Virus record (IMG/VR): IMGVR_UViG_3300012936_000038
Location: 1 to 43,279 of that record
DNA: 43,279 nucleotides
Reading direction: 5' to 3' (one strand)
Source of the DNA: a virus
The notes under the pieces: generated by a model
Databases searched by the model: none
What the model was told of the DNA's origin: nothing
What the model saw: only the letters and a program-made list of their open reading frames with translations
In this document: piece by piece, positions 1-43,279 of the stretch
How positions within the stretch are numbered: position 1 is the first letter of the stretch
Layout of the letters: each line of letters begins with the position of its first letter
Position numbers and translations under genes: made by a program

Positions 1-3000
1 CTTTCGAAGATACTCTTGGATTTGTTCTTTGGTTGCTGGGATTAAATCTGAGAATGGAACCTCAGATTCAAACATGTGATCTTGTCCGTGATGTTTGATG
101 TATGCGATCTGTTCCGCTTGGTGGGCTCTCTTTACCCTTACGGCTTTGTTGTTGGACTTACTGTGGTAAATCGCTCCGTTTCTTATTTTCTGGGCAAAAT
201 TTGGGATAAATCCTTTGTTTTTAAATGACTTATGGAATTGCCCGTGACCAAGTAATGCCATACTAATTTCATTAAAATTAAATTTTTGGCCCCCAGCTGT
301 AAAGTGTCCACCAGGATAACTGCTTATGTATCCATCTGAATCATCTGCCTGCTTGTCTTTTATTGCTGAGATATATCTTTCTACTGCAAAAGATAAATCT
401 TGTTTTTTTAAGTTGGAACCTGTTTTACTTTTGTATACTTTTCCTATAGCTTTTTCAATCGCTTTTTTGTCATGGTATCCGTTAGACAAATTAACATTAA
501 AATTAGGAATCAATCCTTTGTGTTGACCAAAATAAGGAGAACGCTTTGACCAGATATGAGTTATTTCTTGTTCATCTCTAGCTAACGATCCACCGCTCAT
601 GCCTATGCTTCTGTCTGACTCTCCAGCATTAGGGCTGAACATATCTAATGGATCTGTGCTTTGAACTTTTGGGCGAAATTTATGGAGATTTAAATAAATG
701 TCCTTTAAGGTTCCTTTGCGCATTCCCTGCTTAAAACTTTTCTTTACATTCTCTAGCCCGAATCGATCTATATATTTTTCGAGTTTTGTTTGGTCAAAGA
801 TTCTTTTATTGGGTACAGAAACTTCCTCTATATTACCCATTTCATTTGGGTCATATTCATAGCCAGGATGCATTGATTTTGCGAAATCTCTGGCCACATC
901 TTTATCTACAGTTCTGCTGACAAATCCAGATGGTTGATGACGAGGAGTAAGGTCAACTCCTTCTTGCTTCCCGAAGCCTCCTCTCATAGGTCTAGGGTAC
1001 ACGTATCCTCCGTGAAGGATTTGGTTTTCGCCCATTTCTTCATACCCTCTCATTTGCTCAATGGTTGCTGGATAAATTCCATCATTATAGCTTCCGCTAT
1101 ATGCGCCCATAGAATGAGAAATGCCTAACTTTTTAACAGCTTTTATAAAGTCAGATTTTGTTTTAGCTGCCATTATTTCATCAAATAAAAACTGCGGAGG
1201 GTTCGGGATGTCTCTCACAGCTTTTTGATATCTAGGGCTAGTACCTCGATATAAAGTTGTTGATGCAAAATTAGGTATTAATCCTTTGTATTTCGCGGGT
1301 AAAAACAAATTAGTTTCTAAAGTTTTATTTTGTAATTTCTTAAAAGAATCTATAAAAGTATCAATACTTTTAAAGCTTTGTTTATTATTACCTACTTCGC
1401 TTCTAAGAATTTTCATTCCAATTTCATCTTTATTGAAGTTTTTTTGACCTTCTATACCTCCAGATGTAAATTTAGCTTCTCCATTTGGATTAATAAAATC
1501 TAAAGGAGCCTTACCTCCTTTATGTTTTCCAATATTAATCAATGCTTCAAACCTTTCAGCTTGTTGTGTTGAATTACCTATTACGCCGTGTTGCTGAAAA
1601 TCTAATTTAGATAATGGTTTTCCTTCTTTATAAGGATACATTATTTTTGCTTGGTAGTCATATTTAAAGTCTTTAAATTTTGGGAATGCCTTTTCTATAC
1701 CTCCGAAATTTTGTATATAGTCATTCGCTTCCACTTCTGAGCTTTTCTTTTTATCAGAAGGGTCGAATGTATCTGAGAAAGCTTCTCCTCCATATCTTTT
1801 GATAGTTTTTAGTTCTCCGCTTTTTTTAAACGGGGATAAGGCGTATCCTCCTTTGTTGCGAGTAGCTTCGCTTAATAAAATGCTTCCAGTTACGTAGCCG
1901 CCCTCTTTGTGTTTCCAAAAAATGTCGCCTTTTTTATAAGGTTTTCCAATTTGTTTTACTTCTTCTTCTGGAGCCCCCTTTCTTTGAAGGGCTGATATTA
2001 ACTTATAGTATGCTTCTTTAAATTCTCCTCCTTCATCAGCCTCAGCCTCTTCTTTGAAAGCTAGGTGTAAAGATTGCCCTCCCTCTCTTTCATCTTTTCC
2101 TAACAAATGTTTTGCAATTGTGGTGGCTGACGTTCCTACATATTCTCCCATAGCCCCCTGGGTTGGCTTCACTGTTCCCTCTTCTACTCTTTTGCTTAAT
2201 TCTATATACTTTCTTTTCCAGTTCCTTAATTTTTCATCGTTCCATTGTTTTCTGGAATGATCAGATATTTCTGGTTTAACCGTTATAAAGTTTGGAACAA
2301 AGCCTTTGTTCATTCCCCAAATATCAGCATCCTCTTGACCAAAGTAAAGGTTTCCAGATTTATCTTTTCGTGTGCCTTTTATTCCTAGTTGCGAAGCTAG
2401 GTTTTGAGCTCTTTTTAAATTTTTCTCATTAAGGCCTTTGTCTTTACCGCCTTGAGATTCTAGCCATGAAGTTAATTCTCTGTCAGAAGCCATGCGTAAA
2501 CTTTTAGAGATTAAATTTGCGGCGATAAATTCTCCGCTTTTAGTTTCTCCTGAAGGAAATTCAAGACCTTTTGCTATATGATCGATTGGATAAGAAGCAT
2601 CACCTTTGTTTGTTTCAGGGTCGTGTGTAGATAAATATTTTGTGAAAGTTGATTTAGCTGTTTCTCTTATAGCTTGTTCCGCATTTAATTGTGCAGTAGT
2701 TTTTCTTTCTGCGAAATCTGTTTTTGATTCACCTTTTCTTTTTCTAGCTCCACCTCTTGTAAGCGGCCTAAAAAGAAAATCTCTTTCTATAAAAGCGATT
2801 CCTTTTGACGCTAAAGAATTAAAAGTATCATACAATGTTTCTTGCCCAGTAGGTTTCTTTTTATTTTTATCAGACGAAGTTATGATATCCAGCAGGCTAG
2901 CTTTGATTGACACGGGTTGTTCTAAATCCATCTTTCTTTCAATGTCTCTATAGTTGACCCCTTTGCCTAGAGCTTTAGCGATATCAGTTGAGTTGGCATA

Positions 3001-5004
3001 AGTTAAAAATTTACTTGGCTGCATCAATAATGTATTACCAATTTGTTGTGCAAAGTTAGGTATAAACCCTCCACTAGCATAAGGATCAAAGCCATGTTTA
3101 TCAGCAAATTTTTCTTTATACTTTTTTCCAGCTTTACTGTTTTCTGGAGGCATAATAGCTGGCTGTTTCATTCCCTCAAAATTCTTTACTTTTTCAGCGG
3201 TATTATAAATAACCTCACCCATTCCAGGAACTTTCATCTTGGCTACTCTTCCAGGGCTATAACCTCCTTCTATAGCTCCTTTTCTTTCTGTATTTTTTTC
3301 TTCGGGCAAAAGACCTGAATACCTAAAACTTCCATCTCCATCAATGTCAACTAATGTTCCTGGCCTGTTATTATAACTAAGGTCTGGAGTTATACCTCTC
3401 TTGAGAAGAGCTGGCCCTAATTTACTTGCGAGTTGTTGTTGTTTTGCAAGTGCATTTGTTTGAGCTTCTATGAGTCCCAATATGTATTGCTCCTGCGCAA
3501 CTCTGTCTCCTTCAAGTCTGTTCAAAGCTTGTGTTACCTGCACATTCGAGCCTAATACTTTAACTATAGATTCCTCGATTTGCCTGACTTTTTCTTTTTG
3601 GGTTACTATCCCTAAGACATCTTTCAATGAGCCAGAAGCAAATTTAAAAACATTAAATAGAAGTTTTGAGAAAATAGCAGCAAATGCTATTACTCCTGGA
3701 CCAGTTAAAACATTTCCAATTCCTCGAACTAACCCTTTCGCAAAGGCATTACCTTCATCTTCTCCGCCTCCCAAGGAATTTTTTAGTTCTTCAATTCTTG
3801 CCCCGAAGAAACTGACAAAATCCCCAAGTTCTGGTTTTATTGCAAGCTCTCCCATTATTCCGACAAGTTCTTTTAGTCCTGTTCCTGCTTGAGAGGCCAT
3901 TGCGGAGATACTTTTATTTAATAGTTCGTTTTTTCTGGCTGCTTCTCCAGCTGCATTAGCTGAAATTTCAGTGGCTTGTTGTTGTATTCCTTGGGCTTTT
4001 GATAAGTCAGCCAAAGCAGCCCTAAAAATATTAGCCTGAAATATTCCAGCAGCAAACTGAACGATATTCGATTGCTGACTTTGAGATAGTTCTTCAAAGC
4101 TTTTCGCTATGTTCTGCAATACTTTGTCAGCTGGAAGCACTGCTCCAGTTAATGTCCTTACGGCAACCCCCATATCTTCCAACTGCCTGATCGATTCAGG
4201 CCTCTGTATCCTTGTGAAAATAGTTTTAAGTCCATTACCAATAACAGCACCACCACGCGCAGTGGTTTGCTGCAATGAAGTTATGATTCCAACTAAGCTA
4301 TCAAGCTCAACACCTGCGTCAATAGCAACAGCACCAGCTCGCTCAAGACCATTAATTAAATCTTCAGAGCTAACTGCAAATTTTACGTCTACAGCTGCAA
4401 GCTTATCGATAATATCTGTGGTAGTAAGACCTGCTTCACCAAAAGCATTAACGGCTGCCGTTAATCCAGAAACAGCTTCAGCCGCATCTAGACTTGTGAT
4501 ACGAGTCAAAGTTAAGGCATCGTTAGTTCTTTTTAAAACTTCTGCAACACTTAAACCTTGGCGAGAAAATTCAAGAGCTGCTTCAGCGGCTACATTAAAA
4601 GATTGAGCAGTATTTTGCGCTACATCAAATAAGCCTTGTCCGAATTTTTGGATCTGTTCATTTGATGAATTTAAAACTACATTGATATCTTGAAGAGTTT
4701 TTTCAAATCTGATAGTCTCGGCGACTAAAAATTTAAAAGAATCGGTGATTGCATTGATTATTCCAACTGAAGCACCGAAAGCTATAACACGAGCATTTGA
4801 AGCTTCTAATGATTTTGTAAATTCATTAGCTGATGCAGTAATTCTACCCAAGGGCTGAGTAAAGCTTTTTCCATTAACGTTAAAGCTTATATCTTTTCCT
4901 GCAACATTGTTAACAATTTTGTTGATCTCCCTTGCAGCTCGATCCATACTACGTTTGGCTTTCGTAGTATCTACCGTTAAGTCAACATTTGCTCTTATTG
5001 CCAT
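1..5004 (-). CDS. Tail tape measure protein with extra modules, C-terminus outside window
   Basis: The reading frame is open from an ATG at 5004 to the window edge (1668 codons, no stop), so the gene is partial. An AGGAG/AAGGA ribosome site precedes the ATG. Residues about 90-330 resemble the TP901-type tape measure core, with alanine-rich helical sequence and a conserved-looking stretch TARGGAVIGNGLKTIF. A hydrophobic segment lies near residues 429-455. A tape measure sets tail length and is ejected during infection. From residue 645 the protein changes character: five G(F/L)(I/V)PNF motifs (residues 645, 901, 1241, 1497, 1598) separate globular-looking modules, including one ADP-ribosyltransferase-like and two nuclease-like modules (separate entries). 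The core assignment is secure; the roles of the modules are inferred. It has its own promoter-like motif upstream. Confidence 0.88.
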   Translation of the reverse strand, partial: MAIRANVDLTVDTTKAKRSMDRAAREINKIVNNVAGKDISFNVNGKSFTQPLGRITASANEFTKSLEASNARVIAFGASVGIINAITDSFKFLVAETIRFEKTLQDINVVLNSSNEQIQKFGQGLFDVAQNTAQSFNVAAEAALEFSRQGLSVAEVLKRTNDALTLTRITSLDAAEAVSGLTAAVNAFGEAGLTTTDIIDKLAAVDVKFAVSSEDLINGLERAGAVAIDAGVELDSLVGIITSLQQTTARGGAVIGNGLKTIFTRIQRPESIRQLEDMGVAVRTLTGAVLPADKVLQNIAKSFEELSQSQQSNIVQFAAGIFQANIFRAALADLSKAQGIQQQATEISANAAGEAARKNELLNKSISAMASQAGTGLKELVGIMGELAIKPELGDFVSFFGARIEELKNSLGGGEDEGNAFAKGLVRGIGNVLTGPGVIAFAAIFSKLLFNVFKFASGSLKDVLGIVTQKEKVRQIEESIVKVLGSNVQVTQALNRLEGDRVAQEQYILGLIEAQTNALAKQQQLASKLGPALLKRGITPDLSYNNRPGTLVDIDGDGSFRYSGLLPEEKNTERKGAIEGGYSPGRVAKMKVPGMGEVIYNTAEKVKNFEGMKQPAIMPPENSKAGKKYKEKFADKHGFDPYASGGFIPNFAQQIGNTLLMQPSKFLTYANSTDIAKALGKGVNYRDIERKMDLEQPVSIKASLLDIITSSDKNKKKPTGQETLYDTFNSLASKGIAFIERDFLFRPLTRGGARKRKGESKTDFAERKTTAQLNAEQAIRETAKSTFTKYLSTHDPETNKGDASYPIDHIAKGLEFPSGETKSGEFIAANLISKSLRMASDRELTSWLESQGGKDKGLNEKNLKRAQNLASQLGIKGTRKDKSGNLYFGQEDADIWGMNKGFVPNFITVKPEISDHSRKQWNDEKLRNWKRKYIELSKRVEEGTVKPTQGAMGEYVGTSATTIAKHLLGKDEREGGQSLHLAFKEEAEADEGGEFKEAYYKLISALQRKGAPEEEVKQIGKPYKKGDIFWKHKEGGYVTGSILLSEATRNKGGYALSPFKKSGELKTIKRYGGEAFSDTFDPSDKKKSSEVEANDYIQNFGGIEKAFPKFKDFKYDYQAKIMYPYKEGKPLSKLDFQQHGVIGNSTQQAERFEALINIGKHKGGKAPLDFINPNGEAKFTSGGIEGQKNFNKDEIGMKILRSEVGNNKQSFKSIDTFIDSFKKLQNKTLETNLFLPAKYKGLIPNFASTTLYRGTSPRYQKAVRDIPNPPQFLFDEIMAAKTKSDFIKAVKKLGISHSMGAYSGSYNDGIYPATIEQMRGYEEMGENQILHGGYVYPRPMRGGFGKQEGVDLTPRHQPSGFVSRTVDKDVARDFAKSMHPGYEYDPNEMGNIEEVSVPNKRIFDQTKLEKYIDRFGLENVKKSFKQGMRKGTLKDIYLNLHKFRPKVQSTDPLDMFSPNAGESDRSIGMSGGSLARDEQEITHIWSKRSPYFGQHKGLIPNFNVNLSNGYHDKKAIEKAIGKVYKSKTGSNLKKQDLSFAVERYISAIKDKQADDSDGYISSYPGGHFTAGGQKFNFNEISMALLGHGQFHKSFKNKGFIPNFAQKIRNGAIYHSKSNNKAVRVKRAHQAEQIAYIKHHGQDHMFESEVPFSDLIPATKEQIQEYLRK
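517..1263 (-). other. Tape measure module C, ADP-ribosyltransferase-like
   Basis: Residues about 1248-1495 lie between the third and fourth PNF motifs. They show the three parts of the R-S-E ADP-ribosyltransferase signature in order: LYRGTS (R1253), GFVSRT followed by VARDFA (S1363, T1365), and ARDEQEITHIW (E1478-x-E1480). The spacing and the A/F-rich helix after S-x-T are as in known R-S-E enzymes. Activity on NAD and any target are unknown. Other ART-fold proteins of unknown function would look the same. Confidence 0.6.
1285..2286 (-). other. Tape measure module B, PD-(D/E)XK-like
   Basis: This stretch lies between the second and third PNF motifs (residues about 907-1240). It contains APLDFINPNGEAKF, giving D1169 and E1176-x-K1178, then FTSGG and EIGMKILRSE. 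The arrangement parallels module A: an aspartate after a hydrophobic strand, then GE(T/A)K, then a K(I/S)LR helix. The two modules could therefore be diverged copies of one nuclease-like domain. The evidence is motif-level only. Confidence 0.33.
2305..3048 (-). other. Tape measure module A, PD-(D/E)XK-like
   Basis: This stretch lies between the first and second PNF motifs (residues about 653-900). It contains YPIDHIA followed by GETKSG, giving D808 and E820-x-K822. This spacing fits the PD-(D/E)XK nuclease pattern, followed by a hydrophobic-basic segment ISKSLRM. No overall family was recognised, and such short signatures occur by chance, so the nuclease reading is tentative. Confidence 0.3.
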
Positions 5005-5020
5005 TTATCCTTACTCCTAG

Positions 5021-5034
5021 TAATTATATTACAC
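5021..5034 (-). promoter_or_regulatory. Promoter-like motif for tape measure gene
   Basis: On the minus strand this reads GTGTAATATAATTA, one of six exact GTGTAAT copies found just upstream of genes in this window. Here 23 nt, including a good Shine-Dalgarno sequence, lie between the motif core and the ATG. Confidence 0.6.
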
Positions 5035-5041
5035 CTAAAAC

Positions 5042-5056
5042 GCTTATTTTTTAAGC
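5042..5056 (-). terminator. Weak hairpin between adhesin and tape measure genes
   Basis: GCTTA and TAAGC form a 5-bp stem with a 5-nt loop, just after the stop of the 379-aa gene and before the tape measure promoter motif. There is no clear U tract beyond GTTTT, so it may only be a weak terminator. Confidence 0.3.
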
Positions 5057-5062
5057 AATATA

Positions 5063-6202
5063 TTAAGAAGGGTCGTATTCTGATATTACAGGCTTTATTG
5101 TTATGTTTTTATTTATGGTAAAATATACAAAATATTCTCCATATTCCTCATCATATTCTTCATCTAGATCTTGTATTTCATCTTTAATATCGTTTCCATT
5201 TTCATCTAGATATAAAAATTCATCTATCTTATATTTGGGTACTCCATTATAATCCCCATCGTATTCTACAGAATCATACCTAAAGACATATTCGTCATCA
5301 TTATCTGTATACTCACTTACGAAAAACGATGCTTCAAGTTGTTCTCCGTATGAAAAAGTATCAAAGTCTCCTAAGACAATAAACACTGTTTCTTCTTCTA
5401 CGACATCATCTTCTATTGCAAAAGGGACATCATCTGGATCGCCAAGCCCAAAGGTCAATTCTACAGCTTCAAAATCTGCGACTGCAATCATGTTATCCCT
5501 ATCAATTTTTATTGTAGTTTCAATAGAATATTTATCCGCTATATTAATACCTATCCATTCTGTGAAATTATGTGAATCCGTATTGATAGCCCTTATCGGA
5601 GCATCAGACATATAGTCTTTTAAGCCAGATAAAGTTTCATCAACTAATCCTATTGGATCTCCATTATCATAAGTCGTACTGCTTAATGTTAAATTAAATT
5701 TTATTGGTGTGAAATTAGCATTTATAGTAATTGTCTTCTCCAATAATATAGACTGAGCAGTCAAGCTCGGTTCTACAAAAGTATAATCTTCTGATGTCCA
5801 CTCCGTGAAAACATATCCATAATCCACGGTTAAATCTATATCTAGCACATTTCCAGGAAAACCTCTTAGCGGCCCTGTCACTGTTCCATGATCTGAGTTT
5901 ACTATTATTTGAAGCGTGTCATATATTATTCCTACATTAGTGGCACATAGAGTTAATCTTCCTTCGAAATCTCTCGAGTAAGCTGCGTAAGCCCATCTTC
6001 CAGGACCCTGCACTTCATCTACATATTCAGTTATTGTCAAATCTCTTGTTTCAAAAATTAATTCTTCGTCAAAAAGAAATTCACAACCTCCTAATCTTGG
6101 CGTATTTTTCCCTCTAAAAAGTAACACCGCCTCTATATTACTTGTATGCAAAGGTATGTCCCAATCGGCCAACAATAAATATTTCCAAGGTTTCTCTTCC
6201 AT
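5063..6202 (-). CDS. Adhesin-like protein with B-repeat segments (379 aa)
   Basis: The N-terminus (MEEKPWKYLLLADWDIPL...SNIEAVLLFRG) resembles that of the neighbouring 2247-aa protein (LKIQWKLPADLNNIASIVV), suggesting a shared attachment domain. Residues about 140-250 hold two or three diverged InlB-type B-repeat units with the pattern Y-x-F-x-x-W (YGYVFTEW, HNFTEW). The last 120 residues are very acidic, with many D-E-Y runs. It overlaps the end of the 2247-aa gene by one base (TAATG), so translation is probably coupled. Likely a minor tail tip or baseplate protein; no specific family was recognised. Confidence 0.6.
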   Translation of the reverse strand: MEEKPWKYLLLADWDIPLHTSNIEAVLLFRGKNTPRLGGCEFLFDEELIFETRDLTITEYVDEVQGPGRWAYAAYSRDFEGRLTLCATNVGIIYDTLQIIVNSDHGTVTGPLRGFPGNVLDIDLTVDYGYVFTEWTSEDYTFVEPSLTAQSILLEKTITINANFTPIKFNLTLSSTTYDNGDPIGLVDETLSGLKDYMSDAPIRAINTDSHNFTEWIGINIADKYSIETTIKIDRDNMIAVADFEAVELTFGLGDPDDVPFAIEDDVVEEETVFIVLGDFDTFSYGEQLEASFFVSEYTDNDDEYVFRYDSVEYDGDYNGVPKYKIDEFLYLDENGNDIKDEIQDLDEEYDEEYGEYFVYFTINKNITIKPVISEYDPS

Positions 6203-9200
6203 TATTCAGGCCCAGGTATGTCTAGTACGAAGAAAGATTCATCTGCTGATATAGCTATTTTTGTTGCAGTGCCAGATTCTCTTGTGTCGAAAACAACTGC
6301 TTTCCCAAAAAAGCTTGGCTCAGACATGTAAATTCTATTATGATAATCAAATTGCTCTGATGCAGAATTCCATTTATAAATAAAAACTGTTTTCTCACTT
6401 GGTGCAGATATAGCCAAATAGTTTCCTTCAAAAGCTATATCATAAGCAAAATCTAATCTTCCATTAGCGTTAATTTGAAAATTTGATGGTATTGTTATTG
6501 ATTGAACGTTTTCATATTCAAACCAATCATATGTTGATGAAGCATAATTTATGGTTATAGGCCTTCTGAGTAATACCTTAACTTCACCAGGCTTATCTGT
6601 TGCGTCAGAACCCACGGTTGCTCCAGAAGATCGATACCCTGCATGTCTAGAGTTACTGATAACTGCTATTGAACCGTCTGGAGATAGCTTTACTTTTTCT
6701 CCGTATTGACTCTTTGTGTTGTAGTATTCTCCATAATCTATTAATGGCTCTTCGTCTACATATAATGATGGTGAATTCCACGCTCCTCTATACTGGAAAT
6801 ATTCATTAAATGATGCTGGGTTTTTTACAGAAGATGTATCACTGGGGTCTCTTGATCCCATACCAAGCTGGACTATATTCCCGTTTTCTTTATAAACACC
6901 TATGATTTTTGTTATAGATTTACTACGATCCCAATTAGTATAGATTAAATCTGAATTAGTGGGTGTCCATACAGATGTAATAGCTACGAATATAGGATTT
7001 GTTGCAGAAGACGCATCTAATGTTGGGCTATCTCTGGACACATCAATAGATCTTCCAAATTGAGAATATGCTCCATCATTAGATACACCGCCTACATCTC
7101 TTGAACCAAGATCAAATATTATATAATTTAAACTTCCTTTTGTATGGTCTTGGTCATTATAATCATCTTCTCCATACTGTGATATAGCTGTATTATTCGC
7201 GTAAGCATTAGGGACTATATGTATTACGTTTGCATTTCCTGGCGGAGATGTGTTTGAGTAAAGTGAGGCAGGATTTGTTGTTTGCGATGGGCTATAACTC
7301 GAACCGCTACTTCTGTCGAAGTTTGTAGACGTTAAAGGAAGTCTGCCGTTTAAGCTACTTGGGCAAGAATAAGCTACAAAGTTTTTAGCAATACATATCG
7401 AATTTCCGAAAAAGGTTCTAGAGGTGTGCCTGCTAAAAGTATAGTCAATATCTGAAGCATTAGGAGTATGAATTACGTTTGTTCCTGATAGTATACCTAT
7501 ATCCCCGTCGCTATTTATATTTGAAACTGTTCCTATAGCAAGGTCGCCATATTCGGTAGATCCATAAGGTGTATAATTAGTACTATTAGAGCCATAAGTC
7601 CTAACAAGAGCTTTCATACCATCGAATGGATTTCCGCACATTACTTTTGTTCCGTCTGGCGAAACAGCTAGTCTACTTTTATAGCCTTTTATGAATTCTA
7701 TTTTTTTTTGTAAACCAGGACCAACCAAATCGAGGCCATAATTGAAGTGACTTATTCCTTCAGCCCCTTTATCATCACGATATCCAGATAAACTGTCTTC
7801 GCTGGTAAGTAAAGTCTCTATTTGATTTCCTGAGCCATCTTTATTAAAGATTCTTATTGCAGCTATAGACTCCGTATTCCCTGCAATACTATTATCAGTA
7901 GTTGTAGCGCCTGTTACAGCTCTTATTCTTGGAATAGTAGGGCGATACAAAGAGGACAGAACTACCGCTCCTCCATCTTTAGTCATTGCAAGCATATTTT
8001 TATCTATTCCTAATCCTCTATTGCTATCTGAAGATAATGTTGGAAATAATATGTTGTCATTTCCGTCTCTAGGCAGAGGTAACGCTTCTAAGACTAAACG
8101 TATTTCTGCATGGCCTCTTATGTTTACTGCTTGATTCGCTTCTTGAGTATTAAGATTTGCAGGAAGTGTACCGCTAACCAGTTCCCATCTTGTAAATTTG
8201 TATCCTTGATTGGGGGTTGCAGTAATATTTGCAATATCATCATAGTTATATGTTCCAGCTCCTGTGGCTGATCCCCAATTAGGTTCATTTATTGTGATGA
8301 TTAAATTATAAGGCACTCCAGTAAATACTGGTCTTATTTTAAGATTTCCAGTTAACCTTATTGTATCATGAGCTGAAGCGTTAAAGTCTTGCCAGTTATT
8401 AGTTGAAACTTCGTATTCCCATTTTGAGAATTGATAGTTAGGGTTTGGATTTGCTCTTAATGTTATATCTTCAAAAGCGTGGTAATTTCCATTATTAGAG
8501 CTGCCTGATGTATTTCCATTGGCTCCTTGAACAATAGTGAAAGAATAATATTTTAAGCTTAAATTTGCTCGTAAAGTTACAGTAGGAGTTGATTGAGAAT
8601 GGATGCTGGTCTCTGCCGACAAAGTAGTAGGTATGTTATTTAACCGACCTGAAACTAATGTCCAGCTGTCAAATTCTAAGTATTCTGGAACGCTGGAGCT
8701 TATACTTATAATATCTCCAAGAAAATAAGGACTAGAAGAGCTTTGATTTTTTAAATTGTGACTAGAAATAAATTTGGGGTTAACGTTTGAATCATAATCT
8801 GAAGGATATGAAGCCGTTATATTGAAAATAAAACCAGATAGAGTTCTATAAGTTAGAACTACATCGTTATTTAATAATAATGTTGCAGCGGTGGGCCATG
8901 AATTTTTATTTAAATTTGAAAAAGATGTAGAAGTATTCCCAGAAGTTATTTCCCAGCTATCAAATTTTTCGTTAGAAGGAATCGATATGGCTGGTATGGT
9001 TGCCGTATTATTTAACTCGTCATAAGTTAATACTTGTTTTGTTGTGGGTGTATTGTTATTAACTTGGTTCTTTATTGTAAGCAAGTAAGTTTCTATCGAT
9101 CTAAAGTAAAAAGAAATCTCTCCATTTGGGCTAACTGTTATATTTTGATCAGTGAAACTATTTACATTAAAAGTTGTGTTACTTGTAGTTACTTGATCTA

Positions 9201-12200
9201 TTATATAGCCTGTTTCTGATGGAAAAATTACAGAATAATTTACGGGAACGCCAGGGCTTAATTCAGTAAGATTAACGACTTCTGTATCGTGAAGATTATT
9301 ATCAAGATATATTTTTTTAGTTAAAGTAAATTTAAATAAAAATAAAGCTTTAATGGTTAGATCACCATATTTGGATAATTTGAAACCTGAGGCGTCTGTA
9401 AATGTATCTCCAGAAATTAAACCTATATCAGCACTAACAACTTCCCATTTTTGAAATACATAATTATTGTTTGGTTGCGCTTGTACTGATATTAAATCTG
9501 TTGTTTCAAAATTTTCTGTTTTAGTGTCAGCTTTTGGTCCATTATTTATTCCAACCAATCCTCTCGATGAGTCTGCTGTAACAACAAGAGCGTATTCTCT
9601 TGCATTAAAGATTGCTTCAATCACAGTATCCTCTGATATTCTAACCGTAGTACTAGAGTTATTTAAATAACCATGGCCTACGCCTGAGCCAGCTACGGCA
9701 GATCCAGAAACCACTTCCCATCGAACAAAATCGTGACCTATAACTTCTCCTATGACTGTATTTAATGTTGCTTCTATATTTGCATCTTCTGTAGCTAAAT
9801 ATCCTCCTTGGCCCGAGAAGGAAGCTATTCCTGGTATATTTGATTGAAGCGTTAGTATGAAAACTTTTTCTACAGTTACAACTACATCAAAATCTTGATT
9901 CATTGTAAAAGTTTGATTTGCTTGAGTTAAAGAATTTTGAGCAGCTCCATTATTGATAGACATACTTAAAAATCTATACCCTGGATTTATTGATGAATTT
10001 ATATCTAATATTGCGACAGAATCCTCGATATAAACGCTATTAGTAGATACGTCGTTTATGTCTGGGTAGTCTATTGTTAAATCAAGATCATATTTGTTTT
10101 CAAAAATTGCTTCTACCTCAAGATCTCCGTAGTCTGCTAGAGTGATTGTTGTATCTTTAGTAGTAGAAATCAAAGTTCCGTCTGACCTACGCCATTCTTT
10201 GAATATGTTTTTGTTCGGGTCATTAGCTTCGGCTTTTAAGGATATTGTGTCTAATGTATTATATTTACCATTAGGCGAAGTTCCTGTAATATTTCCTCTA
10301 GAAGAATCTACAGTAGCAGAAAAATTATACAAAACATAATCTAAATGAGCGGTTATAGATACGTCTCCAGAAATTCTTATCGTATTAGATTTGTTTGAAT
10401 TAACTAAGCCAGTTATCAGGCTGGCGTCAGTTGATGTATAATTGTTTAAAAACCTGTAGGTTGGTATAGCAGGATTACTATTATTTAAAGAAAGGACTAT
10501 GTCTATATCTTCTGTACTTCTAAAGAAATCATTAGCCTGCCCGTGTGAAAAACTTGCTGCTCCAGGTAAATCGATTAATAACGTAAGCTCATTACCCCTT
10601 AACGCGTGAAACTCTATAACCGCGTTTTCTGATAAAGTAATTGTTTTGGCTCCAAATACATTAGGTTGCGATATAGTTATATTTCCGCTTTGAACTTCCC
10701 ATCTGTCAAATTCATAGCCAGGAGTTATATTTAAAGGATTGACTGTTATGGAACTCGATTCGTTTTCTCTCCTTGAGTAAGTTACTTGTTTACTCACGTC
10801 TTCGACGCCATCTTGGTAATATTTAACTACCAAAGTGTAAACTGACAAGAAATAAGCCTTCAAGCTTAAACTTCCGTAATTCCCTAAAGTGAAGGTTGTT
10901 AAAGGAAAATTAGCTCCAGGACTTAAACCGTAGTCAGAGGAAACAACTTCCCATCTGTCAAATATACTGCCTCCTTTAGGAGAAGTAGATATTGTGATGC
11001 TTTCAAATACATCATAATCAGGCCCACCAGTTTTAGATACGGTTCCTTTAGAGTTGTCTTCGCTTGATACCGTTAATGTATATTTAATAGCTTCTACATT
11101 TGCTGTTATGGTTGTGTCTTCTACGATAGTCACTGCGCCAGATTTAACGCTTGGAAGACTAAGGCTTTGAGGGCTTTGCCAATTAATAAAATTGTAAGCT
11201 GGAGCAACAGTAGGATTGTTTAAGCTGACCGATATACTGATATTTTCATGACTTCCGAAAACATAGTCACCTTGGCCTGTTAAGTTGACAGCAGATGGGA
11301 TATTTGAATTTAATATCAAAGAGTATACTTCTAGCAAATATAATTTTACGATTGCATCGTTATCTAGAGTATGCGATAAGTTCTTGGTTGTATATTCTGG
11401 CTGGCTCGAAAACAAATCAATAACCCATTTTTCAAATTGATATTTTCCAGCAGGTTTGACAGTATCATAATTTAAAGAAATTTGATTGTTTACTTCGTCG
11501 TATCCATTTAACGAGCTGTTGGACAGCATACTTTCTCCGTTTACCCCAGTAGAAAAAATTCTAAGAAAAACGGTGAAAAATTTTACAAATACAGCGTGTA
11601 ATTCGGCATCGCTTAATATACTAATAGATGAATTTGCAGAAGAAATTCCAGTAACGTTTCCGCTTATTAGTTGCCATCCGTCAAATCGATATTTGGTTTT
11701 CGGCGTTGCCGTTATATCAAAAGGGTTGTTAATGCTTTCTATATTTGCAGTTATAGTATTACCAGAGGTGGATTGATCAGTTGCGTTAATTGAGATTGAA
11801 CCTCTTGCGCTTGATCCTTCTATACCATTTGGCCCCATTATCTTTAAGGCAATCTGAAATACTTTTGTAAAGAAAGCTTTTAAATTTACATTGCCACCTA
11901 TCTTTAAATCGTTGTAAGTTATAGGGTCTAAAGAGGTAAGGCCTTCTGGGACAGATTCTGGATCACCTTCTCTTATTTTTGACGCTCCATATGTTACTTG
12001 CCAATATTTAAATTTGGTTTTTTCAGATATAGGTTTTGCAACCAAAGGAATGCTGTCAAAGCATGAGTATTCTCCTTCTCCGCTTACCTCTCCTATTGTT
12101 GGGATATTGCTTGAAAGTTTTAAATCTGATAATTTTTCTTTGTGGCTGGCAACCAAAACATAATTTTTATCTGGTAGTATTTTCGTTCTCGATTCGTTTG

Positions 12201-12945
12201 GATTATAATCGGGTTGCCCATAAGGATCTGCATCTCCTTCAGCTGTATATTTGTCAAATTCATAGCAATCTTTTTTATCTTTTTGCATAGATAAAGATAT
12301 TGATTTGAGTTTTGTAGGTGATAGTTTCTTATAAACTTTTTCTCCATTTTTTAATCTGAAAAATTCTTCGTCCCCTTTAATGGTTATGTTAAATTTTTGT
12401 TTTGAACAAACTACTGTAATTTCAGTATCCTCTGTGATCGTTAAGTTTGGAGCTCCATCTATTTTTGAGCTGTTAGTTCCAGCAAATACATATACATGAT
12501 CGACGGAATAACCCTCTGAATAATCTGGCACGATTAAATCGTCTAGATTTATTTCTGAATTTTCTACAATTGTTTGTTTGTACTTTAATTGATTTCCATT
12601 TTCTTCAGCTGTGCCAAAATTTTGTACAGTAGCTTCACTTTTTTCAGTAACTATAGTTACATCAACTTTGTCGTCATATTGATATACGAAGGTTGCGCAT
12701 TTTGAACTCTCTCCTATGTGGGATATTGCAAAAGTAACATATCTATAAATACCTTTATCTGTTATTTCATCTATATAAGTATTGGAGAAAGGGAAAGTAT
12801 CGTCTTTAAATATTATGGAACCTGTATTTACCACATCTTCACAACTTTTGTTCTGACTTGGGTCTTCGGCTCTATGCACGACAATGGAAGCTATATTATT
12901 TAAATCAGCAGGTAGTTTCCATTGTATTTTTAGCTTAGCTATCAT
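6202..12945 (-). CDS. Giant repeat adhesin, about 17 B-repeats plus FG-GAP-like C-terminus (2247 aa)
   Basis: Residues 1-60 form a short N-terminal domain. From about 12262 down to 8190 there are about 17 diverged InlB-type B-repeat units, each marked by Y-x-F-x-x-W-x-(V/L)-x-S-G (for example YEFDRWEVQSG, HDFVRWEVVSG, YKFTRWELVSG), with a period of about 230-290 nt. In a few units the tryptophan is replaced (YRFLNNY, YRFLSMS, YIIDQV). Residues from about 1630 form a second region with propeller-like FG-GAP motifs (QFGRSIDVS, YGEKVKLSPDGS, FFGKAVVF). Such architecture fits a long flexible receptor-binding or adhesive tail fibre. It starts one base after the stop of the 480-aa gene. Confidence 0.75.
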   Translation of the reverse strand: MIAKLKIQWKLPADLNNIASIVVHRAEDPSQNKSCEDVVNTGSIIFKDDTFPFSNTYIDEITDKGIYRYVTFAISHIGESSKCATFVYQYDDKVDVTIVTEKSEATVQNFGTAEENGNQLKYKQTIVENSEINLDDLIVPDYSEGYSVDHVYVFAGTNSSKIDGAPNLTITEDTEITVVCSKQKFNITIKGDEEFFRLKNGEKVYKKLSPTKLKSISLSMQKDKKDCYEFDKYTAEGDADPYGQPDYNPNESRTKILPDKNYVLVASHKEKLSDLKLSSNIPTIGEVSGEGEYSCFDSIPLVAKPISEKTKFKYWQVTYGASKIREGDPESVPEGLTSLDPITYNDLKIGGNVNLKAFFTKVFQIALKIMGPNGIEGSSARGSISINATDQSTSGNTITANIESINNPFDITATPKTKYRFDGWQLISGNVTGISSANSSISILSDAELHAVFVKFFTVFLRIFSTGVNGESMLSNSSLNGYDEVNNQISLNYDTVKPAGKYQFEKWVIDLFSSQPEYTTKNLSHTLDNDAIVKLYLLEVYSLILNSNIPSAVNLTGQGDYVFGSHENISISVSLNNPTVAPAYNFINWQSPQSLSLPSVKSGAVTIVEDTTITANVEAIKYTLTVSSEDNSKGTVSKTGGPDYDVFESITISTSPKGGSIFDRWEVVSSDYGLSPGANFPLTTFTLGNYGSLSLKAYFLSVYTLVVKYYQDGVEDVSKQVTYSRRENESSSITVNPLNITPGYEFDRWEVQSGNITISQPNVFGAKTITLSENAVIEFHALRGNELTLLIDLPGAASFSHGQANDFFRSTEDIDIVLSLNNSNPAIPTYRFLNNYTSTDASLITGLVNSNKSNTIRISGDVSITAHLDYVLYNFSATVDSSRGNITGTSPNGKYNTLDTISLKAEANDPNKNIFKEWRRSDGTLISTTKDTTITLADYGDLEVEAIFENKYDLDLTIDYPDINDVSTNSVYIEDSVAILDINSSINPGYRFLSMSINNGAAQNSLTQANQTFTMNQDFDVVVTVEKVFILTLQSNIPGIASFSGQGGYLATEDANIEATLNTVIGEVIGHDFVRWEVVSGSAVAGSGVGHGYLNNSSTTVRISEDTVIEAIFNAREYALVVTADSSRGLVGINNGPKADTKTENFETTDLISVQAQPNNNYVFQKWEVVSADIGLISGDTFTDASGFKLSKYGDLTIKALFLFKFTLTKKIYLDNNLHDTEVVNLTELSPGVPVNYSVIFPSETGYIIDQVTTSNTTFNVNSFTDQNITVSPNGEISFYFRSIETYLLTIKNQVNNNTPTTKQVLTYDELNNTATIPAISIPSNEKFDSWEITSGNTSTSFSNLNKNSWPTAATLLLNNDVVLTYRTLSGFIFNITASYPSDYDSNVNPKFISSHNLKNQSSSSPYFLGDIISISSSVPEYLEFDSWTLVSGRLNNIPTTLSAETSIHSQSTPTVTLRANLSLKYYSFTIVQGANGNTSGSSNNGNYHAFEDITLRANPNPNYQFSKWEYEVSTNNWQDFNASAHDTIRLTGNLKIRPVFTGVPYNLIITINEPNWGSATGAGTYNYDDIANITATPNQGYKFTRWELVSGTLPANLNTQEANQAVNIRGHAEIRLVLEALPLPRDGNDNILFPTLSSDSNRGLGIDKNMLAMTKDGGAVVLSSLYRPTIPRIRAVTGATTTDNSIAGNTESIAAIRIFNKDGSGNQIETLLTSEDSLSGYRDDKGAEGISHFNYGLDLVGPGLQKKIEFIKGYKSRLAVSPDGTKVMCGNPFDGMKALVRTYGSNSTNYTPYGSTEYGDLAIGTVSNINSDGDIGILSGTNVIHTPNASDIDYTFSRHTSRTFFGNSICIAKNFVAYSCPSSLNGRLPLTSTNFDRSSGSSYSPSQTTNPASLYSNTSPPGNANVIHIVPNAYANNTAISQYGEDDYNDQDHTKGSLNYIIFDLGSRDVGGVSNDGAYSQFGRSIDVSRDSPTLDASSATNPIFVAITSVWTPTNSDLIYTNWDRSKSITKIIGVYKENGNIVQLGMGSRDPSDTSSVKNPASFNEYFQYRGAWNSPSLYVDEEPLIDYGEYYNTKSQYGEKVKLSPDGSIAVISNSRHAGYRSSGATVGSDATDKPGEVKVLLRRPITINYASSTYDWFEYENVQSITIPSNFQINANGRLDFAYDIAFEGNYLAISAPSEKTVFIYKWNSASEQFDYHNRIYMSEPSFFGKAVVFDTRESGTATKIAISADESFFVLDIPGPE
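8175..12272 (-). repeat. B-repeat array (about 17 units, about 85 aa each)
   Basis: Centres of the conserved Y-x-F-x-x-W core fall near 12262, 12008, 11687, 11432, 11190, 10956, 10707, 10450, 10200, 9972, 9728, 9453, 9197, 8958, 8672, 8417 and 8190. The units are strongly diverged at DNA level, so this is an old protein repeat and not a recent DNA tandem array. Confidence 0.8.
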
Positions 12946-12946
12946 T

Positions 12947-14389
12947 TTAGAAAACCACTCCTATATCGCTTGGTGCATCCTTATCTCCCATAGTTGAGAT
13001 ATTTGAAACTTCCATATTTCTAGGGGAAGATAGCATATCTGGCCCACATTTTTCTAGCCTACTATTTTCAAAAGTTCCGTCTATAAAAACTCCTCTGTTT
13101 TTACTGATATCAAAAGAGAAACTGCAATCGAATGTAGCGTAAGAACCTATGTTTTCATTTAGTGAATAACTGTCTAATTTTGCATTAGATATAGTAAATT
13201 TCATATTAGTGTCCTTAGCCCATATGGGTAGGCATGAAAATCTACATTGATTGTTTAGATCTATCTCTATTTTATAAAAATCATCTTTACAGAATATTTC
13301 TGAAAATTTACCTCTTTCAAAAGCACTAGAAATAACAGAAAATGAAATCGTTCCTAGTTGAGGATATTTTATTTTTCTTCCAAAAACATGCATGGATTGA
13401 AAACCCTCAAGATCCTCTCTTTCGAAAGGCACATTTATTTCAAAGTTCTGTATGTGGGCATATCCTTTTGAGCATTCTGCATCATTGTCATCGTTTAATA
13501 CAGGTCCTCCAATATTCAAGTTTTGGACATTAACTGATATTCCCCCAGGAGGTATAGCTAATGCTGCCGCTTTATAAATTTTGGGGTCAAATATAAACCC
13601 AGAATCCGTTCTTTCAGCAGCGAAGTTTTTTAAGTCCATAGAAGGCGGATCTACTCCCCCTAAGTTTCGAACTTCAAATTCATCAGATGATTCTAAAAAT
13701 ATTTTACTTTCGTTCTCAAGTAAAGCTAGGTTCTCTTCTGAAGTTTCAGATTCAAGTAATAAAGCATGAATATTGTCAGATATTCTTTGGAATTTTCCAC
13801 CGACACCTTCTTCTCCAAATCCAATGCAGTCATATGTAACATCAGATGCGACTATATCAACGGATGCTTTTGCAAAATCACCTACGCTGGCTGAGACAGA
13901 ATAATTGGTTATGAAACAATTACCTATACCTATTACATCTAACCCAGAGTATCCATTTTGCCTGTTTGCATATCCAGTTAAATCAAAATGCTCTTCTCCA
14001 ACAACCAGGAAGGCAGTTTTGTCTTCCTGTATGTTGTTGTGAATGCTTCCAAATTTTCTATCGCTAAGAGGTCTGTCGATTACCCCAAATTCTTCTGTGT
14101 ATATTATTGGCGACCCATTTAAATTAAAGCCCAATATATCTTCTTCATATCCGTCTGTAAGTAGATATTCTAAATTTAAATTTACAGAAGCTGCAGAAAC
14201 TATTTTTCTTTCCAAAAAGTTGTCGCTTCCTATATGTTGTACATTTTGTCTTTGAACATCTAAAGATAGGGAGGCTGATTGAACTCTATTTAAAAACTTT
14301 ATAGTTTCATCTTTAGGTTCATATGCAGGAGATTCAGTAAGAAAAACGCCTACTGAATTATATCTTATAGCATTCCTTGTTCCTGGCAT
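12947..14389 (-). CDS. Second tail-tube-like protein (480 aa)
   Basis: This is a paralogue of the 505-aa protein upstream. Both share the block RVQSA...(I/L)(N/D)(R/V)Q...Q.G near the N-terminus, then a V-N-L-x-(F/L)-x-Y strand with DG(F/Y)(N/E)E, then a G-N-(G/C)-(Y/F)-I-T-(D/N)-Y-S-V strand with a V-D-I-x-V-G-like continuation. The mirrored strand order is typical of beta-rich tail tube or tube-initiator proteins. It has extra acidic sequence in the middle. The start codon lies 7 nt after a strong hairpin, with no clear Shine-Dalgarno sequence, so it is probably made at a lower level than the main tube protein. Confidence 0.62.
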   Translation of the reverse strand: MPGTRNAIRYNSVGVFLTESPAYEPKDETIKFLNRVQSASLSLDVQRQNVQHIGSDNFLERKIVSAASVNLNLEYLLTDGYEEDILGFNLNGSPIIYTEEFGVIDRPLSDRKFGSIHNNIQEDKTAFLVVGEEHFDLTGYANRQNGYSGLDVIGIGNCFITNYSVSASVGDFAKASVDIVASDVTYDCIGFGEEGVGGKFQRISDNIHALLLESETSEENLALLENESKIFLESSDEFEVRNLGGVDPPSMDLKNFAAERTDSGFIFDPKIYKAAALAIPPGGISVNVQNLNIGGPVLNDDNDAECSKGYAHIQNFEINVPFEREDLEGFQSMHVFGRKIKYPQLGTISFSVISSAFERGKFSEIFCKDDFYKIEIDLNNQCRFSCLPIWAKDTNMKFTISNAKLDSYSLNENIGSYATFDCSFSFDISKNRGVFIDGTFENSRLEKCGPDMLSSPRNMEVSNISTMGDKDAPSDIGVVF

Positions 14390-14395
14390 ATATAT

Positions 14396-14429
14396 AAATA
14401 CACCACAGCCCTAAGACTGTGGTGTATTT
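14396..14429 (-). terminator. Strong hairpin between the two tail-tube genes
   Basis: Arms AAATACACCACAG (14396-14408) and CTGTGGTGTATTT (14417-14429) pair perfectly over 13 bp with an 8-nt loop. It follows the stop of the 505-aa gene and precedes the ATG of the 480-aa gene. It likely limits transcription into, or translation of, the downstream gene; the U tract on the minus strand is poor. Confidence 0.65.
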
Positions 14430-14430
14430 T

Positions 14431-14453
14431 AATTAAATTATTTTAATTTAATT
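14431..14453. repeat. Perfect AT-only inverted repeat
   Basis: AATTAAATTA (14431-14440) and TAATTTAATT (14444-14453) form a perfect 10-bp inverted repeat around TTT, directly beside the GC-containing hairpin and 2 bases from the stop codon of the 505-aa gene. Confidence 0.6.
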
Positions 14454-14455
14454 GG

Positions 14456-15973
14456 TTACTCGCGATAACCGAACAAGTATCCATCAGCTGCGCCAGTGGT
14501 CTGGCCGCCAACTCCTGTCCAGGCTGGAGGAAATCCACTTACACCGTTGTTAGTAGCTTTGCTTCCTGCTTCTGATCCAAAGATGTATAGACCTCTAATC
14601 ATATCATCGGAACTTCCGATTTGAGTAGTAAAGGTAAGGTCAACAGATTTATTGTCTCCAATAGTGCTGCTGAAGTTTTCAGACTCAAGGCGAGCACCCT
14701 TCATGGTGTACTTCATTGCTAGGTCAGTTTGCTTGGTTACACAACCATTACAATCTGGCTTGAACAACGAAATAGAAACGTCAAATTCTTCACATTCACA
14801 AAGAAGATCAACCATGTTTCCTCTTTTAAGGTCTGAAAGAAGTGCGTTAACACTAACTGTTACAGAAAGAGGCAGATCGATAGCTTTGGAGAATCCAAAT
14901 ACTGAACCCAAGCGTTGCAATGAGGTTCTTGCCAAAGGCAATGAGATATTTGCAGATTGAATATGAGCACTTCCAATAACTGGAGTACTTAAATCTCCAG
15001 ATGTAGATTTAGAAATCAAAGATTTACCTTGAAGATCAACCACTACGTCTCCTGGGCGAAGTGCAGCGATATCATCTTCACATCCAGTATATCCACTTTT
15101 AGCAGCTGGCAGAGAGTAAAGGCCAGTACATGAGTCGTGGCATTTAGTGCGATCATTATCTGATCCCCATGCGTCACTTACTCGACTTCCATCACGCATG
15201 TTCATTGCTGGAACGTCATTACCAGTTGTTCCGAAATCACTACGGATATTCATTCCTTCAACAGTAACACTTGCAGTTGGGATACTTCCGACAGAAATAT
15301 CTACAGAATAGTCAGTGATATAACCGTTACCCAATGAGATTACGCTCTTGGTATTTTCTAAACCTTTATTAAGATCAGCATCTCCTTTTACTGCATCACG
15401 AGCTTCTGGAGTAGTAAGAATAAAGAAATTGTTCCCTGCTTGATAAAGCTCAGGCGTCAACATTCCGCTAAGAGTATTTACAGAACCGTTGGTTACGAAT
15501 TCAAGCTGTCTTTCATTAAACCCATCAAGAATATAGTATGAAAAATCAAGGTTTACAGTAGGAGACTCAACTACCACGCTATCAAGTCTTGATGCATGAC
15601 CGAACTGATTTACATCTTGTCTATTGATTGTAAAACCATAATTTGCTGATTGTACTCTTTTGAGTTGCTTAATGATAGAGCCATGATCCTTAGCATAGCT
15701 ATTTTTAGAGGCGTTTCCTTTTTCGTCGGTTGGATTCCATTCGGGCCATGCATCTCCGCATTGCCATCCAACTGCTTGGCCTTTCTTGTTTTTACCACCA
15801 ATAACTTGGTTAGCTCCAGTTGGAGGAGTCATTAACCCAAAGTTTGCTGATACGTTTCCGTGTTGATTCGTTGCAACTGTGCCATGCGCTCCAGTGAAAT
15901 GATATCCTGTTGCATCTGGGCTAATAAACAACGCTTCAGACTGATAAATTACTCTATTTCTATGTACTGCCAT
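14456..15973 (-). CDS. Major tail tube-like protein (505 aa)
   Basis: This large beta-rich protein shares its conserved blocks with the 480-aa paralogue (KRVQSANYGFTINRQDVNQ; LDGFNERQLEF; LGNGYITDYSVDISVGS). Codons are richer in G/C than in most neighbours, as expected for an abundant virion protein. A clear AGGAG ribosome site precedes the ATG, and a long conserved promoter-like element lies further upstream. The gene sits between neck genes and the tape measure, the usual place for a tube gene. A sheath-like gene was not recognised, so a siphovirus-like tail is possible. Alternative: another major tail surface protein. Confidence 0.65.
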   Translation of the reverse strand: MAVHRNRVIYQSEALFISPDATGYHFTGAHGTVATNQHGNVSANFGLMTPPTGANQVIGGKNKKGQAVGWQCGDAWPEWNPTDEKGNASKNSYAKDHGSIIKQLKRVQSANYGFTINRQDVNQFGHASRLDSVVVESPTVNLDFSYYILDGFNERQLEFVTNGSVNTLSGMLTPELYQAGNNFFILTTPEARDAVKGDADLNKGLENTKSVISLGNGYITDYSVDISVGSIPTASVTVEGMNIRSDFGTTGNDVPAMNMRDGSRVSDAWGSDNDRTKCHDSCTGLYSLPAAKSGYTGCEDDIAALRPGDVVVDLQGKSLISKSTSGDLSTPVIGSAHIQSANISLPLARTSLQRLGSVFGFSKAIDLPLSVTVSVNALLSDLKRGNMVDLLCECEEFDVSISLFKPDCNGCVTKQTDLAMKYTMKGARLESENFSSTIGDNKSVDLTFTTQIGSSDDMIRGLYIFGSEAGSKATNNGVSGFPPAWTGVGGQTTGAADGYLFGYRE

Positions 15974-16005
15974 TTTTTGTGTCTCCTATTTGTAGGTATA
16001 AATGT

Positions 16006-16043
16006 TTGTATAAAATTACATTATGTTTTGTATATTGGGAAAT
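16006..16043 (-). promoter_or_regulatory. Long conserved promoter-like element, tail tube gene
   Basis: On the minus strand it reads ATTTCCCA, then an ACAAAAC block, then ATGTAATTTTATACAA. It matches the element at 28185-28222 in 32 of 38 positions and lies 32 nt before the ATG of the 505-aa gene, with AGGAG in between. Confidence 0.65.
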
Positions 16044-16049
16044 ATTTTT

Positions 16050-16955
16050 TTAACTTCTTGGGAATCTTGCTTGACTAACCTGAAAATCAATAAATCCTAG
16101 ATACAAGTCTGGATTATTTATTTTGTTTGACTTGTCGCTGATTTTAGACGCTTGAACGTCTTGAATAAACATTAAAGGTCCAGGGTGCTGGCAGTTTCTG
16201 ACAGCATCACTGTAACTATAAGAGCCTTGTTTTAAATCGCCATAAGCATCAAAAGGGTGATTATCGTATCCTAAGTTTCTTATAGCCAATTCTCTCGCAT
16301 CAGTGCATACAGACATAAACCCATCCAGTTGATAAAGATCTTCTGCGAACAATATAACTCTATAATTTAATGTAGTAAGATCTTCGCCTCCAAACGCATA
16401 AGGTGTGTTTCTTGAACTTTCCATAGAAATAAACGCTGCTGGAGCTACATGATCATATGGTTCAATCCCAACTCCTTGTGCGTAATTAGGAGTTGTTCTG
16501 CTGTTTACATTATATTTTCCTTGTATAACAAGATTTTCTTCAGTATCGTCGGCTAGATAGATATTGACATCCTTGACTGAAACATCGGTTTTAATTTTTA
16601 AATTTTGATAGTTATTCGGAAACTTATCTCCATCAAGGAGCACTCTTCCATTGTCAAAATCAATCATTAACCCGCTTTGGCCTCTAGGGCAAAATTCATA
16701 ACCATTTCCCATATCAATATGAACTCCGTCTGGGACTTGGGCGTTAGGAATTTCATGATCATAAATCCATTGTTTATATTCACTGCTGTAAGTTGTGAAT
16801 CCAAGTGGATCGCTGGGGTATTGAAGCAATCTTTCGTCTGGGGTATAAAATAGTTCAACTTCTTTATTACTAAAAGCCCCAGCTTTAGTAGACATGTAAT
16901 AGTCTAACCAAAGAGCAAAGCTAGTATTAGCTTCATGTTGAAATTGCGGTATCAT
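16050..16955 (-). CDS. Probable neck or tail-completion protein (301 aa)
   Basis: I do not recognise a named family. The protein starts MIPQFQHEANTSFALWLDYY and is mixed alpha/beta with many aromatic residues. It ends with a beta-rich segment LYLGFIDFQVSQARFPRS. It overlaps the stop of the 205-aa gene by one base (TAATG) and lies between two small connector-like genes and the tail tube gene, the usual place for tail terminator or neck proteins. The function is inferred from position only. Confidence 0.5.
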   Translation of the reverse strand: MIPQFQHEANTSFALWLDYYMSTKAGAFSNKEVELFYTPDERLLQYPSDPLGFTTYSSEYKQWIYDHEIPNAQVPDGVHIDMGNGYEFCPRGQSGLMIDFDNGRVLLDGDKFPNNYQNLKIKTDVSVKDVNIYLADDTEENLVIQGKYNVNSRTTPNYAQGVGIEPYDHVAPAAFISMESSRNTPYAFGGEDLTTLNYRVILFAEDLYQLDGFMSVCTDARELAIRNLGYDNHPFDAYGDLKQGSYSYSDAVRNCQHPGPLMFIQDVQASKISDKSNKINNPDLYLGFIDFQVSQARFPRS

Positions 16956-17572
16956 TATTTAAATATCTTTAAAAACTTTTTTTCCCATGTATTAATAAAG
17001 TGGGATATATATTTTACATTTCTAAATTTTCCCGTGAAAAGACTTTCTTCAGCCTGTATCCCTCCGCCAGATCTTCCTTTTTTTTCTCTAGCTATATAAT
17101 TAGGGTAACCAGACATCCCTAATTCTATTCTTTGGGCCCAGCTCAAGCCTGTAGCCCAAGGCATTGGCGTAACTGAGAAAATTTGCTTGGGCGATGGCAG
17201 CTCTATTGTTATTTTCAGAGTTTTTCTATTTGAGAATCTAGAGACGATTAGGTGCGATTGCTCCAAAAGTTTGATTATAGGAGAAATTGGATCCTCTCCT
17301 TTGTTGAAACCTATAAAAGAAAAAAGGTTACCGTATCCAGAAAGTGTTCCGCTTATGTTTGATGCGCCTGGGCCAGCTAATATCTCTTTTGTGACTGGAT
17401 GAGCTATAAATTCCCTAATCATGCTTTCTTTCATTTTTTCAAAAACTTGATCAAGACTTTGTTTTCCTATAAAAAGATTTTTTCTAATTTGAGTGGCATT
17501 ATTACGCAAAGCTAAAGAATTTATAAACTCTTTATCGAAAGATTTTGCATCTACTGTAAAGACTACACTCAT
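16955..17572 (-). CDS. Probable neck protein (205 aa)
   Basis: No named family was recognised. Helical residues 1-70 (MSVVFTVDAKSFDKEF...) are followed by a glycine-rich segment and a basic C-terminus (WEKKFLKIFK). The overall plan, with an N-terminal helix pair and a region GPGASNISGTLSGYGNLFSF, is compatible with HK97 gp10-like or other head-tail joining proteins. It is linked to both neighbours by one-base TAATG overlaps, so the three genes form one translational unit. Confidence 0.5.
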   Translation of the reverse strand: MSVVFTVDAKSFDKEFINSLALRNNATQIRKNLFIGKQSLDQVFEKMKESMIREFIAHPVTKEILAGPGASNISGTLSGYGNLFSFIGFNKGEDPISPIIKLLEQSHLIVSRFSNRKTLKITIELPSPKQIFSVTPMPWATGLSWAQRIELGMSGYPNYIAREKKGRSGGGIQAEESLFTGKFRNVKYISHFINTWEKKFLKIFK

Positions 17573-18021
17573 TAGTCTGTGGGCCTTAAATAGTAAGTAA
17601 AAAACTTAGGTCTAAATAACCCATGTTTCTTTACATCTGTCACTTTAAACATAATCCTTCCGTCTATCTCTACTCTTTTAGCATCTTTGAAGTATTCATA
17701 ACCTTCTGAATCAAGTTTTATTCTTACTTCTCCTATGTCGTGATGAAGCTTTACCGTACTATCTACTTCTGAATCAAAAGAGACTTCATTCTGCTTGTCC
17801 ATGTACAACACTCTCGCCTTGAGTGTTTTGAATTGAGTTCTATGAAGTGATGTTTTTACGCCTTTAGCATTATTGTAAAGAAAATTAAAATTAGGATCCA
17901 TGCTAACTATGATTTTCTTTGCATCTTTATATGCGAATATTGTGCGAGAAAAAGTCTCATGCATTCTTTGCATGACAGCTTCAAATTGTTGCTTCTGTGC
18001 CGAAGATAAAAAGGAGGACAT
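17572..18021 (-). CDS. Probable head-tail connector protein (about 149 aa)
   Basis: The chosen start is the ATG at 18021 (MSSFLSSAQKQQFEAVMQ); an upstream in-frame ATG at 18045 would add eight residues. An N-terminal amphipathic helix is followed by short beta strands (KKIIVSMDPNFNFLY, IGEVRIKLDSEGYEYF, RIMFKVTDVKKHGLF). The size and the first position in the neck gene block suggest a connector or stopper protein. No motif proves this. It is transcribed divergently from the forward island. Confidence 0.5.
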   Translation of the reverse strand: MSSFLSSAQKQQFEAVMQRMHETFSRTIFAYKDAKKIIVSMDPNFNFLYNNAKGVKTSLHRTQFKTLKARVLYMDKQNEVSFDSEVDSTVKLHHDIGEVRIKLDSEGYEYFKDAKRVEIDGRIMFKVTDVKKHGLFRPKFFTYYLRPTD

Positions 18022-18086
18022 ATAACTATATACACCAATCAGCATACTTTATTGAAAAAACAATTCTACTTATTATTATAATAAAT

Positions 18087-18371
18087 ATGGATCCACAAGA
18101 AGCTATTAATGCTATATACAGCAAGAATACTAAATTGCTGTTTAAGTCTTTTTTAATTCTCATCGAAGATCTCCATAATGAGCATGCTATTAATTTTAAA
18201 AAACTTAAAAAAGCTTTGCCTGATGATTATAAAAGTTTAATTGATCAAGCTGACTATTTTGATCACAATAAGATGCAGTATTTGAGAAAAAAGGTTTTAG
18301 ATATGGGGAACGAAAGCATAAGGGAATCTGAAAACAATTTTGAAAATTTTACTATAAGTTTCAAGTTTTAA
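18087..18371 (+). CDS. Small helical protein of unknown function (94 aa)
   Basis: It starts at ATG 18087 (MDPQEAINAIYSKNTKLLF). An in-frame GTG at 17997 would overlap the divergent gene and is less likely. The protein is almost all helix and rich in K, D and N. TATAAT lies only a few bases before the ATG, so the mRNA leader may be very short. First gene of the forward island; no family recognised. Confidence 0.6.
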   Translation: MDPQEAINAIYSKNTKLLFKSFLILIEDLHNEHAINFKKLKKALPDDYKSLIDQADYFDHNKMQYLRKKVLDMGNESIRESENNFENFTISFKF

Positions 18372-18377
18372 ACTTAT
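18354..18377 (+). terminator. AT-rich inverted repeat at gene end
   Basis: ATAAGTTT (18354-18361) and AAACTTAT (18370-18377) form an 8-bp stem with an 8-nt loop over the stop codon of the 94-aa gene. It is followed by TATAATAATAGG, which may also serve as the promoter -10 of the next gene. Confidence 0.35.
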
Positions 18378-18401
18378 TATAATAATAGGAACAAGGACAA
18401 A

Positions 18402-19166
18402 ATGAATAAAAAAATTATCTATCAATTCACTGTAAATACTGAGAAAGACGTAGAAGAAGAAAAAACTTCTAAGCGTAAAAACAAAGAAACTGGAGAAATG
18501 GAAACCGTCACCACAACTAAAGTTGTGAAAAAATCGGTTCCTACTGAAGTAACTTTATATCAACCTTCCAGGCGTCAAGTCGAAGATGCCGATATGGAGT
18601 TCAGTATTGAAATGAGTAAGTGCATCAAAAAGGGAATCCTTACAAAAGCTATGCTTGCAAAGAAATATAGTGATACTGGAGGCTTAGTATCGGAGGAAGA
18701 TTCTCAAAGACTCACCAGGTTATATAAAGAACTTGGCGAAACAACCACATCTTTAGCAAGATTTCAAGACAAGAAAAAGAAATCTGAAGCTGAAAAAGAA
18801 AAAGAAGCTGAACTTACTGAACTCTTTGCTATTTACAGAAGAGAGATAGTTGATCTAGAAACTGGTTATCAAAACCTTTTTAATCATACAGCTGATACTA
18901 AAGCCCAAAACAGGGCCATACTTTGGTATATGTTAAACCTCTCTTTCTTTAAAACCGAAGGTGAATCTGAAAAACCTTTCTTTCAGGGCGAATCTCTTGA
19001 GGAAAAAGAAGATTCTTATTATGAGCTAGAAGAGTCTGGCGATGAACTTTTTGAGCTATCAAGAGAGAAGATAATGACTTTTATTAGTTTTTGGTATTTT
19101 AGTCAAAATCCATCCGAAGAAGACTTTAAAAATCTGGAACAAGAGCTTGAGGCAGAATTAGCCTGA
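18402..19166 (+). CDS. Possible tail assembly chaperone, first partner (254 aa)
   Basis: The protein begins with a beta strand (NKKIIYQFTVNTEKDVEEEK), then a charged segment, then a long helical part with coiled-coil character at about residues 110-150 and an acidic C-terminus. An AAGGA ribosome site precedes the ATG. It ends in TGA directly followed by a second TGA and then the GTG start of the next gene in the same frame. Position near tail genes and pairing with a helical protein suggest a tail assembly chaperone pair, but there is no sequence proof. Confidence 0.5.
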   Translation: MNKKIIYQFTVNTEKDVEEEKTSKRKNKETGEMETVTTTKVVKKSVPTEVTLYQPSRRQVEDADMEFSIEMSKCIKKGILTKAMLAKKYSDTGGLVSEEDSQRLTRLYKELGETTTSLARFQDKKKKSEAEKEKEAELTELFAIYRREIVDLETGYQNLFNHTADTKAQNRAILWYMLNLSFFKTEGESEKPFFQGESLEEKEDSYYELEESGDELFELSREKIMTFISFWYFSQNPSEEDFKNLEQELEAELA

Positions 19167-19169
19167 TGA

Positions 19170-20150
19170 GTGGAACTCAAAAGTTACAGAAAACTTTTAA
19201 AAGAAATATCTGACGGTTTTTCTGTTTACTTTATAGGTGAACAAAGGTGCTTTATTAAGCACCAATCTAATTCTGACTTAGTAGATTTCGATGATGTCTA
19301 TGATGCTTATTTCTCTATGGCAAGAAAAAAAGGTTTGCCTACAGAAAAAGAAATCTTTGAGAACTTAAAGAAAGAAGAGATCTGGTCCGAAGAAGATGAA
19401 ACAGCAATAGAATCTCAGTCTTTTTATGTAGAAAGCTTAATTAGAAATAAAAAGAATATAGTCCTTAAGAGTGCTTTAGAGCAAGTTAATAAACAAATAA
19501 AAGAAGCTCAAGAAAAACTAGACGAATTAAAAAACAAAAAATCTAGTTTATCTGCAAACAGTTGCGAGTCTTACGCCTTAAACAGGGCTAATGATTTTTA
19601 TATAGTCAATAGTTTTTACAAAGATAAAGATTTTAAAGACCCACTTTATTCTACAGAAGAATATGAGTATGCTGAAGTTTCAGAAGTTTCTTCTTTGGTT
19701 TCGCATTACAATAATTTTCATGAAAGATTTAGTGAGCTATCTATACAGAATTTAGTTTTGCAAGATTTTTATAGAATATATTATGCCTTTTGCGAAACTT
19801 CTAGAGATTTTTTTGGTAAACCAATTATGTGTTTAACTAATTTTCAGCTGAACTTAATAATATATACCAGAATATTTAAGAATATCTTTGAAATGAACGA
19901 AGATATTCCAGAAAAAATAAAACAAGATCCAGAGGCTCTTCTAGATTTCGCTAACTCATCAGAAGCAAGAGAGGACATGAAAAATAAATTTTCTGGAGAT
20001 AAAGGGGCCTCCACTATTGTAGGAGCAACAAAAGAAGACATGGAGGAATTAGGTCTACAAACAAATACTGGAGTAAGCTTATCAGAAGAAGCCAAAAAGA
20101 AAGGTGGATCTTTATCGATGAAAGACTTAATGGATTTGAGCGGCGCTTAG
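19170..20150 (+). CDS. Possible tail assembly chaperone, second partner (326 aa)
   Basis: It starts with GTG at 19170, directly after two in-frame TGA codons, so it is most likely translated by reinitiation after the 254-aa gene. Residues about 90-130 form a coiled coil (VNKQIKEAQEKLDELKNKKS). The C-terminus is polar with a lysine-rich tail (SEEAKKKGGSLSMKDL). Helical content and location fit a tape measure chaperone or an accessory tail protein. No enzymatic motif was seen. Confidence 0.5.
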   Translation: MELKSYRKLLKEISDGFSVYFIGEQRCFIKHQSNSDLVDFDDVYDAYFSMARKKGLPTEKEIFENLKKEEIWSEEDETAIESQSFYVESLIRNKKNIVLKSALEQVNKQIKEAQEKLDELKNKKSSLSANSCESYALNRANDFYIVNSFYKDKDFKDPLYSTEEYEYAEVSEVSSLVSHYNNFHERFSELSIQNLVLQDFYRIYYAFCETSRDFFGKPIMCLTNFQLNLIIYTRIFKNIFEMNEDIPEKIKQDPEALLDFANSSEAREDMKNKFSGDKGASTIVGATKEDMEELGLQTNTGVSLSEEAKKKGGSLSMKDLMDLSGA

Positions 20151-20184
20151 TTTTTAAGTGTATATAGTTTTTGTATAAAGAGTT

Positions 20185-21528
20185 ATGGAAACTATAAAAA
20201 TAAGATATCTCGATCCCGCTGAAGATAGCAATGTAACAGAAAATAGTTACTTGGCTCTTGATCTTAACGAGAATGATAAAAAAAATAATTCGGAAGAATT
20301 AAATCCAAGAATTACGGTAAAAGCTACTGTTTCTCAAATATCAAAATCTATATTTGGAGGCAGTCCTCCTTTTAAAAGAAGGCCAGATGGCGGTGTTGAA
20401 ATTGGTATTGGGGATATTGCCTTAGATGAAGACGGAAATCCTTTGGTTCCTCAGCCTCCAGTTGTTATCAAGCAAGGAGGTGCAGAAAAGATAGTTATAA
20501 ATGACGAAGGAATATTCCTAAAAGACAATACTACTTTTGAAAAAAATGTAACAATTAAAGGTGGTTTAAATGTAGAAGGTAACTCTACTTTTACTACTTT
20601 AAGCGCATCCGCAGTAAACGCAGACTTGGGTATGTTTAAGACTTTAAACGTTTCTGGAAGTGCTGACTTTTTAGGTCAAACAACATTTGGAATAGGTCCA
20701 GTAAAATATAATAACGAAGAAGTTTTAGCTTTAAACTACGACGCTTCTAATAATGGAAAAGTTTTAAAAATTGTAAATGGAGAATTATCTTGGGAAGAAG
20801 ACTTAAATCCAACGATTCCAGACTTATCTAACTTTATCGAGAAAAACGATAATATCTCTGAATTAAATAATGATTCTGGGTATATAACTGCAAGTGACAT
20901 TCCCCCTACAGCTGCTCCTTATGCCCACCCAAATCACTCTGGAGATGTCACTTCTGTAGGCGATGGCGCAACTACAATTACAGATGGAGCTGTAACTAAC
21001 TCTAAGATAGCTAACAACGCTATTACTGCAAATAAGATTTCTAACAACGCTATTAATGAAAACCATATAGCCCCTGGATCAATAACTTCGGATAAAATAT
21101 CAAATACAGTAGTTATTGGTGGAGGCGGAGGCGTTGAACTTAGAAAATTTACAGTACACAATAGCACGACACTTAAAATTGATTGTGCAGAAACGGAGGC
21201 ACTAACTTATATCGGGGGTGCCGCCTACATCAATATCAATTACATAAGTATCGTGTATGCAGTCGGTGGGCAGCCAAGGTATCATCGCACTTTGTGGACA
21301 TTTAACGGGAGAACTAAAAAACTTAGGCACAGTGGGGGCACTTACACACTTACTACATCTAACATAATGATTGGTAGGGAGAATGATTCATATGGCATAA
21401 ATGCAAGATATGATTCAGGCGTACTGTATATAGAAACAAGTGGAAATTCATACACATCCAGCCAATTTGATGGTGGGAATAGTGATAACAATTTTATTGA
21501 TACAAACTTCTTAGTGATAGATGCATAA
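20185..21528 (+). CDS. Tail fibre protein 1 (447 aa)
   Basis: The N-terminal module (residues about 1-110) is shared with the 647-aa fibre: TIKIR(Y/N)L..AED...(T/D)NSYLAL, then RITVK.T(V/I)SQ, then PLVPQPPVVIKQGG or its equivalent. This is probably the attachment domain. It is followed by beta-helix-like short repeats (TIKGGLNVEGNSTF, LNVSGSADFLGQTTF), then repeats of S/N-K-I-x-N-x-A-I, a GGGGG hinge and a distinct C-terminal tip from about residue 320. The tip uses more G/C-rich codons than the rest, a sign of module exchange. Probable receptor-binding role. Confidence 0.75.
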   Translation: METIKIRYLDPAEDSNVTENSYLALDLNENDKKNNSEELNPRITVKATVSQISKSIFGGSPPFKRRPDGGVEIGIGDIALDEDGNPLVPQPPVVIKQGGAEKIVINDEGIFLKDNTTFEKNVTIKGGLNVEGNSTFTTLSASAVNADLGMFKTLNVSGSADFLGQTTFGIGPVKYNNEEVLALNYDASNNGKVLKIVNGELSWEEDLNPTIPDLSNFIEKNDNISELNNDSGYITASDIPPTAAPYAHPNHSGDVTSVGDGATTITDGAVTNSKIANNAITANKISNNAINENHIAPGSITSDKISNTVVIGGGGGVELRKFTVHNSTTLKIDCAETEALTYIGGAAYININYISIVYAVGGQPRYHRTLWTFNGRTKKLRHSGGTYTLTTSNIMIGRENDSYGINARYDSGVLYIETSGNSYTSSQFDGGNSDNNFIDTNFLVIDA

Positions 21529-21529
21529 C

Positions 21530-21754
21530 ATGAAAATAACTGTAGTAAATTCAACTGGCACTTGCTGTTTTCATAAAATTTATGAAGCACAGATCGGAGA
21601 TATTATTAGTAACTTTGAGATTAATGAGGGTCGAGGAACTCGAAGATTAGAAATATTATCTAATGAGGGTAGTATTGATCAGGTGAAATCAATACTTTCA
21701 GAAGAAATAGAGCAAGAGCAAGTAGTCATCTGGGAATTTGATGCAACTACATAA
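21530..21754 (+). CDS. Small protein after fibre 1 (74 aa)
   Basis: The chosen start is the ATG at 21530, one base after the stop of fibre 1; an upstream ATG at 21521 would overlap the fibre gene. The protein has a beta-rich start (MKITVVNSTGTCCFHKIY) and an acidic end (EEIEQEQVVIWEFDATT). Its placement right after the exchanged fibre tip suggests it travels with the tip, perhaps as an assembly helper. No family recognised. Confidence 0.5.
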   Translation: MKITVVNSTGTCCFHKIYEAQIGDIISNFEINEGRGTRRLEILSNEGSIDQVKSILSEEIEQEQVVIWEFDATT

Positions 21755-21811
21755 TGGGTACTCTTTCACAGAGGAAGCAGTTCCGTAACTCTATAACTGA
21801 ATTCAAGTAAG

Positions 21812-23755
21812 ATGCAGACAATAAAGATAAGAAACCTAACTTCTGCTGAAGATAACACTTTAACAGATAATAGTTATTTAGCTTTAGCACTTAACGATAA
21901 TGATACCAAGTTAGGATCTGAGGACCCTCAAAATGTAAATCAAAGAATAACTGTAAAGACAACTATATCTCAGTTAAGAAAAGTTATTTTGCCTACAATA
22001 GGAGATTCTCCCCCTGTTTCTGAAAATGAAGAAGGTGGTATTGATGTAGGGATCGGAGATGTGATTTTAGATGAAAACGGAGATGCATTAGTCCCGCAAC
22101 CTCCAGTAGTTATAAAACAGGGTGGCAAAGACCAAATAAAGATCACTGATGACAGAATATCGCTAAAAGAAAATGTGACTATAGAAAAAACTCTCCTGGC
22201 TATTGGTGGAGTCACCACGCTTGGCCCAAGTTCTTTCAACGGAATTACAACTTTTGCTGGTTTTACTAATTTTATTGGACCTACTACTTTTAGTGATACG
22301 ACTACTTTTAACCGTGACGCTTTTTTTAATGAATTAACTAATGACCCATCTCCAACAGAGGGAAAAATTTACAGAAAGTCTGACGGTCTATATTTCAATG
22401 GTTCTAAACTTTTAACCGAAGGACAAGGAGGAAAATGGATAGACGGAGACTCTTCTGGTGATATAGTTTATAATGCAGGTAAAGTTGGTATTGGTACTAC
22501 GAGTCCTAGTGCTGAGCTTGAGATCGGAGATGGAACTGGTGGTGCTAAAGCTATAAAAATTAAATCAGGTGGAGGGACTAGTGGAGACTTGATTTTTGAT
22601 TCTGCATCTGATGAAGGTATGTTAAGATATGAGCATACAACGGATTCAATGAGGTTTCACACAAATGGATCAGAGCAAGTGCGTATAGACTCTAGCGGTA
22701 ATGTCGTTTTTGCTGGGCCAAATTCATTTAGAAGTACTAGCAATGCTGACTATAAGCTTGATGTTTCGGGATCTGGTCGATTTATAGATTGGTGTACTAG
22801 TTATCGTACTACGCATACCGACGGCAGATACGCTAATTCAGATTATTATCTTTTGTTGTTGCAATATGATACAAGGTCATATGTAAGTGGTGAACTAACA
22901 GGTTTTCGCGGAGGTAGTACTGCGCAAGCTCGTACTTTGCATACGACTTTTCAAGCTAATTCTACGAGTTATAAGGCTTCTGGCCAAACTGAAGGCATTA
23001 TGATGATGTCTAAAGGCCCTGGCATGTTCGCTAATCAAGATAGGATGAAAGGGTTTTACAGCGTAGTATATAATGGTAATAAGTATTTAGCTTTACATTT
23101 TGAGCCTGGGACTCTTTATCATGCCATGACCTGGGAATTCCAAGGTCGAATAAAACTTGAAACTTCCGAAAACGAAGCAAACTTTTTAAAAGTTATACAC
23201 ATGGATGATTTGAGTGAAATTACTGCGCAGGCTCAGTACACAACTATTAACCATGACTTTTATGCGTTAGATAAAAAAATTGGCATTGGCAATGCGGCTC
23301 CTGGTTACAAGTTGGATGTTAATGGAGACATAAACTTTACAGGTGATCTATACAAGGATGGTGTTCTTTTTGTGGGAGGAGGAGGTTCATCAAATATATC
23401 AGACGTTACTGGTTTGCAAGCTGCACTAGACAATAAACTCGATAAACCCGCAGCTAATTCAGAGCCTACTTTTGTTGATTCCGATATTAATTTAAAAACA
23501 AATATTTCCCCTATTGAATCACCAATAAAATCTCTTGAAAGTATAAGAGGTGTTAATTTTGAATGGAAAAAAGAATCTAACAAATCAGGCGAAGACCAAG
23601 GCCTTATAGCTCAAGAGGTTGAAAAGATTATTCCTAGCGCAGTTAAAAAAGGAGAAGACGGATACCTAAAGGTAGACTATACAAAACTAGTTCCTTTTTT
23701 ACTAGAGGCAGTGAAAGACTTAAGTAAAAGAGTAAAAGAATTAGAAAAGAATTAA
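21812..23755 (+). CDS. Tail fibre protein 2 with S74 intramolecular chaperone (647 aa)
   Basis: The N-terminal module matches fibre 1. Residues about 215-310 carry the common fibre signature KVGIGTTSP and ELEIGDGTGG. The middle (about 320-500) is a unique, probably receptor-binding part. The last 90 residues match the peptidase S74 or endosialidase-type chaperone: SDINLKTNI (likely self-cleavage before or near S557-D558), W in NFEWKK, GLIAQEVE, and a closing coiled coil KDLSKRVKELEKN. That domain folds the trimer and is then released. Its stop overlaps the stop of the convergent 443-aa gene. Confidence 0.85.
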   Translation: MQTIKIRNLTSAEDNTLTDNSYLALALNDNDTKLGSEDPQNVNQRITVKTTISQLRKVILPTIGDSPPVSENEEGGIDVGIGDVILDENGDALVPQPPVVIKQGGKDQIKITDDRISLKENVTIEKTLLAIGGVTTLGPSSFNGITTFAGFTNFIGPTTFSDTTTFNRDAFFNELTNDPSPTEGKIYRKSDGLYFNGSKLLTEGQGGKWIDGDSSGDIVYNAGKVGIGTTSPSAELEIGDGTGGAKAIKIKSGGGTSGDLIFDSASDEGMLRYEHTTDSMRFHTNGSEQVRIDSSGNVVFAGPNSFRSTSNADYKLDVSGSGRFIDWCTSYRTTHTDGRYANSDYYLLLLQYDTRSYVSGELTGFRGGSTAQARTLHTTFQANSTSYKASGQTEGIMMMSKGPGMFANQDRMKGFYSVVYNGNKYLALHFEPGTLYHAMTWEFQGRIKLETSENEANFLKVIHMDDLSEITAQAQYTTINHDFYALDKKIGIGNAAPGYKLDVNGDINFTGDLYKDGVLFVGGGGSSNISDVTGLQAALDNKLDKPAANSEPTFVDSDINLKTNISPIESPIKSLESIRGVNFEWKKESNKSGEDQGLIAQEVEKIIPSAVKKGEDGYLKVDYTKLVPFLLEAVKDLSKRVKELEKN

Positions 23756-25083
23756 TAATCTTTCTTTGATTGTACTATCATTTTATAGGCGCCATCTTCA
23801 CCAGCTACTTGCCTTGGTTGAGCGCCATACATATTGTAATTGTAAACGAGCTGCTTTATCTTTCTGTCTGCGTCCTCTGAGAGGGCTTTAAAGTCCTTAC
23901 TTAATGCTATTCTATTGCTGGCAGATGAAGCGGAGCTTCCAGGACTTCTTCTAATAGTAGTATCTCCTTCTGAGAGTTCGGTCCATTCAGCTTCATTTTG
24001 TACAACGCTAGCCATTGAGGTTTCGTCATAAAGTCCCCTCATTATTTTTTGAGCCTGTTTTGTGTTGTAATCTCTCATGTAGAGTTGCTGGAGGATGTCT
24101 CCTTCTTCTTTTCCTAGTCTAGGGTATGGATTTCCATCACAACCAGTAAAGCAAAAAGACTGATTCAATAATATATTTAATTCGCCAAGCCTTCCACTAA
24201 GCGAACCAGATACTGTATAAAGTTCACTTCTTACTGGACCCTCTCCTGTAATGTAATCAAATTCAAACTCAACTAGCTGTTTTGCAAGAGCTCCTATTTG
24301 ATTTAAGTTTTCCTCAAAATAGCAATTTGTGCATTCATCAACTCTTAGGTAATAGCCAGTATTTGGACATGGTGAGGTGGGATCTGTAGCGTAATTTGGG
24401 GATATGAAGGGAGGAACATATGATCTGCTAATTCCACTAATTCCACTGCCAGTAACACCACTTGCATTAATGATGCATTCAGAATGATGGTGATGGTGGT
24501 GGTGTTCCTCTGTATGAGCGCAACTGTGGCTTTTCTCTATTTTTCCTAAAGCTTCTGCTACTCCACTTAATCCTTCAGTTAATGCATCGGCTATTTTTGG
24601 TAGCTCACTAAGTTCCTCTGAAGATGGTCCGCTGTTTATGCTTTCTCCTTGAACTGTAATAGCTCCTTGAACATCAAGATCTCCTTGAATATTTACATCG
24701 CCTTCAGCTGATACGTTTCCGTTTTCAATAGAAAAAACATTTTCTTCACCACTTTGATCAGGATCTCCAACGACTAAAGTGTCAGTGACAACTGAATTTT
24801 CACTGACTATAGTCGGAGACCCCAAAGAAGAAGAAACTTCTACAAAAGCTCCAGTTTCATGATCATTAGAAAGCTCGCTAGAAACTTCTAAATACGTGCT
24901 TGTTTTGCTAGTTATGGAATTCGTTTCTTCTACCGAAGTTCCTTTATTGATAACTATAGAGTCACCCAAGCTAAATATAGAAGTATCTGATATATATAGC
25001 CTAGTGCTGCCTTTACTAGCAGCCTGCGATATAGCCCTAGAGACCAAAGACGAAGCACCTTCGTTAGAGCTATATTCAGTCAT
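23752..25083 (-). CDS. Structural protein with natural seven-histidine run (443 aa)
   Basis: The N-terminal half is beta-rich with repeats of the fibre type (NVSAEGDVNIQGDLDVQGAITVQG). It is followed by a short helix and then a cluster of Cys and His: HSCAHTEE, seven consecutive histidines (residues 194-200), SEC. Later Cys pairs (ECTNC, FCFTGC) add to likely metal binding. The C-terminus is helical (SNRIALSKDFKALSEDADRKI). It lies directly after a small head gene. It may be a fibre or spike-like attachment on the capsid or neck; the exact role is unknown. Confidence 0.55.
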   Translation of the reverse strand: MTEYSSNEGASSLVSRAISQAASKGSTRLYISDTSIFSLGDSIVINKGTSVEETNSITSKTSTYLEVSSELSNDHETGAFVEVSSSLGSPTIVSENSVVTDTLVVGDPDQSGEENVFSIENGNVSAEGDVNIQGDLDVQGAITVQGESINSGPSSEELSELPKIADALTEGLSGVAEALGKIEKSHSCAHTEEHHHHHHHSECIINASGVTGSGISGISRSYVPPFISPNYATDPTSPCPNTGYYLRVDECTNCYFEENLNQIGALAKQLVEFEFDYITGEGPVRSELYTVSGSLSGRLGELNILLNQSFCFTGCDGNPYPRLGKEEGDILQQLYMRDYNTKQAQKIMRGLYDETSMASVVQNEAEWTELSEGDTTIRRSPGSSASSASNRIALSKDFKALSEDADRKIKQLVYNYNMYGAQPRQVAGEDGAYKMIVQSKKDY

Positions 25084-25084
25084 A

Positions 25085-25486
25085 TTACTGATCCTTTATT
25101 AAACTTAACAAGCTTTTACCTTGCTCTGAATTTGGATCAACGATAGGTCTCGTAACTTGAACTACGTTTCCTTGTCCTTGCTCCCATTTTTTAAAAGATT
25201 TAATTAACTTTGTTTTTAGCATCATTTTTGTTCCAGAAGGAAACACGCCAGCTTTCACAGCCAGAGATTGCATTTCGCTTAGGTTCATGTTTTCCAGATT
25301 GCTTTCAAATGTACTTGCATCAGATTCTGCAAAAGGGTTTTGCTCAGTCATTCCGAGGGCAGCTTCTAGATTTCTCGTGGCGGTGGCCTCTTCTTGCATA
25401 TGATCTTTGCCGTCTGCAAATTCCATGGTTTTTTTAGGTTCTACCTTTTTTGCAGTAGACTTTTTGGTTACTTTTTTTCTTGGCAT
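25085..25486 (-). CDS. Small basic/acidic head-region protein with SAP-like segment (133 aa)
   Basis: The start is placed at ATG 25486 (MPRKKVTKKSTAKK), which has an AAGGAGAAAGGA ribosome site; the longer frame to 25543 lacks one. A lysine-rich N-terminus is followed by an acidic middle and a C-terminal helix-turn-helix-like segment, LSEMQSLAVKAGVFPSG, which resembles SAP/HeH DNA-binding motifs. It lies just after the capsid gene terminator with its own promoter-like sequence. Possible roles are head-tail joining or DNA contact in the head. Confidence 0.55.
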   Translation of the reverse strand: MPRKKVTKKSTAKKVEPKKTMEFADGKDHMQEEATATRNLEAALGMTEQNPFAESDASTFESNLENMNLSEMQSLAVKAGVFPSGTKMMLKTKLIKSFKKWEQGQGNVVQVTRPIVDPNSEQGKSLLSLIKDQ

Positions 25487-25510
25487 AATGTTATCCTTTC
25501 TCCTTGTTAA

Positions 25511-25522
25511 ATTATTATACAC
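25511..25522 (-). promoter_or_regulatory. Promoter-like motif GTGTATAATAAT
   Basis: On the minus strand this variant of the GTGTAAT motif follows the capsid terminator and precedes the 133-aa gene with its Shine-Dalgarno sequence. Confidence 0.5.
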
Positions 25523-25532
25523 TTGATTAAAC

Positions 25533-25560
25533 AAAAAATCCACCAGAAGGTGGATTTTTT
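25533..25560 (-). terminator. Rho-independent terminator after the capsid gene
   Basis: A perfect 12-bp stem (AAAAAATCCACC with GGTGGATTTTTT) has a 4-nt loop and ends in a run of six T on either strand. It lies 27 bases after the stop of the major capsid gene. Confidence 0.9.
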
Positions 25561-25586
25561 GAGAAGTTTGAGTGGAAAATAAAAGA

Positions 25587-26693
25587 TTAGCTCTTTACGA
25601 ACTTCAATCCAGTAAGTACACGATCATCAAGGATCATGCGACCTTCTTCCATGGATCCGTAGTATCCAATCTTGGACTGACGAACACTGTATTGATCATC
25701 AGCAACCAAGTTAAGCTCAGTTCCAGTTTCGGAATCAACTGCAACTGCACGGAACAAGGACTCACGGGAACGGTCAAGACCGATAATAAGATCGCGAATA
25801 TCTTCGTCGCTTCCTACCAAGGTATCGAATACCTTGGTGAACTTTTGGTTACCATTGCCTGCACTACCTGTTGCGTTATTTTCACCAAGCTCATTGATTT
25901 CCATGATGCTAATACCGTAGAATTCAGGAATTCCAGCGTTGTTGTAAATAGCTTCACGCATCGAGTCAGTTGCAGGAATGTCTGTTTTGGCACCCGTGTG
26001 AACTGGTTGATAAGCCAAGGACCTCAATCCTTCAACTTGCTCAGGAGACATAATCAAGTCAGTGATGCCCTTGATGCGTCCACCTTCTGGAGCGGAACCC
26101 GTCCATGCGGTGTTGATCCTCTTTGCAAGAGTGAGGATTTCGTTGAAATCTGCAAGATTCAAAGTCTTTCCTGCAGTTCTGCTAAGAAGGTGATCTTTTC
26201 CGTTTGTCTTAGCTTCCTTAAGAGCTCCCAAGATCAAGTTAGCAGAAGTAGCTTCTTGACGAAGTAGGATTTCCTGAGCGATACGGGTAAAGGTCTTGCC
26301 AACAACATCCATGCGGGACTTGGCTGCATAGCGCTTGTCAAAGTCAACAGCGGTATCGAGACGATACGTGCTGAACTTCATTTCCTGACTGGTAGGAGTC
26401 ACGGTGTTAGTGGGCAATCCACCAGGAACAGTCGTGCTGTATACCTTTACGTAATCAGGTGCGGTAATGTCATAATACAAGTCAAGCGGAATGCTTGGGC
26501 TGTCCATTTCATTGAACTGGAAGTTCGTGAAAAGGTTACTAAGAGTAGGAGCCTGATTGACAACTTCAGCGAGGACAGGTCCGATAAATTCGGCCAAAGC
26601 TTGCTGGGCCTCATACGCAACCTCACGATTGCGGGATGCCATTGCCTTTACAAGTTCTACTTGTTCTTCAGTTCTTTTGAGTGTGATTTTCAT
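25587..26693 (-). CDS. Major capsid protein (368 aa)
   Basis: This is the strongest capsid candidate by order (terminase, portal, protease, decoration, capsid), length, an AGAGAGGA ribosome site, G/C-richer codons and a strong terminator. The helical N-terminus (residues 1-50) is followed by an alpha/beta body with a segment YRLDTAVDFDKRYAAKS, a long helix (ARIAQEIL-like at about 135-165) and a C-terminal strand region, compatible with the HK97 fold. It assembles into the icosahedral shell. I cannot name the exact capsid family. Confidence 0.82.
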   Translation of the reverse strand: MKITLKRTEEQVELVKAMASRNREVAYEAQQALAEFIGPVLAEVVNQAPTLSNLFTNFQFNEMDSPSIPLDLYYDITAPDYVKVYSTTVPGGLPTNTVTPTSQEMKFSTYRLDTAVDFDKRYAAKSRMDVVGKTFTRIAQEILLRQEATSANLILGALKEAKTNGKDHLLSRTAGKTLNLADFNEILTLAKRINTAWTGSAPEGGRIKGITDLIMSPEQVEGLRSLAYQPVHTGAKTDIPATDSMREAIYNNAGIPEFYGISIMEINELGENNATGSAGNGNQKFTKVFDTLVGSDEDIRDLIIGLDRSRESLFRAVAVDSETGTELNLVADDQYSVRQSKIGYYGSMEEGRMILDDRVLTGLKFVKS

Positions 26694-26722
26694 TTTTGTT
26701 ATTGTCCTCTCTTTATTTAAAA

Positions 26723-27439
26723 TTAAAGATCAAGATTGATGATGTAGTAAGCTCCGTCGGTTGAGTCACCAGCAAAATAGTCTTCTTGCCCATCAGTTCC
26801 ACCGAATTGACCGTCTCTGTCTCCTATGCCGAGCAAAGTTCCAACTTGTGCGTTTTTGTTGCTGTCATCGTCTTTAGTGAACTTTCCATCAGCGCCACAG
26901 TAAACTGGGCCAGCTGCTAGAACTCCGTTAACACCTGCAACGCATGCAGACTTAGCAACTGTAATTACGCCCTTTGTCAAAACAGGAACAACTTCACCAG
27001 GAAGAACTCCGTAAAGATCTTCAAGCTTTTGACGATAGTAGAGAAGCTTTTCACCGTTCTCATCAAATGCGAGAGTTTGACGAAGAGTTACACCTAAAGG
27101 ACGGTCTCCTGCGCCTGCTACTTCGAAAGTAGGAACAGCAGCTGGATATGCGTTATGAGCAACATGCGGGAAATTATCCTTAGAAGCTCCAAGGTATGCG
27201 TCAAGTTTAGTTTTGTCGGTAAGCGCTGTATTAGCCAGTGCATCGTTATGATATCCTGCTGGATCAAGCCCTGCCCAAGATACGTCGTTCTTTACCAAAA
27301 CGCCAGCGTCATGAGATCCACTTGAATCCTTGTCTGCTTTAAAGTCTTCGAGTTTATCTTCACTGCCAATTTTCAACCTAAAGAGGTTGATTACGAAGTG
27401 TTCGTTATATTGTCTGAATGGAAGTAGTCTATTTGCCAT
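26723..27439 (-). CDS. Probable head decoration protein (238 aa)
   Basis: The protein starts MANRLLPFRQYNEHFVINLF. It is rich in G, A and D with few basic residues. The stretch YGVLPGEVVPVLTKGVITV is typical of small beta-barrel head decoration proteins. Codon use is G/C-rich like that of the capsid gene, suggesting high expression, and the order just before the capsid gene supports a decoration or head-stabilising role. An AGAGGATAA ribosome site precedes the ATG. Confidence 0.6.
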   Translation of the reverse strand: MANRLLPFRQYNEHFVINLFRLKIGSEDKLEDFKADKDSSGSHDAGVLVKNDVSWAGLDPAGYHNDALANTALTDKTKLDAYLGASKDNFPHVAHNAYPAAVPTFEVAGAGDRPLGVTLRQTLAFDENGEKLLYYRQKLEDLYGVLPGEVVPVLTKGVITVAKSACVAGVNGVLAAGPVYCGADGKFTKDDDSNKNAQVGTLLGIGDRDGQFGGTDGQEDYFAGDSTDGAYYIINLDL

Positions 27440-27457
27440 TTTATTATCCTCTAATTT

Positions 27458-28162
27458 TTATAGTTGAATTGTTACGTTGTCTTTTGAGAAAGCTTTTTTG
27501 AATTGTTCTCTAAGGGACAAATCTTCTTCGGTTGAGTCAGCGTTATTGTTTGCAACAGCTTCTTCTTCAGCTTCTGCATTTTCAATAGCTTCTTCTGCAA
27601 CCTCTTCGCTGGAAGCTTCTACGGTTTCCTTTTCGGAAAGTTCGCCCAAACGTTTTTGAACTTCTGCTTCTAGCTTTTCATTGAAAAGTTTTTCTTGTTC
27701 TTCCTTGAAAGCTTTTGTTTTGTGCTTCCAAGTAACAGAAAGCTTAGACTTGTATTCGTCATAAGCTTTTGCTTCTTTGATACCTTTAAGTTCAGAAGCG
27801 ATGATGATACGATCTTCGTCTTCTAATTCAAACATGTCATCAAGTTCACTCATTCTGTCGTTAAAACGATCAGCTTCTTCACGAGCTTCGACTTCAGTCT
27901 TGATTTTTTCAAGATCTTCATTAACAGATGCGAGTTGAGTCTTAAGAGCTTCAATTTCTTTTGCAGACTCTTCAGAAGCTTTTACCAAATCTTCTTTTTG
28001 GTTTTCAAGAGCTTCTTTGTCTGACTTCCATTGTTCACTCTTGTCAACAATTGCGTCGTGAAAGACCTTGGTGATATTAGCAATAGCCTCTTGAGAAAGT
28101 TTCTTTTCAGAAGCTTGAGCCTCGAGAGTTTCGGTTAGTTGTTTGAGAATTTCTTGTTCCAT
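27458..28162 (-). CDS. Predicted separately translated scaffold protein (234 aa), internal start
   Basis: Codon 289 of the protease gene is an ATG (MEQEILKQLTETLEAQ) preceded by CCAGGACAAAAC, a good ribosome site. About 20 bases further upstream lies a copy of the long promoter-like element also found before the tail tube gene. Everything downstream is coiled coil. Phages such as lambda make scaffold this way from inside the protease gene. The internal product is predicted and not proven. Confidence 0.55.
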   Translation of the reverse strand: MEQEILKQLTETLEAQASEKKLSQEAIANITKVFHDAIVDKSEQWKSDKEALENQKEDLVKASEESAKEIEALKTQLASVNEDLEKIKTEVEAREEADRFNDRMSELDDMFELEDEDRIIIASELKGIKEAKAYDEYKSKLSVTWKHKTKAFKEEQEKLFNEKLEAEVQKRLGELSEKETVEASSEEVAEEAIENAEAEEEAVANNNADSTEEDLSLREQFKKAFSKDNVTIQL

Positions 28163-29026
28163 GTTTTGTCCTGGTTTTTGATTCTTGTTTAAAATTACAT
28201 CGCGTTTTGTGTAATGGGAAATTTTTTCTGTAAAAATATTATTAGAAATTTTAATTTTTTCGTAAACAGGGTTTTCACAGGCTTCAGAATCTTGCTTTTC
28301 GATCATCGTTAATCCTTTTACTTCAGCGGCTGGATTGGCAGTAAATCCGATGCCTAAAGGATAAATGTCGCCCATAATTAATCTGCTTACTTTTTGGCCT
28401 TTGTCTGTTTTTCCACTTCCACCATAAGCCTTTAAAAATTGTTTATAATCATCTTTCTTTTCACCTTCAACGATTTCGCATTGATGCAGATCGTCTCCGC
28501 CTACAGCGATAGCATAATCATTGAATCCAATTTCCCAGCTTGCGGAAACCATTTGATAATTTGCACTGTTTTCATTAACAGACTCTTGTACTAGTTCTGC
28601 GAACTTAGGATTTACGCTTCTATATACAACTGCTGATAAAGCAATATTAAAAGGACCATCTATACTAGAGGCTTCTTCTGGAGAAATTAGTTCATTGGTT
28701 CCAAACTTAGATAATGAAGATCCTACGATGTGCCCAACTACTTTTTGTTTGTTGTGCTCAATATTAGCTGGTTTATGAATAAAATAATCTTTTATAGCTA
28801 TTGCGGTTGCGGAATCTATTCCGTCTCCGTTTTTATTGAACTTATTAGCTACCGCTGCGTTAAAAGCCACACCAACCAAATCGATATTTTTTTCAAGATC
28901 AATTCCTTCAGGCATAATTTCCTGAAGTGAGGTCAAAGAAGCAAATGATTTTAAATCTTTTTTATCTAAATCTGATAAAACAACAGTTTCAGCAAAACTT
29001 GTAGTATATTTAAAAGGAAGATCCAT
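27458..29026 (-). CDS. Prohead protease fused to scaffold (522 aa)
   Basis: Residues about 30-250 resemble the phage prohead serine protease fold: KPANIEHNKQKVVGHIVGS supplies the likely histidine and SASWEI (about residue 160) the likely serine. Residues 289-522 are a long charged coiled coil, typical of a scaffold (delta) domain, with an acidic end. The protease cuts scaffold and capsid during head maturation. An in-frame internal ATG at 28162 could give scaffold alone. The gene is directly preceded by a GTGTAATATA motif 9 nt before the ATG, without a Shine-Dalgarno sequence. Confidence 0.75.
   Translation of the reverse strand: MDLPFKYTTSFAETVVLSDLDKKDLKSFASLTSLQEIMPEGIDLEKNIDLVGVAFNAAVANKFNKNGDGIDSATAIAIKDYFIHKPANIEHNKQKVVGHIVGSSLSKFGTNELISPEEASSIDGPFNIALSAVVYRSVNPKFAELVQESVNENSANYQMVSASWEIGFNDYAIAVGGDDLHQCEIVEGEKKDDYKQFLKAYGGSGKTDKGQKVSRLIMGDIYPLGIGFTANPAAEVKGLTMIEKQDSEACENPVYEKIKISNNIFTEKISHYTKRDVILNKNQKPGQNMEQEILKQLTETLEAQASEKKLSQEAIANITKVFHDAIVDKSEQWKSDKEALENQKEDLVKASEESAKEIEALKTQLASVNEDLEKIKTEVEAREEADRFNDRMSELDDMFELEDEDRIIIASELKGIKEAKAYDEYKSKLSVTWKHKTKAFKEEQEKLFNEKLEAEVQKRLGELSEKETVEASSEEVAEEAIENAEAEEEAVANNNADSTEEDLSLREQFKKAFSKDNVTIQL
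28185..28222 (-). promoter_or_regulatory. Long conserved promoter-like element inside the protease gene
   Basis: On the minus strand it has ATTTCCCA, an ACAAAAC block and ATGTAATTTTAAACAA, identical to the tail tube element at 32 of 38 positions. It lies just ahead of the internal scaffold start, in coding sequence for the region between protease and scaffold. Confidence 0.6.
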
Positions 29027-29030
29027 AAAA

Positions 29031-29042
29031 CATATATTACAC
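29031..29042 (-). promoter_or_regulatory. GTGTAATATATG motif before protease gene
   Basis: The motif lies so that 9 nt separate GTGTAAT from the ATG. There is no Shine-Dalgarno sequence in between, so the transcript may be nearly leaderless. Confidence 0.6.
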
Positions 29043-29055
29043 GGAAAAAAGTTTT

Positions 29056-31062
29056 TTATTTATTTATTTTTTTACTGTGATAAAGTATGGCGGCTGGATA
29101 AGAAACAAGTTCATGTTTTTCTCCAACTTCTAAAACATTACTCATTACATCAAGTGATTCGATATTATTAAAATCTTCGATGCAGGCTTTAACAGTACTT
29201 TCCCAGTTTTCCATCTCATTAGACATAACAACACTTTGAGTTAAGTCATCAAGCATTTCTTTCTGCTGTTTAGATAACCTTTTTTTATTGTACTGTTTTT
29301 TTAAACTTGCCTCTGAGTATTTTCTTAGATCTTCTATTTTGTATATAACATTTTGAATATCTTTTCTGCTATGAGTATCTTGAGCAAATATTTTATCAGT
29401 ATTTGTATTTGTTCCAGCTGGCCTACCGTTCTCTCCTGGGACTTTTGGCTTTTGGGCAGGTTGATCGGCTGAATCATCTGGTAGTATTGGTTGAGCAACA
29501 GCAAGTGGAGTATAGTATCCTTTTTCTCTGTCTTCCACGAATTGTTCTTGTGCAGATTTTAAGTCTTTTGGATCTGGGTAAATACCTTGCTTTAAAGCAG
29601 TCATTCCTTGCTCAGGAGTAATAATTCCCATTTCTATTAATCTTGATGCTACTCGTTGTAGTTGAACTTCATCTTTAATATCTATTTCCACAAACTTTGC
29701 TTGAGGGAAATTTCTAAAACCCATGATTTTGCAAACCTCTTTTATTTGAGGCTGCAATACGTCATTAATAAATGCGTTGCGAGCTTCTTTTAATCTTTCT
29801 AAAAAGATTTGAGCTTTAACTTGTGTGCTAGAATAATTTTCTTTGCCTACAATAATATTTTGAAGTCCTTCTTTAATATCTTCGTTTACGATTTGATATT
29901 TAGTTGGGCCAAGAACTTTATTTAAATCAGGAATAATAAACTCTGCTTTAGTTGTATAATCTGCTATCAAAGCCCTTCCGATACTTTCATTTTGAAAAAG
30001 CTGTTGCATTGCTTTTAAATTATTCGGATTTACTCCTCCTTTGTCTGGAGTGTTGCCCATTGTGACTAGCAGAATTACATTTTCAATTGTTCGTGTAATA
30101 GCCTGATCGACTTTTTTCAGCTCCATTTTCCAGTTGATATCGTCGAGAACTGAGAATCCAAAAGGAATGGCAAATGGTTCATAATCTTGCTTTTTGTAAA
30201 AAGAGAAAACAAGTTTTTGAGGATCAAGGTATATCTTGATCCCATCTTTGACATATTGATTTTCTGTAATTTTCTTCTTTGCTTCTGGGGGCAAAGCTTC
30301 AAAGACTTCTTTATCGTATTCAGTTTGAGGACTTTTTAATCTTTCGATATCGTACTCGCTAAGAAGCTTTTTGTATACGCCATACTTTTCTCCAAAATTT
30401 AAGGTTCTATCCGCTACAAAATCATAAGGATTAAGAAATATATATTTTATAGGAATCTTTCTGCCTGGAACGATAGAATCTGCAGCATAAATTTGATTAA
30501 GTTTAACAAGGTCTTCAGAAGTAAACTTGCCATCTATTTTATAAATAAAAACATTACCAGATCTATAGTATTCCCTAAAGTATTGATCTTTTAATTTCCA
30601 AGACTCTATTCGATGCAACCATTTTTCTATAAATTGCCTAGACTTATCCGAACCCCCCTCTAAGTAAATATCAGAGTTTGCAAACTCAGCCATAACGTCA
30701 ATTGCATTACGAAATATAGGTACATTAGCATATGCTTTTTGGCACATGTGTATTGAATGCCTTGGCGATACATAACCTTTTGAATATTCATAAGGCAGTT
30801 TAAGAGCATCTATGTTTTTATAAGAGTTTGGCTTTTTAGCTATAGGAGCTCTGTTTCTTCTTAACCTGCTTGATTGTTCTTCATCGATTTGGCCTACATT
30901 CCTAGTAACACAAGAGGCTTCAGTGTAGTAGGCTTCTCCAGCGCTTGCAGGGACAATTTCTTCATTTACATTTTGTAGAACTTCTTCAATATTTGAAGGG
31001 CTTTGTTCTGCTTGGCTGAATTTATTCCAATAGTCTGATCGCTTCGTATATTTTCTTGGCAT
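29056..31062 (-). CDS. Portal protein (668 aa)
   Basis: The dodecameric portal forms the DNA channel of the head. Support comes from order (next after large terminase), length, and the alpha/beta body with YANVPIFRNAIDVMAEFA, FREYYRSGNVFIYKI and a long C-terminal helix region (STQVKAQIFLERLKEARNAF) that matches portal stem and wing layout. The N-terminal 85 residues and the C-terminal 130 residues are polar extensions. GTGTAATATAATTT lies directly before the ATG. Confidence 0.8.
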   Translation of the reverse strand: MPRKYTKRSDYWNKFSQAEQSPSNIEEVLQNVNEEIVPASAGEAYYTEASCVTRNVGQIDEEQSSRLRRNRAPIAKKPNSYKNIDALKLPYEYSKGYVSPRHSIHMCQKAYANVPIFRNAIDVMAEFANSDIYLEGGSDKSRQFIEKWLHRIESWKLKDQYFREYYRSGNVFIYKIDGKFTSEDLVKLNQIYAADSIVPGRKIPIKYIFLNPYDFVADRTLNFGEKYGVYKKLLSEYDIERLKSPQTEYDKEVFEALPPEAKKKITENQYVKDGIKIYLDPQKLVFSFYKKQDYEPFAIPFGFSVLDDINWKMELKKVDQAITRTIENVILLVTMGNTPDKGGVNPNNLKAMQQLFQNESIGRALIADYTTKAEFIIPDLNKVLGPTKYQIVNEDIKEGLQNIIVGKENYSSTQVKAQIFLERLKEARNAFINDVLQPQIKEVCKIMGFRNFPQAKFVEIDIKDEVQLQRVASRLIEMGIITPEQGMTALKQGIYPDPKDLKSAQEQFVEDREKGYYTPLAVAQPILPDDSADQPAQKPKVPGENGRPAGTNTNTDKIFAQDTHSRKDIQNVIYKIEDLRKYSEASLKKQYNKKRLSKQQKEMLDDLTQSVVMSNEMENWESTVKACIEDFNNIESLDVMSNVLEVGEKHELVSYPAAILYHSKKINK

Positions 31063-31063
31063 A

Positions 31064-31076
31064 AATTATATTACAC
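31064..31076 (-). promoter_or_regulatory. GTGTAATATAATT motif before portal gene
   Basis: Only 7 nt separate GTGTAAT from the ATG, and no Shine-Dalgarno sequence is present. Just upstream the 9-mer TAGACTTTG occurs twice in tandem with one base between. Confidence 0.6.
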
Positions 31077-31100
31077 CAAAGTCTAGCAAAGTCTACTTTA

Positions 31101-31126
31101 AAAGTTAAAAGTCAACTTTTAACTTT
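31101..31126 (-). terminator. Perfect palindrome at the end of the terminase gene
   Basis: AAAGTTAAAAGT (31101-31112) and ACTTTTAACTTT (31115-31126) are perfect inverted repeats around CA, overlapping the terminase stop codon. It can act as a hairpin or as a binding site for a dimeric protein. No long U tract follows. Confidence 0.55.
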
Positions 31127-32999
31127 AAACCATATAGGGAATAAACGTACTATCTACAGGCGCACTTTTTGCGTTCATAAAGTCATAGTAAGTTTTAATC
31201 ATCCAGTTTCCTAATACAAGAGCAGAGTAAGAGTCTTTCCTTGTTTTGTTCGGGCCACTTTGTCTTCTTAAGCTAGTTGGTAAACCAAATGTTTGAGTTC
31301 CTTGAGGAGAAGAGGATACCTGTATTAAAGCACATTGATTCTTGGTATAGTTAACCATGTCATGCTGATGGTCTATAAAGTCTATGATTTTGGATTGCCC
31401 TGAGCCTTTTAATAACTCTTTTTGATTCGGCATAAAGATAAGATCGTTAATAGGTATATTTTTCTTAACCTGCATATGATAGTTCTCGTCTAAAGGTCTT
31501 GATCCGAACCATATTCTTTTATGATCAAAGTTTGCTTGTAAAAGTTCATTTGCTCTTCTGATCCAGTCAGAGCTTGGTTTTCTTAGTACGCAAATCTTTT
31601 TTTCTTTTAAGTTATAAGAGTTTTTAGCATCTATCAGGACTTTTTGATAATTTTCTAAATCGTCAAATTCAACGCCTATCTCTTCGATTTTGATATTTGA
31701 TTGATTGAATTTCTCACTGGCGTTTGCGGCCTGCAAAAATTGCACACCTCCACCGTAGTCACCAATTATACAAACAATATTAAAATGCGTCAATATATAA
31801 TGAAAGTAGTTTATGTGATCCTGCATTTTTAAACCAGGCACAGCATAACTATGAACAAGTGTTCCAGTTTGAGTATTATCGTTTAATTTAAAAACCTGTA
31901 TAGCAAAATCGTCAGAGCTTTCACTTTCAGCCCAACTGGGGTCAAATGCTAGCAAATATTTGGAGTCTTTATCTCCAGCTATTTCCATATGAGGAGCTTC
32001 ACCTTCATTGATAGTGCATGCTGCCATAGTAGATGTCTTAAAGTACCCAGAACTGTCATCAGTAAAAATTGCATTAAACTCTCTATCAAACTGAGATTGA
32101 CTCATAGTCTGCTTAGACTGATTAATCAAATTTTGATCGTATAAGGCTTCAGGAGCTACATCATAGCTAAAATGCATGATTACCCTCTTTGAGTTGTCTT
32201 TTGACCCAGGAGGCACACCGTTAACGATTAAATCCTCAAATGTCTCATACACCTTGTATAGATATTCAAATTTATAACTAGCAGAAGACAGGGCTATTAA
32301 TTTATTGTTCGGCCATACATACCTGTCCTTTTCTTCCATCTTTCCCTGCGCTATTAATTTGTCTTCAAGTTTTTTAACCTTTTCTCTTTCGGTAGGGTTC
32401 TGAACAACACTAAGAAATGGTAATATAACTTCATTGTAAATATGTTCAGGCATTAAAAGAAACTCATCTATAATAATTCGATGAAATCTAAATCCACGAA
32501 GCTTAGATCCATCACCAAGGGGAAGAGCGATAATTTTAGAATCTCCGATCTCTAAAGTCCACTGATCGTTTTTCTTGGATTTTTTAGTAATGCATTGAGA
32601 TAAAAATTGCGCTTCTGGCTTGCCTGCGATATCCTCTATCTTTTCGAATATCATTTTCGACTGTCTGAAGGTTGCTGCTAATATTCCTATCTGCACTCCT
32701 TGATTGAATATAGCGTCCAGAAAAGCGTATATTGCAGTGCTAAAAGATTTAGACATTCCACGACTCCATATACCTAAAAAGTAATCCGTTTCGAGCATTG
32801 ATTTAATCGCCAAATGTTGAAATGGAAAAAGCTCAACTCCTGACAATAAATTAGTGGTAAAAGTAATATTTTCTCGAAGAAAATTATGGAGGTGATATTT
32901 GGCATCTTGTTCGTCAAGATGCCCTTGTAATTTAAGAAGCTCTTCGTTTAGATGAAGATCTTTCTTAATAAACTCTTGTTTGCCTGCGTCCCAGCTCAT
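31125..32999 (-). CDS. terL: Terminase large subunit (624 aa)
   Basis: This is the packaging motor: an N-terminal ATPase and a C-terminal nuclease that cuts concatemers. Walker A is the variant WSRGMSKS (residues 78-85). Walker B with catalytic Glu is RIIIDEF (D178, E179). The coupling motif is near LSSASY (238-242). Nuclease acidic residues are in LLAFDPSW (D353) and IIGDYGGG (D414), with a third likely in IIDFIDHQHD near the C-terminus. The start overlaps the stop of the nuclease-like gene (ATGA), so translation is coupled. Confidence 0.93.
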   Translation of the reverse strand: MSWDAGKQEFIKKDLHLNEELLKLQGHLDEQDAKYHLHNFLRENITFTTNLLSGVELFPFQHLAIKSMLETDYFLGIWSRGMSKSFSTAIYAFLDAIFNQGVQIGILAATFRQSKMIFEKIEDIAGKPEAQFLSQCITKKSKKNDQWTLEIGDSKIIALPLGDGSKLRGFRFHRIIIDEFLLMPEHIYNEVILPFLSVVQNPTEREKVKKLEDKLIAQGKMEEKDRYVWPNNKLIALSSASYKFEYLYKVYETFEDLIVNGVPPGSKDNSKRVIMHFSYDVAPEALYDQNLINQSKQTMSQSQFDREFNAIFTDDSSGYFKTSTMAACTINEGEAPHMEIAGDKDSKYLLAFDPSWAESESSDDFAIQVFKLNDNTQTGTLVHSYAVPGLKMQDHINYFHYILTHFNIVCIIGDYGGGVQFLQAANASEKFNQSNIKIEEIGVEFDDLENYQKVLIDAKNSYNLKEKKICVLRKPSSDWIRRANELLQANFDHKRIWFGSRPLDENYHMQVKKNIPINDLIFMPNQKELLKGSGQSKIIDFIDHQHDMVNYTKNQCALIQVSSSPQGTQTFGLPTSLRRQSGPNKTRKDSYSALVLGNWMIKTYYDFMNAKSAPVDSTFIPYMV

Positions 33000-33917
33000 C
33001 TATTGTCTAAGAAATATTGCATATCTACCGACCAAAGCTTCTTTCCGTAAACCAAAAGCTTAGGTATTAAATATTCTGACTCACGCCTGCCTCCACTAAA
33101 AATAAACTGACATCTTCTTGGGAATTTATGAGTTAAGAGGCGCATGTTATGCCATATAAAGGGAAGGTTTGATTGGCGGGGGCCAAATATATTATTCTTC
33201 TTGATCTCTTCGATAGAGCTTTCGACCACTATAAACAAATAAGAGTCAAACTCTATAGTCCTTTCCATCTCCCTGTTAAACCTATCGTAGCCAGTGGTCA
33301 TCGTGCTTTTAAAGTCGGTCTCGCTCTTTCTATCTACATAGGTATAATTGTAGTGAGGAGAGCCAACTGCATAATCCCCAAAATCAAGTTTCATTGATGC
33401 CGACTTGTTAAAAGACAAAGGTTTTTTTTCTCGAGTGTCGATAAGGATTTTTGCTGAGTCTACGTTCTCGTCAGGTTTAAAAAAGTTTTTAAATAATTTT
33501 TTATTAAATAATGGCTCTACTTTGGCTATCGAGCATGCCTTAGAATAAGAACCAAAAAATTTTTTATAAGTATTTAAATCAGGCAAGTCATGCAATAAAA
33601 GCTCTAAGTAAGAAGGGCCAAAAGAAAGATCTTTCGAATTTATTCTAAATTTTAAAATATTAATTAAATAATCTTTTATTTCTTTTTCGGGGGCATAGTC
33701 GGCCCAACTATAAAAGTTATCTAAACAAGAAAAATCTTTATTAAAATATTCGCTTTTGTTTGTGTACGGTAAAAGCTCGCCAGTATGTCTGTCTTTACGC
33801 TGGTAAAAATTGACATAATACTCCGCTACAGGAATCTTGTGAATCCTGGAAAGGTGAAGGTGCAGCCCCTTGTCGTTCTTGAACGACTTCTGGCATACCT
33901 TACATACAACGCGATCA
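32996..33917 (-). CDS. C2H2 zinc finger-ERCC4 nuclease-like protein, start unusual
   Basis: The open frame runs from a stop at 33937 to 32996 and has no ATG, GTG or TTG before TTG 33595, which lies past the conserved N-terminus. At 33904-33839 it encodes a canonical zinc finger (C-x2-C-x3-F-x5-L-x2-H-x4-H). The C-terminal half carries the ERCC4/XPF-type signature: ILIDTREKKPL (D near 33439), GDYAVG and DRKSETD (near 33334-33314). A frameshift from the upstream 93-aa gene at TCC-TGA-T would give a 399-aa fusion (93 + 306 aa); otherwise a rare start such as CTG 33931 is needed. Codons around the finger are much richer in G/C than elsewhere. It is coupled to terL, so a role in DNA processing before packaging is plausible. 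Confidence 0.7.
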
Positions 33918-33920
33918 GGA
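33914..33920 (-). promoter_or_regulatory. Candidate +1 frameshift site TCC-TGA-T
   Basis: The 93-aa gene ends in TCC TGA followed by T. This is the shift sequence of eukaryotic antizyme mRNAs, and +1 shifting at a similar CCC-TGA is known in Listeria phage PSA. A +1 slip here enters the zinc finger frame with no further stop. Confidence 0.45.
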
Positions 33921-34196
33921 GGCTGGCTCAGCTTCTAAGCTCTCTTCTGCTACCTGAGGACCCTCTTCTGGGTTTTCGGCGGCAGATTCGCTTGCTTGTT
34001 TTTGAGCAGCTTCACTCTCTATCATTTTATCGTATACTTCTTGCTTTTTATCTTCGCTCATTTCAGAGACAGAATTTTTAGCAAGAGTAATTGAATAAAA
34101 CTTAGCTGCCTCAAGCAATCCATTGATGTTGAGAGAGTTAAGATTTGCGTTAGCAATTCCTTCGATAATCTTTTCTTCGTCTTGTTTAGTAATCAT
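33915..34196 (-). CDS. Small acidic protein upstream of the zinc finger frame (93 aa)
   Basis: The helical N-terminus (MITKQDEEKIIEGIANANLN) is followed by an acidic, alanine-rich tail (EEGPQVAEESLEAEPAS) that looks like a flexible linker. Such a tail would suit a fusion to the zinc finger-nuclease part by frameshift. Its start overlaps the stop of the 84-aa gene. No family recognised. Confidence 0.6.
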   Translation of the reverse strand: MITKQDEEKIIEGIANANLNSLNINGLLEAAKFYSITLAKNSVSEMSEDKKQEVYDKMIESEAAQKQASESAAENPEEGPQVAEESLEAEPAS

Positions 34197-34447
34197 AGTT
34201 TAAATTCCACGTTGCCTTCATCGAGAGATTTGTTTTCTGGTTCGATGATCTTTTTAACCGTTGTTTGGTGAGTCTCTTGGCCCCCAACATTTTCTTCTTT
34301 AAGATTGTTTTTATTTATTACTTGTTTTAATGTTGCAATAATTACTTTATCTTTTTCTGTTATAGGTTCAAAGTTTGGTTCATTCTCAAATATTTCCTCT
34401 ATTTGAGAGTATTCATAATCTCCTACTAATAATTCTACTTTTTTCAT
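34193..34447 (-). CDS. Small protein of unknown function (84 aa)
   Basis: The protein starts MKKVELLVGDYEYSQIEEIF and is rich in E, K and N. It overlaps both neighbours by about four bases, so it belongs to one translational unit with the possible small terminase and the 93-aa gene. No motif recognised. Confidence 0.55.
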   Translation of the reverse strand: MKKVELLVGDYEYSQIEEIFENEPNFEPITEKDKVIIATLKQVINKNNLKEENVGGQETHQTTVKKIIEPENKSLDEGNVEFKL

Positions 34448-35493
34448 GTTGCGTCGTGTTTTGATATTCCTAATACTTTTGCTTTCCAGCTATCCATATT
34501 ATCAAGTCTAGTAGTCTCTTCTTCAACTAATTTTTTTTGCATTTCTGCTAATTCGATCATTCTGCGTCTTTCGTGCTCAGATTGAAAGTTCTTTACTAAG
34601 GATATAATGGTTGCGTTTTCTTTACTTTTATTTTTTAAACGTTCAGCTCTATCACCATTAAGTTTTTTAATTAAAGATTCCATTCTTTTTTCACACTTAT
34701 CATATTCATCGGTTTTCGATTTTAAGACTTCAGCAAGACGCACAGTCATCTCTTGTTGGTCCTGTATCTCATTAAACATGGTATTTAGTTTTTCAATGTG
34801 CCCCGAAATATTTTTTAAATTAATATAATCAACACACACATTGATATATAGATTAATCTCATCACTTGTTAAGTCTGGTTTGTCCCATGTAGCTCTTATA
34901 AATTCAGCCTCGAATAATTCTCTATCTTTCATGCTGTTATAATTGCTAATGACTTGTATGAATCTTGGCGCCGCAAGACTTCTCATTAATGATTCTATGC
35001 ATTCCTTGTCTTCATATGATAATTTATCTTCTGATAAACCTTTCATAGTAAAGTCGTTTACTTTATTTAATGCAGTAGTAAAAATTTTTGGAGGAACGTA
35101 AGCTCTGTTGACAGCTGTTTCGGTTTCATGCACGAATGCTGGCTCATATTCTCTTAAGAAATCAAGAACCGTATGATGCTGTTTGCAAAAACGTACTATA
35201 TTTACATCTGGAAATAAAATTTCTGCTATTTGGAAGGCGCTCAATCCGTTTTGAGCTTGAGCTTTAATGAATTCAACTTGTTGCTCGGTTAATTCTATAT
35301 CTTCTACTTTTTCCCTGAATCTTGTTTGGTACTCCAATTTTTCTTCTGATAGAAATTCTCTGACAGCTCTACCCTCTCTGCTTCTTCCATCAATTGAGTC
35401 ATTCTGAAAGACTAACCTAGTTAGCTCTAGGAGATCAGGGGTTTCTTTAAAGTTTTCCCTAATTACTTGTTTTTGTTCTTCACTCAGGTTCAT
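34444..35493 (-). CDS. Possible small terminase subunit or DNA-binding protein (349 aa)
   Basis: There are two helix-turn-helix-like segments: LLELTRLVFQNDSIDGRSREG (about 17-35) and NGLSAFQIAEILFPDVNIVRF (about 83-103). A long charged coiled coil (about 225-330) follows. A DNA-binding N-terminus plus an oligomerising coiled coil just upstream of terL fits a small terminase, though it is longer than most. It overlaps the sigma-like gene by 14 bases. Alternative: a phage transcription regulator. Confidence 0.45.
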   Translation of the reverse strand: MNLSEEQKQVIRENFKETPDLLELTRLVFQNDSIDGRSREGRAVREFLSEEKLEYQTRFREKVEDIELTEQQVEFIKAQAQNGLSAFQIAEILFPDVNIVRFCKQHHTVLDFLREYEPAFVHETETAVNRAYVPPKIFTTALNKVNDFTMKGLSEDKLSYEDKECIESLMRSLAAPRFIQVISNYNSMKDRELFEAEFIRATWDKPDLTSDEINLYINVCVDYINLKNISGHIEKLNTMFNEIQDQQEMTVRLAEVLKSKTDEYDKCEKRMESLIKKLNGDRAERLKNKSKENATIISLVKNFQSEHERRRMIELAEMQKKLVEEETTRLDNMDSWKAKVLGISKHDAT

Positions 35494-36226
35494 CGCCTAA
35501 AAATGTTATACCTTTATTTTTTAATATTTTAGAAGCTTTTTCTTTTAGCATCTTTTTTAAGTTTTTTATTTGTTTATAACCAGCTTTTCTTCCTGATTCG
35601 GTACTTTTGAACCCCATTTCTTTGGCAACTTCTTCGTCGTCTTTGTTTTCTATATAAAGCATTTCAAAAGCTCTATATTGTCTAGGGTTAAGGTTCATCT
35701 TCATTTCTTTGAAAAGTTTCTCTGACGCTGCGGAAATATCAGATCCTAAAAACTGTTCGGAACCTTGATCGACTTCATGGATATGACTATCCAGAGATAG
35801 AGTGATTTTTACATTATAAGCGTGTTTTTTAGAAGACTCCCATTTTGCATACAAAGGGCAGGTTTTGTCTTGAACTCCGCTTTCGGTAAAGCTACAAAGA
35901 TTGTACTCTACATCCGAATTAAATGGGCAATTGAGACATGGTCTTGCGTAATTGCTGTAATGATTGCGCAAGATATTTTTCATTTGATTGGCTATAATTT
36001 TATTTAGCCAAGGCTTAATGGGCCTTGATTGATCCCATTGGTGCCATTTTTTACTTATGTGAGCCCGTATGATTTGACAAACATCATCAAAGTCAACCCA
36101 GTTGACTGAGGTCAAAAACCAATTCCTTCGCCTTTTCTTTAACTCTTCGTCGATCAGGCTAGAGAAGTCTTCGTATACTAAATTACGATCTTCTTCTGGA
36201 GGATCTTCCTTGGCTTTCTTGGGCAT
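35480..36226 (-). CDS. Sigma-like factor with four-cysteine cluster (248 aa)
   Basis: The chosen start is ATG 36226 with GGAG nine bases upstream; the TTG at 36241 is part of that ribosome site. Residues 43-90 match sigma region 2 (DFDDVCQIIRAHI...KPWLNKIIANQMKNILR). Residues 178-227 match a region 4 helix-turn-helix (NPRQYRAFEMLYIENKDDEEV). Between them are C97, C100, C111 and C123 (C-x2-C-x10-C-x11-C), a likely zinc site not usual in sigma factors. It probably directs host RNA polymerase to late phage promoters, like T4 gp55. Confidence 0.7.
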   Translation of the reverse strand: MPKKAKEDPPEEDRNLVYEDFSSLIDEELKKRRRNWFLTSVNWVDFDDVCQIIRAHISKKWHQWDQSRPIKPWLNKIIANQMKNILRNHYSNYARPCLNCPFNSDVEYNLCSFTESGVQDKTCPLYAKWESSKKHAYNVKITLSLDSHIHEVDQGSEQFLGSDISAASEKLFKEMKMNLNPRQYRAFEMLYIENKDDEEVAKEMGFKSTESGRKAGYKQIKNLKKMLKEKASKILKNKGITFLGDEPE

Positions 36227-36500
36227 TAAATATATCTCCAACTTTTATAGCCTTGCTCCCCAGCGATCCATCGTCACTAATTTCATATTCTAGCGAACCA
36301 ATTGATGGAACATAATCAATATCCGTTTCTCCTTCTGCCAAAGAAGCCTGCACTTTATTGTCAGGTTTCTTTCTTAAATTGTTTACTTTTTTATCTGTTG
36401 TGCTGATACCCATAGGGTGTCCACAACTAGAGCAAAATTTAGGTTTAGATCCAGAATAAATATTTTTAGAACCGCATTCAGTACAGTATATTGCTTGCAT
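36183..36500 (-). CDS. Zinc-ribbon protein (105 aa)
   Basis: The N-terminus carries two CxxC pairs (YCTECG and FCSSCG) about 15 residues apart, a typical zinc ribbon. The rest is polar and probably flexible, ending in QGRSSRRRS. It overlaps the sigma-like gene by 44 bases. Zinc ribbons of this type bind nucleic acid or protein, so a role with the sigma-like factor is possible but unproven. Confidence 0.65.
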   Translation of the reverse strand: MQAIYCTECGSKNIYSGSKPKFCSSCGHPMGISTTDKKVNNLRKKPDNKVQASLAEGETDIDYVPSIGSLEYEISDDGSLGSKAIKVGDIFNAQESQGRSSRRRS

Positions 36501-36540
36501 ATACTTTTATAGTAAAAATAACTGTGCAAAAAATCAATTA

Positions 36541-37164
36541 TTATACTAAATACCCAGCAATAATTCTTGCCTGTCTTCTCATGAATTCGTTTGTCTTTTC
36601 TCCAAACTTTTCGGAAGAGTCAATATCACAAACGCTTAGTTCACAATCTTTTACGCATGATTTGACGTAGTCAACTCCTAGAATGCCTATAATTTTATTA
36701 TTTAAAGTTTTGATCGGAATGTTGTAAATGCTTTGCACACCTTTAGCTTTCATAAGTGCAGAAAAAGCATGGTCGCCAACTTCATCAGGTGATTGAAAAA
36801 AGAAACATTCTTTTTTTACGATACTATCAATATATTCATAATAGTTAGAAACTATATGATTTTGTGAATAACCTGATTCTCTGCTTACACCCTGGGTTGT
36901 GGTTTCATGTGTGCAGCTGAATTTTTGTTGGCTTCTGCCCGACATATAATAAGAGCCATTATGAAATTGAAAGATGTATGCTCTATCTGCCCCCATCTGT
37001 TCCATTACAAAATTTAAAGCAGTATATATATTATCACTGTTTTGGTGCTCTGTTAAAATGGGGTCAAATTTTCTTGACTTAGAAAATCTCTGCCTCATAA
37101 AAACACTAGCTATTGTGGCAAAGGCCCCAATCAGCGCTGATATTACTATGTACAATCCTTCCAT
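36541..37164 (-). CDS. Membrane-anchored GAF-like protein (207 aa)
   Basis: Residues about 4-24 form a transmembrane helix (LYIVISALIGAFATIASVF), followed by a basic stretch (RQRFSKSRK) that should lie in the cytoplasm. Residues about 45-195 resemble a GAF sensor domain (MGADRAYIFQFHNGSYYMSG; IYNIPIKTLNNKIIGILGVDYV). There is no output domain. A small membrane GAF protein is unusual for a phage; it might sense a ligand or the membrane state, or act on a host signalling pathway. Confidence 0.6.
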   Translation of the reverse strand: MEGLYIVISALIGAFATIASVFMRQRFSKSRKFDPILTEHQNSDNIYTALNFVMEQMGADRAYIFQFHNGSYYMSGRSQQKFSCTHETTTQGVSRESGYSQNHIVSNYYEYIDSIVKKECFFFQSPDEVGDHAFSALMKAKGVQSIYNIPIKTLNNKIIGILGVDYVKSCVKDCELSVCDIDSSEKFGEKTNEFMRRQARIIAGYLV

Positions 37165-37179
37165 ATTTAATTATTACAC
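37165..37179 (-). promoter_or_regulatory. GTGTAATAATTAAAT motif before GAF-like gene
   Basis: GTGTAAT ends 8 nt before the ATG and overlaps the end of the PhoH gene. No Shine-Dalgarno sequence is present. Confidence 0.55.
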
Positions 37180-37889
37180 GTTTTAAGTTTAGTAATTATA
37201 TATTTTAGTATTTCACTTCTAAAGATATCATCTTCGTTAAATTTAAAATAATGAATTCCCTTAGATTTGCTTTCTTGATCTTTGAATAAATTAATCATAT
37301 CTTTAAAGCCACTTTTTCCGTTGATGTCGCTTTGCATAATATCACCGCAAATGAATAATTTACTATTACTTCCTATTCTTGTTATTAAGGTGGTGAGTTC
37401 TTTGAATGTAAAGTTTTGAGATTCATCGGCTACCACAACTTTGTCTATCCAATTTGCGCCTCTTAAAAAGTTTATAGGCATAGCTTGAATCCTTCCTGAA
37501 GTTATCAGTTCTGTTCTGACGGTACTTGTTTTAGGGAGAAGCTCAGTAAGCTTATCTTCTAATGGAGCCATATAGGGATTAAACTTTTCTTCTAAGGTTC
37601 CAGGGAGCGCTCCTAGCCCTTTGTCGGCGCTCTCAATCGCAGTTCTTACATAAAGTAGGTCTAGGTCATAATTTTTTTGCAAAAGCCTAAGTGCAGCAAA
37701 AACCGCCATATAGGTTTTTGTAGATCCTGCGGGCCCGTTTACGAAAACTACATTAGTATGTTCGTCGCATGCTATATTAAGAAAGACTTTTTGTTTTTCG
37801 GTTAACTCTTTACCTTTAACGATTATTTTAGATCTTAAAGAATTGTTTGCTATACCTTCTATGTCAGGGGTAGATTTTTTACGTCCCAT
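37167..37889 (-). CDS. phoH: PhoH-like ATPase (240 aa)
   Basis: Walker A is GPAGSTKT (residues 52-59), where S replaces the more usual T/G. Walker B is KVVVADESQN (D155, E156). Other typical blocks are RTAIESADKGLGALPGT, PINFLRGANW and GDIMQSD. PhoH-like proteins are common in marine phages and are thought to be RNA-related ATPases or helicases; the exact phage role is unknown. It is transcribed divergently from the 63-aa gene. Confidence 0.88.
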   Translation of the reverse strand: MGRKKSTPDIEGIANNSLRSKIIVKGKELTEKQKVFLNIACDEHTNVVFVNGPAGSTKTYMAVFAALRLLQKNYDLDLLYVRTAIESADKGLGALPGTLEEKFNPYMAPLEDKLTELLPKTSTVRTELITSGRIQAMPINFLRGANWIDKVVVADESQNFTFKELTTLITRIGSNSKLFICGDIMQSDINGKSGFKDMINLFKDQESKSKGIHYFKFNEDDIFRSEILKYIITKLKTCNN

Positions 37890-37928
37890 ATTTTATTATT
37901 GGTTATAAATGTAAATACACTTAGTTTA

Positions 37929-37946
37929 GTGTAATATAATATATAA
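37929..37946 (+). promoter_or_regulatory. GTGTAATATAATATATAA motif before 63-aa gene
   Basis: This is the only plus-strand copy of the exact GTGTAAT motif placed before a gene. Eleven nt separate GTGTAAT from the ATG, and no Shine-Dalgarno sequence is seen. Confidence 0.6.
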
Positions 37947-38138
37947 ATGCCTAATTTATCAAAATACGACGTACTTCATTTGCTGTCAAAAAGCATGCCT
38001 TCTTATAGCGCTACGCAGTGGTTAAAAACTGCAAATAAATCTTTGGACGGTAAGGCTCCGTCTGATTTATTAAAAGATGGAGAGATTGAAAAAGTATACG
38101 CTCAACTCGAAAAAGAAGTCAAGAAAAAGAAAAAATGA
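37947..38138 (+). CDS. Small protein resembling the MbcA/ParS/Xre toxin-binding domain (63 aa)
   Basis: The core W-L-K-T-A-N-K-S-L-D-G-K-A-P, then DLL and G-x-I-E-K-V-Y matches the W-L-x-T-x-N-x-x-L-x-G-x-x-P-x-(D/E)-L-L pattern of the DUF2384 domain, which in cellular antitoxins binds RES or ParT toxins. There is no N-terminal DNA-binding domain and no adjacent toxin. It ends ATGA-overlapped with the fibre gene. A lysine tail (KKKKK) closes it. Confidence 0.55.
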   Translation: MPNLSKYDVLHLLSKSMPSYSATQWLKTANKSLDGKAPSDLLKDGEIEKVYAQLEKEVKKKKK

Positions 38139-39685
38139 CTACTTATACTCAAATAGGAACACTTACTCATCGTTACCAAACCGAACCTGGCTACAGTAAC
38201 ACATATGAAGATACTAGAAGGATTATTTTTAATTGGACAACTGGCACCAGTACTGATTTAATAGCAGCAACTCAAACGCTTATAGGGAATCTAAACGATC
38301 CAGACATCAATTCAGACGGACAAAATTGGTCTTATGCAAAAATGTGTGAAGGTGATCCATCAACAGTATGCACTGATGGATATTTAAAATTTAGGGGAGC
38401 GACAGCTGTTTTTGGAACAACGCCAGTTGCTCCTTCTGAATTAGATCCTAACCCTCTATATAATGGAGGGCCAGGTCAATCCCCTGAAGATCAATCAAAT
38501 TGGCCGCCTGTAGGTCAGGGAGAGATTGTTAATATACCTGGCTTAGGTAATGTAAAAATTACAACCGCATCAACTGAAGAAGCTGTGTTTTCATTAGAAG
38601 TTCAAGAGACAGCTCCAGATCCTCCCATTGAAACCCCTGAGCCTGAAGAAGAAACTCCCACTGAAACTCCCACTGAAACTCCTACTGCAACACCTACTCA
38701 AACAGCTGATTGTTCAGCTATTCCTCAGGAATGTCGAATAACAATACCAGAATTAACTGACGCCACCACTTCTGAAGATACTGATGAGTTTATTGTTTCT
38801 AGAGGAGGAGAAGCTTTTAAAGTTTCAATGAACGAAATCATTGAAAATATAATAAATGACCAAAGGGTTCTCGACAAAGTAACTAAAATTGTTACTGAGA
38901 ATCAGCCTGCTACTGGGACTCCTAGCGATGGTGGCAGTTCTATGGTGGCAATTACTCCTTATGCTTTGTTGGATGTGGGCCCAACTTTGTCAGAGGCTAA
39001 TACAGGAAGTGTTACAGCAACAACTGCATGGGGCGCATCAGATACTGGATTTGGAAGCTATAAGACATACAATATTCCAACGAGTCAAGTGCCCGAAAAT
39101 GCAAGCATGATTATTCTTAGAGCAGAAAGCTCTTCAAATGATGACAACGGAGTCACTTGTAATACCAAAATATATGTCCAAAGTTCAAAGTTTGCGGGCC
39201 GAAGAGTTAGTTTATCATTTTCTCCAAATAATAGTGATGATGCAAGTGCAGATGCTAATACTTTTTTGGTGCCGTATACTTCAACTATTGATATAAAATA
39301 TTACGGTAAAGGCCCAGCAACTCATAACGCTGCAAAAGTTTATATAGATGGTTATACTCAGCCTTCGTCTGGTAGCAGTGATGAATCTGGCGGTGGGGTG
39401 GCTGCTAAGTGCAGCTTTGACGGGGCATACAACGGCTCTGGCAACATACCTGTTTCAGGAGCTACCAATATAGCTAGTGTAATCAGGGATAATACAGGCG
39501 TCTACACCGTTAATTTTACTTCTCCCATAACTGAACCTGTAGCGTTTGTATCTGCAGTCAATCCTTCAACAACCAACCCTATGGATGCTAGTATAGTTGC
39601 AATAACATCAACGTCTGTACAAATTATCACAGGTACAAACACATCAGGCAGAGTTAATGTAGGAGTACACCTACTTGTTTTCTAG
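38135..39685 (+). CDS. Fibre-like structural protein with PT-rich linker (516 aa)
   Basis: The first 165 residues form a beta-rich domain. A proline/threonine linker follows (38630-38705), built from repeats of PTET. Then comes a module (about 200-242: RITIPELTDATTSEDTDEFIVS) like the N-terminal module of the other fibres. The C-terminal half has two beta-sandwich-like parts separated by a glycine/serine hinge (QPSSGSSDESGGG). Probably a tail or head fibre; no exact family. It is translationally coupled to the 63-aa gene. Confidence 0.6.
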   Translation: MTTYTQIGTLTHRYQTEPGYSNTYEDTRRIIFNWTTGTSTDLIAATQTLIGNLNDPDINSDGQNWSYAKMCEGDPSTVCTDGYLKFRGATAVFGTTPVAPSELDPNPLYNGGPGQSPEDQSNWPPVGQGEIVNIPGLGNVKITTASTEEAVFSLEVQETAPDPPIETPEPEEETPTETPTETPTATPTQTADCSAIPQECRITIPELTDATTSEDTDEFIVSRGGEAFKVSMNEIIENIINDQRVLDKVTKIVTENQPATGTPSDGGSSMVAITPYALLDVGPTLSEANTGSVTATTAWGASDTGFGSYKTYNIPTSQVPENASMIILRAESSSNDDNGVTCNTKIYVQSSKFAGRRVSLSFSPNNSDDASADANTFLVPYTSTIDIKYYGKGPATHNAAKVYIDGYTQPSSGSSDESGGGVAAKCSFDGAYNGSGNIPVSGATNIASVIRDNTGVYTVNFTSPITEPVAFVSAVNPSTTNPMDASIVAITSTSVQIITGTNTSGRVNVGVHLLVF

Positions 39686-39723
39686 AAAGTGGTTACCAGT
39701 AGTACCGTTGAGATAATGAGGTT

Positions 39724-39753
39724 TAGAAGACCTACTTAGAGTCTTCTATTTTT
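39724..39753 (+). terminator. Terminator after the 516-aa fibre gene
   Basis: TAGAAGAC (39724-39731) and GTCTTCTA (39741-39748) form an 8-bp stem with a 9-nt loop followed by TTTTT. It also covers the end of the small reverse gene that converges here. Confidence 0.65.
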
Positions 39754-39897
39754 AGCTGAATTACTTGTGTAACGCTCCGCAAATTCTTTTTCGTCTTTTA
39801 CGTTGTGTTCTTTGAAAAATTTATTTCTGGCAGATTCAAAGGTTTCTTTAGCTATTTTCTCTACTTCTTGTAATTGTTTCTTTGTTATTTTTGGCAT
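39736..39897 (-). CDS. Small charged protein (53 aa)
   Basis: It starts MPKITKKQLQEVEKIAKETF, directly after the stop of the 432-aa gene (four bases between). It is entirely helical and rich in K and E, with no family match known to me. It is supported by the tight spacing, by its clean frame and by a start of the same type (MPKIT, MPRKS) as other small genes here. Confidence 0.5.
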   Translation of the reverse strand: MPKITKKQLQEVEKIAKETFESARNKFFKEHNVKDEKEFAERYTSNSAKNRRL

Positions 39898-39901
39898 TTT
39901 A

Positions 39902-41200
39902 TTATTCATCGTCTGGTATTCTATCAGGTGGAACTTCTAATGGTACAGAGCTAGTAATAGTTACCGTAGGAGGAGCTGGAGGAGTAGCAGAAGGGGGATC
40001 AGATGCGGCTGTAAAGTTTTGTATATCTATCCACGCATTCTGTGAATAAAAATACATCTTAAATGAAAGATCTTTAGAGGCGACTGTCTCAGTTTCTTCA
40101 CTAGCCCAAACCCATCCTTTAGATACAGTATTGCTGCCATTAGTTCGGTCACTGTGTAAATAGATATAAGGCCAAATATCGAGAGATAGCCAGAACCACC
40201 CCAATCTTTCATTCCATACCCAGTAATTCTCTGTATAGTTTGCGTTGAGCCTCGATGTATTTCCCAAATTTAGAAAATACCAATTCATTGTAGCCAGATG
40301 AAAAAACCAAGCCCCTCCCTTATTGTCATCAAAGTTTTGTTCAGCGCTATCGTTGGCCCAAATAGTCAGTCCAAAGTCTGGATTCATTGGGCTGCCCATT
40401 CCTGAGAAGTATCTAGGCGCTATCGTAGCATTGGTTCCGCTCACACTAATTAAAGGAGCGAAATGCTCTAAAAATTTACCCAAACCATAACTAATACTGG
40501 TTAAAATTCCATCTTTGTAATTTCTTAAAGTAGAAGGAAATGCATATTGATATGTAGCTTCTGGCCCAGTAAATCCAGCTCCGCCGCCACCAAGATCTAG
40601 AGCAAGTTTTTTAGTTTTATATTTTACTTCCCCTTCGCTTCCGTCACATGCAACTTCTTCTTTATTTGCGTCCTGACAGAAATCAACAGTCTTTAATCCG
40701 CCATCAGGATCAAGAAAGTTATCTAAGTTGCCGCCGTTTACTGGAGTGGTAATTCTTTTTATAGGTTTACCTGTTACTGGATCGGTTTCTTCATATCCTG
40801 GCTGATCTTCAGGGTCAGGCGCATTACCAGCTTCGTCAAGCTTCCAATATATATCGTTAGACCCTCCTGAGGGAATACTCGATGTATGAGCTTTAATGCA
40901 TTCGTAAACTTTATTATTATAAACAACTTTATCTCCAACATTATAGCTGGTACTGTTAGACCAAACAGGAATTGACGGGTCGGAGGGCTCAGAAGGAGGA
41001 GTGGCTATAGAGTTATTATATGCTTCAACAGCTTGAGCGATTGTAGCTTTTTTTGTTAGGGGGATTCTTTCGTTAGTTCCATCCCCGTCAGCATCTTCAT
41101 TCGTTGCTACTATTAAATAGTCTTTTTCTGAAAGTTGTACGGATGCGTCAAAATCCTCAAGCTCTCTAATCTTTTTTACATTTTCTGTATTTTCTGCCAT
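39902..41200 (-). CDS. Fibre or adhesin with carbohydrate-binding-like and W-rich domains (432 aa)
   Basis: Residues about 9-60 hold the module shared with other fibres (KIRELEDF...EKDYLIVA...RIPLTKKATIAQ). Residues 78-122 match the chitin/cellulose-binding type 5/12 pattern (PVWSNSTSYNVGDKVVY...YECIKAH...YWK). Near 295-390 a tryptophan-rich domain (GAWFFHLATMNWYFLN; NERLGWFWLSLDIWPYIYLH; GWVWAS) resembles a repeat I know mainly from Verrucomicrobiota surface proteins. Likely binds cell-surface glycans. A good promoter lies directly upstream. Confidence 0.65.
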   Translation of the reverse strand: MAENTENVKKIRELEDFDASVQLSEKDYLIVATNEDADGDGTNERIPLTKKATIAQAVEAYNNSIATPPSEPSDPSIPVWSNSTSYNVGDKVVYNNKVYECIKAHTSSIPSGGSNDIYWKLDEAGNAPDPEDQPGYEETDPVTGKPIKRITTPVNGGNLDNFLDPDGGLKTVDFCQDANKEEVACDGSEGEVKYKTKKLALDLGGGGAGFTGPEATYQYAFPSTLRNYKDGILTSISYGLGKFLEHFAPLISVSGTNATIAPRYFSGMGSPMNPDFGLTIWANDSAEQNFDDNKGGAWFFHLATMNWYFLNLGNTSRLNANYTENYWVWNERLGWFWLSLDIWPYIYLHSDRTNGSNTVSKGWVWASEETETVASKDLSFKMYFYSQNAWIDIQNFTAASDPPSATPPAPPTVTITSSVPLEVPPDRIPDDE

Positions 41201-41205
41201 AATAA

Positions 41206-41234
41206 ATTATACTGATTAGTGTTTATAAATTCAA
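41206..41234 (-). promoter_or_regulatory. Sigma-70-type promoter of the 432-aa gene
   Basis: TTGAAT and TATAAT are separated by exactly 17 bases on the minus strand. TATAAT ends five bases before the ATG, so transcription would begin at about the start codon, giving a leaderless mRNA. Confidence 0.6.
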
Positions 41235-41237
41235 TTC

Positions 41238-41489
41238 TTATTTTTTGGAAGCTTGGGACTTACATTGATGATACCAGTACTCTCCTCCATCTCTTAGTGT
41301 CTGATTGGCAAATCTAATGTATTCTATATGGCTTTCTATTAAATCTATTTTTTCTCCAATTTGGTGGGACGGCGACTCTTCTTTAATTTCTTTAAGAATT
41401 TCTAAAACAAAATCAAAATAAGGGCAAGTATTTGTAGGGATTTCAGGAGCCCCTTCCTTTAATTGATCTATTGTAGATTTTCGGGGCAT
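41238..41489 (-). CDS. Small protein of unknown function (83 aa)
   Basis: The start is placed at ATG 41489 (MPRKSTIDQLKEGAPEIPTN) instead of TTG 41504. It has a helix pair with CPYFDFVLEILKEI and IEYIRFANQTLRDGGEYWYH. The second helix resembles a short R-x-A-N-x-x-L-R segment seen in several phage hypothetical proteins. The function is unknown. It follows the 447-aa gene closely. Confidence 0.55.
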   Translation of the reverse strand: MPRKSTIDQLKEGAPEIPTNTCPYFDFVLEILKEIKEESPSHQIGEKIDLIESHIEYIRFANQTLRDGGEYWYHQCKSQASKK

Positions 41490-41509
41490 AATGATACATT
41501 GCAAAAAAA

Positions 41510-42853
41510 TTACTTCTTCTCTTCTTTGTCTTCTCCCTTTTTCTTTTTATTTTTTAGAATATTCTTTTTGATAAAGTCGGGAAGCTTTTTTTGCTTGTCT
41601 GTCAAGCCGCTGTCATCTTTTTCTTCTTTATCTTCAGCTTTTGAAGATTTCTTAGCTTTTTCAAGTGCTTCCTTGCTTGGGCGGTCTTTGTCCCCAGGTT
41701 TTGCGGGACGATAATTTTTTCCCATTCTTTGCTTTTTCATCTGAATGTTGTGCCACAAGCCGTGTCCAGCGTCGGATTCTTCTACCTTTTTAAGAAGTTC
41801 ACTGTGGGAAGCTCCAGGCATGAAAATATCTTTTTCTCCAGATTTTCCTTTGTGGATCTTATCCATTCCCATTTTCTTAGCCATCTTCATAGCTTCGCCT
41901 GGATTATCAAAAGTATATTTCGACATATTGTGAGCAGATCTTGTTTCATCAAGCTCGTCAAGAATAATAGCTTCGATTTCGTTGTCAGTAAGTTCGACTT
42001 CAGAACCCTTTACTTTTGTTCCAGCGCGCCATTGCTTACATGACCAGTATCTTGCTTTTGTCTTTGGGCCAGGATTTTCACAATTGTGACGGGCACGAAA
42101 GCTTTTGCGGCGAGCAGGATCGTCACGCTTGATCTCCATGTTAGGGTCGCCAAAATTGACTTTAACTACATTTCCTTTTTCATTTTTTACATAAACAGAA
42201 AATTTCTTTGGTCCACCAGGAGTTCTAAATGGTTTGTTAAGCTTTTTGCCTTTTTTATCTTCTGCCGCCCAAGTTTCATCATCGATGATTTCTTCAAAGC
42301 CTTCTTCTTCCTCTTCGGCGAATAAATCGTCAAAGTCACAATCGCACTCATTCAGAAGGTCATATTTTTCAATATCAAGATTTGCTTCAAGCTTTTCTTC
42401 AACAGTAAAAGTTACTTCGTCTTCTACCCCATCATTAATTGGAGAAACAGAAGATTTTGCTATATCTTGGTCGGCCTTACGATAAGAATCTTTTACCTTG
42501 CCTCCTCTGCGCATTTTCAGGAAAGTGTTTACTCTAGCCATTGCCCATCCGCCACGACTCATGCCAGGACGATGAGAGCTTGAGAAAGCGCCAGCCCCAC
42601 GACGATATACCTTTTTTAATTGAGAAAGAGTTACTTTCTTTTTGGATTTTGCATTATGCTCTTTTACTTTATTTTTAAGAGCCTCAATAACCTTTGCGGA
42701 AAATGTAATGCTTGGGCCGTCTTTGCCTGCACTACCTGGCTTATTTTTTGATGAGCCTTTTTTCTTTTCAGAAGGTTTGGCTGGAGTTTGTGCCCCGCTT
42801 TTTGGCCCAGAGCGTTTTCCAATAATTTGATCGCTAAAGTCTAATTCTTTCAT
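41510..42853 (-). CDS. Conserved marine-phage protein with two recurrent domains (447 aa)
   Basis: Residues about 50-115 contain the DUF5824-like block QLKKVYRRGAGAFSSSHRP and GGWAMARVNTFLK. Residues about 225-285 contain a second block, KKFSVYVKNEKGNVVKVNFG and RRKSFRARHNC, seen in many large marine phages. Both are of unknown function and probably virion-associated. A long acidic spacer lies between, and the C-terminus is lysine-rich (DKEEKK). GTGTAATATAAA lies 10 nt before the ATG. Confidence 0.7.
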   Translation of the reverse strand: MKELDFSDQIIGKRSGPKSGAQTPAKPSEKKKGSSKNKPGSAGKDGPSITFSAKVIEALKNKVKEHNAKSKKKVTLSQLKKVYRRGAGAFSSSHRPGMSRGGWAMARVNTFLKMRRGGKVKDSYRKADQDIAKSSVSPINDGVEDEVTFTVEEKLEANLDIEKYDLLNECDCDFDDLFAEEEEEGFEEIIDDETWAAEDKKGKKLNKPFRTPGGPKKFSVYVKNEKGNVVKVNFGDPNMEIKRDDPARRKSFRARHNCENPGPKTKARYWSCKQWRAGTKVKGSEVELTDNEIEAIILDELDETRSAHNMSKYTFDNPGEAMKMAKKMGMDKIHKGKSGEKDIFMPGASHSELLKKVEESDAGHGLWHNIQMKKQRMGKNYRPAKPGDKDRPSKEALEKAKKSSKAEDKEEKDDSGLTDKQKKLPDFIKKNILKNKKKKGEDKEEKK

Positions 42854-42856
42854 GTT

Positions 42857-42870
42857 ATTTTATATTACAC
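42857..42870 (-). promoter_or_regulatory. GTGTAATATAAAAT motif before 447-aa gene
   Basis: GTGTAAT lies 10 nt before the ATG, and no Shine-Dalgarno sequence is present. Confidence 0.55.
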
Positions 42871-43105
42871 AGAAACACACGGGATTTAAATAAAAAAAAA
42901 CCTTTTTTTAAAAATATGCCCCCAGATTTTTTTCACACGAGCAAATATATGAAAACCTATTATTTTAAAATGAGAATGAAAAACACCACCCCCCGCGACT
43001 ATGTCGCACAAGCCTATTTGTAATAATTCAAAAAAGTGGGCACTTCTATTTTAATTGGATAAAAAAAACCTTGCAATTGCTTGTTAGCTATGTTACCTTC
43101 TAGGT
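42871..43105. other. Non-coding AT-rich interval
   Basis: This divergent interval holds poly-A and poly-T runs (AAAAAAAAACC then TTTTTTT), a CCACCCCCC tract and a small hairpin GCGAC-TAT-GTCGC at 42995-43007. A 24-codon ORF (42949-43023) can be drawn but is not convincing. It could contain the promoter for the 50-aa ORF or a small RNA. Confidence 0.4.
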
Positions 43106-43258
43106 ATGTTAGATAAGAAAATAGAAGAATTCATACAAGACAATGGTCTTGTTCGTGTGCAAGCTAGCCCGATGTCCGAGGCTTTTGATCTGTGGGAATG
43201 CCCAGGCGGTCACATTTGGACATTCGACATGATCGTTGAAGCAGTTAAAAATAACTAA
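43106..43258 (+). CDS. Small protein (50 aa)
   Basis: It starts MLDKKIEEFIQDNGLVRVQA and contains WECPGGHIWTFD. TCTAGGT just before the ATG could be a weak ribosome site. The frame is clean and the aromatic-rich core looks protein-like. No family recognised. Confidence 0.5.
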   Translation: MLDKKIEEFIQDNGLVRVQASPMSEAFDLWECPGGHIWTFDMIVEAVKNN

Positions 43259-43279
43259 AAAAAAATTCGCGTTTATCTC

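Follow-up and report, generated by a model that had tools for sequence, protein, structure and literature searches.

A phage tape measure protein that probably carries a rack of exchangeable enzyme cassettes joined at PNF motifs

The tape measure gene and its neighbours

We analyzed a stretch of viral DNA of 43,279 bases (the window). This record carries a terminase, tail-region genes and a tail-spike-like protein on the same contig as a gene for a tape measure protein (TMP). The features of the TMP gene are as follows.

1..5004, minus: TMP gene (open reading frame; 1668 aa; the 3' end lies beyond the contig)
3085..5004, minus: TMP core, residues 1-640 (Pfam and PHROG matches; 90% identical in a sister phage)
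3085..3306, minus: small C4 domain directly before motif 1 (GGYxPG..VxYNxAExVKxFxGMxQPAIMPP; recurs in related TMPs)
3052..3069, minus: motif 1, GFIPNF, residues 646-651 (the point at which DNA homology to the sister phage is lost)
2305..3051, minus: cassette 1, PD-(D/E)xK-like nuclease by active-site residues, residues 652-900
2287..2304, minus: motif 2, GFVPNF, residues 901-906
1285..2286, minus: cassette 2, residues 907-1240; by eye, an HTH-like start and a second PD-(D/E)xK-like pattern (AERFEAL..PLDFINPNGEAKFT)
1267..1284, minus: motif 3, GLIPNF, residues 1241-1246
517..1266, minus: cassette 3, R-S-E ADP-ribosyltransferase (ART)-like, residues 1247-1496 (LYRG / FVSRT..ARDFA / EQEI)
499..516, minus: motif 4, GLIPNF, residues 1497-1502
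214..498, minus: cassette 4, ~95 aa, with relatives; fourth in the window, second in L121
196..213, minus: motif 5, GFIPNF, residues 1598-1603
1..195, minus: cassette 5, a small domain of ~65 aa; fifth in the window, first in L148, third in the sister phage

The gene runs from 5004 to 1 on the minus strand and passes the contig end. The window therefore contains only part of the array and lacks the C-terminal part of the protein. In the Pfam search with the window protein, PhageMin_Tail was detected at residues 117-316 (E=1.3e-24, above the cut-off), and several PHROG tape measure families matched the first ~390 residues. No Pfam match was found past residue ~640, and in the whole protein the TMP core was the sole thing detected by Pfam and PHROGs. 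By its sequence, the open reading frame (ORF) is a phage tape measure protein with a PhageMin_Tail core, encoded among tail genes. The dN/dS of the core was 0.06. When the C-terminal 424 residues were compared with the viral contigs, no close relatives were found. In related TMPs, the array is followed by a long, mostly helical-looking C-terminal part. In that of the sister phage (L344 8936-13735, minus), some units, among them GLVEGPAGIDNVPAMLTAGEYVVP, are similar to the VaNtsE..VPNFA units beside some motifs.

Three other genes of the window are described here. Between the TMP and other tail-region genes lies a gene (6202-12945, minus) for a protein of 2247 aa that contains divergent InlB B-repeats (Flg_new_2, E=4e-30), which aligns with the sister phage at the DNA level in parts only and is probably a large adhesin or tail-fibre-like protein. 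The 647-aa protein at 21812-23755 (plus) ends in a Peptidase_S74 (endosialidase chaperone) domain and is likely a tail spike or fibre. The 505-aa protein at 14456-15973 (minus) has a sister counterpart of 775 aa; thus, a segment was seemingly inserted or lost between close relatives.

The PNF motif

The G(F/L)(I/V)PNF hexamers start at residues 646, 901, 1241, 1497 and 1598 (PNF at 649, 904, 1244, 1500 and 1601), with spacings of 255, 340, 256 and 101 residues, and these five are the only ones across the six frames of the window. When the protein was shuffled, the mean was 0.00045 motifs, and the maximum was one in 20,000 shuffles. The original prediction, which was made from this DNA alone, had described five such motifs, and this is confirmed. 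Four of its positions were exact; the first, given as residue 645, was off by one, and the spacing after it is 255, not 256.

The logo of 773 sites reads [A/S]xG(F/Y)(I/V)PN(F/Y)A. The codons of the motif vary and match the background usage, both in the window and in the 773-site set. Judged from these coding sequences, the motif is conserved at the protein level, not at the DNA level, as had been proposed from its differing codons. The motif was also considered as a DNA site, and this was ruled out because its codons follow the background usage.

For the stretch from the C4 domain through motif 1 and cassette 1 to motif 2, AlphaFold gave a model with a mean pLDDT of 78.7 and two folded domains, one of which is the C4 domain. 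The pLDDT was below 50 at residues 85-91 and from residue 342, and the motifs lie at residues 87-92 and 342-347 of the model. Module 1, which had been supposed to be globular, is thus not predicted as one continuous non-globular helix. In the model, the motif is a linker without structure that separates folded domains. Strict conservation of a hydrophobic stretch in such a linker is typical of short binding motifs, and the motif is probably bound by a putative tail or chaperone protein.

Distribution of the motif among viral tape measures

We scanned degenerate DNA patterns through a viral contig collection. The pattern for GFIPNFA was found in at least 119 stretches, and those for GFVPNFA and GYIPNFA in at least 120 each. 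Since the loci were picked by one motif, the presence of one motif per locus is by construction. Among the matches listed, 243 ORFs have two or more motifs (171 with a TMP core and 72 cut at the 5' end by the fetched stretch); several loci may share one contig, and these counts are therefore not independent samples. Twenty further ORFs, with neither a core nor a 5' cut, have a single motif each and look like chance matches. Of the 53 complete proteins (median length 2259), 50 have their first motif between residues 532 and 640. In four records of 69-138 kb, the matches to the motif pattern were all confined to a single cluster spanning 2-6 kb; the pattern reversed as a control gave 0 matches. 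The cluster of the sister phage falls within its TMP gene. The motif is thus widespread in related tape measures, and its absence from them, which would have refuted the original prediction, does not apply.

Motif pairs are present also in TMPs without large cassettes (L093), and units like VaNtsE..VPNFA lie close to the first motif in other TMPs. Therefore, we think that this TMP lineage had the motif natively and received cargo between the motif copies at a later stage. The motif may have originated as a repeat native to TMPs.

Among 50,697 records of cultured phages, no match was detected to the C0 cassette (a small recurrent domain) or to the C4-plus-cassette-1 stretch of the window, even at E=0.1. 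The window TMP and the L064 TMP matched these records in the core region only, at 22-30% identity among the matches listed. A motif scan of a genome collection gave only two real matches, in Proteobacteria and Flavobacteriales metagenome bins, which are too weak to name a host. In the Flavobacteriales bin, a motif-bearing TMP lies at L318 3320-7999, and the bin also has a terminase 42% identical to that of the window. This bin is a weak hint at Bacteroidota hosts.

Exchange of cassettes at the motif

The sister phage (L331, 137.7 kb) has a terminase 92% identical and a TMP core 90% identical to those of the window, and the window is largely syntenic with it at 67-86% nucleotide identity, mostly 78-85%. 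The sister TMP is 5036 residues long and contains ten typical motifs, and its array is unlike that of the window. DNA homology between the two TMP genes stops at window position 3051, which is the edge of motif 1. The window block 2287-3060 (motif 1 through motif 2) recurs in the sister TMP gene at 84% identity, behind other cassettes, and cassette 5 of the window is also found motif-to-motif elsewhere in the sister TMP. In another pair of TMPs (L018 and L181), the cores are 97% identical and there is one additional cassette between motifs.

To this we add the ends of DNA homology in the array region, of which there were 846 in 433 ordered TMP pairs. Seventy percent of them lay within 15 nt of a motif centre (random positions, 8%) and 86% within 30 nt (random positions, 15%); since the TMP pairs overlap, these figures describe the size of the effect and do not amount to a formal p-value. 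At the protein level, 76% of homology ends lay within 10 residues of a motif, compared with 15.5% expected. Because the motif is common to both sides, alignments run through it; the exchange is placed at the motif, not at the recombining base.

On sequence comparison, these results show that the inter-motif segments behave as cassettes. From one phage to another they are swapped, inserted, deleted and placed in a different order, and the junctions lie at the motif. That the motif is the exact junction of cassette exchange was not foreseen in the original prediction. With a motif at both ends of every cassette, exchanges would stay in frame and a short shared sequence would be supplied. Recent exchange with near base-level junctions is visible in these TMPs. 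A 2023 survey of phage protein mosaicism had tape measure signals and confirmed no genuine recent case (PMC10684548).

Cassettes of the window and of the family

Cassette 1: D157, E169 and K171 (cassette numbering) are invariant in 10 relatives. In the AlphaFold model, the order of elements around D/ExK is compatible with a PD-(D/E)xK core (alpha-beta-beta-beta-alpha); Foldseek gave no PDB match. The dN/dS was 0.22.

Cassette 2: No relative was clustered at the thresholds used; by eye, L179 and L121 are similarly laid out.

Cassette 3: The ART series R, S-x-S/T and ExE-(V/I) was detected in this order in the window and eight relatives, with L171 having no first E, and the signature was not confirmed in the L332 fragment. 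The cassette is 80% identical in L179, with a dN/dS of 0.13. The AlphaFold model of the ART was poor (pLDDT 49.5), and a fold search from it gave no match. Cassettes 1 and 3, which were those tested, are thus under purifying selection.

The modules had been described as globular and enzyme-like. This stands for module 1 (the pLDDT 78.7 stretch with invariant D and ExK) and, at the motif level, for module 3 (R-S-E). In module 2, the HTH plus nuclease is seen by eye only, and modules 4 and 5 have relatives and no assigned function. The broader proposal, a chain of separate enzyme-like modules behind a normal TMP core and joined by a protein-conserved motif, is borne out.

In a census of 255 TMPs among the matches listed, we counted the TMPs that have nuclease-family (129), P-loop (25), HAD-like (19), ART (11), kinase-like (9, in two sub-families of 5 and 4), staphylococcal-nuclease (6) and GNAT-like (6) cassettes. 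In the same TMPs, again among the matches listed, small recurrent domains were counted as C0 (175), C4 (94) and C3 (45); these most frequent small cassettes have no enzymatic pattern. The staphylococcal-nuclease assignment is firm by a sequence match to a PDB thermonuclease (5.5e-10), and the P-loop cassette has a clear ATP-binding loop pattern. In 20 nuclease cassettes with ~19% mean column identity, GxxFE, D and K are the only invariant columns. The PD-(D/E)xK label rests on such active-site patterns and the ART label on the R-S-E series, and motifs are the main basis for calling other cassettes kinase-like, HAD-like or GNAT-like. PDB searches with the cassette 1, ART and nuclease-1 profiles gave no credible match, and the kinase-like profile reached protein kinases only at E~1. 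A Pfam scan of 148 cassettes gave few families, with one HATPase match, and PADLOC gave nothing of note. Two single cassettes are described for their own sake: a 570-aa cassette at L024 5042-6751 (minus) looks like a GHKL (HATPase) ATPase, and one at L003 3242-3832 (minus) has FHEASHLAY, an HExxH-like pattern, and may be a metallopeptidase carried within a TMP.

Interpretation

We consider it probable (about 0.68) that a phage tape measure has been turned into a rack of enzyme cassettes, namely a polyvalent effector array in which the PNF linkers are the cassette junctions. Besides its role as tail ruler, the protein probably serves as a delivery rack whose enzymes act against the host cell. 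From TMP biology, the enzyme classes and the precedents, we infer on good grounds that the cassettes are delivered with the DNA, as the original prediction suggested. The TMP would travel inside the tail and leave it before the genome, which would bring the cassettes into the host envelope or cytoplasm together with the TMP. They may act in the first minutes of infection by cutting nucleic acid and by ADP-ribosylating or phosphorylating host or defence factors; host nucleic acid, transcription and defence proteins would be likely targets. The motif would act as a flexible linker and would also be bound by a putative partner that is itself conserved, either the tail tube or a TMP chaperone. A tail lumen of ~4 nm may be too narrow for several folded domains in each TMP copy, and partial unfolding in the tail tube would be the simplest answer. 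We give an even chance to a more specific version, in which environmental phages of a class not described before use the TMP as an exchangeable magazine of host-directed enzymes, with GFIPNFA as tail-bound socket and junction; each lineage would reload the magazine by cassette exchange, much as in polymorphic toxin systems, and the enzymes would be ejected before the genome.

The original prediction considered a possible release of the modules by cutting at PNF, and nothing points to a protease site. As a full alternative, the PNF motifs would be proteolytic sites, and the TMP a polyprotein cut into separate effectors during assembly or after entry. We regard this as unlikely. Some phages process TMPs, metallopeptidases are thought to process polyvalent proteins (PMC5512222), and a hydrophobic motif strictly conserved in unstructured linkers would suit cleavage; however, a binding motif accounts equally well for this conservation. 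Furthermore, no conserved protease was linked to the motif in the data examined, and motifs are present in L093, a TMP without large cassettes. We know of no protease specificity that fits the PNF motif, which also counts against cleavage. Intein and FlhB-type sites have features that are absent from the motif; therefore, self-cleavage was set aside.

Still less probable is that the cassettes are structural, as folded spacers or decoration that tune the length or stiffness of the tail, with enzyme-like sequences co-opted or left as relics. They do sit in the ruler protein, the most frequent ones (C0, C3 and C4) have no catalytic pattern, and the fold searches with cassette 1 and the ART gave no enzyme match. 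However, the active-site pattern is all that is invariant in the divergent nuclease cassettes, the catalytic series is kept in the ART, kinase-like and staphylococcal-nuclease cassettes, and unrelated enzyme classes recur, which would not be needed in mere spacers. Fast swapping of spacers that differ greatly in size would also upset the tail length.

Least probable of all is that the cassettes are selfish nuclease inserts, which spread between TMP genes by cutting motif-coding DNA like in-frame homing elements with the other domains as passengers: nuclease-family cassettes are the commonest (129 of 255 TMPs among the matches listed) and exchange is precise at the motif, but motif codons that vary like the background leave no fixed DNA target, cassettes without a nuclease pattern move likewise, and no intein or intron signature was seen.

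Heads, MuF/portal fusions and giant polyvalent proteins are already known to carry effectors that the virion delivers. If the delivery rack proposed here is true, a tail ruler carrying exchangeable enzyme arrays is a new vehicle. It would be a common one (at least 119, 120 and 120 stretches in the three motif scans), and no cultured phage matches the tested cassettes. Two questions become testable: how a ruler that holds a varying number of folded domains still sets the tail length, and what, besides DNA, a phage injects in the first seconds. The cassettes would also offer nucleases and protein-modifying enzymes that lack annotation and whose targets are presumably host or defence proteins.

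Comparison with known systems

No earlier description of the motif or of enzyme-carrying tape measures was found in the open-licence literature, and the passages found in jumbo-phage and polyvalent-protein papers describe no enzyme-bearing tape measures. In lambda, the TMP adjoins inner-membrane proteins during injection (PMC13190303). TMPs with peptidoglycan hydrolase domains, such as YomI of SPbeta, have a homologous TMP core and an enzyme domain in the TMP. In contrast to their one cell-wall enzyme in a fixed place, the TMPs described here have several exchangeable enzymes of intracellular type, lined up and joined by the same kind of junction.

Sle1 is a TMP-related effector packed in a contractile injection system (PMC13277306). 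Sle1-type proteins of the actinobacterial systems resemble our TMPs in the TMP-related carrier, the variable exchangeable domain and the tail-like particle (PMC13277306). However, they belong to a bacterial nanomachine and have a single variable C-terminal domain and a partner, Sle2, whereas here phages carry several internal cassettes between motifs. These cassettes lie between the core and the long C-terminal part, not at the C-terminus.

MuF polymorphic toxins are phage virion proteins with exchangeable toxin-like enzyme parts, as here. In the MuF toxins of temperate phages, the variable part is the end of a head protein (PMC5576092), whereas here internal cassettes lie in a tail protein. 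The window TMP had no match to the MuF domain, and PhageMin_Tail was its only Pfam match. T4 Alt and related ARTs share the R-S-E signature, and Alt is a virion-associated first-line weapon (PMC9503650). Alt is a separate protein packed in the head, whereas here the ART is one cassette of a tape measure.

Polyvalent proteins of phages and conjugative elements are large late-gene products in which many disparate enzyme domains (ART, kinase, GNAT and nucleic-acid-acting) are combined (Iyer et al. 2017, PMC5512222). By the inference of those authors, they enter the host with the DNA, as T4 Alt also does (PMC5512222, PMC9503650). As there described, they resemble our TMPs in having several disparate enzyme domains per polypeptide (some classes here at the motif level only) and recombining architectures. 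The carriers named there are head, MuF and portal proteins and stand-alone giant proteins, whereas here the carrier is a tape measure with a repeated GFIPNFA junction. The term "tape measure" was not found in PMC5512222, where the mentions of tails concern other things. In eight records that contain ART cassettes, a search for ART-PolyVal (PF18760) was negative at E<=10, and the Pfam scan of 148 cassettes gave none of the other polyvalent families. The cassette-bearing tape measure works like a polyvalent protein and a polymorphic toxin magazine, but by these tests it falls outside the described families.

Follow-up and report, generated by a model that had tools for sequence, protein, structure and literature searches.

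Two copies of one bipartite element in a phage genome, the first in noncoding DNA before the tail tube gene and the second inside the coding sequence of a protease-scaffold fusion gene, probably form a dedicated promoter class. We put the probability at roughly 0.78 that they are the only two strong members of such a class, that each drives a short unit of structural genes, and that a phage-encoded ECF-like sigma factor reads both.

The element pair in the window

The two elements lie at 16006-16043 (E1) and 28185-28222 (E2) of the window (the whole stretch of 43,279 nucleotides that we analysed). Comparison of their reverse complements confirmed that 32 of 38 positions are identical, as an initial annotation of this DNA had reported, and a repeat finder stretches the pair to 43 nt at 84% identity. 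Both are oriented 5' to 3' along the minus strand, which also carries the genes below them. The annotation was also right that only one copy is intergenic: E1 lies between ORFs 16050-16955 and 14456-15973, and E2 lies within ORF 27458-29026.

When all pairs of 38-mers, direct and inverted, were compared in first-order Markov simulations, none of 11 reached 32 of 38 (the maximum was 31). Three diagonals do so in the real window: the E1/E2 pair, a self-complementary hairpin near 14396-14429, and a pair of paralogous genes. Taken alone, this similarity is moderate evidence; what makes the reality of the pair decisive is the comparative data from relatives.

The initial annotation had suggested a search with the two-site pattern and would have counted a lack of further copies, along with no transcript start near either site, against its own reading. 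The window contains only these two copies: when up to 3 mismatches were allowed, ACAAAACNNNATGTAATTTTA matched twice (0 for the reversed-pattern control), and the 11-mer ATGTAATTTTA alone is not enriched there (51 matches versus 49 expected, with up to 2 mismatches). As an argument against the reading this fails, two sites per genome being the rule.

Architecture of the putative promoters

A promoter is the best reading of the element: its form is TTC[A/C]CA-N15-TGTA, and transcription is predicted to begin at an A that lies 13 nt beyond the T of TGTA.

16036..16041, minus strand: E1 -35 box, TTCCCA (predicted -34 to -29; TTC[A/C]C[A/T] is present in 19 of the 23 regions upstream of tail genes)
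16017..16020, minus strand: E1 -10 core, TGTA (predicted -13 to -10), exactly 15 nt from the -35 box
16007, minus strand: predicted E1 transcription start (A), from a maximum of conservation 13-14 nt past the T of TGTA and from the geometry of the apparently leaderless promoters
28215..28220, minus strand: TTCCCA, the -35 box of E2, within the protease-scaffold ORF (58 of 60 unique E2 regions have the strict motif, as do 20 of 25 later ones)
28196..28199, minus strand: E2 -10 core, TGTA, at the exact 15-nt spacing from the -35 box
28186, minus strand: predicted E2 transcription start (A), on the same grounds as for E1

The TGTA core, without a -35 consensus, also stands before many other genes at 13-17 nt from the ATG, a placement that implies near-leaderless mRNAs. 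GTGTA lies exactly 13 nt before the ATG in 14 of 309 genes, versus 0.06 expected, and 29 TGTA sites have no -35 consensus. (With one mismatch, GTGTAATATAA is not enriched genome-wide; it is enriched only in its placement before start codons.) E1 and E2 share their core with a larger set of apparently leaderless promoters that lack a -35 box. Furthermore, conservation in the aligned upstream regions peaks at +13/+14 after the T of TGTA, which is the start point predicted by the placement of GTGTA before ATGs.

We rejected two familiar promoter types. Neither element is among the 53 sigma-70-like sites found in 12000-31900 (60.7 expected), so they are not housekeeping promoters (TTGACA, 16-18 nt, TATAAT); consensus scans for sigma-70 promoters and for terminators gave no excess. 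A T4-type late promoter has a TATAAATA core and no -35 box, whereas E1 and E2 combine a TGTA core with a conserved -35 box at an unvarying distance.

Conservation in related phages

The phages of this group are uncultured and mostly marine. Six MAG contigs that carry relatives are named Flavobacteriaceae, uncultured bacterium, Verrucomicrobiales, Neomarinimicrobiota, Patescibacteria, and Halobacteriovorax, a spread that singles out no host. Matches to a looser pattern in MAGs are due to chance, as control counts were about equal or higher in 4 of 4.

The comparison with related phages that the annotation had proposed shows that both sites are kept with the same geometry. With identical upstream sequences counted once (81 rows reduced to 60 for the scaffold gene), the motif occurs at a spacing of 15 in the 58 scaffold and 19 tail upstream regions given above and never at 8-14 or 16-23, although these sequences are related and hence not independent in the counts. 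The 4 E1 misses are later tandem copies whose first copy carries the site. A later set of 41 loci gave 25 unique new sequences (3 were cut before the site and 13 were duplicates of earlier ones or of each other), and the strict motif was present in 20 of these versus 0 of 779 background windows. In the five misses (L221-L224 and L246), E2 has CGTA; E1 of G030 and L246 keeps TGTA. Both sites are found in 39 loci or records; among the 25 distinct pairs listed, one site may appear twice with different start codons.

A matrix built from distant relatives gave 34.7 bits for E2 and 31.6 for E1, versus 6.2 for the next site in the window. In a 137.7-kb relative, the same matrix found just two strong sites (35.0 and 32.1 bits, versus 12.4 for the next). 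With a matrix made from coding sites only, the noncoding site came first, or was surpassed by E2 alone, in 11 of 13 records, and the reverse ranking with a noncoding-site matrix held in 11 of 11. The tail site of G040 and G041 reads TTCTCT and comes only at ranks 4 and 5 when scored with the coding-site matrix. With the noncoding matrix, which is weaker, the next site comes close in G001 (17.7 versus 22.4 bits) and G030 (20.7 versus 21.5), and therefore weaker sites may exist.

E2 clearly illustrates how the DNA itself can be constrained inside a gene. The valine codon inside the element is GTA in 60 of 60 sequences (background 30%), and the serine codons at the element are only TCC or TCA. 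After collapse to below 70% identity, valine is still GTA in 21 of 21, with TCC 14 times and TCA 7 times for serine. Codon choice is fixed at the element and not at other conserved valine and serine columns. The annotation had considered common descent of a coding segment unlikely; the motif is kept with the same geometry both upstream of tail genes, where the DNA is noncoding, and within the scaffold coding sequence, which rules this out.

The proposed tail tube unit

14456..15973, minus strand: major tail tube protein gene (AF2 model with Foldseek matches in the PDB)
15983..15987, minus strand: AGGAG ribosome-binding site of the tail tube gene, seen in the sequence
14396..14429, minus strand: terminator-like hairpin between the tail tube gene and its paralogue (MFE -23.5 kcal/mol, z -5.7)

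E1 seems to drive a short unit that consists of the tail tube gene and is closed by the hairpin. The AF2 model has moderate confidence (mean pLDDT 63.9, pTM 0.70), and its Foldseek matches bear out the name tail tube: 8xan (a major tail protein, E 1.3e-10), 9iny and 8ed0 fall at E 1e-10 to 3e-9, and the matches include T5 and P74-26 tail tubes. The 3' arm of the hairpin overlaps the putative TGTA promoter of the paralogue. In relatives, the same hairpin precedes second paralogues.

The proposed scaffold and capsid unit

27458..29026, minus strand: prohead protease-scaffold fusion gene (protease fold match; model disordered at 245-289 and helical at 286-466)
27458..28162, minus strand: putative scaffold protein from an internal in-frame ATG (residue 289 of the fusion, at the start of helix 286-305 in the model)
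28169..28172, minus strand: AGGA ribosome-binding site before the internal start, seen in the sequence
26723..27439, minus strand: cement-like head protein, encoded second in the E2 unit (PF22758 of Pfam at E 5.4e-5, which misses the cut-off)
25587..26693, minus strand: probable major capsid protein, encoded third in the E2 unit (from its position; PHROG major head protein at only E 0.008)
25532..25561, minus strand: terminator hairpin after the capsid gene (MFE -18.2, z -6.2)

The N-terminus of the fusion has a prohead protease fold (Foldseek E 2e-3, probability 0.98): the domain at model residues 41-231 matches T4 gp21 (Z 9.8) and herpesvirus proteases (Z up to 9.0, for the VZV protease). 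E2 sits in the disordered linker, 22 nt before the in-frame ATG that opens the scaffold domain. Methionine occupies this column in 81 of 81 aligned rows (it is invariant in alignment A1) and in 25 of 25 later unique sequences, and this invariant residue, which heads the scaffold helix, justifies the annotation's naming of an internal scaffold start. The in-frame start is of the UL26/UL26.5 type, and the conserved promoter-like element stands at the place that matches the UL26.5 promoter. A ribosome-binding site at the internal start is not evident by eye in most distant relatives.

E2 seems to drive the scaffold, cement-like, and capsid-like genes as a short unit ending in the hairpin. A hairpin with a T-run follows the capsid gene in 19 of 19 relatives shown (by eye), and there is no conserved TGTA site before the capsid gene. 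The scaffold protein had no match in the phage collection searched; among ten window proteins compared to PHROG at 1e-3, only terminase matched; and no useful hit came from PDB sequence searches with the sigma, tail, scaffold, and capsid proteins.

A candidate sigma factor

35480..36226, minus strand: ECF-like sigma factor (regions 2 and 4), the candidate reader (TIGR02937 and Pfam Sigma70_r2)

The likeliest reader of E1 and E2 is this phage sigma factor. It matches Pfam Sigma70_r2 above the cut-off and TIGR02937 over residues 21-224 (E 1.1e-9; 38.1 bits, below the NCBIfam cut-off of 42.9). The gene co-occurs in all 32 of the loci whose sequence extends upstream to its position. A search of 13 records of at least 28 kb missed it in 4, which we take to end before its place.

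Proposed mechanism and alternatives

We propose that host RNA polymerase with the sigma factor would bind TGTA through region 2 and the -35 box through region 4. From E1, it would transcribe the tail tube gene as far as the hairpin. From E2, it would make a shorter transcript, on which the first in-frame ATG opens the scaffold by itself and the cement-like and capsid-like genes and the terminator come next; scaffold and capsid could thereby be produced in greater amounts than protease. The -35 box would make these two promoters stronger than, or differently timed from, those with TGTA only. Sequence and fold comparisons establish the motif with its spacing and position, its specificity for two sites, the constraint on the DNA, and the gene identities that come from folds; promoter activity and strength, the start point, reading by the sigma factor, and a separate scaffold product are predictions.

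Instead, the TTCMCA box might be bound by a phage activator (like the MotA box of T4 middle promoters), with the -10 core read by another sigma factor, host or phage. The TGTA core does seem to be usable elsewhere without the box, at the 29 sites described above. But the invariant distance from box to core is expected of one sigma factor spanning both, and the candidate has a region-4-like part, so we consider an activator unlikely, though far from remote. The elements might instead be targets of a repressor or other DNA-binding regulator, since just two strong copies of a bipartite site with fixed spacing in a 137.7-kb record would also be in keeping with an operator. We find this decidedly improbable, since information peaks at the predicted start, the core is common to promoter-like sites, the element lies directly ahead of the internal start codon, and the capsid gene has no such conserved site before it.

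An mRNA element acting on translation would explain why the elements lie 22-33 nt before start codons in the window. However, they lack RNA structure (z 0.4 and 0.6), and although the inner spacing never changes, TG stands anywhere from 25 to 37 nt ahead of the ATG in E2, and over a wider range in E1; we give this little credence. Least credible of all is chance, or a scaffold peptide that resembles the intergenic sequence by accident: the linker peptide K-x-S-[H/Q/L]...V does show conservation of its own, but the fixed codons and the independent conservation of the noncoding site leave this explanation with almost no weight. The reading that survives is the annotation's suggestion of a second promoter class for abundant structural proteins, which the comparative sequence evidence supports.

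Comparison to known systems

In lambda, the coding sequence of the scaffold Nu3 forms the in-frame 3' part of the protease gene C, and Nu3 is made from an internal translation start. In contrast, the phage described here has a promoter-like element before the internal start. Interactions of lambda C and Nu3 are described in PMC3224144.

The T4 late promoter core is placed at -13 to -6 in PMC1524935. The predicted place of TGTA matches this, and T4 controls late genes by a phage sigma factor (gp55), as the candidate sigma factor may do here, but the T4 consensus is TATAAATA, whereas a strict -35 box marks the two predicted structural promoters of this phage. ECF sigma promoters resemble E1 and E2 in having two short boxes at near-fixed spacing, and ECF sigma factors, which have regions 2 and 4 but no region 3, resemble the candidate reader in type; the boxes of ECF promoters are usually of the GGAAC/GTC type, unlike TTCMCA/TGTA.

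In HSV-1, the UL26.5 promoter is reported to lie within the UL26 coding sequence (PMC2949831), and the herpesvirus UL26/UL26.5 overlap is also described in PMC4498786. As in herpesviruses, the phage gene joins an N-terminal protease of the same fold class to a C-terminal scaffold in one frame, with the scaffold alone probably made from an internal start. Unlike in herpesviruses, the putative promoter is of bacterial type and has a twin before a tail gene, and cement-like and capsid-like genes would share the predicted mRNA. In the CC-licensed PMC literature on promoters, nested scaffolds, and phage sigma factors, we found no title describing this arrangement in phages.

A phage needs hundreds of copies of its capsid, scaffold, and tail tube proteins and few of its protease. 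Here a solution to this dosage problem can be read from the sequence: one strict putative promoter in two places, one of them in coding DNA at the joint between protease and scaffold. E1 and E2 also give the phage sigma factor a defined candidate regulon of two targets. We see about even odds that a herpesvirus-style nested scaffold promoter is combined with coupling of capsid and tail tube supply through only two copies of a sigma-read promoter. If so, an uncultured phage lineage would have a herpesvirus-style answer to the dosage of scaffold and protease, with the supply of capsid and tail tube tied together.

The two elements and the genes beside them

This portion of an uncultured tailed-phage genome, a record from IMG/VR, carries terminase, portal, protease-scaffold, cement-like, capsid-like, and tail genes, mainly on the minus strand. 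The initial annotation described two similar elements, one intergenic and one within a coding sequence, and this description holds: 16006-16043 (E1) and 28185-28222 (E2) match at 32 of 38 bases (reverse complements compared); E1 lies outside genes, 32 nt upstream of the ATG of ORF 14456-15973, and E2 lies within ORF 27458-29026. None of 11 simulated windows contained a pair of 38-base segments this similar, and a pattern search of the 43,279 bases found no third copy. E2 is followed, after 22 nt, by an in-frame ATG at 28162 (residue 289), which is preceded by AGGA.

Judging from its structural model, ORF 27458-29026 encodes a protease fused to a scaffold. The fold of the N-terminal domain (model residues 41-231) resembles that of the T4 gp21 protease (Z = 9.8) as well as those of herpesvirus maturation proteases (Z up to 9.0); the Foldseek match had E = 2e-3. 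Because residues 245-289 are disordered in the model and 286-466 are largely helical, E2 is located in the linker, with Met289 opening the scaffold part. By fold match, the gene downstream of E1 is the tail tube: its model, which is of moderate confidence (pLDDT 63.9), matched 8xan with E = 1.3e-10, and the tubes of T5 and P74-26 were also matched.

A strong hairpin with a T-run lies 3' of the capsid gene (z = -6.2; by eye, in 19 of 19 relatives shown), and a second hairpin, which recurs among relatives, lies 3' of the tail tube (z = -5.7). The 60 nt upstream of the capsid gene held no conserved TGTA site, just scattered TGTA within codons (as in the related loci L011 and L132). Given these hairpins and the lack of a conserved TGTA there, E2 plausibly feeds the scaffold, cement-like, and capsid-like genes, the third of which is probably the major capsid protein (its PHROG match is weak, E = 0.008), and E1 the tail tube.

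Other features of this region are:
1-5004, minus strand: long ORF, tape-measure-like, in which FIPNFA-type motifs recur
6202-12945, minus strand: 2247-aa protein with many putative repeated domains of the FxxWxxxSG type
14396-14429, minus strand: the tail-tube hairpin, whose 3' arm overlaps the predicted GTGTA promoter of a second tail-tube paralogue; conserved among relatives
20185-20278 and 21812-21905, plus strand: duplicated 5' end common to two neighbouring genes (77% over 94 nt)

Conservation in related phages

An exact-core scan of IMG/VR gave 5 contigs, and every one carries the element either where the scaffold part joins or in front of a tail gene. Comparison with related phages, which the initial annotation had proposed, bore out a promoter-like pattern: among the best 80 of 370 stretches with scaffold-gene relatives, TTC[A/C]C[A/T]-N15-TGTA was present in 58 of 60 unique scaffold upstream regions, and the internal methionine in 81 of 81 aligned rows, though the linker varies in length and sequence. 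The pattern also preceded 19 of 23 tail genes, and box-to-core spacings from 8 to 23 other than 15 did not occur in these scaffold (n = 60) and tail (n = 23) regions. By eye, the two scaffold misses (L064 and L071) differ by a single base in the box; the four tail misses (L092, L100, L101, and L095) belong to tandem tail genes, each being a later copy in an array whose first copy has the site. Remoter tail genes retain the 15-nt spacing, with TTCATA, TTCTCT, TTCTCA, or TTCCTT as the box.

Among later relatives, retrieved from MAGs and by searching with a distant query sequence, the strict motif was found in 20 of 25 unique sequences versus 0 of 779 background windows. All five misses read TTCACA-N15-CGTA (by eye, with a second reading for the G030 and L246 records). 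These five, L221-L224 and L246, are a subclade with CGTA rather than TGTA at the internal scaffold site; the tail site in G030 and L246 is still TGTA.

Coding constraint and specificity

Within E2, the valine codon in TGTA is GTA in 60 of 60 sequences (from the best 80 of 370 stretches; background 30%), and the serine codon is TCC in 31, TCA in 27, and TCT in none, even though TCT is the serine codon that these genes use most often. At other conserved valine and serine columns the codons are mixed, even in 21 sequences collapsed to below 70% identity.

With a matrix from distant relatives, only E1 and E2 score far above the rest, both in the window and in G001, a 137.7-kb relative. A matrix built from coding sites placed the noncoding site at the top, or behind the coding site alone, in 11 of 13 records (the exceptions were G040 and G041), and the noncoding-site matrix did the converse in 11 of 11; with this smaller noncoding-site matrix, the next best site in G030 was close (20.7 vs. 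21.5 bits). The strict pattern matched in 17 of 29 records, at 23 places versus 3 for the reversed pattern. When E1 was compared with E2 in 25 distinct pairs, the two had the same fourth base of the box in 21 and the same sixth base in 24, which is only suggestive because the clades are related.

Predicted start points

In three relatives, 14 of 309 genes have the first T of GTGTA exactly 13 nt upstream of the ATG, where internal ATGs would predict 0.06; at distances of 13-17 nt the count is 28 of 309 (about 0.4 expected). These sites have no -35 consensus. Their placement fits promoters that would start at or beside the ATG, so the mRNAs would be nearly leaderless. Applied to E1 and E2, this geometry puts the predicted start on an A conserved at 93% and 85%, respectively, which forms a conservation peak together with the next base; the -35 box would therefore span -34 to -29. 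TGTA would then sit where the T4 late core begins, as this core is described as spanning -13 to -6 (PMC1524935).

In the window, sites of the GTGTA type that lie 13-17 nt upstream of a start codon, at 31062, 29026, 42853, 37947, 37164, 14389, and others, would likewise imply leaderless or near-leaderless mRNAs. At 37889-37947, predicted TGTA promoters diverge within about 58 bp, between a PhoH-like gene and a small gene, as they do in G001 and G017. Upstream of TGTA in the predicted portal promoter (31066-31120, minus strand), the window and nearly all relatives shown have AACTTTT-like repeats and a conserved AGACTTT, perhaps a regulator site.

A candidate reader

One gene encodes a candidate for recognizing these predicted promoters:
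35480-36226, minus strand: sigma-like protein that has region 2 and ends in a region-4-like part

In 32 of 32 related loci whose sequence continues for 8.5 kb or more upstream of the scaffold gene, this gene is present. Its protein's conserved columns include a C-terminal GYkQiKN block and a Cys-rich insert; the insert, located between the two regions, has a conserved CxxC...C...C that may be a zinc site. We infer that the sigma-like protein reads E1 and E2. Since predicted TGTA promoters without the box occur, the main rival is that a separate MotA-like activator binds the -35 box.

Comparison with other nested scaffold genes

In a literature search of limited scope, we found no paper describing such a promoter in a phage. 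In phage lambda, Nu3 is nested within C, but through translation, whereas the phage described here has a promoter-like element. The protease domain shares its fold class with the herpesvirus protease. In herpesviruses, the scaffold gene UL26.5 is nested in frame in UL26, and the HSV-1 UL26.5 promoter is described as lying inside UL26 (PMC2949831); by analogy, and with no claim of homology for the regulatory arrangement, the phage arrangement would work alike.
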